Shown here in pieces: positions 1 through 64,000 of a stretch of 64,000 nucleotides of DNA (position 1 is the stretch's first letter; each line of letters starts with the position of its first letter). The stretch spans positions 25,027,537-25,091,536 of the forward strand of contig NC_134428.1 in NCBI RefSeq assembly GCF_030867145.1, given 5' to 3'. Under the pieces are notes generated by a model. The model worked only from the letters and a program-made list of their open reading frames with translations, was not told where the DNA came from and searched no databases. Made by a program: the position numbers and the translations under genes. The DNA is from Opisthocomus hoazin. Taxonomy: Eukaryota; Chordata; Aves; Opisthocomiformes; Opisthocomidae.

Positions 1-3000
1 GGCCTGGGCTGTGGGGGGGGGCTTTGCGGGCGTGGGATGCTGGGGTCCGCCGAGAGCGGTTGCGTGGCGCGGTCTTCGTCGCTGCTGGGGAATGGGGGGG
101 CTGTAACCGTGACGGGGGGGGCTGTAACGGTGCAAAACGGGGAGAGCCCGAGGTGTTTCGGCGGGGGCAGGGCTCCGCTGCCTTATGCAATCCGCGGTGG
201 GAAGGAGCGGGGAGACCCGGGCTTGGTTTCCGGCTCCGCAATGTGTTTTTTCGGGCGAGCTGCTCCCGCCGGTGCAGCCCGGAGCAATGAGGATGCCTCA
301 AAATCTACTGATAGAGCTCTGCAGATGTGCAGCAGCTTGGCTGGCCGAAGCGAGATAGGGCTGGGGGGGGGTAATGGCTGTTAGACCGCGGCTGTGACTG
401 GGGGGGGGTCCAGGCGAGCTGGTTCTGGGCTCCGTCATAGAAGCCGCACGCTTCAGGCCGTCTCATTTTTCTCCTTCTAAAACTAAAACTTGTGTTTGTC
501 AAACAGCTCGGTCCGAAAAAACAAGCGGCGAGAGTCGAGCTGCCGAGACACGGAGCCGGGCAGCGGCACAAATGTGCCCGTTTGCCTCCCGGCTCCTGCG
601 CTTCGGTGCTTTATTAACTGAAACCAGATGGCCGGCCCCCGCTGCCGGCGCTTTATCGGGGCAGAGCAGGGCTGCGCTGCCTCGCACAGCGCGTGGACCC
701 AGCGGCGTTTCGGGGTGTGGGTCCCTGGGTTTCACCCGCCAGCGTTGATGTCGCTGGGCTGGAGGTGAGGCAGCACCTTCCAGGTGGCTCCGATGAAGCC
801 TGGTGGACCCTTCCCATGGGCTCGGGGGGGGGGTTTCGGGGCTCATTGAGGCTGTTCTGGTGATCTGCGCCAGCTGTGTGGAAGTTAATGTTTGTCTTGA
901 ATGGGATTTCAAAACTCTGGAAGGAGGATCCATGCCTTTGATCTGGCTGGTGTTGCGTTGGAAGCCATCAGAGCTCCCTGCTGATGCTGGGATGGGCGAT
1001 AGCGGAGCCGAGGCGGCCCGCTGTGCCTTTGAAATGTGCAGGGGTGTTCCAGGAGGTCAAGTGAAACGGAGGGAACGTTCCTGTCTTCCATTTTCTGCTG
1101 GCGGAGGCAGGGTTCAGCCCTGGCAGTCGCTCGCTGCTGCGGAGCAGGGAGTGGGACACTGTGTCCCGTTTGGGGAGCTCCCAGCCGTGCTGGGCTTCAG
1201 CGAGTGGGGGGAGCAGGAGCAGCCCTGCCCCGGGACGCCCGCTGCGGTCGCTGTGCCGCTTGCCTCAAAACAGCAAGAACCTCTTTCCCCCCCAAAAAAA
1301 ATACCCATGCAGCTGTGTGGTGGGGAGGGCGATGACGTGGTGGGTCGGACCCTGGGTTCTACCAAGGTGTCAGAGCAACCGGTTGGCCACGGCCTCTCCT
1401 TGTGCTGCTGAGGTCCCCGACCTTGAGTAAGTAACGCTTCTCCGTGTGCCTCCGAAGCTGCGGTGGGACGGAGCCCGCAGCAAACAAGGCCTCGCTGTCT
1501 GGGTGTAACCGTGTTTCGAGCCGAAGCTGGCGGCATCTGTGTCTTTGTTCTCTGCTCCTTCCTGGCCTTACCCAAGGAGCGAAGGCAGAACGTGTTCTCG
1601 GGGCGTTTCACGTCTCGGATGCGATATGGCATCCTGGCTCCTCGCCCGGGCGGGCGGTGGGTGCGTGGGGCAGAGCGGTGGGCTCCTGCCCTCCCGCTGC
1701 GCCCGGCGCGAGGAAAGCCTCCGGCTCCTTGCTCTGAGTGCCCTGCACGGGCAGAGACATCTCTTTCAGGGCGGGAGGGATGAGCTGAGCCCTTCCTGGT
1801 GGCACCAGGAGTCTTCCTCCATTGTTTGGCAGGGGTGGAAGGGCTCGGGTGGGCTCTGCCGGCACGGTGCTGGTGTAGCCAGGGCTGAAAGTCTGCTTGG
1901 GTGGAGCTGCGGAAATTGCGGGGCTGGGACTGGTGCTGAGAAGGTCCCGAGGCACCAGGGGAGGTTGTGTCGCCTTCAGAAAGGCTGCGGGCTCCAGGCT
2001 GTGACCATGGCTCGGAAACGGGTAGGGTGCCGGGCGGGACCTCGCCGTGTGCCCGGCTGCTGCTTTGCCTTCTGCCCCGCTGCCCTGTCCTGGAAGCCAC
2101 TTGCTGCCCGGGGAGTTTGTCACAAAGCCCCTTCTGCCTGTCCCCACTGATGGGGCGAGGGCAAGGGGCTGCTCTGTGCCCACTCTCCATCCCCGCGTGG
2201 CTCCGTGGCTGTTGGGGAGCTCCTACCCTGCAGCACCGGGGTGGTTTGGGGTGCTTCTGCCCTCCCTGCCTTTTGCTGTGGTCTGGAGGACCCTGCTCCC
2301 TGCCCAAGCTGCGGGGTCTGGGGGATGTCGCTGTGCGGGACCCACCATCTCCCTCCCGCCTGCTCGCCATTGCCGTCTGCATCTCCTGCCACCGCGTGTT
2401 GGCTGCTTGCTCCCAGGACCCCTGGGAGAACTGACCCCGCACGGATGCTGCCTTGCCGTTATCGGCAGCCCCCTGTGTGTGAATAGACCTGAGAGGGAGC
2501 AGAGGGGTCTTCTGGGGCGTGATGGAGCAGCACCCATCAGGCTGGTGACGGATGGGAGCCCTGGGCACGCTGCTGCCCGGCGCGGGGAGACGGAGGCTGC
2601 AGCAGAGTCCTTGGTCCAGGACGAGCAGCCTTGTCTGCAGCCCGTAAACTTCTTGTTGGTTGGGGTTTTTTTTCATTTGCAGATAGCAGCTCCCTTGACC
2701 TTGGATGCAGCTTGCAGGGGAGTAAATAAATGCTAGCTAATTGCACATTAGGCTCGTTTGTCGCTGGTAACCTTGGCGGGCTGCAGCGTGTCTGGCCAGC
2801 GTGACCTAGATCAGAGCGGGAGCCTGGTGAGAAAGCCCAGCGCTGCTTGGGGGGTTCCCCAGCACGCCTTGGGGGGGTCACGGCTCTGGGGTCTTCAGGG
2901 CCATGCCACGGCGGGGGATGGCTGCTGAGCAGCATCGCCAGCGATACCACCCCTCCTCCTCCTCCTTGGGATGAAGGCCTGTGCAGGGAGGAGGTGGCCC

Positions 3001-3502
3001 AGCAGAGCCAGCCCGATGTGGCTGTTGGTGGGGAGTCCAGCAGCAGTTTCCCTTTGCCCTTCTCCTGTGCATGTCCTGGACTTTCCCTGTTCCCACCACA
3101 GCCCGTCTTGGTGTGATTTACCCCCTGCCCGGCTTCTCCCGGCCGCGCCGGACACCACCGGCTCCTTTCAGAGCCTCTGCCAGTCGCCGATCCCCGCGGA
3201 GCAGCCGGCAGCGGCGGGACAATGGTCCCCATTCAGCGCTGCCAGGAGCTGGATCCCAGCAGGGACGGGGCCCATCTCCCGCTCCCGGTGCTGCTTTCCC
3301 TTATCGCTGCTGGGCCCTGGCACGGACGGGGATGAATGTGTGGATCGGGTTTGCTTGCGTGAATCCACCCCAGGCAGGGGGTAGTCGGCTACCGAGGGAG
3401 CACCCAGCGAAGGCAGCCCAGCATGGGTGCTCCGTGCCTCCCTGTGCACCCTGGCTCTCCACCCTGCCCTGGGTATGGGGCAGAAAGACACCCCAGATCA
3501 AG

Positions 3503-3960
3503 GCAGTGGAGAGAGTCCAGCGCAGGGCTACGAGGATGAGGAGGGGACTGGAGCATCTCTCCTGCGAGGAGAGGCTGAGGGAGCTGGGCTTGTTCAGCCT
3601 GGAGAAGAGAAGGCTGCGAGGGGACCTTAGAAATGCCTCTAAATATCTGCAGGGTGGGGGTCAGGAGGATGGGGCCAAGCTCTTTTCAGTGGTGCCCAGC
3701 GACAGGACAAGGGGCACTGGGCACAAACTGAAGCAGAGGAAGCTCCAGCTGAACTGGAGGAAGAACTTCTTCCCTCTGAGGGTGACGGAGCCCTGGCCCA
3801 GGCTGCCCAGGGAGGCTGTGGAGTCTCCTTCTCTGGAGATATTCCAGACCCGCCTGGACGCGGTGCTGTGCAGCCTGCTGTAGGTGACCCTGCTTGGGCA
3901 GGGGGTTGGGCTGGGTGACCCACAGAGGTCCCTGCCAGCCCCCAACATTCTGTGATTCTG
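3503..3960 (+). mobile_element. CR1 LINE, 5'-truncated
   Basis: Encodes the end of CR1 ORF2 ([20 protein letters not shown] onward to the LDAVLCSLL region) and ends in an attctgtgattctg tail. In NHERF2 intron 1. Confidence 0.93.
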
Positions 3961-4112
3961 AGCGAGATAGATGGCTTTGTGGGACAGGTTGCGTTGTCCC
4001 TCCGAGGGACAAAGCTGGGCAGCAGGGTCTCTGATGCTCGGGGGGGCAAGGGAGCAGCCTCTACCCGAGCAGAGTGGGTGATCCTGGGGGGTCTGTGCAG
4101 CTGCCCTGGGTT

Positions 4113-4553
4113 CACAGAATCACAGAATGGTAGGGATTGGAAGGGACCTCTGTGGGTCATCTAGTCCAACCCCCTGCCCAAGCAGGGTCACCTGCAGCAG
4201 GTTGTAGAGGACCTTGTCCAGGCAGGTCTGGAATATCTCCAGAGAAGGAGACTCCACAGCCTCCCTGGGCAGCCTGGGCCAGGGCTTCGTCACCCTCAGA
4301 GGGAAGAAGTTCTTCCTCGGGTTCAGCTGGAGCTTCCTGTGCCTCAGTTTGTGCCCATTGCCCCTTGTCCTGTTGCTGGGCACCACTGAAAAGAGTCTGG
4401 CCCCGTCCTCCTGACCCCCACCCTGCAGATATTTGTAGGCATTTCTAAGGTCCCCTCTCAGCCTTCTCTTCTCCAGGCTGAACAAGCCCAGCTCCCTCAG
4501 CCTCTCCTCGTAGGAGAGATGTTCCAGTCCCCTCCTCATCCTCGTAGCCCTCC
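4113..4553 (-). mobile_element. CR1 LINE, 5'-truncated
   Basis: Starts with cacagaatcacagaatgg (reverse of the CR1 tail) and covers the same ORF2 end as the copy at 3503, in inverse orientation 150 bp away. In NHERF2 intron 1. Confidence 0.93.
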
Positions 4554-4816
4554 TGGGTTGCAGGGTGTGGGGTGGGAAGAGCCATCGCCGTCATCGCCCG
4601 GGGCTGTGGGCAGCAGGCACTCCGTCCTGGGGTCCCCCAGAGCTGCGCCGTGCCCTTCCCTCCCATCTCTGGTGACTGGAAGTGACAGCAAACTTGTACC
4701 CTGCAGCAAGACCGAAGCTGGAGGAGAGCATGGGCGAGCTGGTGGTCCTTGGGTCCACCTCCTGCCACCCTGGAGAGGTCCCTGGGCTTCTGCTCACTTG
4801 TTCCTCTCCTTCCCAG

Positions 4817-5074
4817 GTCGTGCAGCGCATCAAGGCCGTGGAGACGGAGACCCGCTTGCTCGTGGTGGACAAGGAGACGGACGAGTACCTGTGCAGCCTG
4901 CGCCTGACCTGCACGGAGGAGATGGTGCACAGCGGGATCCTGCTCGGCTCCAGCATCTCGCCCGCCAAGTCGGTGGCCAGCGACAACGGGGAGGTCTGGA
5001 AGCCGCAGCTGGACCTGAGCGGGGCCGGCCTCCAGCGGCACTCGCACAGCTTCTCCTCCCATGGCAGCAGGAAG
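4817..5074 (+). CDS. NHERF2: NHERF2 exon 2 (end of PDZ1 and linker)
   Basis: The acceptor ttcccag ends at 4816 and the donor GTGAGG starts at 5075. The exon is exactly 86 codons in phase 0. It begins VVQRIKAVE and encodes the last helix and strand of PDZ1, then LTCTEEM and a Ser-rich inter-PDZ linker ending [10 protein letters not shown]. Confidence 0.95.
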
Positions 5075-8000
5075 GTGAGGGCAGAGCTGGGGGGCACGCG
5101 GGGCTGGGGAGCGGGTGCGTCGCCCCGGGAGCACCTCTCTGTGCGAGCACGGCTGGCTTCCCGGCGGAGAAAAACCTTCTGTACGTGCACACCAGCTCTG
5201 GGCACCCCGCTGTGTCCCAGAGCGGTGGGTGAGCTGCTCCTTGGCCACGTTTGCTCTTGCTTGAAGCAGCATCCGCTGCGCTCCCCTCTCCTCGAGGGTC
5301 TCCCGAGCCGGGGGGGCTGCTGGGGGGTCGTCAGCCTTGGGGACGGGTGACCCAGCCTGGGTCTGGCTGCGTGGACCTGGGACACGGCGAAGCTGGGGCT
5401 CGTGAATGAGCTTCTCTCCCCTCCGTTATTTGCAGCAGGGAGGGAACATCTGGGGCGAACGTGTTCTCAGCTTTTTGCTGAAATGGGAAGGAAATTAGCT
5501 CTTTTTCAAGTGGCCTGGGTCTGGACTGCGATTTCGCAGTTAAGTGCCTTTTATTGGTAAACTCCTTTCCAAAAAGGAAAGAATTTTGGGGTGGAAAGCG
5601 TCCAATTTCCATGGCTGCCGTGCCGCTGGGGCTGGGCTGGCGGGGACGGCGCAGCCTTGTGCTCGCAGATAGCGGCGTTCGGTCCCGCCGCTGCCCTCGC
5701 TCGGGGTGCGACCGTGGCACGAGCGGTGCGGGTGTCGCGTGGCCGAGCCGGTGACTGTCACCTCTCTGCAGCCCCTTGTCCCCACCCTGCAGCCCCACCC
5801 CCCCCAGAATCACAGAATGGTAGGGGTTGGCAGGGACCTCTGTGGGTCACCCAGCCCAACCCCCTGCCCAAGCAGGGTCACCCAGAGCAGGCTGCACAGC
5901 ACCGTGTCCAGGCGGGGCTGGAATATCTCCAGAGAAGGAGACTCCACAGCCTCCCTGGGCAGCCTGGGCCAGGGCTCCGTCACCCTCAGAGGGAAGAAGT
6001 TCTTCCTCGGGTTCAGCTGGAGCTTCCTCTGCTTCAGTTTGTGCCCATTGCCCCTTGTCCTGTCACTGGGCACCACTGGAAAGAGTCTGGCCCCATCCTC
6101 CTGACCCCCACCCTGCAGATATTTAGAGGCATTTCTAAGGTCCCCTCTCAGCCTTCTCTTCTCCAGGCTGAACAAGCCCAGTTCCCTCAACCTCTCCTTG
6201 TAGGGGAGATGCTCCAGTCCCCTCATCATCCTCGTAGCCCTTCACTGGACTCTCTCCAGTAGCTCTTCATCTTTCTTGATGCACCCCCGGTGCTTGCTGC
6301 TCTGTGCCCCTGGGTGTGGAGGGCTGATGCTCGACTGTCTCCTCCATCGCAGAGCTGCCGTAGTTGTGCTTCTCCTCCTCCTCCTCCTCCTCCTCCTCCT
6401 CGCCCGGGAGCTTGCAGGGGCTGTGGTGCCTGGTCGGCCACGGGCTGGTGGCTGGATTCTGGCCCAGAAGTGGCCGTGGGGCTGCCAGGAGGACACGGGT
6501 GGGAAGGTGGGGAAGGCGTCGTGTCCTCAGGAGCCCCCACAGAGTCACAGCCGAGGAAATTCCTGCGCGGAGATAAGGGGCGATGCTGGTGTGAGGCACG
6601 TGCGTCTCCGGCGATAAGGAGGGGGTCTCGCCCCCGGTCCTCCCCTCCAGAGCTGTTTGGCATCTTGCAGAGGAGGAAGCCCCCTTCCCTGGGGCAGGGT
6701 TGGAGGCAATATGTCTTTCTTTTTACTTATGGTGTGATTTGAAGCTGTTTGAAAGTCTGTGTGATGAGGATGGGTGCGTTTCCCCCGGGGGTTGGTCACC
6801 CCGGGGGTGGCCGGTGGGAGAGGAGCCGTTCCTGGGTGGGGGTGGCTGGGCACGGCCGGGGGCGGCTTTTCCAAGCTGGGGATTTCCTATCCTGTCTCTG
6901 TTTCGTTTGCTGGTTGCGATCCAGCAGTGTGTGCTGACGGGAAGTCAGGCGAAGGGAACGGGATGGTCCTTTCCGGCCTTTGGGTTTTGGCTCCTCCAAG
7001 GAGAGGGGGGGACAGGGACAGCCGGGCAGAGCTGGGGTGCGAGGAGGGGGAGAGGTGCCCGCGCTTCCCTCGGAGGGGCTGGGGGGCTTGGCCGGGGGGG
7101 CTTTGCCCCGGGGCAGCGTGGACGGGGCGTTTGGCGCTCGCTGTAGCGGAGCTGGCACTTGGTGATGCCCGAGCTGGACATTGGGGACGGATGCTGGGGT
7201 GATGCCCGCTGCGTGGGGCTGGGGACCAGGGCTGCTGAGCACGTCGGGCGTTGGCAGAGGCTTGGGTCGGCGGCTGGTTGCTCCTGCCTCCGTGGCCAGC
7301 AGCTCTTGGAAGAGCTGGGCACTGCAGGCTCTCCTGGCCGAGGTCACTTCTCCGTGCCAGGGCCATGAGGGACCCTGGCGTGAGCTCAGGGGTGGCCGGA
7401 GCAGCAGGACTCGCATCCTGCCCCTGTGCCTGGCAGTCCTGCCTGCTCCACGGTGGTACTCCCTGCTTCAGACTCTTGGTCTGGGTGGGGTGGCTCTCCT
7501 CCTAGGTCCACGATGGCTGGAGGCCAGGGGAGCGCTGGTGCAGCCCGGTTCCTGCAGCGCTCAGCCCTCCGGTGCCGTGTCCCTGCACGGGGCAGCTCTA
7601 GTCTGACCCTGAGTCCCCAGATCACCGGCGCCGGACCCTCGTGGGGTGCGCAGCTCCCGAGTGTGGCGGCTGTTTGGGGGAGATTTCTGTCCCTGCCGTG
7701 AAACCATGGCAGCTGGGGTCCAGCTGGAGACTTGCCCTCAGCTAGGCTTGGAGGGGACCAGGCTCCGTACTGGGGCAAACTGGGCTTGGGCTGGCAGCGC
7801 TTGGGTCTTTTGTGTAGCTTCCCTGGAGGTGTTTAGGGGAGGAGGAGAGGAGGCAGCTCTGTCCGCCCTGCAGACCCCCAGCCTGCCCCTGTGGGAAGCG
7901 GTGCCGATGCTCCGGGCTGCTCCCCATTTTTCTGAGCAGCGTTTGTTTATGCAAAGGCCGCGGTTTTCCTTGGTTTGAGGCCGGGTTGTTCAGCGCAGCC

Positions 8001-11000
8001 CGAAGCGACGAGCGGCTGAAACAAAGATGAGAGAAATCTGGCACCCGGGGTGGTGGGCAGCGGGGAGGCAATGCAGCAGGCAGGGTGGGCACAGCCCTGC
8101 CAGCTCCCCCCTCTGCTGCCCCTGTTTTATTTCGCAAGAGGAAAGACTCCCCCCCCTGTAGAGCTGCTGTGTGTGGGGAGGTCAACCCGCACCCCCGGTA
8201 GAGACCTGGTGTCCAGGACCTTGTGCTCCAGGAACCACGGTAATGCCGTGCATAATTCAGCGTGTATTTAAAATCAGGCTGCCTGCCCCGGGAGCAGGGT
8301 GGCAGGGCTGGCTGCCAGCAGTGGTACCCGTCCCTGGCACCCTGGGGACGCGTGTCCTGCGTGGCCGTGGTGGCACGGGGAGCCCCGTCCTGCCGTGCTG
8401 CATCCAGCTCCGTGCCTTGCCTGTGCTGCGGGGCTTTGCCTGCTCGCCACCAGCCCCACGCCGGGTCCCCCGGGAGGGGACGCAGCAGGGCCCGCGTCCC
8501 TGTGCCACGCGCTCCCTGTCCTAGCCATGTTCTCATGGCCACTGGGATGGTTTCTGCTTCTCCCTGGGGCTCTGACTCTGTATTGTGGGGAACCAAGTGT
8601 TGAGCCCCCGGGCTTTGGGGGGCAGTGGGAGGGCAGGGGGGGTCTCAGCGTGGTGGGGGCTGCGCTGGGTGCTGGGAAGTCACAGAATCACAGAATGGCA
8701 GGGGTTGGAAGGGACCTCTGCGGGTCATCTAGTCCAACCCTCCTGCCGAAGCAGGGTCACCTACAGTGTCCTGCTTTGATTGCCAAGGTGCCTTTGGGAC
8801 AGTGGTGTGAGCCGGCAGTGGCTGTTAATTAAACACCTGGGCTAATGGCGTGTAGAAGGCGGGCGTGCTGCGGGGCTGAGCGGTGCTGCCGGCCGTGCCA
8901 GAGGTGTTGGGGTGCGCAGGCAGCGTGGCTGGGGGCTGGCAGGGCTGCCCCGGCTCCTGCTGCGCAGTGGGAGGGAGGTGCTGTTCCTGGGACCGCCGTC
9001 ACGGCCACGCCGGGTCTGTGAGCCACGCTAGCCACGTCCTTGAGTTGCTGGCTTTCTCCAGGTGTGTTTGTAGGAGAAACAAGAACAGCGGTGAAACCAC
9101 GGAGACGCGTTTGGGGTGATGTGATTCTGCTCCGTCGCTGCCCTGGTCACGCCGAAGCGCGGCTGCGGGGGGTGGGTGTGCGGAGGGACCTTTACCACCG
9201 GTGTTGATCTCTTGGAGAACTAACCCGCGTCTTGTAGCTGCTGGATTCGAGCAGCCCGTTGGGTCTGGGAGTTCTAACGTAGGGGAATTAGCTGCTGGTT
9301 GTTAATTGGCCTCCTCCAATTGATGGCATCACCTTAGCGTTGCTGCTGGCGAGCTACTGGAGAGAGTCCAGCGGAGGGCTACGAGGATGAGGAGGGGACT
9401 GGAGCATCTCTGCTACGAGGAGAGGCTGAGGGAGCTGGGCTTGTTCAGCCTGGAGAAGAGAAGGCTGAGAGGGGACCTTAGAAATGCCTCTAAATATCTG
9501 CAGGGTGGGGGTCAGGAGGACGGGGCCAGACTCTTTCCAGTGGTGCCCAGCGACAGGACAAGGGGCAACGGGCACAAACTGAAGCAGAGGAAGCTCCAGC
9601 TGAACCCGAGGAAGAACTTCTTCCCTCTGAGGGTGACGGAGCCCTGGCCCAGGCTGCCCAGGGAGGCTGTGGAGTCTCCTTCTCTGGAGATATTCCAGCC
9701 CCGCCTGGACGCGGTGCTGTGCAGCCTGCTCTGGGTGACCCTGCTTGGGCAGGGGGTTGGGCTGGGGGACCCACAGAGGTCCCTGCCAACCCCTGCCATG
9801 CTGGGATCCTGGGATTCGGTGAAGAGCTGCAGCAGGAGAATGGGAGTCCTTCTGCTGATACAGGGCATGGTGGCTGTCTGTCGCGACAGCAAGCAGGTGC
9901 TGAGCGTCCCCTGTGCCACCGGCCCGCGCTCGAGAGGAGCTGCGGTGCCTGCGGGCGGATGGGCCGTGTTCCCGAGGAGGATGGACGAGTGCCTGGGTGC
10001 CGGTCGGGACCCGCAGGTGTGGGGCCAGTGCTGATATCAAGGCACTAAATATTTATACTTCTGTTGGGCTCAGGAATAAGAGCTTTTGCTGTCGCAAATA
10101 AAACTCTGCCTTGCAACATCCTCAGCCGCCAGCTTTCTGCCCGAGCGCTGGGAGGGGGGTAACTTGGGACAGATGTTTCTGGAGAGCTTTGCCAACTGGG
10201 TGAAGGCCCAAAATGTGGGGCTTGTAGAATAACCACAGAGATGTAATAAAACCGAACATGAGCAGAAATGTCCACAGTAATTACGCCATTAAAAAAAAAA
10301 AAACACAACACACCACAAAAAATAAGCGCCTGGTTTAAATTAAAGCATTTCCCTGCAGCATCCCCTGCTCCCCGGCCTCCAGTTGAGGGGGGACCTGGGG
10401 GAGAGGGTGCTTGGGGAGGACAGCAGAGCTCGTTCCCTGGTACACCTAGGGTGAGGGTCCTGCTGTGCGGGCAGAGGCTTGGGGAAGCCCCCCGGCACGG
10501 AGCCCGAGGAGCTGCGGCCGTGTCCCTGCGGCTGTTTTGTGGATGCTGAAAGGGCGAAGTCGCAACGCCGCGGTGTGCGTGCCCGGTCAGGGCAGGGGTG
10601 CGTTGCTGCGCGTGCTCTGCGTTTCTCCCCTTGAAAAACGCTTTGCAGAGCCCGAGCCGCACCCGGAGCGTGGAGCTGCACCAGGGCTGCCGGGAGCTGG
10701 GGTCGCGGCTCTGCTGTGCCCGGCTGAGGGCATGGGGTGGGAGCGTGGCTTCCCACGTCCCTGCTGGGGAATGGGAAGGGGAGATGCCTACTGGGCAGCG
10801 GGGCCGGAGACCCCCTGCCTCCCCGCAAAGCGCGGCGTGGCAGTGGGCGCAGGGCTGCGTGGCGATGGCGAGGGGTCTGGCTGCTGCCGAGGAGCAGCAC
10901 CGAAACCGGGCTGGCTGTTGGGATTAGCGCTGCGGTCCCATCCCATGGGAGCAGCTGGGCTGGCGTGCGGCGGGGAAGCCGGCAGCCCTGTGCCGGCGCT

Positions 11001-14000
11001 GACCCCGCTGCATTATTGATCGCGCCGGGCTCGCCGGCGTCGTGTGTCGCGGGGCTGGCAGGGTCCACGCCGGTGGGCTTGGAGCTGCTCCAGCTCGCAG
11101 CATCTGGGGGACGGAGATGAGGGCGCGTGGCAGCTGGAGCGGGGACAGCGGCAGGATGCTCCCCGTTGCCTGGTGGGGCCATGGGCTGGTGGCCCGTGCC
11201 CATCCAGGCTGTGAGATCAGGGCTCCACCATGGGCTTTGCTCTTTACCCTTCGCCGTAGGCTCAATGGACGACAAGAACTGATTTTTCAGACCACTGGTC
11301 CCTCTGACAGCCCAGCGCCGGGTTAGGAGGAGCAGGGTAAGACCGGTTTTCGCTCCGTTTCAGGAGCCGGTTGCAGCTCCGTCCCCCTGCCCGGTGCGCG
11401 GGCAGCTGGGAGCAGCGGGGTCTGCGCTGCTTGGGGGGGCTCAGTGTCCCGAAGCCTCGCAGGACCCTGCGCTGGGACCGGGGCAGCCCCAGCCTCGGTC
11501 CCCGTGTGCGTGGTCAGTCTGTTAACTTCTGATTTATTTTTTTTGCTGGTTTTTGGTACTGGTTTGGGTGCTGCGGGGATTGCTGGAGCCTCGGCTCGCG
11601 CTGCGGTGAGCCCACGGCGTTGTGCTGGGTGCTGCCGCAGCGCTCGGAGGCTCTGAGCCCCTGTCCTGCAGGATGCGACCCAGCTGCGAGACGGGACGCT
11701 TCCCCACGGAGCTGCGAGGTGAAGGAACCCCTGCGCTGCTCGCCGTGCCGCAGCGTGGCAGGGTCAGCCCTGGCTTCGGACCCCCCCGGGTCCCGCACGC
11801 TCGCATCCTCCCAGTGCTGTGGGGAGGGGGTTTGGGTGCAAAACGCTGCTTTTTGCGTGGATTGGGGCTGTGACCCATCACCCAAACACCCCGGACCTGT
11901 GGGTGGGCTGGAGGGAGGGGGCTGAGCGGGCATCCCCTGGCCGCAGCTCCCTGGCTCAGCTCGGTGCGGGCAGTGGGTCCCGCGGAGGAGCTGGGCTGGG
12001 GGGGGGTTATTTTTGTGCCAGGGCAGTGCAGGAAGCCCCTCCCGGGGAGGAGAGCATCCACCCCGCGGCAGAAACTTCCTCCGCTGCAATATTTTTAGTG
12101 AAACACAAAGCGGGTGGAAGGGAGCGGGAGGCAGGAGGCAGATTAGCATCGGGAGGAGCTGCGCCCTGCCAAGAGCCCTTTGTTCCCGGGGCCACGCGCT
12201 CCCAAGGGACGCCCGGTCATGCGAGGGGACAGCGGGGTCACCCCCGGGACCTGCCACCTCCCTGGGCGGGGGGCAGGAGTGTGGGGGGGGGCGTTTGCAT
12301 CCCGGCTCGCTGCCTGGCTGCGGAGCGGTGACGCTGCTGACGCCGAGAGGTGCTGAGTGTGGTCCAGCTGGTGACTTCTTCCCGCTGAGGGTGACGGAGC
12401 CCTGGCCCAGGCTGCCCAGGGAGGCTGTGGAGTCTCCTTCTCTGGAGATATTCAAAGCCCACCTAGATGAGGTCCTGTGCAGCCTGCTCTGGGTGACCCT
12501 GCTTGGGCAGGGGGTTGGGCTGGGTGACCCCCAGAGGTCCCTGCCAACCCTGACCATTCTGTGATCCTGTGATGTTCCCTGCTGCATCCTCCAGTAATCA
12601 AAAGCTTGGTCCTCAAAATAATTTGAAAACTGATGTTAAACGGGAGCTGTTTGAGGTGCAGCTTGCTCGGGCGCAGCCGGTCCCGACCCCTCTGCTCGCA
12701 GCGATGCGCTCGGGCAGCTTGCTTTAATGGCAGCCCCGTGTACGAGCGGGCGCCTCGCCAGTGGCTTAATGGTTCTGTTCAAGAGTGAAAATATTAAATG
12801 GTTTCAAATAAATTAAAAACCTCCTGGCGTAATCGGGGCCTTCTGCGTGCGCGCTGGCGGCTGCGCAGAGCCTCTGCCGTGACTTTGCTCCGTCCCTCGG
12901 GGTTTCTCCGGGCTGGTTGGGCTCGTGGAGGAAACCTGAACACAACGTCGGGTGGGGTTTCTTGCCTGCTCTGACCCCAACACCTCAACCCACTCCGGAG
13001 GAGGGAGCACGCCACACGTCGCGGCTCTTCATCCAGGACTGTCCCTGGTGCCACGGTGCGGCGTGGCCGGGTGGAACACCCCCGGGTGCGTGACCCCCAA
13101 GCTGGTGCCGCTGTGGGTCTGGGTGAATCCCATCTGCTCCCCCCAGCCGCCCCGGGCACGGGGCTGCTCCCGCCCGGCGCTGCTCGTGGGGAGTGGAAAC
13201 GGGGAGAAAAGGTTCTGTGCATATGGTGACTTACAGCGTGCGTTCCCGGGCCGGAGGGGACGAGGACGTCCAGCTGCCAGCCGGGCACGCCTGGCTTCCG
13301 AGCGAGGTTTGAACGATCTCCGCTTAATCCGCAGGGCAACATCCCTGCGCTGCTGGCAGCCCTGCCGGTGCGATGCGATGGCCGCGGCATCCCCGCTGTG
13401 CTCGTCGTTCCTGCCCTTCGGTCGGGGACACCGAGGCGGCGGGGTGGAGTGAGTTACCCAGCGCTGCTGGAGAACCTGGTGTACAAATCAACGTGTGAAT
13501 CGAGCCGGTTTTGGCTGCCAGTCCTTGGCTCTGTCTCTAGGTACGGAGACTTTTACGGGCCATGGTCCTGGGAGACTCCAGGCTGGGCTAGGAGGGAGCG
13601 AGAAAATTAAACTCAATCAGCAAAGAGTTGCTCCAGATCCACAGGTCTCTATAAAGAAGGAATTAAAACCCAAGTTGTCAGCATAATTGTTCCTGGCAAG
13701 ATCCATATCGTAATTTAATTTCATTACAGCTTTGGCTTGGACTCCAGAGTGTTTTGGATCCACTGCTGCGTGTGCTTGAACTGTCACCAGACTTGGGCTG
13801 GATTTTGTTGGCTGAATGTCTCTCTCTTCCCACTAAAGCCTTGCAAAAGGGTTTGTTACCGGGTACAAGAAGCTGGCAGTAGCTCCCTGCTAGCGGCGAG
13901 TCTCGAAAGCCAAATTGAAAAGCACTTTTATGAGCAAGGGGAAGGTGAGACAGACGCTTCCCCGTGGGCTCCGGTGCCGCAGTGGCGTGCAGGGCTGCCT

Positions 14001-17000
14001 TGCAGGTACCTGGGGCTGATGGTGAGGGGACTGGAGCATCTCCCCTACGAGGAGAGGTTGAGGGAACAGGGCTTGTTCAGCCTGGAGAAGAGAAGGCTGC
14101 GAGGGGACCTTATAAATGCCTACAAATATCTGAAGGGTGGGTGTCAGGAGGATGGGGCCAAGCTCTTTCCAGTGCTGCCCAGTGACAGGACAAGGGGCAA
14201 CGGGCACAAACTGAGGCACAGGAAGTTCCGTCTGAACATGAGGAAGAACTTCTTCCCTCTGAGGGTGACGGAGCACTGGCACAGGCTGCCCAGGGAGGCT
14301 GTGGAGTCTCCTTCTCTGGAGATATTCAAGACCTGCCTGGACAAGGTCCTGTGCAGCCTGCTCTGGGTGACCCTGCTTGGGCAGGAGGGTTGGACTAGAT
14401 GACCCACAGAGGTCCCTTCCAACCCCTACTATTCTGTGATTCTGTGGGGCTCTGGTGGGCGGGGGTCTGTCCCTCGGTGGGGTCTCAGCCCAGCACTGAG
14501 CCACGGCTGGGGGTGCTGGAGGAAGGAGCGGGACAGGGAGCAGCCGTGAGCCGGTGTCCGGATGTGGTCCTGGGCCCCTCCATCCCCATCTGCTGTAAAC
14601 CCGGCTGGGTGAGGCTGGCTGCCAGCACAGACCCGGCAGGAGCCCCGCCGCTCGCCCCGTGGCTTTACAGGATTAGACCCTCTCACAGGGGCTGAGCCCG
14701 CTAACGGAACGAGCAGCACGAAGGCGGCGGGAGGGCTGAGCCCTCCGCTCCTGCCTTGGCCGGCTGCGCTGCAGGGTCCCCAGCAGCAATTCCCAAGCCC
14801 CGGCAGCTCCTGCTTTGCCGTGTCCGTGGGCGCCGTGGCCGGCACGGCCGGTGCTTCCCCTTCCTCGGGGCCGGCTCGCTCGCACCCGGCTGAGCCGTCC
14901 ATCGCGAGCGGCCAAAGGCCAGCCCAGGTGAATCAGTTAATTCTGGCCCTGCGGTTGTTCACGGTTAGCAGGATTTAATTAAGACAAGCCCTAATTAGTA
15001 CTAAGCGGGATGAATAGCCTGCCTGGAAGAGTTCCCTGCTCTTGTCTGGCAGCTGTGAACCAGCTCGGGGCTCGCAGCGGGAGGCTGTGGTGGAGGTGGG
15101 GTACGTGGCAGACCCCGTGTTGTGCTGGAGAGGGGCTCGGGGATAAAAATTCCCTCGTGCCGCTCCTTGAAGCGGCTGCTGGGTTTTGTCCGGCGCCTGG
15201 ATCCATCTTTCGGTTCTGCAAGCGCCGTGCCGGGGCGGCTGCTTTCCCTGCAGCTTTCCGGTCCTCCGCAGCCCTTCCCCGGGCACGGGTCGCAGCGGGG
15301 ACAGCGGCCTCGGGGTGCTCGGAGCCCCGCGACCAGCACCGGCGCGTGCCCGGCAGGAGCAGCCGGAGCCTGGCACCAGCTCGGGGGGTTGCGGTGGGAA
15401 TTCCTCCCGCGCCGCGTGGGAGGTGGGCTTCGTCCTGGACCACCCGCCGCTGGGTGCTCTGGCAGAGCCGCCTCCGAGCACCCTTATCTGCCCCGGCATG
15501 GAGGTGCCGTTTGGCCACCGCGGCTGGAGATAAGCGCTGGCGGCTGGGAGGGTGCTGGGCTCCCCGCAGCCTTTGGCAAGGAAGGGGCGGCTTTTGTGGT
15601 CACCTCGTTATTCAGGAGCTGGGTTTGAAATGTCGTTTCTGTGCTGAGCATCGCAGCGGCGCGGGCTGAGCGAGCGAGCCCCGATGTTCGCCGATCGCGT
15701 CGGGTCTCGGTGCGATCGCGTGGTTTCCAGCGGCGTTGTGGGACGGAGCCGGCAGCGGCGTTTTGCGGTGGGAGGATGGAGTCGTGCGGAGGAGGCTGAG
15801 AGCCCCAGGCAGAGCTGCAGATTTTGGGTGCCGTGTCCCCATCGGCTCCGTGGGCAGGTTTTGTGCAGAAGCGTTGAGTTGTGGTTTTTTGGGTGGAGGG
15901 GGGTAGCTCATGCATCGAGCCGAGGGCTGGCAGGGAGGCCCCTCACTCCTGCTTTTCAGAAAATTGCACCCCTGCCTGTTTTACTGCAGGATTTTTAGCT
16001 ACAAAAGGCCTTGCATTCGGTTACCCCCCAGCGCGGGTGCCACAGCGCTGGCTTTACTTTCGCTATGAGGAATGCAGGGGATGTTTGGAGCCCTCCCCCT
16101 GCCCCGTTTCCTCCAGCAAGCCGTGCCGCCCGGCCAAGACAAATATTGGGAGTAAACTGTTGAACTTCCCTGGTCCCGGCGCTCACACAGCAGCGCCTGT
16201 TCTCCCCCCGTCCCGGGGCAGGGGCCGGGCTGGGGAGATCACAGAATCACAGAATAGTAGGGGTTGGAAGGGACCTCTGAGGATCCCCCAGCCCAACCCC
16301 CTGCCCAAGCAGGGTCACCCAGAGCAGGCTGCACAGGACCTTGTCCAGGCGGGGCTGGAATATCTCCAGAGAAGGAGACTCCACAACCTCCCTGGGCAGC
16401 CTGTTCCAGGGCTCCGTCACCCTCAGAGCGACGTGTCCCCGCGCTGGGGACGCTCGGGGCAGCGGTGGTGGGAGCTGGAGGGCGTGCGGCAAGCGTGCTC
16501 TGCGGAGCCGAAGCACCTGTACCCAGCTCATCCTGCCCTGTGCACCCATCCCACAGAATCACAGAATGGTGGGGGTTGGAAGGGACCTCTGTGGGTCATC
16601 TAGTCCACCCGCCCCAGCCTGGGCACTGCGTGGGCTTGGTGGTGGAGCCTGGGGAAGGTCAGCCCCGAAGGGCCAGCACCGTGGCGTGCGTGGCCTCTCT
16701 CCCACCCTGTGTGTGCTTTATTGGGCTCTGCGAGTCTGAATATAGCACCCATGGCTTCTTCCTTTGGGGCTGGGGGAGGCTGCGGGGGCTCAGGACCAGG
16801 AGCTGTGTCCTCGCTGGCCCGTGGTGCAGAGCACAGGCTGCTCCGTCCCGCGTTGGACGTCTCGGCTAACGGCCGGCTTTCTGCAGGGCTGCAGGTTATT
16901 TACTGACCCGCTGGGGACTGCACCCCGTCCCCAAAAACCAGGCTCTCGGGGCAGCTCTCGGGTTGGTGCTGGGCTGTGGGACGCAGCAGGCAGGCAGCAG

Positions 17001-20000
17001 CTGTGGGACGCGGGGTCTGGTCCCTGCGCTGTGGGACGTGGGGTCTGGTCCATGGGACGCGGGGTCTGGTCCCTGGTCCGTGGGTCGCAGCGGACAGGCA
17101 GCAGCTGTGGGACGCGGGGTCTGGTCCGTGGGACGCGGGGTCTGGTCCCTGGTCCGTGGGTCACAGCGGGCAGGCAGCAGCTGTGGGACATGGGGTTTGG
17201 TTCCCTGGGACGTGGGATGTGGGGTTTGATTCCCTGGTCCGTAGGACGTGGGGTCTGGTCCCTGGTCCGTGGGGTTTGGTTCCGTGGGACGTGGGGTCTG
17301 GTCTGTGGGATGTGGGGTCTGGTCCCTGGGCCGTGGGTCGCAGCGGGCAGGCAGCAGCTGTGGGACATGGGGTTTGGTTCCCTGGAACGTGGGGTTTGAT
17401 TCCCTGGTCCGTGGGACGTGGGGTTTGGTTCCCTGGTCCGTGGGATGTGGGGTTTGGTTCCGTGGGATGTGGGGTCTGGTCTCTGGTCTGTGGGACGTGG
17501 GGTCTGGTCCCTGGTTCGTGGGGTTTGGTTCCCTGGTCCGTGGGACGTGGGGTTTGGTTCCGTGGGACATGGGGTCTGGTCTGTGGGACGTGGGGTCTGG
17601 TCTGTGGGACATGGGGTCTGGTCCCTGGTCTGTGGGACGTGGGGTCTGGTCCCTGGTCTGTGGGACGCGGGGTCTGGTCCCTGGGCCGTGGGTTGCAGTG
17701 GGCAGGCAGCAGCTGTGGGACATGGGGTTTGGTTCCCTAGTCCGTGGGATGTGGGGTTTGGTTCCGTGGGACGTGGGGTCTGGTCCCTGGTCCGTGGGGT
17801 CTGGTCCCTGGTCCGTGGGGTCTGGTTCCGTGGGACGTGGGGTTTGGTTCCGTGGGACGTGGGGTTTGGTTCCGTGGGACGTGGGGTCTGGTCTGTGGGA
17901 CGTGGGGTCTGGTCCCTGGGCCGTGGGACGTGGGGTCTGGTCCCTGGGCCGTGGGTTGCAGTGGGCAGGCAGCAGCTGTGGGACATGGGGTTTGGATCCC
18001 TGGGACATGGGGTTTGGTTCCGTGGGACGTGGGGTCTGGTCCCTGGTCCGTGGGGTCTGGTTCCATGGGATGTGGGGTTTGGTTCCCTGGTCCGTGGGAC
18101 GTGGGGTCTGGTCTGTGGGACGTGGGGTCTGGTCCGTGGGACGCGGGGTCTGGTCCGTGGGACGTGGGGTCTGGTCCCTGGGCCGTGGGTTGCAGTGGGC
18201 AGGCAGCAGCTGTGGGACATGGGGTGTGGTTCCCTGGGACGTGGGGGTTTGGTTCCCTGGGATGTGGGACGTGGGGTTTGGTTCTGTGGGACGTGGGGTC
18301 TGGTCTCTGGTCTGTGGGGTTTGGTTCTGTGGGACATGGGGTTTGGTTCCGTGGGACGTGGGGTCTGGTCCCTGGTCCGTGGGATCTGGTCCCTGGTCCG
18401 TGGGGTTTGGTCCTGTGGGACATGGGGTTTGGTTCCCTGCTCCGTGGGACGTGGGGTTTGGTTCCGTGGGACGTGGGGTCTGGTCTCTGGTCTGTGGGAC
18501 GTGGGGTCTGGTCTGTGGGCTGTTATGGTGTCCCCCAGCCCTGGCGCGGGTGCTGCAGCTTGGCCCTGCAGCCCACAGGGTGCAAGCCAAGCAGTGAAGA
18601 CCCTTGAGCAACCTCAAACCCTTGAGAAAAGATCTGTCCCTGGGTGTGCGGCTGGGAGATCCCTGCCTGTAACTGGGAGGTGGTGGCACGTACGGGTTTC
18701 TCTGGGGAGGGAGCGGCGATCGCAGTGCCTGCTGAGAGCCCCCACCATCTCGAGGAGGGTTTCCCTCCACACTGGTGATGCCAAACTGGTTGCTGTGGGA
18801 GCGCAGAGCTGGTATGACTGGATTCCTGCTAATGACCCAGGGTTATTAAATGCAGCGACCGGGGCCAGCGTTAAGGAATGATTTGGTGATTGCTCAAGGC
18901 TTGGCCTCGGCGAGCAGCTGGGGAGTCCAAAGGGCAGGCAGATACGGCGTGGTCAGCGGTTTTATGGTGTGGGGTCTGCTTTGGGACCAGCCCTGGGCAG
19001 GGGGCTCCGTTTGGGACCCGTCGCCTCGGAGCGGGGCTGAGGGTGTCAAGACGTGCCACCGTGGGTGACAGTTCCGCCTCCGGTGCGGGGTGCTGCAGTG
19101 CGGGGCACGTCTGTCCCCTGTGATCGGGGAAGCTCGTTCCCAGCATCTCCCGCTGCCTTCCCATCACCCGGGGGGGTTCGTGGGAAGGACTTTTCCCCCG
19201 GTTCCAGCAGCCTGAGCCGTGGTTTGAGCCCTGCGCAGCGCAGCCGATGCTCCTCGCCTCCTTTCCCTCCCACTGGCCAGAAAACAGATCTCTGGATCCA
19301 GAACGGAGATCCACTGCCTCTCCTCTTGGACAAATCCCAGCCTGCCAGGACCCACGCTGCTGCCCCGCGTTGTCGAGCCCGCCGGTATCCTGGCTGCACG
19401 TTCCCTTGGCAGAGGGTGCTGGAAAAGTTCTTTCTCTTGAAGAAAACACATGCACGTGGCGGCTTCGGGCTGCTCCGTCCTCCCTCCCCGTCTCTCCGCG
19501 GGCCGAGCCAGCTGCTCCGCGCTCCCAGCCAAGGCTCTGCTGCTGCTCCTGGCTCCGGCCCTGCCCGGGGGAGAGCGTGGGTGCCTGCGCTGCCGGGGTC
19601 TGCTCAAACGCCAGCAAATGGGGGGGGGGAAAAAAGCTGCTGCTTGTGGCTGAGAAATTCCCCAGCTGTGGGGTTGCCGAGGGAGAGCTTGGCCGCAGGC
19701 ATCGCTGCTGGGGGGATCGGACGGACCCCACGGAGCCGGCGTGGGCTGGCGTCCCCGCACCAGCCAGCCGCCCTCTCGGGGACCCTCGCCCGGGGTTGTC
19801 CCCACCGGGGACGCGTGGTCCTTAGCAGGACACGGCCCTGGCTTCAGCCCCTCTGCTGAGAGGCCCCTTTGTCCTTGGGGATTTCTGTAAAGCCGGAGCT
19901 GCGGCACAATGCTGGGGATTTCAGAGAGGGGCAAATCCAGGCTTAGCCCCTCGCCTTAGGGCGTCAGTGCCTGATGAGGTCTCGGGCTCTTATTTCTTTG

Positions 20001-23000
20001 GCAGCAAATTGCTGATGTGAGGCCGTGAGAGAAATGCTTTTCCCATCACCCGGCTCCAGTGCGGGGTGCCCGGGGCTGCGGGAGCTGTGCCCCGTGGGGC
20101 AGCCCAGCCTGGCCGGCACTGTCACCGCGGGCTGGAGGTCAGGCGTCCTCCCCACCCTGCACATCCTTCCTGCTCTGGGTTCCTCCTGCCCGGCGGTTTC
20201 TCGGGATAATGACCTGCTGTGGGGTCTGGGGCCGTGGCCGAGGTCCGGCTCTGCGGCGGGGTCCGGCACAGCCACCCCGCTCCCCACAGGGTTTGCATCC
20301 CAGAGCGCCTGGAAGGGACCAGGTTGGGGTGCAGGGGTTCGGGGGAGACCTGGACACTTTGGTGGGTGGCTCAGGGAGGGCGCGGACCTCTTCTTCACGT
20401 CGCCCTGGGGTGCCAGGGACAGTGAAGGACCGTGTTGCTTTTTTTCTAATTGCTTTTGCGTTGCCCTGGAAGGGGCTGCTGGGTGCTGCGGGTCACCAGT
20501 GACGAGCCACGCCGTCCCCTCCGCTGTGTCATGAACCCGAGGAAGAACTTCTTCCCTCTGAGGGTGCCGGAGCCCTGGCCCAGGCTGCCCAGGGAGGCTG
20601 TGGAGTCTCCTTCTCTGGAGATATTCCAGCCCCCCTGGACGCGGTGCTGTGCAGCCTGCTCTGGGTGACCCTGCTTGGGCAGGGGGTTGGGCTGGGTGAC
20701 CCACAGAGGGCCCTGCCAACCCCTGCCATGCTGGGATTCTGGGATTGCTGTGGGCGCTGCCGCAGTCCCCGCTCGTCCCTGGGAGCGCCCAGACCTCTCT
20801 CCCGGCTGTTGCGACGTGGAGGCAGCGGCCGCTGCGGCGCAGGAGATGCCGTGGAGCAGTGAGCTTTGACAGCGAGCGTCGGTCGGGCTGTCGGGTCCGT
20901 ACTGGCAGAAGGAAGCGAGGTTTTTCCCTTTTGGCGGCTGCTGTCTGAGCTGCAACACCTCCCCGGCTGCGGGGCGGGCGGTAATTGTGGTTGTGGCCGG
21001 ATGAAAATGGAAGCAGGGTGTTTACTGAGCTGGTCCTGCCCGAGGATTTATTCCTGGCCTGGCTGGTGGAAAACCTCGGAATCACCCCGGAGGTGCTGGG
21101 GGGGTCTCGCCGGTTGGGTGCTGGAACTGCCCCCATCCTCCCCAGATCTGGCTGCGGGCGGGCGCAGCCCAGCCCTGCGAGGAAGAGGATGGTCTGCTCA
21201 TGTGTTGGTGGGCTGGCGTCTCCCACCAGCCGCCGCTCCCCTTCCCCCGCCGTTATTTATAGCGTTTCGCCAACATCTGGAGCTTGAGCCCATTCGGCGC
21301 TGGGGGACGGAGCTGGGCGAAACGTGTGTGGCCAGGGGGGGAGGGGGCCCCCCGAGCCCTTCCCGGCAGCGTGCGGGGGGCCGCAGCGTCCCACCGTGGG
21401 GCTGAGGACCATTCCGGAGCTTGGGAAGCCCCAGGAGCATCCTCACTCCGCTTTTCGCAGCGGTGGGGATGGTGGGAGAGCGGCCGCTGCCCCGCAGCGC
21501 AGACCGGGGGGGGCTCTGCCTCCGCTTTCTGCGGAGAGGGACCTGGGTGTCCTGGTGGATGACAGGTTAACCATGAGCCAGCAGCGTGCCCTGGCTGCCA
21601 AGAAAGCCAGTGGGATCCTGGGGTGCATCAAGAAGAGTGTGGCCAGCAGGGCGAGGGAGGTTCTCCTTCCCCTCTACACTGCCCTGGTGAGGCCTCATCT
21701 GGAGTACTGTGTCCAGTTCTGGGCTCCCCAGTTCAAGAAAGATGAAGAGCTACTGGAGAGAGTCCAGCGGAGGGCTACGAGGATGAGGAGGGGACTGGAG
21801 CATCTCCCCTACGAGGAGAGGTTGAGGGAACTGGGCTTGTTCAGCCTGAAGAAGAGAAGGCTGAGAGGGGACCTTAGAAATGCCTACAAATATCTGCAGG
21901 GTGGGTGTCAGGAGGATGGGGCCAAGCTCTTTTCAGTGGTGCCCAGTGACAGGACAAGGGGCAATGGGCACAAACTGAGGCACAGGAAGTTCCGTCTGAA
22001 GATGAGGAAGAACTTCTTCCCTCTGAGGGTGACGGAGCCCTGGAACAGGCTGCCCAGGGAGGTTGTGGAGTCTCCTTCTCTGGAGATATTCCAGCCCCCC
22101 CTGGACAAGGTCCTGTGCAGCCTGCTGTAGGTGACCCTGCTTCGGCAGGGGGGTTGGACTAGATGACCCACAGAGGTCCCTTCCAACCCCTACTATTCTG
22201 TGATTCTGTGGGTTTTGAGTCTCCTTTGACATTTGCCATCAGCAGTCAGCCCTGTCCCCCCCCTCCGTAGTGTCACGGTGGTCCCGCTGGATGCAGGGCT
22301 ACAATAGTCCCCTTTCTGGTGCTGTTTTAATGGGAAAATGAGAGCCGTTCCCGGGGGAAGGGGAAGGCAAACCAGCCCGGCTGCGGCGAGCACTGGATCC
22401 CTGGCCCGGCAGCGGATGAGGCCGCCATCCTGCTCCCGGCCATGGCACCAGCCCAGCGCCTCGCCGGCTCTCCTGGCGAGCCGGGCTGTGGGCACTGCCA
22501 GCAGCCACGGCTCCCGTGTCCCCCGGCTTTCCTCCTCTCCGCAGCGTGGGAGACAGCGGCTTCTCACGTCGGGGGCGTGAGGACCCCCCGTCCCCTTCCC
22601 GGATCAGGGCGAGAAGCATCTGCTTCAAGTTAAGCGCATCCCTAAATCTGAGCGAAGGCAGCCGCCTTTCAGCTTCCAGCATAATTGTAGTAATAATAAT
22701 GGCAATTAAAGCTCGCCCGCGGCGCAGCTCGGCTCCCGGTGTAACCGTGACCGCCGAGGGAGGGTGCCCGTGTCGGGGCGGGTGTCAATGGGCCCCTTGT
22801 TCTGGCGGTGCTGCGGCCCCGGGCCCCCTTCCTGCGTGGGTTTCTCCCCCCTGCTCGGCTCCTTCCCGGCTCCCGGCATCGCCCCTCGCTGCTCTGCCTG
22901 CCGCTGGGGGGGTTTCTGGTCAGGGTCCGGCGCTGACGCCCTGCTCCGTAACCCGCAAAGGTGGCCATGTGTCCGTCCCTCGGCGCGTCCGTCCCTCGGC

Positions 23001-26000
23001 GCGTCCGTCCCTCGGCGCGTCCGTCCCTTGGCGTGTCCATCCCTTGGTGTGTCCATCCCTTGGTGTGTCCGTCCCTTGGCGCATCCCTTGGTGCATCCAT
23101 CCCTTGGCGTGTCCGTCCCTCAGCACATCCCTTGGTGCATCCATCCCTTGGTGCATCCGTTCCTCAGCATGTCCGTCCCTCGGCGCCTATGTCCCTTGGT
23201 GTGTCCATCCCTTGGTGCGTCCGTCCCTTGGCATGTCTGTCCCTCGGTGCATCCCTTGGTGTGTCCATCCCTTGGTGCGTCCATCCCTTGGCGTGTCCGT
23301 CCCTTGGTGCGTCCATCCCTCGGCATGTCTGTCTCTTGGCGCATCCCTTGGTGTGTCCATCCCTTGGTGCGTCCATCCCTTGGCGTGTCCGTCCCTTGGT
23401 GCGTCCATCCCTTGGCTTGTCCGTCCCTTGGTGCGTCCATCCCTTGGCGTGTCCGTCCCTCAGCGCATCCCTTGGTGCATCCGTCCCTTGGTGCATCCGT
23501 CCCTCAGCACGTCCGTCCCTCGGCGCCTATGTCCCTTGGCATGTCCATCCCTTGGTGCATCCATCCCTTGGCATGTCCATCCCTTGGCGTGTCCGTCCCT
23601 CGGCGCGTCCGTCCCTCAGCACGTCCGTCCCTCGGCACGTATGTCCCTTGGCGTGTCCATCCCTTGGCGTGTCCGTCCCTTGGCGTGTCCGTCCCTTGGC
23701 GTGTCCATCCCTCGGCGTGTCCGTCCCTCGGCGTGTCCGTCCCTCGGCGTGTCCGTCCCTTGGCGTGTCCATCCCTTGGTGCGTCCGTCCCTTGGTGCAT
23801 CCGTCCCTTAGTGCATCCGTCCCTTGGCGTGTCCATCCCTTGGTGTGTCCGTCCCTTGGTGTGTCCATCCCTTGGCACATCCCTTGGCGCTTGCTGCCGG
23901 CGGCGGCGAAGCCACGGTGCAGGGGATGGAGCGGTCCCAGCTGGAGGTGAGGCAGCGGGGATGGATGCTGAGGCCCTGAGCCGCGTCCCTCGTCCCCCCA
24001 GGACATCTCGGCGTCCTGAGAGATGGGAGCCTGGTGTCCCCCAGCCCCGGCGGGCTCTGCTGCCGGAGGTTTGCTTTGCAGGGAGCGGGCGAGCAGAGGA
24101 GCCATTTTCTGACCGAAACCACACGCGAAAGGAGAGGAAACGCCACGGGAGAGGACTTAAAAGAAAATATGTTAACAATGTAAATTAGGCCAGAGCGCTG
24201 CTGCCTGTGTTTTCTCCAGCTCGGCCGAGCAGAGGCGGAAAGGCTTGACGCGTCGCGGGGCGAGCCGGAGCCTGGAGCGCGTCCAGGTGCTGCAGTTCCG
24301 AACCGCGGCCGTTGCAGCCTGTTCAGCTGCCCCAGCAAACAGCAAAGCCCGCCGGGATGGGGCTGGTGGGTGCGAGTGCTGCGGGGCGGGGTGGTCCCGG
24401 GCAGGGCTGAGCCGATTAGGTGGCGAGCCCTGATGTCCGGTGATGACGCGCGGCGACGCAGCCGAGGTGGCTGTCACGCCTGCGGCGGACGAGCTCGGCT
24501 CCCTTCGAGCGCATCCCCGCGCCGGGGAGGGCGAGCGGGGCCGAAGCTGCTGCTCCCGTCGCGGTGCTGCCGTGGGGCACTGCCTGCTTCCCGGCGGTGC
24601 TGAGCATCCCCTCCGCCTTGGGGGGGGTCCAGGGGGTGAACCCCTTTGCTGAGGGGCACGGCAGCGTCGTGGCTTCGGCGCATCGGTCTGCAGGAGCCGC
24701 TCTGCCCGCAGCGTGCCGATGGTACCGACCTGGCTGTGGCCACTAGATTAGCTCTGTGTCTGTGTGTGTGTGTGTGCTCAGTCTTCCTCCTCCTCCTCCT
24801 CCTCCTCCTCCTCCTCCTCCTCTCCTGGAGGAGCCGGGTGTCCACGCTGGCACCGGGGTGTTATTCCTGGAATGGACCCCTAAAGCCTGACTTCTCAAGG
24901 CGTTTCAGCCAGCCGAGGAGCTGCGGGGCAGAGGGGCTGGAGATGGTCCTGGGACCTGGCCACCGCCGGCTTGGAGCATCCCGGCTGCGGGGGGACCCTC
25001 GGCCGGTCCCACCGTGTTGGGCTTCGCTGCCGGCAAGTTCACGTCGTGCAGCCGGCAGCGTCCGTGTTCCTGCTCAAAACCTGGGGCAGCGGCGATGGCG
25101 AGGGGGTCTCTGATGCTGGTGACCTGGTGGCATTGAGCTGGGGGTGCCGGAGCCAGGGAGGGGCTTCTCAAGGGATGGGGGGGGTTTGCTTGGCCGGCGG
25201 AGCGTGGGGGGCTGCGCTGGTGCCCCTCAAAATCTGGGAGGTGAGTTTGGTCAGGTAACGGGGAAGACCAAAGCGCCGGTTGGTTTGGTGCTTCTGCGAG
25301 TGGGTTCTGCTTGCCTGGAGGTTGGCACCTGCTCATTAATCACATGGAAACACCTCGTTAACCAGAGCTGGTGACATTGGTGATGCGGACGGTGTGGTGG
25401 AGGGTGCCTGTCCCATCCCGGTGTACGGAATGGGAATGGTCCCGGTCGCTGCAGGGGTGGCACAAAGCCTGTGCTGGGGCGTCCCGGCGAGCTGGGGGGT
25501 GGCCCTGGGGGACCCCGGCGAGCTGGGGGTGGCTCCTGGGGACCCCGGCGAGCTGGGGGGTGGCCCTGGGGGATCCCGGTGAGCTGGGGGGTGGCCCCGG
25601 GGAATCCCGGCGAGCTGAGGGGTGGCCCTGGGGCACCCTGGTGAGCTGGGGGGTGGCCCCTGGGGGACCCTGGCGAGCTGCGGGGTGGCCCTGGGGGACC
25701 CCGGCGAGCTGGGGGGTGGCCCCTGGGGACCCTGGTGAGCTGGGGGGTGGCCCCGGGGGACCCCGGCGAGCTGGGAGATGGCCCCGGGGGACCCCGGTGA
25801 GCTGGGGGGTGGCCCCAGGGGATCCCGGTGAGCTGGGGGGTGGCCCTGGGGCACCCTGGTGAGCTGGGGGGTGGCCCCTGGGGGACCCTGGCGAGCTGCG
25901 GGGTGGCCCTGGGGGACCCCTGCGAGCTGGGGGGTGGCCCCTGGGGACCCTGGTGAGCTGGGGGGTGGCCCCGGGGGATCCCGGTGAGCTGGGGGGTGGC

Positions 26001-29000
26001 CCCGGGGGATCTCGGTGAGCTGGGGGGTGGCCCCGGGGGACCCCGGTGAGCTGGGGGGTGGCCCTGGGGCACCCCGGTGAGCTGGGGGGTGGCCCTGGGG
26101 CACCCTGGTGAGCTGGGGGGTGGCCCCTGGGGGACCCGGGCAAGCTGCGGGGTGGCCCTGGGGGACCCCAGCGAGCTGGGGGGTGGCCCTGGGGGATCCC
26201 AGTGAGCTGAGGGGTGGCCCCGGGGGACCCCGGCTCCCAGCAGCAGCACTGGAAACTTTTAAGGGGAAAAAAAGAAATCGGATGCTGCGAGAGTTGCAGT
26301 GAGATTGTGAGAGCTGGCAACACCCAACCAGTTGTTTCTTTTTTTTGATTTTATTGAAGGGGTTTCATTGTTATTTAATGTCTTGTTTGTGCATTTGAAA
26401 ATGGACCAGCTCGAACAGCGTTTCCGAAACCTTTTTCCTTCTGAAATGGCGACAGGTTCTGGGGCAGCAGCGCCGGGGCCGGGGTGGCGATGCGGCTGGT
26501 GGTCCGAGCAGCGTTCGCCCGCACACGCGTCCCTGCCGACGGGTGCAGGCGGTGATGGTGGCAGGTGGAGCGTGCCGTGCCGTGGCGTGGCGTGGCGTCT
26601 TGATCCAGCTTATGAACTCACCGGCCACTGGCAGTATCGGGATGCCTAGAAAAAAAATAATGGCTACATCTTGCAAATTTTTTTGGCATGCAAATAGGCA
26701 AAACACGCAGTGAATTTTTATTGCTTTCTAGTATATGCGTGAATCCAACTTACCCAGACTGGCTTTCCTGTTCTTGGCGTGGGCAAGGGCAGCGAAGCCT
26801 CCTCCAGAGCCCCCGTTTCTGCCGGGGCGAGTGCCGGGGGTTTCTGGGGAGCCCAGGGAACGTGGCACCGTTACAGGGAGCGCCGCGTCGCAGGGCTTGG
26901 CTTTCACAGAGGCCAAGTCCCCCGGGAGCTGAGGGAGTGTCCTCCCAGAACACAAACGCTGGCACCGGTCGGGAAGGAAATAAAGAACAGAGCTGGCAGG
27001 AGACGCGGCAGCTCCGTGTGAGCGGAGCGCGTGAGAGCGAAGAGTCCGAGCGGGTGCTCGGGGCTGGGTGACGCGAGGGGAGCGTCGGTGGGCGCTTAAT
27101 CCCAGGGAGGGGCTTTGTGGACCTGAGAGCTGTTTCTTCCGGCGGCCGAGGATTTTGTTTAGTCGGGAGGTTTAAGACCCTGGCGAAAGCCCCGGATCAT
27201 CTCTGCGGGAGGATAAGCAGTTTTGCCCGAGGATTTCTGCTCGGAACAGATGTTGAATTGCTGTAGGTGACCCTGCTTCGGCAGGAGGGTTGGACTAGAT
27301 GACCCACAGAGGTCCCTTCCAACCCCTACTATTCTCTGATTCTGTGATTCTGTGAATTAGGGTTGTTTTTTTTTTGTCTTAAACAAAGATCCTGAATTCA
27401 TTTCAGTTAAGGACCTTGAATTCAAGATTTTGCGGTGAAAGCAGAGCGAGCCCGCTTCGGACGTGGCACCGGTTACCGCCCTCGCAGCCAAAGGGACCCT
27501 GCAGACCACGCTTTCCCCTGCGTGGTTTATTTATCGGGTGGTTTGATGGCACCGGTGATGCCGGGGGCTCCCCCGAGGGCGGAGGGACTGGGGATCCCCG
27601 CGCTGGGACAGGCAGCCACGCTGCGCCCTTCTGGGGTGACTTTCTCCGTGCTTTCACCCTGCTGCCGGAGCTCTGACCCCGTGAAAATGGAGCGGGAGGA
27701 AAATGGTTGAGAAAGGCCCTTTTTAAGGCTGAAGAGGGGATCCCAGCCGCGTTCTCCTCCGCTTGCGAGGCGTTCCCCCGTTTCCCAGCCGCGGAGCCCC
27801 GTGCGTCCTCCACGGCCGCGCGGGTCCGACCCTCTTCGGCCGCTTGAATCATTTCCTGTTTTCTTCGGTTTTTGGAGAACTCCGAGGCGAGCCGGCAGCG
27901 TTTGCAGACGGGGTGAGCTGACCGCGCCGGGGCCATGGGAAAAACGCAGCGAGGGAGAGGCCGCACGCGCGGGGTCGTGGCCGGCCCCGGCTTTTGCGTT
28001 GGCAGCCCCACCTGGTTTGGCCGGAGCTGAGCTTTATCGATCAGTGGGTGTTGCACTGATGATTTCCTTTTTTTTTTCCTTTTTAAGATCTGATCTGCCA
28101 TTCAGCGTGACCTGGACAGGCTGGAGAGCTGGGCAGAGAGGAACCTGATGAGGTTCAACAAGGGCAAGGGCAGAGTCCTGCACCTGGGGAGGAACAACCT
28201 CATGCACCAGTACAAGCTGGGGTGGACCTGCTGGAGAGCAGCTCTGTGGAGAGGGACCTGGGTGTCCTGGTGGATGACAGGGTGACCATGAGCCAGCAGC
28301 GTGCCCTGGGTGCCAAGAAAGCCAATGGGATCCTGGGGTGCATCAAGAAGAGTGTGGCCAGCAGGACGAGGGAGGTTCTCCTTCTCCTCTACACTGCCCT
28401 GGTGAGGCCTCATCTGGAGTACTGTGTCCAGTTCTGGGCTCCCCAGTTCAAGAAAGATGAGGAGCTACTGGAGAGAGTCCAGCGGAGGGCTATGAGGATG
28501 GTGAGGGGACTGGAGCATCTCCCCTACAAGGAGAGGTTGAGGGAACTGGGCTTGTTCAGCCTGAAGAAGAGAAGGCTGAGAGGGGACCTTAGAAATGCCT
28601 ACAAATATCTGCAGGGTGGGGGTCAGGAGGATGGGGCCAAGCTCTTTGCAGTGGTGCCCAGTGACAGGACAAGGGGCAATGGGCACAAACTGAAGCAGAG
28701 GAAGCTCCAGCTGAAGATGAGGAAGAACTTCTTCCCTCTGAGGGTGACGGAGCCCTGGCCCAGGCTGCCCAGGGAGGCTGTGGAGTCTCCTTCTCTGGAG
28801 ATATTCCAGCCCCGCCTGGACGCGGTGCTGTGCAGCCTGCTGTGGGTGACCCTGCTTGGGCAGGGGCTTGGGCTGGGTGACCCACAGAGGTCCCTGCCAA
28901 CCCCTACTATTCTGTGATATTCTGTGATATTCTGATATTCTGTGCATGGAGGTGTCGATGCTAAGAGCATCGCCCTGGGCATGTGCCCGAGGATCTTTCT

Positions 29001-32000
29001 TCCTCCAAAACTTGTCCTGGTGGCATCCCCGCGCCCCACAAGGCTTCCCTTGCAGCTCCCTCTGTGCTTTTTTATGAAAAATTGTGTTGCCAAGTTCATT
29101 TTTGTAAATGTTCCCGTATGGTTTGCAGCTGCCGACGGTGGCTCTCGTTTGTGAGCGCTTTTCGAGGGATTTGGTGCTCCGGCCCCGAGCGGTCGGGGTG
29201 GCCGAGGTGTCCCTCCTGCGCGGCGTCGTGGGCAGCTCCGAGCTGGCTGGTCATCTCCTGTCCCCGCTTCTTCCTGGTGCTGGGATTGAGCTGGTCAAGC
29301 TGGTCCTGAGTCCTGACCCACCTCTGTCCCCACACGGCACTGCAGCCGCGGGCGAAGTCACAGAGTCACAGAGTGTTTGGGGTTGGCAGGGCCCTCTGTG
29401 GGTCCCCCAGCCCAACCCCCTGCCCAAGCAGGGTCACCCAGAGCAGGCTGCACAGCACCGCGGCCAGGGGGGCTGGAATATCTCCAGAGAAGGAGACTCC
29501 ACAGCCTCCCTGGGCAGCCTGGGCCAGGGCTCCGGCACCCTCAGAGGGAAGAAGTTCTTCCTCGGGTTCAGCTGGAGCTTCCTCTGCTCCAGTTTGTGCC
29601 CGTTGCCCCTTGTCCTGTAGCTGGGCACCACTGGAAAGAGTCTGGCCCCGTCCTCCTGACCCCCACCCTGCAGATATTTGTAGGCATTTCTAAGGTCCCC
29701 TCTCAGCCTTCTCTTCTCCAGGCTGAACAAGCCCAGCTCCCTCAGCCTCTCCTCAGAGGAGAGATGCTCCAGTCCCCTCCTCATCCTCACAGCCCTCCGC
29801 TGGACTCTCTCCAGTAGCTCCTCACCTTTCTTGAACTGGGGAGCCCAGCACTGGACACAGCACTGCAGATGGGGCCTCCCCAGGGCAGAGCAGAGGGGGA
29901 GGAGAACCTCCCTCGCCCTGCTGCCCACACTCCTCTTGATGCACCCCAGGGTCCCATCGGCCTTCTTGGCAGCCAGGGCACGCTGCTGGCTCATGGTCAA
30001 AATGAGCCAAGTGATGGCCAGGCCGGGTCTCCTGGGCATCGGCCATGGGTGCCCTCGGCCCCCGCAGCCCCTCCTGGAGAGGAAGCAACTTCTGAGCAGC
30101 GTTGAGGGTGTTCCGGAGAAACGACCCCGAGGTGCTGCGAGAGCCGGGAGCTGCCGGGACGGGCAGTCCCAGCACAACGCCGGCACGGCGTGCGGGAGCC
30201 GCGGACGAGGGGGCACCGCTCTGGGCACGCGGCGGGAGCGGAGGGGCTGCGGGTTGTGGCGTTTCACCGGTGCCTTTTGGCGAAGGCAGGAACGTGGCGG
30301 AAATTGCTGCGTGGGTTTTTGGTTTGAAAGGGAGAGGCTGGAAGAGATTTCACTGTGAATGCGAGCTGAAAAAAATAAGGTCTGTTAGCAGGAGGGGAGC
30401 AGCGTTTCTTTTCATGAAAGACTAAAACTCTGCGGCGGGGGGGGTTGCTTTAAGCCACAGATGGGAACGCGGATCCCCGACGCGGTGCTGTGCCGTGGGC
30501 TGGGAAGGGGCCGTGCGGGGGCCGGTGGGGAGAGCAGCGTCCGAGGGAACGCGGTGGGTCCTGCAGACCTGGAGGAAAGCTCCTCCGGCCGCCCCGAGGA
30601 GCCGTAAAGAGTTTTCTGTGGGATGGGGGCAAGGTGCTGAACTCCTCCTGTACGTCCGTCCGTCCATGTGCTCCTCCTGTGCGTCCGTCTGTCCGTGCTG
30701 CGGGGAGCCGTCGGGCATGGGGTCCATCACCCCGACCCCAGAGCCCCTCCGCAGGGAGGTGATCCTGCCCACAGGCCATGCCGGTGTCACCGAGGGCACG
30801 GCACTGCCTTAAATAAATAACTAAGGTTAATCCAGTGTCCTGGTGAGCCTGGGTGCTTCACCGGGGCTCTCGGGTTTGGTTCCTCCCTGCCCGGGGTTGT
30901 GGGGCTTGGCCGCTGCCGGGGGGGTCTCGGTGTACGGGTGGACTTTATCTGGGCTGCTTCTGGAGAAGGAAATGCATTTTTTGTTTTGTTTTAATTTTTC
31001 TGGAGTGGTTTCGGACAATTGATTTTCTAAAATAGATTCAATGAGAGGAAGCTCATTTGTTCAGCTGTCCCCGTTGAGGGGAGCGGGAGGACGGGGTGCA
31101 GATACGATGCTTCCTCGGTAGCTTTATTTACAATTGCATCTGCCTTAGAGCAAAACCAAACCTAAAAATTAAATATTTTTGTCTCCCCCCAACCCCTTCT
31201 CCATTCCTCAGGATTTGAACGGTCAGAAGGAGCTGTGCCCCCGTCTCTGCCACCTGAAGAAAGGCCCCAGTGGCTACGGCTTCAACCTGCACAGCGAGAA
31301 GTCCCGGCCGGGGCAGTTCATCCGCTCGGTCGACCCCGACTCGCCGGCCTCCAGAGCGGGGCTGCGGCCCCAGGACCGGCTGGTGGAGGTAACGGCGCGG
31401 GGGGCTCAGCACCCCCCTCCCGGGGAGCCGTCGGGGTTCCCTCGGCACGTGCAGCACGGGGATGTTCAATCCTGCCCAGCCTGGCGGGAGCAGCCGGGTC
31501 CTGTCCCCATCTCGGGGCTGGGAAGGGACAGCAGAAGCGATGGGACCCTCGGGGGGCCTGAAGCCAGCCCCCATCCCTCGAGCGTTTCCGTCAGGTGCCC
31601 CCTGCACCCCTCCGTGGCACAGAGCCGTGAGACCCCGCGGCTCTGCCGTCCTTCGGCAGCTCTTGCCGAGGGAGCACGTTGGGGTGGCAAAATCCAGGTG
31701 CTGCGGGCTCGGCTGGCACAGGGGAGGGTGGCACGGGCGAGCTGCGGCCCCTGCGCCCGTCCGGGTGGCTCAGGGCTGGCAGTGGGACCCTGCGCCCAGC
31801 TGGGGCACTGGGTGGGTGCCCATCTCCCCCCCTGCCACCCCGCAGCACGGCAAGCCCCGGGCTCGGTGGCATTGCCCGATGCTGCTCGGTGCTGGAGCTG
31901 GCAGGGATGCGGGGAGGCGTGGGGGGGCATTTGGAAGAGGAGGGGAAAAAAGCTTTGCAGAGATTTTTAAGACACGAAATGGTGAAAGATGGGGCGAAAC

Positions 32001-35000
32001 CGCTCGTGGAAGCAGCTTCCCGGTCGCGGGGTGCTGGACAACACAGGTTTTGATGGGGCTGGGAAGCATCTTGGGTGTTCCCTGGGGAATGAGGGTTCCC
32101 CACGCAGAGCTGGCAGAGCTTGGGCCGCGCGCGGCCGGAGGGACGGGCAGGGCTGGGTCCGGCAGCCCTCACCCCTTCTGCGCTGCGGGAGCACCTGGGT
32201 GTCCCCACGGACCCCCAACCCTCCCACGGAGACCGAGCCGTGGCCCTGGCTGCCAGCTCCGAGGGGGAAAGGGGCTTCCACTGCTGGAAGACAACACTCC
32301 GGGGGGATTCTGAGGGTGAAAGCGCTCGCCTGCTTCCTAGCCCTTCTTCAGAGCTGCCGCCTCTTCCCCGGCACCTGAAAGTTTAATGGCGGGAGCAGCG
32401 TGGGGCCGGGAGCGGGGTGCTGGCGGCCGCAGCTCCCGGCAGCGCGGTGTCGCGGCGAGGCGTTGTGTTATTTATTTATCGGCGCTTGGCGGAGAGCCTG
32501 GCGGAGCACAAAGCGGCGAGGGGTGAGCCGGCCAGCTCGGAAACCCAATCCCCTCCGTGGCTGCTCTGTGGGGCTTTGATAAATATTTGATGCTTCTCCC
32601 CCCTCCTCTCGCCAAGTCCTGCTGCCCTGGGGGTGCTGGGGAGAGGGGGGGAGCAGCCCAGGGCGTGAATCGGGGTGACCTGGACTGCCCCGAGGATGCT
32701 GCTGAGGATGGAGCAGGATTACAAGGCGGCAGCTGAGGTTGCTGGAGAGATGCAAAGCTTGGGGGGGGGGTTCCCTTTCCACCCCAGCCCTTGCAGCCGT
32801 ATCCTGGCCCTCAGGACCTGCTGCTGCCCCAGGTTTGCATTCAGGCATCCGAAACATGAAGGGGAACCCAAAGCCAGAATCACAGAATCCCAGCATGTTG
32901 GGGGTTGGCAGGGACCTCTGTGGGTCCCCCAGCCCAACCCCCTGCCCAAGCAGGGTCACCCAGAGCAGGCTGTAGAGGACCTTGTCCATTCAGGTCTGGA
33001 ATATCTGCAGAGAAGGAGACTCCACAGCCTCCCTGGGCAGCCTGGGCCAGGGCTCCGGCACCCTCAGAGGGAAGAAGTTCTTCCTCGGGTTCAGCTGGAG
33101 CTTCCTCTGCTTCAGTTTGTGCCCGTTGCCCCTTGTCCTGTCGCTGGGCACCGCTGAACAGAGTCTGGCCCCGTCCTCCTGACCCCCACCCTGCAGATAT
33201 TTCGAGGCATTTCTAAGGTCCCCTCTCAGCCTTCTCTTCTCCAGGCTGAAAAATGACTCTTTCATTTCTTTCAGAAAGCTGTAGTAGCAGAGTAGTATTT
33301 TTAAGAGGAGGTTACTCCGTTCCCGGGGGTCTCTGCACCACCAGAACTCTCCCCACCCTCCATCCAAGCCGAATCAGCGCCGCGCTCTGCCGTCCCGCGG
33401 GCTGGGACCTTCGGATGCCAAGGGCAGGACGGGTGGCGACGGGTGGGTCGAGCTTTGCCGGAGACGGGCGGGAGCACTGGAAGGAATTTTATTGCAGAAA
33501 AGCGGGTCCGGCGGCGAGGGGACGAAGGGCGACTCGTTCCCCACCCGAACAACGCCTGGAAATCACCACTGTCCCCTCGCTGCGGGGACCAGTCGGGAGT
33601 GGGGGACCACGTTCCCCGTGGCAACGCAGGGAAGGGAGGAGTGGATCCATGCAGCAGGCGCGGGGGCACACGGGGAATCCGTGGTTTTCCATCGTGGAGG
33701 GATGAGCGACGGCGCGGTGATGCCGCGGCCGCCTGGCACGCCGGTGGCACCCAGCCCGCTGCCCGCGCTCGCGGTTGCACCCCGTGGGCAGCACTTGGGG
33801 TGCATCCAGGGTGAAGGCTGGGTCTGGAATGGTTAAGGAGGGGAGTCGGAGCGCTGCGGCGGGCGAGGTGAGGGCAGAGCCTGGGGGCTGCGGCCCCGAC
33901 ACGCGCCCGGGCTGTGGGCACAGGCAGAGGTGTGCAGCAACGCGAAGGATGCTCTGGTGCTGGGGGGTGGCAGGAGGCTGTGGCTGGCGTGAGAGGGGGG
34001 AGGAAGAAGCCTGTAGCCTTCCCGTCATCCCAGCGGAAATTAAAAAAGGAAAATCCCATCCCGTAGGGGATGAGGAGGTCGCTCTGGGGGTCTGTGAGCT
34101 GGGAGCAGCAGCTCCGCTGCGGGAGGCGCAGACTTGGGTCTACGAGGATGAGGAGGAGACTGGAGCATCTCTGCTACGAGGAGAGGCTGAGGGAGCTGGG
34201 CTTGTTCAGTCTGGAGAAGAGAAGGCTGAGAGGGGACCTTAGAAATGCCCATAAATATCTGCAGGGTGGGGGTCAGGAGGACAGGGCCAGACTCTGTTCA
34301 GTGGTGCCCAGCGACAGGACAAGGGGCACCGGGCACAAACTGAAGCAGAGGAAGCTCCAGCTGAACCCGAGGAAGAACTTCTTCCCTCTGAGGGTGACGG
34401 AGCCCTGGCCCAGGCTGCCCAGGGAGGCTGTGGAGTCTCCTTCTCTGGAGATATTCCAGCCCCGCCTGGCCGCGGTGCTGTGCAGCCTGCTGTGGGTGAC
34501 CCTGCTTGGGCAGGGGGCTGGGTTGGGGGACCCCAGAGGTCCCTTCCAACCCCAGCCATTCTGTGATTCTGGGTTCTGATGCTGTGGCTTTGCAGGTGAA
34601 CGGGATCAACGTGGAAGGGCTGCGGCACGCGGAGGTGGTGTCCCACATCAAGTCCAGGGAGAACGAAGCCAGGCTGCTGGTGGTGGACCCCGAAACAGAC
34701 GATTACTTCAAGAAGCTGGGGGTGACCCCCACGGAGGAGCACGCCAAAGGTGAGACCTCGCTCTCCCGGGGGGACGCGGCGCCGTTCCCGTGACTCACCG
34801 TGCCCTGGGTGGGATTTCAGAAGGGAGGGAGAGTCGTGTTTCCCTGCTGCCTCATCCCTCCGTAGTTTCCTGAGCACCACCCAGCTATTTATAAATAGTG
34901 AGAATGCTTCCTAATCCAGCCAAAAACGATTTGTTATTTTTACATGATGAATAATCAACTTGGGAACTTGCTGCCTTGAAGGCAGAGCGTGGTGGGATTC

Positions 35001-38000
35001 GGGGGGACATGGGTGCTGGGTGGGAGGGAGGTGGTGGAGTCACCATCCCTGGAGGTGTTCAAAGAACACATAGATGTGGCACTTCAGGACATGGTTAAGT
35101 AGGCATGGTGGTTTTGGGGCAACGGTTGGACTCGATGATCTTAGAGGTCTTTTCCAACCTTGATGATTTTATGATTTATGGGTGGGGGATGCTCAGATGG
35201 GACCGGTCCACCTGGTTGGGAATCATAGAATCATGGAACCATTACGGTTGGAAAAGACCTCGAAGATCAGGAGGTCCAACCATCACCCCACCACCACCGT
35301 GCCTGCTAAACCACGTCCCGAAGCCGCTCCGACGGCCCTTCCTTGGGCACCCCGGGAGATGGGGCGTCTGGCGTCGGAGCGGGGGGACCCGCAGGGTGCT
35401 GCTGGGGTGCTGAGCTGGGGTCTCGGGAGGGAGAGCGCAATGAATCCCCCGTTGCTCCTCGCTCCGGTGAAGGAGCCTGGGGGTGCGTGGAGAAATACCG
35501 GAGCGAACGGCGCGTGCGTGCGGGGGGAAGGGTTTCACGCCGCGGCGATCACAGGGGCGGCTGCTGTGGGAAATGTTTCTCTTGCTGTTGAGACCTGGCA
35601 GAGAAATCTGCCTGTCGGCTCCCCACCCTGCCGTGCCGCGGCTCTCGGGTGTCCCCAGCCCGGCCTGCGCCCTGCTGAACTGGGAGCTCTGGTTCCCAGT
35701 ACAGCTGTGCCTCGGCTGATCGGCGCTGCGGCTCCCTCGGACGCTCAGTGGGGAGATTTGAAGAATTACTTAACAGTCAAAAAAATGGGAGCGTGCTGAA
35801 GTTAGTGCTCGTAGGAGGAGGTTGCTTGGTCCCCTTCCTGTGGAATCCCAGAATCCCAGAATCCCAGCATGGTAGGGGTTGGCAGGGCCCTCTGTGGGTC
35901 ACCCAGCCCAACCCCCTGCCCAAGCAGGGTCACCCAGAGCAGGCTGCACAGGACCTTGTCCAGGCGGGTCTGGAATATCTCCAGAGAAGGAGACTCCACA
36001 GCCTCCCTGGGCAGCCTGGGCCAGGGCTCCGGCACCCTCAGAGGGAAGAAGTTCTTCCTCGGGTTCAGCTGGAGCTTCCTCTGCTTCAGTTTGTGCCCGT
36101 TGCCCCTTGTCCTGTCACTGGGCCCCACTGGAAAGAGTCTGGCCCCGTTCTCCTGACCCCCACCCTGCAGATATTTAGAGGCATTTCTAAGGTCCCCTCT
36201 CAGCCTTCTCTTCTCCAGGCTGAACAAGCCCAGCTCCCTCAGCCTCTCCTCGTAGGAGAGATGCTCCAGTCCCCTCCTCATCCTCGCAGCCCTGCGCTGG
36301 ACTCTCTCCAGTAGCTCCTCATCTTTCTGGAGCTGGGGAACCCAGAAGGTGTTTGCTTCTGATGAAAAGAGGGTGAAATCAAGGGAAGTCAGGGGAACTG
36401 GAAGGAATCTGGTTCCAGAAGGGCCGGGGGGGTGGACAGGCTTTTGCACGGGCTTGGAAGCAGCACAGGACACAATGAGGAGATGAGACGCACCGAGCCG
36501 TGGGAGCTGGTGGGGTGGGCGAGGGAGGAGGCAGGCTGGGGTGGGCGATGCGGGGGGCTGCCGGCCAGGGACCTGGGGCCAGCAATCCTCGCTGAGGGTC
36601 CCTGCCGCACGGCTTCTCTCTGTGCTCTGCAGGCGCGGTACCCCAGCCCCTGACCAACGGATCGGCACAGACTCAGGTGGGTCCTCTCCTGCTCCAGGGT
36701 GCCCCGAAGGCCAGGGGGGCTGGGCAGCACCCCGGGGTGGCTCGGTTTAGGGGAGCGTGGTGGAACCATTGGGGGTGAGAGGCCAGGCTCCCGGCGTGCC
36801 GGCTTTCCTTGGCTCCCACCCGTGATGCGGGAGCCTGCCGGGACGACGCGGCAGCCGGCAGAGCCGAGAGGGACGCGCAGAATGTCCCCAAGGCTCGTTT
36901 AGCTCCACTTAACTGCTGCTGGCTGATTTTAATTGCTTCCTGCCCTAGCTTTGGGGCTGGACGAGCCTGGTTTCAGCCCCGTTTAATCGCCGTCCCCTGG
37001 GATGCTCTGCCCGGCGTGGGGAGTGCGGGAGAGCAGCGGCACCCAGGGAGCTCCCGCGTGTGCAGGGTCCCCTGGGCAGGACGCTCCCCTCCGGGCTCCA
37101 TTCCTGTCCCTGGAGAAGCCCCGGCGTCGCTCCCTGCCTGCCGGGTGCCTGGCCCGGCCGTCCCCACCGCGCGGGAGCAGTTGGTTTATTTTTTTCTTTT
37201 TTTCACCTAATTCTGTCTTTGTGCAAACCAGACTAACGTTTTCGTTTCCGACAGCTGAACGGAGGATCCACATCTTCATCTCACAGTGACCTTCAGAGTC
37301 CTGGGAAGGAATCGGAGGTAAAACCCCCCAAAGCTTCCCCCTCCCTTGTCCCTTATGGCACTAACATCGCCTTTCAGCGCACTCGCAGTTTGGTCTCGCA
37401 GTTTTTTGGGTATATTTGTGTCCATCCAGCAACCAACAGACGTTTTCTTCCATCAAAAAGACGAAAGAAAACGTTTTCATTTCTTCAAAACAAGTTTTCT
37501 TTCCTCCTTTGCGCTGTAGGTGCGTGAAACGGAGCCGTGAGCTGTTGGCAGCTGCCGGTTCCAGCGCGGAGGTGGCCGCGTTGCTGGGGTGGGTTGGGAG
37601 CTCCTGCGGGGTCCGGGGCTGGGGACCCTCGGGGTGCCGGGCGCTGCCGCAGCTCGAGCTGCCGTCGCAGAGACGTGCTTTCCCCTCCCTGGGGGGGGAC
37701 AGGAGGGTGCGTGCTTCGTCCTGGAGCCAGGAGGACTCACGTGTGCTCGTCCCTTCGGGCTTGGTGACCTTGGGGAGGAGGTGGCACTGCCCCAAAGCGA
37801 GCAGAGAACATCGAGGGGTAATGGCAGCGAGTTAATGGGCGCTTCGTCGGGCTCGTGCTCGGATGGCTGGAGAGGAGGTGTAGATGAAAGGATGCCTGCA
37901 AGAGCTTTGGAGCTGAAGTGTAATTATACTGACGAGCTACGGGGCGGGAGGCGAGGCTGGGAAGCCGGGAGGGCAGGAGGAGCCGAGCTGTGAGGTTCAG

Positions 38001-40702
38001 GTGCTGCTGACAGGAACAGGGCAGGCTAAAATGTAAAAAAGCCAAATTGCTCTTAGCTCGGAGCACGGTGAATTTAGCGCAGGGTTTAAAGGAGCTGCTC
38101 GGGGCGGTTGGAGCGTGGATTTGGTGACCCGTGGGGCTGGGGCAGATTTTTTTCTTGTAAGGAGGGGATTTCTGAAGTGCTCAAAAATGTACCTTTAGCG
38201 TGAGGCTGTGCTGGGGGTGCCTCCATGGGGGTGCCCTGTGGGGTCTCTGCGGGCGCTCGGTGCTGTCCCCTGCCCCGAGACGGCTGGGAGCCGGAGGCTG
38301 CCGGCAGCAAGCGCTCACGCAGCCTCCCCTGAGCATCCAGAGCCTCTGAAACACCTCGCACACCAGCTGTGTCTGAGAGCTGTGGGCAGACGCCTGCAGC
38401 CTGGCGTCTCCGTTTCTCTCTGAGCATTAAATGATAACGTGTCCCGATCCGACGGGCGCTGCCTTTGGGCAGCCGGGCTGTGTCCCGGTGCCGGAGCACA
38501 GCGGTTCCTCCCATGGAGCCCAGACCTCGGGGCTGTTCTGGAGGACGACAGGGTGACCATGAGCCAGCAGCGTGCCCTGGGTGCCAAGAAGGCCCATGGG
38601 ATCCTGGGGTGCATCCAGAGGAGCGTGGGCAGCAGGTCAGGGAGGTTCTCCTTCCCCTCTGCTCTGCCCTGGGGAGGCCCCATCTGCAGTGCTGGGTCCA
38701 GTTCTGGGCTCCCCAGTTCCAGAAAGATGAGGAGCTACTGGAGAGAGTCCAGCGCAGGGCTACGAGGATGAGGAGGGGACTGGAGCATCTCTGCTACGAG
38801 GAGAGACTGAGGGAGCTGGGCTTGTTCAACCTGGAGAAGAGAAGGCTGAGAGGGGACCTTAGAAATGCCTCTAAATATCTGCAGGGTGGGGGTCAGGAGG
38901 ACGGGGCCAGACTCTGTTCAGTGGTGCCCAGCAACAGGACAAGGGGCAACGGGCACAAACTGAAGCAGAGGAAGCTCCAGCTGAACCCGAGGAAGAACTT
39001 CTTCCGTCTGAGGGTGACGGAGCCCTGGCCCAGGCTGCCCAGGGAGGCTGTGGAGTCTCCTTCTCTGGAGATATTCCAGCCCCGCCTGGCCACGGTGCTG
39101 TGCAGCCTGCTCTGGGTGACCCTGCTTGGGCAGGGGGTTGGGCTGGGGGACCCACAGAGGTCCAAGCCAACCCCAGGCATGCTGGGATTCTGTTTCGGAG
39201 ATTGCTGTCCCACCTCTGTGCTAGAATCCGGAGTCCCCGGGGCGGCGGGGGGTTGCCTGCGGCTCTGCCCCCCGGCTCGGAGCCTGGCGCGCTCACGCGA
39301 GCCAGAGCAAAGCTGCAGCCGTTGTCTTGCAGCGCCCGTGGTTATCAGCAGGATTTGTGAAAGGGGTGTTCTGGAGTTTCGCCGGTCTCCTCGGGCACCC
39401 CCGCCCTGCCCGGCACCGAGACCCGGCACAGCTCGCTCCAGATGCGAGCGATGCAGCCGAAGTTTGACGTCGTGCCCGCCACGGAGCGTGCTGCCTGCTG
39501 GAACCGGCTCCGATGCACCGAGTCCTGGCAGGGACGGCGCTGCCCAGACCCGCGGGGTTTGGGGGGCTGGGAGACCCGGTGCTGGGTCTGGCCCCAGCGG
39601 GGATGCAGCACCGTGAATGCGTGTTGGCCAGGACGTTACTTATGGCCTGGGGACGTGGTGGCCATCTTCCCTGCTGCGGGAACGAGAGGCTCCGGGTGAG
39701 GCGAGGGGGGACCTTGGGGTGTCTGGCTTGAGGGCACGTTGCCGCAGCGGCAGTGACTTTAGCAAGGAAAGATAATTTTGTTATTATAAAAGTACTTTTA
39801 TTAAGCAGATGGAAAGGTGCTGTTTTCAGTACAGCTCCCAAAGGAAATACTGCCTTGCCTGGTGTCTTACGGGGCCCACGCACCCCAGCCCTGCCTCGGC
39901 AGCCACGGGTGCACGGCGGGGCGAACACGGGGGTCTCGCCGCAGCCCCTCCCGCGAACCCCGCGGCTCGCCCAGCCGCTCCCTGGCCCCCGCTTGCTGCC
40001 GGCACCGGGGGCTCACTGTCCGCTTTCCCGGCCGACGAGCGGAGCAGCTCATTTGCCCTCTGGCAGCAGCGCCTGCGTTTCTGCTTTTCCACTTCCAGCC
40101 GTGGCAGCCACACGTTGTCCAGGCGGGGAAAAGAAAAACACAGAAAAAACACCGTGTAGTAATTAACTCCGTGGCCACGCGGATGCTGCCGCTGCCAGTG
40201 AAGCCACAGACACGGCGCCGGGGACGGACTTCACCCTTCTGCTCCTGAAAGAGGAAAAACCAATTCCCTGCGTGTCCGCTCATCGTGCGCCCGGGGGGGA
40301 ACAGAATCCCAGAATCCCAGCATGGTGGGGGTTGGCAGGGCCCTCTGTGGGTCCCCCAGCCCAACCCCCTGCCCAAGCAGGGTCACCCAGAGCAGGGGGC
40401 ACAGCACCGCGGCCAGGGGGGCTGGAATATCTCCAGAGAAGGAGACTCCACGGCTCTGCCTTTTGGGGCGAAACGCTGCCGGGCACCGCGGCGCTGGGGA
40501 GGTGCTGCCGCGGGCTGACGTCTGCTCTCCCTTCCCCACGCAGGATGGAGACGCGGAGAAGAAAGACCCGTTCGAGGAGAGCGGGCTGAGCCTGAGCCCG
40601 ACGGCTGCCGAGGCCAAGGAGAAGGTGCGGGCCAAGCGGGTGAAGAAGCGAGCCCCGCAGATGGACTGGAACAAGAAGCGAGAGATTTTCAGCAATTTCT
40701 GA
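4817..40702 (+). CDS. NHERF2: NHERF2 (SLC9A3R2) PDZ scaffold, 5'-partial, six coding exons
   Basis: NHERF2 is a cytoplasmic scaffold that links apical membrane transporters and receptors such as NHE3 to ezrin and actin. The coding segments are 4817-5074, 31212-31388, 34596-34749, 36633-36676, 37255-37317 and 40544-40702. All have AG/GT borders and compatible phases, and they join into 284 residues ending at TGA. Visible in order are the C-terminal half of PDZ1 ([18 protein letters not shown]), a linker, PDZ2 with the carboxylate-binding loop GYGF and the strand [15 protein letters not shown], a Ser-rich linker, and the ezrin/radixin/moesin-binding tail [13 protein letters not shown]. This pattern matches vertebrate NHERF2 more closely than NHERF1. 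Exon 1, which holds the start codon and the PDZ1 binding loop, is not in the window. Human NHERF2 has 337 residues, so roughly one fifth is missing here. The assignment is very secure; the exon numbers assume that one coding exon lies upstream. Confidence 0.96.
5806..6286 (-). mobile_element. CR1 LINE with internal deletion
   Basis: ORF2 end in antisense with an ATTCTGTG-type tail. Near 6270 it jumps from the catctttcttga segment to gatgcacccc, skipping about 130 bp present in other copies. In NHERF2 intron 2. Confidence 0.9.
6372..6401. repeat. (CTC)n microsatellite
   Basis: About ten ctc triplets on the + strand, in NHERF2 intron 2. Confidence 0.95.
8681..8769 (-). mobile_element. CR1 3' fragment
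   Basis: Only the terminal 90 bp: cacagaatcacagaatgg through the gcagggtcacctacag segment. Confidence 0.88.
9351..9817 (+). mobile_element. CR1 LINE, GGGATTCTGGGATT-tail type
   Basis: ORF2 end from ctactggagagagtcc to a catgctgggatcctgggattc tail, without the usual ATTCTGTG octamer. In NHERF2 intron 2. Confidence 0.92.
12372..12572 (+). mobile_element. CR1 3' fragment
   Basis: Starts in the [10 protein letters not shown] part of ORF2 and ends accattctgtgatcctgtga. In NHERF2 intron 2. Confidence 0.9.
14019..14447 (+). mobile_element. CR1 LINE, 5'-truncated
   Basis: From gtgaggggactggagcatct to a tactattctgtgattctgtg tail. It keeps the ggttggactagatgacc form of the 3' end rather than the GC-richer form. 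Confidence 0.92.
16238..16428 (-). mobile_element. CR1 3' fragment
   Basis: Antisense terminal 190 bp, atcacagaatcacagaatag through the gctccgtcaccctcagag segment. Confidence 0.9.
16552..16613 (-). mobile_element. CR1 3' fragment, very short
   Basis: Antisense terminal 60 bp, cacagaatcacagaatgg through catctagtcc. It lies 120 bp from the previous fragment in the same orientation. Confidence 0.82.
16972..18522. repeat. Minisatellite of 7-bp-multiple units, 1.55 kb
   Basis: Tandem variants of gtgggacgtggggtctggtc in lengths of about 21, 28 and 35 bp (adding cctggtc blocks). At least seven copies of a longer insert, ggcaggcagcagctgtggga, are spaced irregularly (near 16988, 17094, 17171, 17348, 17702, 17966, 18199). 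The + strand is G/T-rich. It lies in NHERF2 intron 2. Because the units lack stop codons, long frames are open on both strands; these are not taken as genes. Confidence 0.95.
20532..20746 (+). mobile_element. CR1 3' fragment, GGGATTCTGGGATT-tail type
   Basis: From tgaacccgaggaagaacttc to a catgctgggattctgggatt tail. In NHERF2 intron 2. Confidence 0.9.
21532..22210 (+). mobile_element. CR1 LINE, 680 bp, ORF2 end open
   Basis: Starts at [20 protein letters not shown] of the reverse-transcriptase ORF and is open to CSLL, with a ctactattctgtgattctgt tail. Among the longest copies; still heavily 5'-truncated, with no RT catalytic motif. Confidence 0.93.
22966..23890. repeat. 16-bp minisatellite, 0.92 kb
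   Basis: Tandem copies of gcgtccgtccctcggc, mutating to tgtccatcccttggtg, with some shortened units (gcatccct). The + strand is C/T-rich, opposite in skew to the array at 16.97 kb. In NHERF2 intron 2. Confidence 0.95.
24755..24821. repeat. (TG)n and (TCC)n microsatellites
   Basis: A tgtg run at about 24755-24776 is followed by twelve tcc triplets at about 24784-24821. In NHERF2 intron 2. Confidence 0.95.
25478..26232. repeat. 30-31-bp minisatellite, 0.75 kb
   Basis: About 25 copies of a unit built from gagctggggggtggcc and ctgggggaccccggc. The + strand is G-rich with many runs of four to six G. In NHERF2 intron 2. Confidence 0.95.
27259..27354 (+). mobile_element. CR1 3' fragment
   Basis: Terminal 95 bp, gctgtaggtgaccctgcttc to an attctctgattctgtgattc tail. 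Confidence 0.88.
28104..28943 (+). mobile_element. CR1 LINE, 840 bp, longest copy
   Basis: Starts near gcgtgacctggacaggctgg and keeps an open frame of 231 codons ([17 protein letters not shown] through to PTIL). The tail has become (tattctgtga)n. In NHERF2 intron 2. Confidence 0.93.
29357..29999 (-). mobile_element. CR1 LINE, 640 bp
   Basis: Antisense copy with tcacagagtcacagagtgtt at the tail, running to the ctggctcatggtca segment. It lies tail to tail with the copy at 28104. Confidence 0.92.
31212..31388 (+). CDS. NHERF2: NHERF2 exon 3 (start of PDZ2)
   Basis: The acceptor cctcag ends at 31211 and the donor GTAACG starts at 31389. The exon is 59 codons in phase 0, with peptide [18 protein letters not shown] leading into the PDZ loop [10 protein letters not shown]. 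The exon ends at DRLVE, and the next exon supplies the matching VNGINVEG. Confidence 0.96.
32876..33250 (-). mobile_element. CR1 LINE, hybrid tail
   Basis: Begins agaatcacagaatcccagca, a mix of the two tail types, and ends in the FSLEKRR part of ORF2. In NHERF2 intron 3. Confidence 0.92.
34141..34578 (+). mobile_element. CR1 LINE abutting NHERF2 exon 4
   Basis: ORF2 end from tacgaggatgaggaggagac to a ccattctgtgattctgggtt tail that finishes about 17 bp before the exon 4 acceptor. Confidence 0.92.
34596..34749 (+). CDS. NHERF2: NHERF2 exon 4 (end of PDZ2)
   Basis: The acceptor tttgcag ends at 34595 and the donor GTGAGA starts at 34750. The exon has 51 codons plus one base. It encodes [19 protein letters not shown] and [18 protein letters not shown], completing PDZ2. 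A CR1 tail lies immediately upstream of the acceptor. Confidence 0.96.
35028..35180 (+). mobile_element. Older CR1 3' fragment
   Basis: Contains ggttggactcgatgatctta and ends gatgattttatgatttatg, the ATTCTATG-tail type of a different and more diverged CR1 subfamily. In NHERF2 intron 4. Confidence 0.82.
35221..35330 (-). mobile_element. Older CR1 3' fragment
   Basis: Begins aatcatagaatcatggaacc and continues ggttggaaaagacctcgaag, antisense to the ATTCTATG-tail type. It lies 40 bp from the sense copy at 35028. Confidence 0.82.
35843..36347 (-). mobile_element. CR1 LINE, GGGATTCTGGGATT-tail type
   Basis: Begins with three gaatccca units and runs to the agctggggaacccaga segment. In NHERF2 intron 4. 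Confidence 0.92.
36633..36676 (+). CDS. NHERF2: NHERF2 exon 5 (linker)
   Basis: A 44-nt exon between ctctgcag and GTGGGT. Two bases complete a Gly codon split with exon 4, followed by 14 codons ([14 protein letters not shown]). The phases fit on both sides, and the peptide resembles the PVTNG segment of mammalian NHERF2. Confidence 0.9.
37255..37317 (+). CDS. NHERF2: NHERF2 exon 6 (Ser-rich linker)
   Basis: Acceptor cgacag and donor GTAAAA border 21 codons in phase 0, encoding [19 protein letters not shown] and two more residues. It matches the QLNGGSACSSRSDLPG segment of human NHERF2. Confidence 0.93.
38524..39193 (+). mobile_element. CR1 LINE, 670 bp, GGGATTCTG-tail type
   Basis: Starts at the [20 protein letters not shown] region and ends ggcatgctgggattctg. 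In NHERF2 intron 6. Confidence 0.92.
40301..40452 (-). mobile_element. CR1 3' fragment near NHERF2 exon 7
   Basis: acagaatcccagaatcccag through ggagactccacgg, ending about 90 bp before the terminal exon. Confidence 0.9.
40544..40702 (+). CDS. NHERF2: NHERF2 exon 7 (ezrin-binding tail and stop)
   Basis: The acceptor cacgcag ends at 40543. The exon has 52 codons plus TGA at 40700-40702. Peptides [20 protein letters not shown] and [17 protein letters not shown] are the near-invariant NHERF C-terminus that binds ERM proteins. Confidence 0.97.
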   Translation, partial: DGDAEKKDPFEESGLSLSPTAAEAKEKVRAKRVKKRAPQMDWNKKREIFSNF

Positions 40703-41410
40703 GCCTTGCCGGCGGCTGCCGTCCGCTGCCCTCCTGCTCCTGCCCCAGCTCGGACGTTTCGGAGGTGCCTACGCCCTGTCCTTCGGTGTCCACGTGAGAT
40801 GCTTTGTGCTCTGCTCTTCACTGGTTGCTTTTACAAGGCGTATTTTAAAGTTCTTTTTTTTTTTTTATTTTATTTTTTTGTTATTATTATTGTTACTCAC
40901 CAGCGATTCTCGTAAGACAAATGTGACCAAAGCTCCTTTTCTTGCTTGCTCTTCAGCCCGGCTCTGGCCGCCCACCGTCCCCCGTTCCTATGAGAAAGGA
41001 CTGGAAGAGTTTAACTCTTGTGTCTTAGCTGCATCTTTTAGGTTCCTATTATTTTTTTTTATTTTGAGTTGTTTGTTTTGGTTTTGCGGGTGTCCCGGAC
41101 TGAGCCCCATGGGATGCTCTGCGCCCCTGTGCAAACGTCCTACGGCCTCGTGCCCCCAGCGTGGTGGGGGTCCGCAGGGTGGGGGGTGCCTGGGACCCCC
41201 TCCCGGCACCCCGTCTGCAGCGCCAGCTCCTCACACGATGGGAAAACGGACAGCGGCTGTAAATCGCTCTTGTTGGCTTTGCTATTGAAACGAGAAGGTT
41301 TTGTTGGTTTTGGTTTTTCTAATGAAGCCCCATATGTTTGCAGTTAGTTTGGGAACCTCCCTCCCCAGCAGCGGCTTCTGCCCCGGCAATAAAAGCCCTT
41401 TTTTCATCCC
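40703..41410 (+). other. NHERF2: NHERF2 3' untranslated region
   Basis: Sequence between the NHERF2 stop and the first poly(A) signal. It contains a T-rich and TTATTATTATT stretch at about 40852-40895, a possible AU-rich stability element. The 3' end is inferred from the signal at 41388. Further signals near 43.0 kb may give longer forms. Confidence 0.7.
41388..41393 (+). terminator. NHERF2: NHERF2 poly(A) signal, proximal
   Basis: An AATAAA hexamer about 690 nt after the NHERF2 stop codon, followed by T-rich sequence (cttttttcatc) that could serve as the downstream element. Confidence 0.7.
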
Positions 41411-43016
41411 CGACAGCTCTGCAGAGGGGAGAGGGCAGGGCTTAAAAACAAAACCCAAACCCAACAGCCCAAACGCCCCCGGCCTCGCCATCTGCAGCCG
41501 TGGACGCGGCGCTGAGCAGCGGGGAGCGGGGCCAGCCCTGCCCTGCGCTGCGAGGAGCGGTGCTGCCGGCCCGGCTCCCGCAGCCTTGCAGGACGACGAG
41601 AGCCACGCGATGCTCCAAAAACTCCTCGGACGGGCTTGAAGGTGAGCACAGCCCAGCGCCTTTCCCGGGGGAGAACGCGGGGATGCGGCTGCGGGCTCGG
41701 CGCTGGGGAAGCGGGGCTCGGCTGCGGCTGTGCCTGGGCGCTGGGTCCCGGAGCAGCGTCCACGTCCCACCCAGTTTGCTGCTTCTGGGCTGGTGTTCGA
41801 TGCCGCCAGGCATGACCGGGTGTCTGGCCAGCGGGACGGCGTCCGCCGACGCCGCGGGGTCTCCGCGGGGCTGGCAGCGGTGTGACCGAGTGGGCCCTTG
41901 CTTTGGCTTTATGTGGTCTCCTTTAAAAACACTCTGCTCTTGGTATTGGAGCCTCAAAACCCTATCTTTAAAGCATGACAAATTCAGCCCGTTGCAGCTC
42001 TTTATTACTTGCCTCTGGCTGTGAAGGAGGGAAGATGACCAAGCTGAGGTTGACGACTGCTTTAAAACCCGTGGCTGTAGCTCTGTCCTGCGTTATCCAG
42101 CCCTGCTGGGTTACAAGCCCGGGGCCTCTGGGCTAGCGGGTGCACTGTGGACATCGTAACGGCTCCGTGTGCGTTTCCCAAGTCGTGAGCTCAAAGGTGC
42201 CTTAACGTTCACTGCTCTCCTCGGCAGCGGGTGGGTGCGGGGCAGGGGGCCGGGGAGCGGAGCCAGGACCTTTCGCTTCGCTGCGGGGAGCAGCTGATGC
42301 CTGGGGCTGGCAGGAGAGCGTGGAAAGCCTCAGGGGTGAAGGAGATGAGTTCTCTTTTACAGAAGTGATCTTTTAGGAATGTTGATGGGCTGAACAGGTT
42401 GACAGTAATGACTTTGGAGAGGAACTGGTGCAGGTGTTTGGCTATCGGTGAGGAGACTGGCAGTGGGACGATGGCTCGGGGTGCGGGGAGGTTTGCCTCC
42501 ACTGCAGGACTCTGCCATTAACAAGACCCCTCTTCCCACCCCACTTCAAAGACCTGCTCTCTTTTTGGCCCCCCCCAAATAGTTGCTTCTCTAGATCAGT
42601 AATCTTCTGAAGGAGCCCTTCTTTTTCATGGTCTGCACGTTGCTTCCCGCGCCTGCATAGCCAAGGCCCAGGCAGTGCCCCAGTCCGCGCCGGGCAGAGC
42701 GTTCCCCTTCACGCCGACCTAAACGTCGCGCTCGCCGATGCACGTCGGAGAGCAGAGACCTGTCTGCAAATACCACGCTCCTCATACAAGACCGGGCCGC
42801 TGGAGTTGCAGGGGAGGGGAAAGAACATCTGGTTTTGAATGCAGATCAAACGAAATCAGGTGTGCAGATCTGTACTGATAAGATTTTAAAATCTTAATCT
42901 CTGCTTAGTCCATGGAAACTGCTCCTGGTTAAAGCACTTACCGTATTTCTGACATCTTGTAGCTCAGTAGTAATTATTCAGTTCCTCTACATTTAACTTG
43001 GAAAAAAAAAAAAATC

Positions 43017-43079
43017 AATAAAGTAAGGCTATCAGCTGCATTGTAAAAACATAATGTACACTGTAATGCCAGTAATAAA
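43017..43079 (+). terminator. NHERF2: Two candidate distal poly(A) signals of NHERF2
   Basis: AATAAA occurs at 43017-43022 and again at 43074-43079 on the + strand, inside AT-rich sequence that looks like 3' UTR and unlike the GC-rich surroundings. They could end an extended NHERF2 transcript; no transcript evidence is available here. Confidence 0.4.
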
Positions 43080-43386
43080 CTTCATTTTCCCATGTACCGA
43101 GTACTTATTTGCTCGTTCCTCATCTGTTTGATAGGGAACTTCAGAGCGGAATTATAGCCTTCTTTAGCACATTATAAACTTCGCTTCCTCCCTTGCCTGT
43201 TTAAAGAGTAGCTGAAATTATTCCTTTGAAGCTCTACAATGAAGTCAGCACTGCCCTTTCTTTGAAGACCAAAACGCAGACGGTGGCGGTGTCCCTCTGT
43301 CAGCTTCCGAGCCACGCACCAGTCTGGCTCCCGGGGCCACTTAACCCTGGCTGGCACACAGAACGCAGCGCGACGCTGGCTTCTCT

Positions 43387-43563
43387 CACAGCATCCCAGC
43401 ATGGCAGGGGTTGGCAGGGCCCTCTGTGGGTCACCCAGCCCAACCCCCTGCCCAAGCAGGGTCACCCAGAGCAGGCTGCACAGCACCGCGGCCAGGCGGG
43501 GCTGGAATATCTCCAGAGAAGGAGACTCCACAGCCTCCCTGGGCAGCCTGGGCCAGGGCTCCA
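43387..43563 (-). mobile_element. CR1 3' fragment between NHERF2 and NTHL1
   Basis: acagcatcccagcatggcag through gcctgggccagggctcc. The only CR1 in the convergent intergenic space. Confidence 0.9.
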
Positions 43564-43850
43564 GTCTCCTGCCCGCTCTGCTCTGCACTGCTCCCTGCTC
43601 TGCTGCTACCAGGGCCCGCGGGTCACTTGTCCGGGCGCTGGCCTCCTCTGACCCTGGCTGGTGATGTTTTCAGCTGTAGCTCGCTCACAGCGGTGCCCCT
43701 CGCTGCCGGGGCTCGCCAGGTTGCGTGCTGCCTGCTCTCAGCGGGCAGGGCTCGTTCCTACGGGCTCAGGCTTTGGTGAGGCCGCCCGTGCTCTCCTCCC
43801 CCTGCCCTGCGTTGCACAAATGCCAGCAAACCTCAAAAAAAAATACTACC

Positions 43851-43856
43851 TTTATT
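43851..43856 (-). terminator. NTHL1: NTHL1 poly(A) signal
   Basis: TTTATT on the + strand reads AATAAA on the - strand, about 360 nt beyond the NTHL1 stop. It gives a 3' UTR of roughly 44213-43835. Confidence 0.7.
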
Positions 43857-44213
43857 AATTAACTGTGTATTTACAAGCAGCAGCAAGTCCCGCAGGACAA
43901 AGCGCTTCTCTCTGGCGGCTCCCGACGCGGCACAGCCCGCTGCTCCGCCGGGGCACGCTCAGGCGTTCGCACGGGGGCTGGAGCCTTCAGCACTGCCACG
44001 GCAGGGCTGCTGCGCTCTCAAAGACCCTTTTTTCCTCTGGAGAGCTCAGCCGTTGCCAGCGGCTGCTCCCTCCCCGGAGATGCTGCGCTGGCTGCAGCAG
44101 GCGCCCGTTCCCCTGCAGTCACACCGCCAGCCCCGTGCAAAGCACGGCTTTAGCAGGGCTCAGCTCCAGGCTGATGCTGAGCCGAAGCAGCTTTGTTGCG
44201 CTGCGAAGATCCC

Positions 44214-44337
44214 TCAGCGTCTCTTAGCAGCTGGGCAAGTGTCTTGATTGAGGCACTCGGCGCAGCGAGGGTTCACAGGCAGGCAGGTCTGCTGGCCAAA
44301 GCCCACCAAGAGCCAGTTTATCTCCCGCCAGTGATCC
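44214..44337 (-). CDS. NTHL1: NTHL1 exon 6 (4Fe-4S cluster and stop)
   Basis: The acceptor tcactgcag borders 44337. G completes Arg254, then 40 codons and TGA at 44216-44214. The peptide [20 protein letters not shown] is followed by the three further cluster cysteines and ends PAAKRR. Confidence 0.96.
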
Positions 44338-47300
44338 CTGCAGTGAGAAGAAAACATGAGCTTTCCAATACAGCTGCTCGGAGGGGTTAAAGAACAGCCC
44401 GTGCTTTTAAATGGCTCCCTTTTGCCTGCTGCCTGTTCCTCTTGGCTTCCCAAGACGCCTGGAGGCGGGTCCCAGCCTCCTGCTAAGAACAGCCCTCCTG
44501 ACCTTTCCTGATGCCTCTGAACTGGGGGGGAGCAGAGGACAGACACACGAAGCGCCTGCCGTCAGTCTCTTGTGCTAAGGCACGTGCCAGATGTGGAGAT
44601 GCGACAGTGTACCCGTCAGCTGGCACTGATGCTGAAGATCAAGCATCAATGAAGGCCAGAATCCAGCAATGGTCTGACACTGCTGTGGCCTTCAGGCTCA
44701 GCAAGGTCCTGCGGAGAAAAGCACCTGGCTTGGATCACGGTAAGCTTGTCAAGGCAAGAACTGGGCATCAAGACCTCCAGGTACCTGCCTGCACTAGTGG
44801 TGATCTCTCTATATATGTGATATATGTGATATATATATAAAAATATATGTTTGGAAACAACCGAGTGGCTGAGATGCTGCTGCTGCAGCTCTCTGGGAGA
44901 GGAGCAACACCTGCAAGATTAGTCTCCCATAAATAGGAGGGCCCCACAGCGCAGTCGCTGACAACGCTGGAGGCAGGAGTGCGTGCAGCCATGGCTCCTG
45001 CAGCTAGCGCGAGGGCCTTGGTGCGGAGGAAGGAGGCTGGGGTCTCAGGCCTCACCTGGGCAGCCAGTCCTCCAGCGCTACCCGAGTTTCCTCAGGGTTT
45101 CTGGTCTCCTTCTTCACCCACTTCAGCCTGTTTGTGATCCTGTGCACGTGGGTGTCCACAGCTAGGAAGGGAGAGCCCAGAGTTTAGGCGGCGGCAGACA
45201 CAGCTGAGCGGAGAGAGCACAGCCAAAAGCTGCCCGTCGCGGCACAGCAGGCACAGGGCCCCGCGCGGGCAGGTGGAACGGGAGGGGAGGCTCCTTCCCA
45301 GAACAAACGTCCTGCTTTCTTCCTAGGCCCGGAGCCAGAGGCGAGACGGGACGGGTGTGTGGCACCCCGCGACGCGCTGGCGCAGCCGGACCCAGCCTTC
45401 CTTCAAAGGCTGGCGTGCTCGGCTCCGGCGGGCACGGGGCAGCCTGTCCCGGGTTCGCTGCCTTCCCCGCCTGTCAGCTGGTGTTACGCAAGCTGCAATC
45501 TCTGCCCCTTCGTTCGCCCAGATGGAAAACACGTTTCGTAACACCTACCAACACGGGAGGGTTTGTGAGGCTTAAACGAATGTTTATGAAGTGCTTTGAG
45601 CTAAAAAAGCTCTGAATGCAAAGTATATTATTGTTAGATCAGCAGCGATAAACCCGTCTCTATGGCTAATTGGGCAAAACCCAGGAAACTGCTGTAAACA
45701 GGAAGACCAAGTCTTGCCTCCTAAATCAAAACTGAGCACACAATTATTTGGAAAACAGTTGGCTGGTTTGGCTCCCTCTGGACTTCCCTCCCCCACAGCA
45801 AGGAGAGAACAACAGACCCCGAGCGCTGTCGGATCTAGCGCAAGAGCCGCATTGCGTACGGCTGACGGTCACCAGCGGGGCTGCGGGAGCCCGCTGCCAC
45901 CCTCGGGCTCCGTGCTCACCGTGGTGGCAGGCACTCGTCCCGTGGCACCATTCCTAGCGTTCCCAGGGCTCCCCTGTTCAGCAGCCTACACTTGGAACAT
46001 TAATCTGTCCCCGGGGGTGTCCAAACCGGGCAGCCCGCTGGGACCCTGCAGCTGATCATCCAGCCCCATCTGCTGGCTGCTGCCCACTGCAGCTCTGCTG
46101 CCAGCCACGCTCCCCAAACCAGCACCGTGCAGGGGCAAACCTGCCCACGCTCCCCAAACCAGCACCGTGCAGGGGCAAACCTGCCCACGCTCCCCAAACC
46201 AGCACCGTGCAGGGGCAAACCTGCCCACGCAGCCCAAACCAGCACCGTGCGGGGGCAAACCGGCCCACGCTCCCCAAACCAGCACCGTGCAGGGGCAAAC
46301 CTGCCCACGCACCCCAAACCAGCACCGTGCGGGGGCAAACCTGCCCACGCACCCCAAACCAGCACCGTGCGGGGGCAAACCTGCCCACGCACCCCAAAGC
46401 AGCACCGTGCGGGGGCAAACCGGCCCGGGGTCTGCCCTGGGCCCAGCTCCACCGCAGCCGTCCTCCCAGCCCATCGCTGCCAAAGCACACGGCTCCACGG
46501 GGTACAGCTCCGCGCTCTCCCACACTCTCTGCTCCATAAACACGGCAAATAAATATACCCATGGTCACTTACTACCCAGCTGCAGGAACTAAAACAGACC
46601 AGAAATTCTGTAGCTACAGATTGCCTGAGACCATTTCTTTCTACAACCCATCATGAATTGCTGATTTCAAACCATAATTTTGATCAAGCCCTGCTTCTGC
46701 CCTCCTACGGCTCGCCAAACAAAAATCCCAAATGAGATTTGTTTGAACGGAAGCAACCCTGGAAAAAAATAACCTCAGTCTATCCCACAACTATCCTCAA
46801 ATCACAAAATTACCCCCACCTCTCTTTAACTTGGCACCAAAGAGATGTCAAAGCATTATTCTGCTAGCGCATCTTTTTGGATGCCTACCCAGTTAGGCAA
46901 TTCTTGACTCCTTGTCAGCATCTGTGGGGAGGGGATTTCTGCTGTCAAATCTGGGGAAAAACGGCAGCTTGATCCATGCTTAAACCCTACTACAACTCAC
47001 CCAGTGCGAGTGGTCGAGGGCTGCACCCGTCATCCACCCAAACAGTCTGCAGATGACTAAACCAAAGCGACGCTATCAGGGTCCTGGGGCAGCTGCAACG
47101 CTTCCCCTCTGCCCAGGGAATGGATCAGGCAGGATTTAGGAGAGGAATGGGGAAAACACGGTCCAGCCTACCTATCCCGGACACGCTGTCCCAGGCGATG
47201 TTCATGGCCAAGTGGGCCATTTTGGGCCCAACTCCCGGCAGCTGCACCAGCTCCTCCACAGTTCTCGGTATGTCACCCCCGTATTTCTGCTTCAGGATGG

Positions 47301-50300
47301 CTGTCGTCTGCTTTATGAACTTCACCTTGTTCTGGAAAACCAAGGGGAAAGGCAGAAAAAATCCAAGCTGACCTCCAACATAGGGAAAAGAGACAAACAG
47401 CTCCGAAAACAAACCGTTCCTGAGGGTATGTTACATGAGGCCACACACTGGAGCTTGCAGAGGGGAGACAGATTTCTCCTTGAAAGCAAAATGCTGAGAC
47501 CTGATTAGCAATAACCTCCCCCTGCACACTCCAGGTACTGCAGCAAACAATCTTGCTGTGAATAAACAGCTAAAACTGGCATAAAATACAGCCTTCAGCT
47601 CGACTCCAGGGGAAAATCAGGCCTGGGCATGGCCCGGCGGCTCAGTCCCAGCTGGGGGTACGTCTCTCCGGAGCAGGGCTGCTCCGCACCCACCTCCTGC
47701 CTTCGTTACCTGCTGTCAGCTCAGCGACTGGAAACGAGTACAGCCTGCACAGGACCCGCCCGACCCGCCCTGCGTGGCCCCTCTTGGGCCTCGGAGCCGT
47801 CTCGGACGGCCGCACGGGAGCGCAGGACGGTGGAGGGGGGTCCTCCCTGCGCGCGCTGGGTGCTGCCGCGATCCTGCACTCACCCTCCAGAAGCCCACGG
47901 GGTAGATGATCTGCCCAAGCGTCGCATCATCCATCTGCAGAACGCTGTCGACCGTGAGGCCACGCTGCCTCAGGCGCAGCATGGCGGCTGACGTCACCTG
48001 GTCCTTGGTCTGGCTGGAGAGCATCAGCGACAGCAGAACTTGGTAGCGCATAACCTGGGGAACGGGAGACAGTGAGACACCCCGAGACCTCTGAGAGGGA
48101 ACGGGAGACAGTGAGACACCCCGAGATCTCTGAGAGGGAACGGGAGGCAGTGAGACACCCCGAGACCTCTGAGAGGGAACGGGAGACAGTGAGACACCCC
48201 GAGATCTCTGAGAGGGAACGGGAGACAGTGAGACACCCCGAGATCTCTGAGAGGGAACGGGAGACAGTGAGACACCCCGAGATCTCTGAGGGGGAACAGG
48301 AGACAGTGAGACACCCTGAGACCTCTGAGAGGGAACGGGAGACAGTGAGACACCCTGAGACCTCTGAGAGGGAACAGGAGACAGTGAGACACCCTGAGAC
48401 CTCTGAGAGGGAATGGGAGACAGTGAGACACCCCGAGATCTCTGAGAGGATCCAGCCACCTCTGGGGCTCGGCGCTCTCACCCAGCACCATCTTCAGTCC
48501 AGTGCATAACATGGACCTACCCTGGTTCAGCCATATCCATCTACAGGAGACTGGAAGGCTGCAACAGAAATAATCCATAACCTTTTAGTTCTACCACGCA
48601 ATAAAGGGAGAAAAGAAACACCTCCGATCTAAGCAGTCAGCATGCCTAAAAGGGCAGAGAGCAGCTCCTGTCTGCTGGGATGTCACATCCAAAGGTGCTG
48701 GTGCTCAGCCACAAAGGGCCAGACAAAGCTTTTCCTGATGATGGGATTCTCAGGAGACCCCACACGACGCAGAAGTACAAACGCCCAATGATTTTTTCAT
48801 GCAACTTCTGCTCTAAAGCGGCTTTTGAAAATCCCGTCCCTTTCCCACCAGGCTTCAGCAGGACCCAGGTGTCTGGCTCCAGTGAGCGCTTTACGAAACC
48901 AAATCTGAAGAAGGGGATGACAGAGGCTGGGAGATGAAGCACCAAACGCAGAAGTCCTCGCCCAGGGTTTAGCCCAGACCATTCACCTTCCGTTTTCCAG
49001 TTGATTTTTCCCCAGATGCAATTCTGTCCCTACCAGAATGGGGAGGATGACGCAGCTATCCTGGACTGACCCAGGACAGCGTGGGACACAATCCTCCCTC
49101 CAGCCCTCTTACAAAGTTTACAAAACCACAGGTGCGTCAGGAAAAAATCTGAGTGCAGGGAAGAAGGGGAATCTCCGAGCGCGTGGAAGCTGTGTGAGGA
49201 GCGCTGGTGTGTGCCGAGGGTCACGGCATCCACTTTTTCTTGGAAGCAACAACTTCCCTAGGGAAGAAAAGTTATTTCGGTATCGAGCACCGCGGTCCCC
49301 CCGGCCCCACAGCTGCGCTTGGGGCCAGCCCACACGGCTGCGGAGCGTGTGACGCTGCCTGGAGCCGGAGTGGAAGCTAACCGCTCTCCCCAGGGATCCG
49401 AGCCCCAGGCACGCCGCCAGCAATACCGACAGCGTTCCACGCGCCGACGCTGCGCAGCTGCGTCTTCGAGACCCCTCCCTCAGAGCCCGGCGGGTCGCTG
49501 CGGAGCGCACGATTCCCGCTGCTCGGCCGAGCCTGCCTGCGGGTCATCTCCACGTTCCCGCACCGCGGCCTGGATCCGCTTTGTTGTTTTGTCCTGATGC
49601 AGATGGTCCCCTCGGAGGAAGGTGTCATCTGGGCGCCTTCGATTGCGTTCCCAGGCTCGGGGAGCACAGAGCCATCCCAGCACGGCCCTTCCTTTCAACC
49701 AGTCTCCCTTAAAAGCGGACGGCAAGAGGGGAGGAAGCCAACCTACGCTTATGTGTTGCTCTGAAGAGCGTAAAAGCAGACTGGAAAGTTTTTTCTTGGC
49801 TTCTCTCACCTATTCTCCGTGCTTTTTTTCCTCTGTGTTACAGAGCCATCTTGCTGGATACTTCCCTCAGATTCCTACAAAGATTTTTAAGAAAAAAGGG
49901 ACGTGCCTTCATGCCCTGCCAGCCTGCCCCAGAAGACAGCACCGCCACAACCCACTCTCAGGGTTTTCACTCCCAAGTCCAAAATCATCCTGGTTTTGCC
50001 TGCGCTCCCACTCCGGGTTCAGCCTGCTGACTCTTCTGGCAGCAGTTTAAGCAGGGGACAAGGGCCTGTCACAGCTGTGCCGGTCTCCAATGCCCCGCAC
50101 GGGCTCACCACGAGCAGAGAGCATCTCGGAACACACCCACGGCCGTCTCACAAGCCTGGCTGAAGCCAGCGAGCCTGCTACCGGAGAGGCAGCGGCTGAC
50201 TCTCCTCCTCTAGCAGGACGAGTGGCTTCTCACACGCCCGCTTCTGCAGTAACCTCTCGTGGGATCAGTCCCAGCCTACAGTTCTGACACGCCCTGAGGT

Positions 50301-52030
50301 TATTTTTCCGTTCTGGAGACATCCCAAGCGGGGCACATCCAGGGGCAGGATGAGGGTGAGGGAGGCCGGAGGGCTGCGGCAGCGGGGCTGTGTTTCCACG
50401 AGCCTGCCTGCCGGAGCAGGGCAGCAGGGCGGTGTTACCTGCGGAGGTGCGCTGCTGTCGTAACACTTCTCCACCCCCATCTCATCGACGGGAGCATCTC
50501 TGTTCCTCCTCATCTCCCGGATGTGCTCCAGCTGCTGCCGCCAGCCCCTTGGCTCCCAGCGTGGTCTCTGGGGCTCAGACGTCCCCTGCTCGGCACCATC
50601 GCCCTGCCCGGATTCGTAGGCAATGGCGACGCTCTTCCTCCTCCTGCTGCGCCGCGGGACGCCGGCTGTGCTGTGCAGCTGGCTCGCTGCGAGAGATGGG
50701 AGACAGATTTTCAGGCCAGAGGCCAGGGGAAAGGAAGAGGCAGAGCCCAGCATCATCCCTGTGTGCCAAAACCACCCGGGGACCCTGATGACGGCTGAAC
50801 TCGTCTTCCCCATAGACTCAACCCAGCAGCAACACTGTCCGTCCACCCAGCCCTAACCAGAGCCAGCCCGCGGGGCGAGGAAAGGCTGGGAAGGACCTGG
50901 GAAACCTGTGACAACAACTGGGGAGATGTCACACTAGGGGGACTCACGTCCCAACACGCACGAAGTTGCTGAAGGACAAGATGCATCACAGAATCCCAGC
51001 ATGGCAGGGGTTGGAAGGGACCTCTGTGGGTCACCCAGCCCAAACTCCTGCCGAAGCAGGGTCACCCAGAGCAGGCTGCACAGGACCTCATCTAGGTGGG
51101 CTTTGAATATCTCCAGAGAAGGAGACTCCACAGCCTCTCTGGGCAGCCTGTTCAGTGCTCCATCACAGAGTGAAGGAGATCTTCCTCGGGTTCAGCTGGA
51201 GCTTCCTCTGCTTCAGTTTGTGCCCGTTGCCCCTTGTCCTGTCGCTGGGCACCACTGGAAAGAGTCTGGCCCCGTCCTCCTGACCCCCACCCTGCAGATA
51301 TTTAGAGGCATTTCGAAGGTCCCCTCTCAGCCTTCTCTTCTCCAGGCTGAACAAGCCCAGCTCCCTCAGCCTCTCCTCGTAGCAGAGATGCTCCAGTCCC
51401 CTCCTCATCCTCGTAGCCCTGCACTGGACTCTCTCCAGTAGCTCCTCATCTCTTTTGAACTGGGGAGCCCAGCACTGGACACAGTACTCCAGATGGGGCC
51501 TCACTAGGGCAGAGTAGGGGTTTTGGGTGGGAAGGGACCGTGAGAGGCCAGCCCACCCAGTCCAACCCCCTGCCACGGGCAGGGACATCTCCAGCCGGGT
51601 CAGGGTGCTCAGAGCCCCGTCCGGCCTGGCCTGGAACGGCTCCAGGGGCGGGGGAGCTCTGGGCAACCCTGGCCGGGGCCTCCTCGCCCTCGCAGGGAGG
51701 GATTTCTCACTTCAGTCCTTTCTCGGTCCACAGCCGCCGCCCCTCGCCGCAAGCCCCGCTCAAAGCTTCCCCGTTTCCACCCCCAGGCCCTCGCCCACCG
51801 CCACGGGCAGCCCCCGGCTCCGAGGGGGACGCTGGGCCGGGCCCGGCCCCCGCCGCCCGCAGGCCCCGAGGCCGCCAGCCCCCTGCCAAGGCCGGGCTGG
51901 CGCCGTCCCCGGCCCCTCAGCCGCCGGCGGGCCCCGATCCCCGTCCCCCCGTACCTCCGGCCGCCCCTCGGGCCCTGCCGAGCCGCCGGGCCGCCGCCCG
52001 CCCCCCGCCGGCGGGCACGGCCGCGCACAT
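44214..52030 (-). CDS. NTHL1: NTHL1 endonuclease III-like DNA glycosylase, complete, six exons
   Basis: NTHL1 is a bifunctional DNA glycosylase/AP lyase that excises oxidised pyrimidines at the start of base-excision repair in nucleus and mitochondria. The coding exons, 5' to 3' on the - strand, are 52030-51955, 50686-50439, 48054-47884, 47331-47172, 45161-45056 and 44337-44214. They total 885 nt, or 294 residues plus TGA, and all phases agree. Residues 1-49 are Arg-rich without an acidic residue, as in a mitochondrial leader, and RRSRRRK at 37-43 could be a nuclear signal. The core has the helix-hairpin-helix [13 protein letters not shown] with catalytic Lys202, then VDTHVHR with Asp221. Cys272, 279, 282 and 288 form the C-x6-C-x2-C-x5-C 4Fe-4S ligand set. 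Each is 18 less than the human position, matching the 312-residue human protein. All catalytic residues are intact. Confidence 0.96.
44809..44850. repeat. AT-dinucleotide-rich tract
   Basis: Alternating TATATATG and ATATATATAT in NTHL1 intron 5, isolated within GC-rich sequence. Confidence 0.9.
45056..45161 (-). CDS. NTHL1: NTHL1 exon 5 (catalytic Asp)
   Basis: The acceptor ttcctag borders 45161 and the donor GTGAGG follows 45056. CT completes Ala219; then come [17 protein letters not shown] with Asp221 and [13 protein letters not shown], with AG left for Arg254. This 106-nt exon has no long open frame of its own and was found by matching the VDTHV motif. Confidence 0.95.
46101..46430. repeat. 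40-bp minisatellite in NTHL1 intron 4
   Basis: The block agcaccgtgc recurs at 46121, 46161, 46201, 46241, 46281, 46321, 46361 and 46401, an exact 40-bp period over eight copies with few substitutions. Units read ccaaaccagcaccgtgcagg then ggcaaacctgcccacgc. Confidence 0.97.
47172..47331 (-). CDS. NTHL1: NTHL1 exon 4 (helix-hairpin-helix, catalytic Lys)
   Basis: The acceptor ttttccag borders 47331 and the donor GTAGGC follows 47172. The exon has 53 codons plus one base. It contains [20 protein letters not shown] and the catalytic Lys202 directly after it, then [10 protein letters not shown]. Confidence 0.96.
47884..48054 (-). CDS. NTHL1: NTHL1 exon 3 (glycosylase core)
   Basis: The acceptor gttccccag borders 48054 and the donor GTGAGT follows 47884. 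The exon is 57 codons in phase 0. Peptides [20 protein letters not shown] and [20 protein letters not shown] are close to human. The acceptor sits at the edge of a 39-bp tandem array. Confidence 0.96.
48061..48450. repeat. NTHL1: 39-bp minisatellite at the NTHL1 exon 3 acceptor
   Basis: Ten copies with an exact 39-bp period, starting 7 bp upstream (in transcript sense) of exon 3. On the - strand each unit contains CCCGTTCCCTCTCAG and then AGGTCTCGGGGTGTC, so each has a pyrimidine tract plus AG, and 39 nt is 13 codons with no stop in the NTHL1 frame. Confidence 0.97.
50439..50686 (-). CDS. NTHL1: NTHL1 exon 2 (basic region and N-terminal helices)
   Basis: The acceptor ctctcgcag borders 50686 and the donor GTAACA follows 50439. 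The exon has two bases plus 82 codons. Peptides include [28 protein letters not shown] and [20 protein letters not shown], matching human WQQQLVNIRAMRN and APVDHLGTEHCYD. Confidence 0.95.
50984..51517 (-). mobile_element. CR1 LINE in NTHL1 intron 1
   Basis: atcacagaatcccagcatgg through cctcactagggcagagtagg; includes [20 protein letters not shown] on the - strand. Same orientation as NTHL1. Confidence 0.92.
51520..51705 (-). mobile_element. CR1 fragment of another subfamily
   Basis: Contains gtccaaccccctgccacggg and gctcagagccccgtccggcc, the antisense 3' region of the CR1 type with the line ...cacttccaggg...gagcatcc. It directly abuts the previous copy. Confidence 0.75.
51955..52030 (-). CDS. 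NTHL1: NTHL1 exon 1 (start codon, organelle leader)
   Basis: ATG occupies 52030-52028 in the context gccgccATGT, and the donor GTACGG follows 51955. The exon has 25 codons plus one base: [20 protein letters not shown] and five more residues. This frame was chosen because its phase fits exon 2; the overlapping frame from a GTG at 52028 does not. It shares the MC start with human NTHL1. Confidence 0.85.
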
Positions 52031-52170
52031 GGCGGCGGCCCCGGAACTACCGGCCCCGGCGTGCCCCGCGTCTCACGCGAGCGCCGGAAGGGGCGGGACT
52101 TCCGCCGGGGGGCGGGGCGCGGAGCGGGCTGGGGGCGGCGGGGCCGGGCCCGGGGGTCGGCGGGTGAGTG
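52027..52170. promoter_or_regulatory. Divergent NTHL1/TSC2 CpG-island promoter
   Basis: The NTHL1 ATG (52030, - strand) and the TSC2 first-exon donor (52164, + strand) are only about 130 bp apart in very CpG-rich DNA with no TATA box. Visible motifs are an ETS core CCGGAA at 52041-52046, CCGGAAG at 52084-52090, a GC box GGGGCGGG at 52090-52097, and the inverse ETS site ACTTCCG at 52098-52104. ATGGCGGC at 52029-52036, overlapping the NTHL1 start codon, resembles a YY1 site. NTHL1 and TSC2 are also head to head in mammals. Transcription starts are not directly visible. Confidence 0.8.
52105..52163 (+). other. TSC2: TSC2 untranslated exon 1 (approximate start)
   Basis: A consensus donor (CGG followed by GTGAGTG at 52164) lies just after the ETS/GC-box cluster, as expected for the non-coding first exon that TSC2 has in other vertebrates. 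The 5' boundary is a guess. Confidence 0.5.
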
Positions 52171-52384
52171 AAGGGGTGAGGCGGGGGGGCGAGTGGTGGC
52201 TCCGTTGCGGTCCGGTGGGCGCGGGGGGCTGGCGGGGCCTGGTGGGAGGCGGGGTCTCGCCGTGTCCAGGGAGTGTGGGGGGTCCCCGTCCCCGGCTGAG
52301 GGGGGGACCCCCGGGGGTCTCCTGCCAGGGGGCCGGCGTGTGCGGGGCGGGGGGGTGTCTGTGCCGTGAGGGCTTGTGCTGTGT

Positions 52385-52880
52385 CCCGGGGGGGTGGCGG
52401 TGTGGGCCCGGGGGGACGCTGGGCCTGCTCCTGGGCCGGACTGGGGGCTGCGGTGTGTCCTCCCCCGGGGCTGGGGGCTGAGGTGTGACCCCCCCGGGGC
52501 TGCAGTGTGACCCCCCCCCGGGGCTGGGGGCTGAGGTGTGACCCCCCCCCCCACCCCGGGGCTGGGGGCTGAGGTGTGACCCCCCCCACACCCCGGGGCT
52601 GGGGGCTGAGGTGTGACACCCCCCGGGGCTGCAGTGTTCCCCCCTGGGGCTGGGGGCTGCATTGTGACCCCCCTGGACTGGGGGCTGCAGTGTGAGCCCC
52701 TGCTGGGGCTGGGGGCTGTGGTGGGATCCCCCCCGGGGCTGCAGCGTTCCCCCCTGGGGCTGGGGGCTGCATTGTGACCCCCCTGGACTGGGGGCTGCAG
52801 TGTGAGCCCCTGCTGGGGCTGGGGGCTTCGGTGGGATCCCCCCCCCGGGGCTGGGGGCTGCGCTGTGTCCCCTGGGCTGC
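52385..52880. repeat. GC-rich imperfect minisatellite in TSC2 intron 1
   Basis: Repeats of ggggctgggggctgaggtgt with variable C runs. A 110-bp block at about 52631-52740 is duplicated directly at 52741-52850. Confidence 0.88.
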
Positions 52881-53370
52881 CACGTCAGGCTCTGTGGCCT
52901 GTCCCCGTGGGAGCGCAGGGGTTTGCTGTGGCGTGTCCCGGGGGGCGGGGGGCATGGCGAGGGGCCAGCGGGTCCCAGTGCCAGCGGTGAGGAGCGGGTC
53001 CTGCTCCGAGCTGGGGGCCGGGGTCTCCGAGGGGCAGCGGGTCGGGGTTTCTGGAATTCCTTGCTGTAATGGGTGCCCTTGTCTTCTCTCCCCCTCTTTC
53101 TCCTCGTCGTGGCGGCGTTTGGATGCTCCAGCGCTTGGATTCGGACTCCCTGCCTCGCGCCCAGCTGCTTGCGGCGTCTGCGTCCCCGTGCTGCGGGCTC
53201 GTCCGACGCCGGCGGACTGGGAGCGAGGAAAAGCCTGCGTGTACGTGTGGGTGCGTTTACACCTCAAAAATCAGCTCGGTGGTTGTAAAATGGAGGTCGC
53301 TGCGTGCGGGCCGTGGTGGTGCTGGGCCTGATATGTTTCCTCGGAGGATGATAACCCCGCTCTCCCCGTT

Positions 53371-53604
53371 CACAGAATCACAGAATGGTCGGGGTTGGCA
53401 GGGCCCTCTGTGGGTCACCCAGCCCAACCCCCTGCCCAAGCAGGGTCACCCAGAGCAGGCTGCACAGCACCGCGGCCAGGCGGGTCTGGAATATCTCCAG
53501 AGAAGGAGACTCCACAGCCTCCCTGGGCAGCCTGGGCCAGGGCTCCATCACCCTCAGAGGGAAGAAGTTCTTCCTTGGGTTCAGACGGAACTCATGTTCC
53601 TCAG
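53371..53604 (-). mobile_element. CR1 3' fragment in TSC2 intron 1
   Basis: cacagaatcacagaatggtc through ttccttgggttcagacgg, ending in the ORF2 sequence. The last CR1 on the GC-rich side. Confidence 0.92.
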
Positions 53605-53816
53605 GTAGCTGCAGGGTGCGGGTGCTGAAGGCGGGAGCGGTGCAGGCCCCACGTGCGTGCGGGCTCCTCGCTGTTCCGTCCTCAGCGCTGGGCTTCTCCT
53701 TTGTTCGAAAGGGCTGGAGACACCGGTGCTGTCTGTAAAAGCCGCGCTGCGGTGGCTGTAGCTGGTGCTTACAGCTTCCCCGTGGGTCTCCCGTAACAGA
53801 AATTCTGCGTTTGCAG

Positions 53817-53981
53817 GGGCTCGGCGCTGCTTGCCTGGCAGCAATGGCGAAGCCTCAGAGCAAGGATTCGGGACTGAAGGAGAAGTTCAGGAATCTCCTG
53901 GGGCTGGGAACGTCTCGGGGAAGTTCGAAGCCGTCGGAGGGCAAGCAGACAGAGTTTGTCATCACTGCAGAAATACTCAAG
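53817..53981 (+). CDS. TSC2: TSC2 exon 2 (5' UTR end, start codon, residues 1-46)
   Basis: The acceptor gtttgcag ends at 53816. There are 27 untranslated bases, then ATG at 53844-53846, and the donor GTGTGA starts at 53982. The peptide runs [20 protein letters not shown] through [14 protein letters not shown]. Confidence 0.96.
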
Positions 53982-56900
53982 GTGTGAGAACTGACCGTGG
54001 CAAAGGTGGGGGTGGTGCCCGCATGACCTGAGCTGAGAGGATCGGAGGGAGGGTTTGCTCACTCTCCATTTTGCCATTCATTCCCTCTCCAGTCATGCCC
54101 TTTTACCTTACCTCTCAATTCATTCTCTAGTGAGACAGATGTAGATCTCGCCTGCTTTGAAGCTGCAGCATTTTCGTTGTTCGGTGTTTGAATACTTTTG
54201 AGATATTAGATGGGACGGTGTTGTCCTGTGTTGGGTTACGGGGTGTTTCCTCAAACACGTTGCTCTGTTTGTAGAGCCTGAGCTTGGTGAAGTTTATGTG
54301 GTGGCAGTTAGCACAGCTGGAAACTGTTTCTATTTTATGAAAACCTTATGGTTTTGTGAAAATTTAAAAAAAAAATTGCAGTAATCAGTGCAGCAAGTCT
54401 GCAAGCAGAACAGTTGGCACACAGGGAGGAGAGCACAGAGGAGGGAGAAGGAGACCAGAATCCCTTCCCGTCTGCGCTGGAGCAGCCGGGCTCTGACCTG
54501 CTGGAAGGCTGGTGAGCCGGCCTTAGCGTCCCTCCTTTCCCTGCCCTGCTCCCGTGAGCTGGGCGAGCGCCACAGCCAGTGAGTTATTAGCTTTTCTGGA
54601 GAAAATTGGATGTTCTGTGCTGGAGGTGCAAAGCTGCTTGGCTGCAGTTCTGTGAGAGTGCTAGTTTTGACGAATCATTTGCTAATGGAAAAAAGTTTGT
54701 GGAGAGATTCCTGAAAAGCTCCGGTGATGACTAATGGTTGGATCGTTTTGGACAAATGTGTAATTCATTTTTCAGTGGTGCATGATCCCCTTTGCGAAAT
54801 GGAGAAGTGTTTCTAGTAAGATAAACTGTTAGCTGATTTCTACATTTCTTTCCAGGAGCTGAGCGTGGAATGTGGATTAAGTAATAGGATACGAGCAATC
54901 AGTCAAATTTGTGAAGTGGCAAAAACGAAGAAAATTGAAGAGGTAAGTTGCAAAGTGGTCAGTGAAGATCTGAAGGATGAACATTTAAGCAGCAGCTCTT
55001 AACTTATGGTGACAGGCTCCCGTAGTTGAGACTGCCTGCTAGGATCGGTAAGCCCAGCAGCTGTGTGTTGTGCTGTCCCAACCTGTAAAAGGATGGCCGA
55101 GGAAATTGGTCTTGTCCAACCCACCGACCGTGGAGCAGAGAGGACGTAGCTGATGGGCCTGCTGAGCTGAACGGAAGGAGAACGCCGTGGAGGTTGGGGC
55201 CTGTTCAGGACAGTTGACGGGAGAGGATGTAAATCCTGCAGAAGAGGTGTTCGCTAGCTCCTTCTGTCCTGTTAATAAGCAACCTCAGATTGGTTTAAAC
55301 TCCTCTTGTATTTGGGTGAAGGTTTCTGTGCAAATGTTCATGCTGAAGGAAGTGTGTGTATGAAGAACTCGGTTGCTGGGGTGCCAGCTGTCACCTGGGA
55401 CAGGAGCTGGTGTCTCTCGTGTGGTTCATCTGCGCTCATGAGCGGACAGGTGGGAGTGTCCCTCAGAAGAGAGAACTCTCAGCGTGAAATCCCTGGAGAT
55501 CTTGTTCATTAACTTGCTGTAATTAACGACTGACCTACTGCATAAAGATCCTAGAAGCAGTTTAACTTTCCTGCTACTGCCTGTCCCCTGTGTTTGTTTT
55601 CAGCACGCGGTGGAAGCAATATGGAAAGTGGTAGCTGATATGCTCCAGCCAGAGCGCCCCGTCGAAGCCAGACACGCCGTTCTTCATCTGCTGAAGTCAA
55701 TCGTTCAAGGACAGGTGAAAACAAACAAACTATGGGAGAAACACTACACTTAAACTAGGGTCTGTGCAAAGGATGAACGTGAAAAATATCGGGTGGCTCT
55801 TTTCTACAGCTTTCCGTGTTTCTTATTTTGGTGGTGCCTAGTAAATGGGAAGAGGAAGCATTTTAATTTAACTATTGGGTGGATCTTGTAGCAAAACTTT
55901 TCATACACCTCGTAGAAAACTTTTCTGTTTTGGGCCAATGTTCTTGTAGAGGAAGGAATGTTTTGGGTTAAGTTCAGCATAGCGTAGCAAATTTTAAATG
56001 GTCTTTGCCCAGACATATTAGTCCTAGTCTGAAGCTGGTTTTGATGTTTCAGTGTGTCACACATGCAAGAAGTTCTGTGCGAGATACTTGTCTAGCCTGG
56101 CCAAGTTAAGCATACTGTGAATTCTTCAGATTTCACAACGTGCTGCACAGCCTAAGGCTGTATCAGACCAAAGTTCTAGTTTTCAGTATTCTAGAAAAGC
56201 AGAGATAGGTGCTTACGAATAGAATCACAGAATCACAGAATGGTAGGGTTTGGAAGGGACCTCTGTGGGTCATCTAGCCCAACCCTCCTGCCGAAGCAGG
56301 GTCACCTACAGTAGGTTGTAGAGGACCTTGTCCAGGCGGGTCTTGAATATCTCCAGAGAAGGAGACTCCACAACCTCCCTGGGCAGCCTGTTCCAGTGCT
56401 CCGTCACCCTCAGAGGGAAGAAGTTCTTCCTCATATTCAGAGTGGGCATTGATTCTGGTTTGTTGGGTGGTTGTTTTTTAAGCGCTCTCCTGGCAGTGCT
56501 GCCACTTGCAGTTTCCCTGGGGTACTCTGAGTGTTGGATGCTGTCTGTGTGTTGCTGGACAAAATGCCTCCAACCCTGAGTGCTGATCTAACTGACTGAG
56601 GAGACCTGAGCCGTTGTCAGTAGCCAGGAGAGGTTGGCGGGATTTTGAAGAGACTTTCATAGACCGTAGGAAAACAAAATAATTTCAAGCATGAAGATTG
56701 CTGTTACAGACCTTGATAAGGTCCAGGCCTTAACTGTCTTTGTTTCATTAGTGACATTGTTATTCTCCCCCCCGCCCCCCTCTCTTTTTTGTTTTTTAAG
56801 GGTGAGAGATTAGGGATCCTCAGAGCACATTTTTTTAAGGTTATTAAGGACTATCCCTCCAATGAAGACTTGCATGAACGGCTTGAAGTGTTCAAGGCTC

Positions 56901-59900
56901 TAACGGAGAATGGACGATACATCACCTACTTAGAAGAAGAGTTAGGTGAGGATTGTCTCTGCCCCTCCTCAGTTTGGTGGGAGTAAGTTAAGGGATGGGC
57001 ATTCAGTGGTACGAGAAACAGGTAGTGATAACACTTCTGGGTAGAAGGTGTATCGTAACAATTTGTTTTGCTTCTTTAGCTGACTTTGTGCTACAGTGGA
57101 TGGATGTTGGTTTGACTTCTGAGTTCCTTCTGGTTTTAGTGAACCTGGTGAAATTCAATAGCTGCTATCTGGAAGACTATGTAGCTGACATGGTCCAGTA
57201 AGTTTTTTTTTTTTTTTTTTAACTCCTACATGCTTATTCTTGGTAAATTACAGGGGAGAGTTGCAGATCAATACACAGATAAGTGGAATGTTTTCCATCC
57301 GATCTGGATCTGTTCCATTCCAGGTCATACCTAGCATTTCTGACACGTATTTGATTTTCAGTTCTCACAACGTTCAGATCTGTTTTAGTGTCACTGCATG
57401 TGCTTTCCCCATTTCATGTGATGGACCCGATTGCATTGATTAGTCTCACAAAGGCTCTTTGCTGTCGTGTTAGTGTAGGCATACTGAGTTGTGTTTAAGG
57501 GCAACTTTAAGCTAACTTTTATTAGGAGGTCATAGTGTTCAGTGTCTCTAGCAGTGTTATCAACAACAGCACAGTAAGGGGAATGATGAGTAAAATAACA
57601 TGCCAATTTACTTGTCTGTTTTGGCTCTTTGTAATTTGCCTAAAATCATATTAAACAAACAATTACAATTAAATATTCTTTCCTAACAGCAAGATATGCC
57701 TCTTGTGCATTCAGACTTCATCATCTGTGGACATAGAGGTCAGTAGTTTCAGTCCCTCTTAGTACTGTAGACTTCTTTGAAATTCTTTGACACCGTAACT
57801 TTTGCAGACGACCATAGCATCAGACTCTCCTCTCGGTTTATTCTCATATTACAAGAGATCTAATACAATGTTATGAAGTATTTGTAAGCTGTTGGATCTC
57901 GTACACCAATAATAATTTTATTTTAAAACAGACAGAGCATTGGTAAATTTCATAAGCAGATCAGTTTTTCAACAGTGCATTTTAGGGTTTACTTTCCATC
58001 TTGCTATGATTTAGAAAGAAAAAAGAAAAAAAAAAAGACATATCTGTATCCCTTTTGACTTGCAGATTTCCTGGGTCTGCCAGGTTAGGATTTGACCCGC
58101 TTTGTTCCTGGAGAAGTACATAACCATTTTGCCTTTCTCTTTCCCAAAGATTTCCTTGCAAGTCCTAGATGCAGTTGTTTGCTACAACTGTCTGCCGTCA
58201 GAGAACCTGCCAGTGTTTATCATCACTTTGTGCCGTACCATCAATGTGAAGGAGCTCTGCGAGCCGTGCTGGAAGGTCAGAACTTTCTTGTAGCTTTGTT
58301 TTTTAACGAGTTTACTGTCCTGGCCTGGTAGATGAAGTGTTGGGTGTGCCTATGCACATTTGCCATAAATTTCAGTTTGCTTTTAAGAGTAAATTAATAA
58401 AAGTTTCAAGTGTTAAGGGATCAGCACTTTGTTGGTGTAAGTCCATCAGGTCTGTGGAATTTACCCGTGGTTTCCTCTCGGCTGATGTGGCAGGCTGCCT
58501 GTTCTCTAGTGCCGTGGAAATGGCCGGACACATTGACTTGCCATAAGTGGGCACGGTTGGCCAGCCAACTGCGTATCTAGGCTAGTGAGTGTTTTAACAA
58601 TCGCATATTTAAGTGTTCTCTTTGAATTTGCAGCTTATGCGCAACCTTTTGGGGACTCATTTGGGACACAGTGCCATCTACAACATGTGCAGGATCATGG
58701 AAGACAGGTAACGAAGGTGTATCTAACAAAACCCAAGGAATTCAGTACAGGTCCTGCTGAGACAAATAGGGAGTCACAGCAGAACAAACTGAAGGTTCTG
58801 GTGCTTAGAAGTGAATTCCCTTTCTAGTTCTGCTGCTGAAGTGCTCATTTTTTTGGCTTCTCTGAATTTGATTTTCCTTTGTTTAAAGTTGTACTAAATA
58901 TTTTTCTGCTTTTAATGTTTGTAAATTGCTGTGCAAGGCTCTGATGTATAAGAGCTGGGAAGTGCTGTTGTGACAGTGTGTATTCCTACTCACTCTCATA
59001 AGCTAAAATAGTCGTAGCATGGTCTAAGTCTTCCCTTCCATCTGTTCTTAGAGCTTACATGGCGGATGCAGCGCTGCTGAGGGGAGCTGTGTTCTTTGTT
59101 GGGATGGCTCTGTGGGGTGCTCATCGCCTCAATTCACTCAAGAATTCCCCAACTTCAGTGCTGCCTTCGTTCCTCAAGGTAGGATGGGATGCTGGAGGAA
59201 CTGCTTAGTCAGGTGTACATCTGGACCTGCACCAATTTAGAACAGAAATGTGGCCCCCTGCACCACAGAGACCTTTGTATGCCTGAAAGATGAGAGGCAG
59301 CAATGGAGTATGGGGTGAAGCATGGGGAAACAGTAAAACAACAGTGGATTTAAGTTTGAAATTGAGGCTGCCTCCTGGAATATCTTTATTGGCCAGAAAA
59401 GCAAAGTCTGAATTCTTGTAATCAAATATCTACATTGTGGGTGCTTTTAGCTTTGAAAATAAACTGCAAAAACTTTAATTCTTTCCAGTGTGTGGTACAA
59501 GAAGTGAGGGACAGTGTCTTCAGGGAAAGCCTTAGGGCTCTCTTAAAATTTTTTCATCCAAGTGCATCAAGCAGGAATTACTAGCTTTAAGCTCACGTGT
59601 CTGCTCTGTCAGATGGGACTGTATTTGACATCTGATCTACAGCTGCCTGCAGGAGTGCGTAGCTGCACTTTATACAATGGTTCTTTGCTTTGCCCTTTGT
59701 GTGTATAGACTTGAATATGTTCATCTTAGACCTTCAGGCTAAGTTCCTAGTTAGTAAGGTGTGTTTCATTTGCATTTAAGAGGGTTTCTGATCACTGCTT
59801 TCCAACTGTTAACTGGCTGAAATGCTTTGTGTTCCAGGCCATGACATGTCCCAATGCAGTTGTATCTTATGAGATAGTTCTGTCCATAACACGTCTAATA

Positions 59901-62900
59901 AAGAAGTATGGGAAGGAGCTGCAAGCTGTAACGTGGGACATCCTTTTGGACATCATGGAGCGATTACTGCAACAGCTGCAGGTAAGTGTGGAGCCTGTCT
60001 TGATTGCTTGCAATCAAAAGACTTCGCCACAAATATTTTTGCAAATTGATCTCCCGTTTGTACATCCTAGTGAACTTTGAAGCTGGATGAAGTTTTAGCT
60101 CAATTCTCAATACTGTGCTTCTCAACTGAGTTCTCTGTAGCTGAAGTTAGCATGTTCTGGTAAGGTGGAAAGTCTTTTAGGAATGTTTTTGTCTCTGTTT
60201 CAGAGTCTGGAGAGCCAAGAACTTAAGTCCATTGTACATGATCTTTTGACTACAGTAGAAGAACTTTGTGACCAGAATGAATTCCATGGCTCTGAAGAGA
60301 GATTTTTTGAGCTGGTGGAAAGATGTGCTGATCAGAGACCAGTAAGACTTTATGTGTTAATGTCTTCCTTTGTTGCCAGTTGAATCCGTTTTGTTACTCA
60401 GTACAGTTGACAGTTGGGAGTCCTAAAATAGCAAGTGGTCAGAAAATCACAGCAAGGACTTATATGAGCTTTATTCTCAGGGTGGGGGTTGGGGGAATGA
60501 GTATATTGTATTTTCTTATAGACTAAAAAAAATTCTTGATCTTTCTGTGAAAGGAATCTTCTGTATTAAACTTGATAACATACAGAGCTCAGTCCATTCA
60601 TCCTGCCAAAGATGGCTGGATTCACAACCTGCAGATGTTAATGGAGAGATTCTTCAGGTATGAAATCATAACTTTGTGAATACAAGGCACTTTCAAATGT
60701 TTCTTGCCACCTTGTCTTGTTAAACAATTTTGTTTTCTGAAGTTCTGATGTTAGTAAGTGACTGCTAAGAAGTATGGTAGTTCCAGGGCAGAGTACATGA
60801 AAGGATTTTGTTTAACAGAAGAAAAACTTTCCACTGAGTTATTTATGCTGCCTTTTTTTTTTTTTTTTCTTTTTATTTCCATTGGATGGTGCTATTCCAG
60901 TTAGCTTGGGCAGTTATGTGTTCCACTCCACAACACTTTGTAGTTCTGACACCAAACGAGGCTTTCCTGTTAAGCATCAGGATTCTGTATGGGTATCCAG
61001 CATTAAAGTTATCTGGTTTTGAATCGGTACTGCTAAAAGTATTCTTGTGCTCTGAGATATCAACATGCAGCAATAACAGACTTCTGGCTTATCTGGGAAA
61101 TGGTGCCAAAGAGCAGCTCTTTCTTGGTGCCAGATGTTTGGTTTTAAATTTGCTCATTGGAGCACGTTCTTCGTAGTTTAGATTGGAAATGGGAAAACTG
61201 CAGTTACAGGTCTCCAGAATAGTAAAAGTTGAACTGGGGTTCCAGTTTCCGATTGTTCTTGAGCCTGATTTCATATGTAGAGACATTAACTGAAGGCTCA
61301 GCTGATCTCTAACAGTTATTGTTTTAACTCTGAAGAAGTTTCTTAGTTTACTTTAGTCTTACTTTCCTTTTCTCCTCTCCCCCCATCCCTAAATATCAGC
61401 AACTTTATTTTATTCATCTTGAATTTGCTCTTCCCATTTTAGGAACGAAAGTCGCAGTGCTGTTCGTATTAAAGTTCTGGATGTCTTGTCCTTTGTCCTG
61501 AGCATTAACAGGCAGTTCTATGAGGTGTGTGCTTTACCTGTTTCTGAGGGTCACAGGTGAGATCTTGAGCGGGTGGGAGAGGCTTTGGTGAGGTGTGTTT
61601 TATGGTGTGCTTCCAGTCATCTCTGCCACTGGGGAATGCACAGAACTGTGCTTTACATGTTGCACACAGTAGACCTGTTTCTTTAGGATGCTTGTAGGAG
61701 GACTTGCCTTTTAATTATCCTTAGTTGGGTACGGGTGTGTGCAGCTTGCAGTGGGAGCTGCTGTGTTTTGAGGTCGTGTCTGGTTGTGTATTTGGTTCAT
61801 TAATTCCATATACATTTTGTTTTGGAAGAAAGGAAGGTCAGTGTGAGGGATGCAGAGTTTATTTAAGAGCTTTTTACAGAGATGAGCTCTGGACATAATC
61901 TGACGTGAGCAGGTTGACTTGTCTTGGTGCTTGCAGTTTATTGCAATCCAAGATGGAAACTGTCCAAGAGAGGAGTTATGGAAGAGCTCTGGGGATTACA
62001 TCAGCCCCTTGGAATGTACCCAGAGTGTCAGAGGACAGGAAGGGGCAGAGTTGCTGCTTAGATTCCATCAAGACTTGTGAAAACGCAATGCTTTTGCGTG
62101 TTTCCTCTCTCTCTTGAAAAGCCAAGCCCTAGAAATCCTTCTGAACAGTCTGTTTGAGCCTGGGCTATCAAATCTGTGTAAGAGATGAAAACCAAAGCAC
62201 TGAATCCAAGTTTGACAGAAGTCGTAAATATTTGGAGGGATGGCATACAGAACTACTTAATTGGATGGAAGAGGAAAGATCAAGGAACCAAACAGTTGAG
62301 GAGCAAGCCTGATATCAGAATATCAATGTTCTTGTGTTTGTAATTATTTGTCTCTTTAATATGCTGATTGAACAACTGACAGTATAATGTCCAGGCTTAG
62401 TAAGGTCTGTCCTCTTGCAGGAAGAGCTGATAAACGTGGTTGTGATCTCTCAGCTGGCTCATATTCCGGAGGATAAAGACCATCAAGTCCGAAAACTGGC
62501 CACTCAGCTACTCGTAGACCTGGCTGAAGGCTGCAACACGCACCACTTCAACAGCTTGCTTGATATCATAGAAAAGGTGAGGCTGAGTTTCATCTGTTGT
62601 CAGTAGCATCACCACATCTTTTGCCAGATCCTCTTGCGGTGCTTGAGGAGACTGACCCGTGACTGTTACCAGTTTCATGGCTCAACAGGATATTGTAAAA
62701 CCACTGGGTTTTGGAGGGTGCAAGTCTGATGTGCAGAGTGGAAGGGAGCTTTAGAAATCCTACCGATGCACAGCCAAGCTACCTGACGGGGCTTGCAGAA
62801 TTTCCAGCAGGGGTGACTTGCTGTAGTCTTTCCTGACCTTCCAGGATGAAAATAAAGAGAAGGTGTGTTGCAAATTTAAACCCAGTATTACTTTTCTTTG

Positions 62901-64000
62901 TAAAAGGTGGCTGCACATTCTCTCTCATCTCCTTCTGAACTGGAAGAGAGGGACTTGCTGTCGTATTCGGCTTCTTTGGAGGATGTCAAGACAGCAGTTC
63001 TTGGACTCCTGATAATTCTTCAGGTAAATGCTGCAAAGCAATAAACACATCTTTAGAGTAGTCTTCTGCTGGACTTGGCTTTTTAGATAACTGTTCTCCC
63101 ACTATTAAATATCCCAACTTCTGTTTCATCCACTTAATACTTTAACTCTTGGTCATTCCTTTTGCTTTTGAGTACTGTATGACTGTTTGCCAAATGTTTT
63201 ATTTCTTAATTTCTATTGTACAATTAATATAAGCACGTTTTCATGTGTGGAGGGCAGATGTGTTCATCAAACAGCAGAAACGGAGTGGTTTATAACCTTG
63301 AATAGATCCGTTGTGTGTGGGTAGCGTGTCCTGAGATACGGTTAAGCAGATGCGAAGAGCTGGTTGTTCCAGCCACTGCCCTTCTGGAGCCAGGCAGAAT
63401 TGCTCTGGAGCCTTCGCAGAGGTTCTGTCCAGAGCCAGCTGTTCATCTTACTTTCAGGAGCAAGTTTTTGCTGTGTTTTTCTTGAATTCTTAGTGCACCT
63501 ACACATTTCTGACAAACAGGCGTCAGTCTGCCTGTTGGTTTGTGTTTCTGTTCCTCTGTAGACAAAACTCTACAGCTTACCCTCCAGCCACGCGATGCGG
63601 GTGTACGAGATGCTCATCCACCACGTCCAGCGCCATTATATATACGCGTACAGCCTTGCTGTTGCTAGCAGCATCCGACTGCAGGTATGAGCAGTAACCT
63701 ATGCTTTCAGGTCGAGAGCTGCATGTGGCCTTTGGCATTCCTGGCTGGCAGGTGGGGATTGTGTGCTCTAGAGCTCGCCAGAAGTAGAATGAAATGTTTC
63801 TTGGCTGATAGGAGTGTGTACTTGCAAAGGAATCATGTGGGGAGGTGGGAGAGCATTTGACTGGCTTGGGTTTTGACTGATTCTGATGTCTTCTCTGTTA
63901 CAGGTATTCGATTTCCTACTGATGCTTCGAGCTGACTCCCTCCACCGTCTTGGCCTTTCCAACAAGGATGGAGCAGTGAGGTTCAGCCCGTACTGTCTGT
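53844..64000 (+). CDS. TSC2: TSC2 (tuberin), 3'-partial, 17 coding exons
   Basis: Tuberin pairs with TSC1 and TBC1D7 in the TSC complex, the GTPase-activating complex for Rheb that restrains mTORC1 at the lysosome. Seventeen coding exons with AG/GT borders and agreeing phases join into residues 1-645 of a protein of about 1800. The start [15 protein letters not shown] matches human [15 protein letters not shown] and has a strong context (G at -3 and +4). The visible part is the alpha-solenoid N-terminal region: the TSC1-interacting segment (about residues 1-400) and the start of the following tuberin region. The C-terminal RapGAP-like catalytic domain lies beyond the window. Numbering runs level with human: the human hotspot Arg611 is Arg611 here, but human Ala614 is Val. 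Short exons and AT-rich introns contrast with the GC-rich neighbours. Confidence 0.97.
54856..54942 (+). CDS. TSC2: TSC2 exon 3 (residues 47-75)
   Basis: Acceptor ctttccag, donor GTAAGT, 29 codons. Peptides [20 protein letters not shown] and VAKTKKIEE match human [20 protein letters not shown]. Confidence 0.96.
55604..55714 (+). CDS. TSC2: TSC2 exon 4 (residues 76-112)
   Basis: Acceptor ttttcag, donor GTGAAA, 37 codons. Contains [20 protein letters not shown], matching human [20 protein letters not shown]. Confidence 0.96.
56221..56440 (-). mobile_element. CR1 3' fragment in TSC2 intron 4
   Basis: agaatcacagaatcacagaa through ttcttcctcatattcaga. It has the less GC-rich ggtcatctagcccaaccc form. 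Confidence 0.92.
56801..56945 (+). CDS. TSC2: TSC2 exon 5 (residues 113-160)
   Basis: Acceptor tttttaag, donor GTGAGG, 48 codons plus one base that splits Ala161. Contains [20 protein letters not shown], identical to human over this stretch. Confidence 0.96.
57080..57197 (+). CDS. TSC2: TSC2 exon 6 (residues 161-199)
   Basis: Acceptor ttctttag, donor GTAAGT followed by a long T run. CT completes Ala161, then [20 protein letters not shown] and [18 protein letters not shown], ending with CA for codon 200. Confidence 0.96.
57690..57738 (+). CDS. TSC2: TSC2 exon 7 (residues 200-216)
   Basis: Acceptor cctaacag, donor GTCAGT, 49 nt. The split codon gives His200 (Gln in human), then [16 protein letters not shown], matching human MICLLCVRTASSVDIE. 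Confidence 0.93.
58150..58275 (+). CDS. TSC2: TSC2 exon 8 (residues 217-258)
   Basis: Acceptor tcccaaag, donor GTCAGA, 42 codons. [20 protein letters not shown] through [13 protein letters not shown] matches human closely. Confidence 0.96.
58634..58707 (+). CDS. TSC2: TSC2 exon 9 (residues 259-282)
   Basis: Acceptor atttgcag, donor GTAACG, 24 codons plus AG of Arg283. [20 protein letters not shown] matches human [20 protein letters not shown]. Confidence 0.96.
59052..59178 (+). CDS. TSC2: TSC2 exon 10 (residues 283-325)
   Basis: Acceptor gttcttag, donor GTAGGA, one base plus 42 codons. [20 protein letters not shown] is near-identical to human. The exon ends SFLK where human has SFYQ. Confidence 0.96.
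59838..59981 (+). CDS. TSC2: TSC2 exon 11 (residues 326-373)
   Basis: Acceptor gttccag, donor GTAAGT, 48 codons. [20 protein letters not shown] and [16 protein letters not shown] match human. Confidence 0.96.
60204..60341 (+). CDS. TSC2: TSC2 exon 12 (residues 374-419)
   Basis: Acceptor gtttcag, donor GTAAGA, 46 codons. [20 protein letters not shown] is identical to human; the exon ends [10 protein letters not shown]. Confidence 0.96.
60554..60657 (+). CDS. TSC2: TSC2 exon 13 (residues 420-453)
   Basis: Acceptor tgaaag, donor GTATGA, 34 codons plus AG of Arg454. [20 protein letters not shown] matches human [20 protein letters not shown]. Confidence 0.96.
61443..61524 (+). CDS. TSC2: TSC2 exon 14 (residues 454-481)
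   Basis: Acceptor cattttag, donor GTGTGT, one base plus 27 codons. [20 protein letters not shown] matches human [20 protein letters not shown]. Confidence 0.96.
62421..62576 (+). CDS. TSC2: TSC2 exon 15 (residues 482-533)
   Basis: Acceptor tcttgcag, donor GTGAGG, 52 codons. [20 protein letters not shown] is identical to human; the exon ends [13 protein letters not shown]. Confidence 0.97.
62907..63023 (+). CDS. TSC2: TSC2 exon 16 (residues 534-572)
   Basis: Acceptor gtaaaag, donor GTAAAT, 39 codons. [19 protein letters not shown] matches human [19 protein letters not shown]. Confidence 0.96.
63562..63684 (+). CDS. TSC2: TSC2 exon 17 (residues 573-613)
   Basis: Acceptor ctctgtag, donor GTATGA, 41 codons from [19 protein letters not shown] to ASSIRLQ. 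Arg611, a known human disease hotspot, is conserved. Confidence 0.96.
63904..64000 (+). CDS. TSC2: TSC2 exon 18, cut by the window end (residues 614-645)
   Basis: Acceptor gttacag ends at 63903, then [20 protein letters not shown] and [12 protein letters not shown] to the window edge, against human [20 protein letters not shown]. No donor is reached. Confidence 0.95.

Follow-up and report, generated by a model that had tools for sequence, protein, structure and literature searches.

In the window analysed here (the whole stretch of 64,000 nucleotides), intron 2 of the NTHL1 gene ends in a 39-bp minisatellite that presents nine complete candidate 3' splice sites directly upstream of the exon 3 acceptor, all of them in frame with it. 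We give roughly even chances to the reading that this is a young, single-locus minisatellite grown from a duplicated 3' splice-site region, in which the acceptor at 48055 is mainly used and the nearest copies yield minor isoforms. An earlier note on this DNA had proposed that the repeats act as alternative acceptors which vary the length of the protein; as a whole, that interpretation is partly supported by the sequence analysis, with function unproven.

The gene is NTHL1. Its exons 2-6, the part of the gene covered by our placement on the minus strand, were located through homology and splice signals. Joined, they give an open reading frame alignable with human NTHL1, and residues 21-266 of this frame match the human NTHL1 chain 7rds_A (E 1.3e-120), a match that spans the glycosylase core with the frame intact. 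The coordinates of the exons and of the repeat features are collected in the table, where a slash marks each splice junction; the phase 0 end of exon 2 given in the earlier note stands. A genome search that scored the best candidates only returned five matches, which are the window gene's own five exons 2-6, and no other NTHL1 gene or retrocopy (fossil cDNA) was found; a retrocopy as a record of junction use was accordingly dropped. Viral contigs, scanned with exon 3, yielded 12 pattern matches, with no relative among them.

Table. Coordinates within the window of the NTHL1 exons, the minisatellite and the candidate acceptors, with acceptor-matrix scores
Feature	Position	Strand	Description
NTHL1 exon 2	50439..50686	-	ends ...CYDSSAPPQ at CAG/GTAACA, phase 0
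NTHL1 intron 2	between 50439 and 48054	-	2384 nt
39-bp minisatellite	48058..48449	-	10.1 copies, 95% matches (TRF), 392 bp; 3' end of NTHL1 intron 2
5' flank	48442..48460	-	GGTGGCTGGATCCTCTCAG; its CAG has neither tract nor branch motif, score -1.01
First full unit and 5'-most complete candidate acceptor	48403..48441	-	CAG end 48403, score 6.31; splicing here would insert 348 nt (116 residues)
Eight further candidate acceptors	48091..48402	-	CAG last base 48364, 48325, 48286, 48247, 48208, 48169, 48130, 48091; scores 4.63-7.00
NTHL1 exon 3 acceptor	48055..48076	-	placed by homology; CTCAC branch-like motif, pyrimidine tract, CCCCAG/GTTATG; score 5.38
NTHL1 exon 3	47884..48054	-	171 nt (multiple of 3), phase 0 on both sides; VMRYQVLL...GFWR
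NTHL1 exons 4-6 with introns	44214..47331	-	exons 47172-47331, 45056-45161, 44214-44337

The gene adjoins TSC2, which lies on the plus strand and was recognised by its tuberin matches. TSC2 occupies 54856-64000 of the window, where 15 exon starts were placed against human tuberin, and it extends beyond the window end, residue 653 of the human chain being reached at the last searched bases. At ~40.6 kb the plus strand has a match to the C-terminal part of EBP50, which, judging from synteny, we take to be NHERF2. On the 5' side of NTHL1 exon 2, a minus-strand reading frame at 51163-51711 contains a stretch of a LINE that is presumably CR1-like.

The repeat array reported in the earlier note lies where it had been located. 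Its edge at 48058 is 4 bp from the exon 3 start at 48054, and the array is thus a run of tandem units in the 10-100 bp range (39 bp x 10.1) abutting an authentic splice site. The description as ten 39-bp repeats holds for nine of the unit intervals toward the exon 3 acceptor, but the last measures 36 nt. Similarly, the unit tail CCCGTTCCCTCTCAG, which had been presented as common to the units, is exact in 6 of the 9 full units, whereas the other three depart from it by one or two transitions. Four of the nine full units are identical, and the neighbouring units 2, 3 and 4 have the same two variants in common, from which growth of the array after its founding looks recent; together with the 95% matches, the identical units also bear out the suggestion that copy number could plausibly vary. 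In three neighbouring units (48394, 48355 and 48316), a shared G-to-A change has produced a further in-frame CAG, placed 9 nt within the unit, with a weak score of 0.05 each. A search of the 1.48-Gb genome, of a kind that skips very common words, gave one match to the array and no second copy elsewhere. That the copy number was produced by assembly seems scarcely credible: the array is only 392 bp long and carries unit-specific variants, and the window lies within a 26.8-Mb contig of a 1.48-Gb assembly in 415 contigs, figures which suggest long reads.

A complete acceptor module, comprising a branch-point-like CTCAC, a pyrimidine tract and CAG, is present at nine of the ten upstream unit-end CAGs (48403 to 48091). 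The tract and CAG had been ascribed to every unit; the 5'-most CAG, at 48442, is the one that lacks the module. In all nine candidate acceptors, CTCAC is a full match to yTnAy, is AG-free and lies 21 nt ahead of the final base of the would-be intron; the corresponding distance at the exon 3 acceptor, from the branch-like A at 48073, is 18 nt. On a simple matrix built on vertebrate frequencies, the nine candidates score 4.63-7.00, the exon 3 acceptor 5.38 and the tenth CAG -1.01. The other NTHL1 acceptors score 5.11, 9.28, 2.71 and 10.07. The 15 TSC2 acceptors in the window, used as controls, have a median of 7.06 (range 2.91-12.5), each having been taken as the best-scoring AG at most 21 nt from the aligned exon start, a choice that favours the controls; all nine candidates fall below this median. 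By these scores, the putative repeat acceptors are of middling strength, about equal to the neighbouring exon 3 acceptor.

Several further features were compared between the exon 3 acceptor and its copies. The base at +1 is G at the exon 3 acceptor only and A at all nine candidates. The second AG in CAGAG would break the frame if used, and two examples of it scored 2.11 and 1.53. A predicted RNA fold of 517 nt has a raw energy of -186.5 kcal/mol, a value given without comparison to shuffled sequence. Predicted openness at the exon 3 acceptor is 0.35 for the branch motif and 0.24 for the tract, against 0.42-0.80 and 0.31-0.59 at the nine candidates, while for the CAG it is 0.65 against 0.35-0.55. 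Modelled folding thus gives mixed evidence on the exon 3 acceptor versus the nine copies.

Minus-strand complete modules number nine in these 392 bp, against ~0.17 expected from the density in 264 kb (117 modules on the minus strand, the nine included), at a score cut-off of 4.6 that was chosen after seeing the weakest unit (4.63). Because the nine are copies of one original, they amount to one event. From 123 TRF rows we retained 18 minisatellite loci in the same 264 kb, window included (period 15-100, four or more copies, matches of 70% or more, overlaps removed and weaker arrays left out), and the units of one carry complete acceptor modules while those of the other 17 do not, the kept loci at 17234-17337, 17379-17565, 18408-18523, 22971-23875, 25483-26233 and 52438-52549 being without them. 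A shuffled unit carries the full module in 78 of 5000 cases. When the window's 8 minisatellite loci were placed at random, they overlapped one of the 20 acceptor modules by 30 bp or more in 54% of trials, and did so with exons spared in 3.0%; this placement used the 5 NTHL1 and 15 TSC2 acceptors and no other genes, with TSC2 exons set at 101 bp. An array of this kind is rare within one window, and such cases are to be expected somewhere in a genome.

The window contains a second minisatellite in NTHL1, in intron 4 (46105-46426; 40 bp x 8.1 copies, 95% matches), whose units are without acceptor-like modules. GC-rich minisatellites lie at 22971-23876, 25483-26233, 17003-18523 and 52438-52876.

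The junctions of the array bear on its origin. On its 5' side the array is flanked by ...GGATCCTCTCAG, and its last interval closes with CGTTCCCCAG/GTTATG. If a single duplication had linked CGTTCCC to TCTCAG, with CC common to both, the outcome would be a unit of 6 + 33 = 39 nt and a last interval of 36 nt. Since one duplication would explain both lengths, the array can have descended from the exon 3 acceptor, and the sequence makes this more likely than the proposal that the acceptor is an eroded last copy of the array; the alternative, a loss of 3 nt from a last unit, appears less likely. The 5' flank at 48442..48460 was likely already in place as the 5' partner when the founding duplication occurred. 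Under the preferred reading, tandem duplication of the 3' splice-site region of intron 2 would have repeated the module nine times upstream of the original.

All ten upstream unit-end CAGs sit a multiple of 3 nt from the exon 3 acceptor, which agrees with the earlier expectation of no frameshift, and splicing to any of the nine candidates would keep the frame, the 39-nt unit being stop-free in all sense frames. The insert had been put at 13 x n residues; this is incorrect, since the last step is 12 residues, and the k-th upstream CAG would add 12 + 13(k-1). The nine complete sites would therefore add 12, 25, 38, 51, 64, 77, 90, 103 or 116 residues, and the incomplete tenth 129. The NTHL1 frame is indeed open through the copies, but that this openness is meaningful is not supported: because all three sense-strand (minus) frames through the array are without a stop, the open frame is little evidence, and we dropped it as evidence for coding. 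Of random 39-mers with this base composition, 61% have a given frame open and 20% have all three. The six distinct unit variants are all transitions, four of them amino-acid-changing and two silent, and the 39 possible transitions of the unit comprise 24 changing, 14 silent and 1 stop. The split of 4:2 against 24:14, in small numbers, gives no sign of protein-level constraint among the units.

The insert would fall between CYDSSAPPQ and VMRYQVLL, and the predicted peptide has a high content of S, P, V and R. A single-sequence model of the repeats with exon 3 has a mean pLDDT of 49.6, for which reason it was judged unfit for a fold search, and the insert block is predicted at pLDDT 41-49 without secondary structure. 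PDB alignments show that the human NTHL1 constructs 7rds and 7rdt diverge just N-terminal to PKVRRYQ, and the insertion point adjoins the segment that differs between them. We take 7rdt to be an interdomain-linker chimera, reportedly from the work of Carroll et al. in 2021 on NTHL1 domain motion. As a matter of speculation, a longer linker at this point could alter NTHL1 domain closure. Interdomain work on NTHL1 is not described in excerpts of PMC9266487 and PMC12000561.

These data allow the functional proposal to be weighed, namely that copy number and acceptor choice together vary the length of the NTHL1 insert with an effect on function. Nine complete, in-frame, stop-free acceptors placed just before VMRYQVLL, beside the segment that differs between 7rds and 7rdt, fit such a length-tuning device. 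We nevertheless regard it as improbable, given unit variants whose 4:2 split against 24:14 shows no sign of constraint on the protein and an insert block modelled at pLDDT 41-49 without secondary structure. Its fullest form, a family of NTHL1 isoforms whose linker holds 0 to 9 repeat blocks, set by acceptor choice and inherited array length and tuning the opening and closing of this base-excision-repair enzyme, we find very doubtful.

U2AF and U2 snRNP bind the acceptor region, and each repeat could bind them likewise. Exon definition favours short exons and would lead to a preference for 48055 and the nearest copies (exons of 171, 207, 246 and 285 nt). Classical duplicated-site experiments, on the other hand, reportedly point to an intron-proximal preference among equal competing sites, under which 48403 would be preferred (exon of 519 nt) and the long form would be the main product. 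The winner among the acceptors cannot be read from the sequence.

A simpler account is that the array is an ordinary minisatellite carried as a silent passenger, only 48055 being used, a choice fixed by exonic enhancers or by exon definition acting from the donor of exon 3. This we think unlikely, though it deserves to be taken seriously. The region is rich in minisatellites (the 18 loci in 264 kb and the 40 bp x 8.1 array in intron 4), frame openness and unit variation show no sign of coding constraint, and the exon 3 donor, GAGG/GTGAGT, is near what we take to be the consensus; yet the repeat sites score as well as the exon 3 acceptor, and the nearest is only 36 nt away. The reading that we prefer has acceptor 48055 supplying most of the mRNA and one to three of the nearest copies supplying minor isoforms with +12, +25 or +38 residues, which would be tolerated without selection in their favour. 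The expectation of a canonical mRNA with minor nearest-copy isoforms is drawn from the donor-side precedents in ABCA7 and IFI6.

The same ABCA7 precedent lends itself to another reading, in which the array is a loss-of-function liability: it would weaken or confuse recognition of exon 3, and in-frame skipping of that exon would rise as the array grows. The ABCA7 VNTR is polymorphic in length and exon 19 skipping increases with the length of the array (PMC5954066). Exon 3 of NTHL1 is a multiple of 3 (171 nt), and many competing tracts could bind splicing repressors. The repeats could, however, equally aid inclusion of exon 3, and we see little chance that this reading is right.

With ten near-identical complete 3' splice sites whose main difference is their position, the array is a natural experiment in spliceosome choice, be it exon-proximal, intron-proximal or spread. 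As the ten sites are in frame and the repeat is without a sense-strand stop, read counts would show acceptor choice directly, no product being lost to a premature stop inside the insert. Since no other NTHL1 gene was found in this genome, inserted isoforms, if translated, would bring a longer segment in front of the helical core to the product of the one gene known here; and if array length varies, a DNA-repair enzyme would differ from one individual to another within a species.

A minisatellite that multiplies acceptors was not found in the open-licence literature among the matches listed, as judged by titles and the beginnings of abstracts, and none is described in the excerpts of PMC12783039, PMC3039753 and PMC3045353. 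Splice-site-bearing minisatellites of other kinds provide the closest parallels. Zhuo et al. are said to have reported in 2007 that introns arise from tandem arrays. Internal tandem repeats also occur at exon-intron borders of human paralogs (PMC2812944). In those cases, a minisatellite that expands at a splice border alters both splicing and the coding sequence, as it would in NTHL1; the reports there are of novel introns, whereas in NTHL1, where only the acceptor side was scored, an old acceptor would have been multiplied.

The nearest likenesses are on the donor side. The IFI6 (6-16) minisatellite, with its multiple splice donors, was reportedly described by Turri et al. in 1995. Two of its downstream repeat units are used as donors and give different isoforms, according to a later paper (PMC4526556). 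IFI6 thus resembles the NTHL1 array as a minisatellite that offers several splice sites to one transcript; its repeats carry a donor whose use is reported in transcripts, whereas those of NTHL1 carry a candidate acceptor with a branch-like motif and a tract. The VNTR in intron 18 of ABCA7, like the NTHL1 array, starts at an authentic splice site. Splicing at one of its repeats, with a single unit retained, is reported, in 2 +/- 1% of transcripts by our reading of the figure order (PMC5954066). The ABCA7 repeat is on the donor side, with a 25-bp unit whose single retention shifts the frame, whereas the NTHL1 array is on the acceptor side and in frame. Minisatellites that repeat donors are therefore already known in IFI6 and ABCA7, and the NTHL1 array, with its candidate acceptors, is their acceptor-side, in-frame counterpart.
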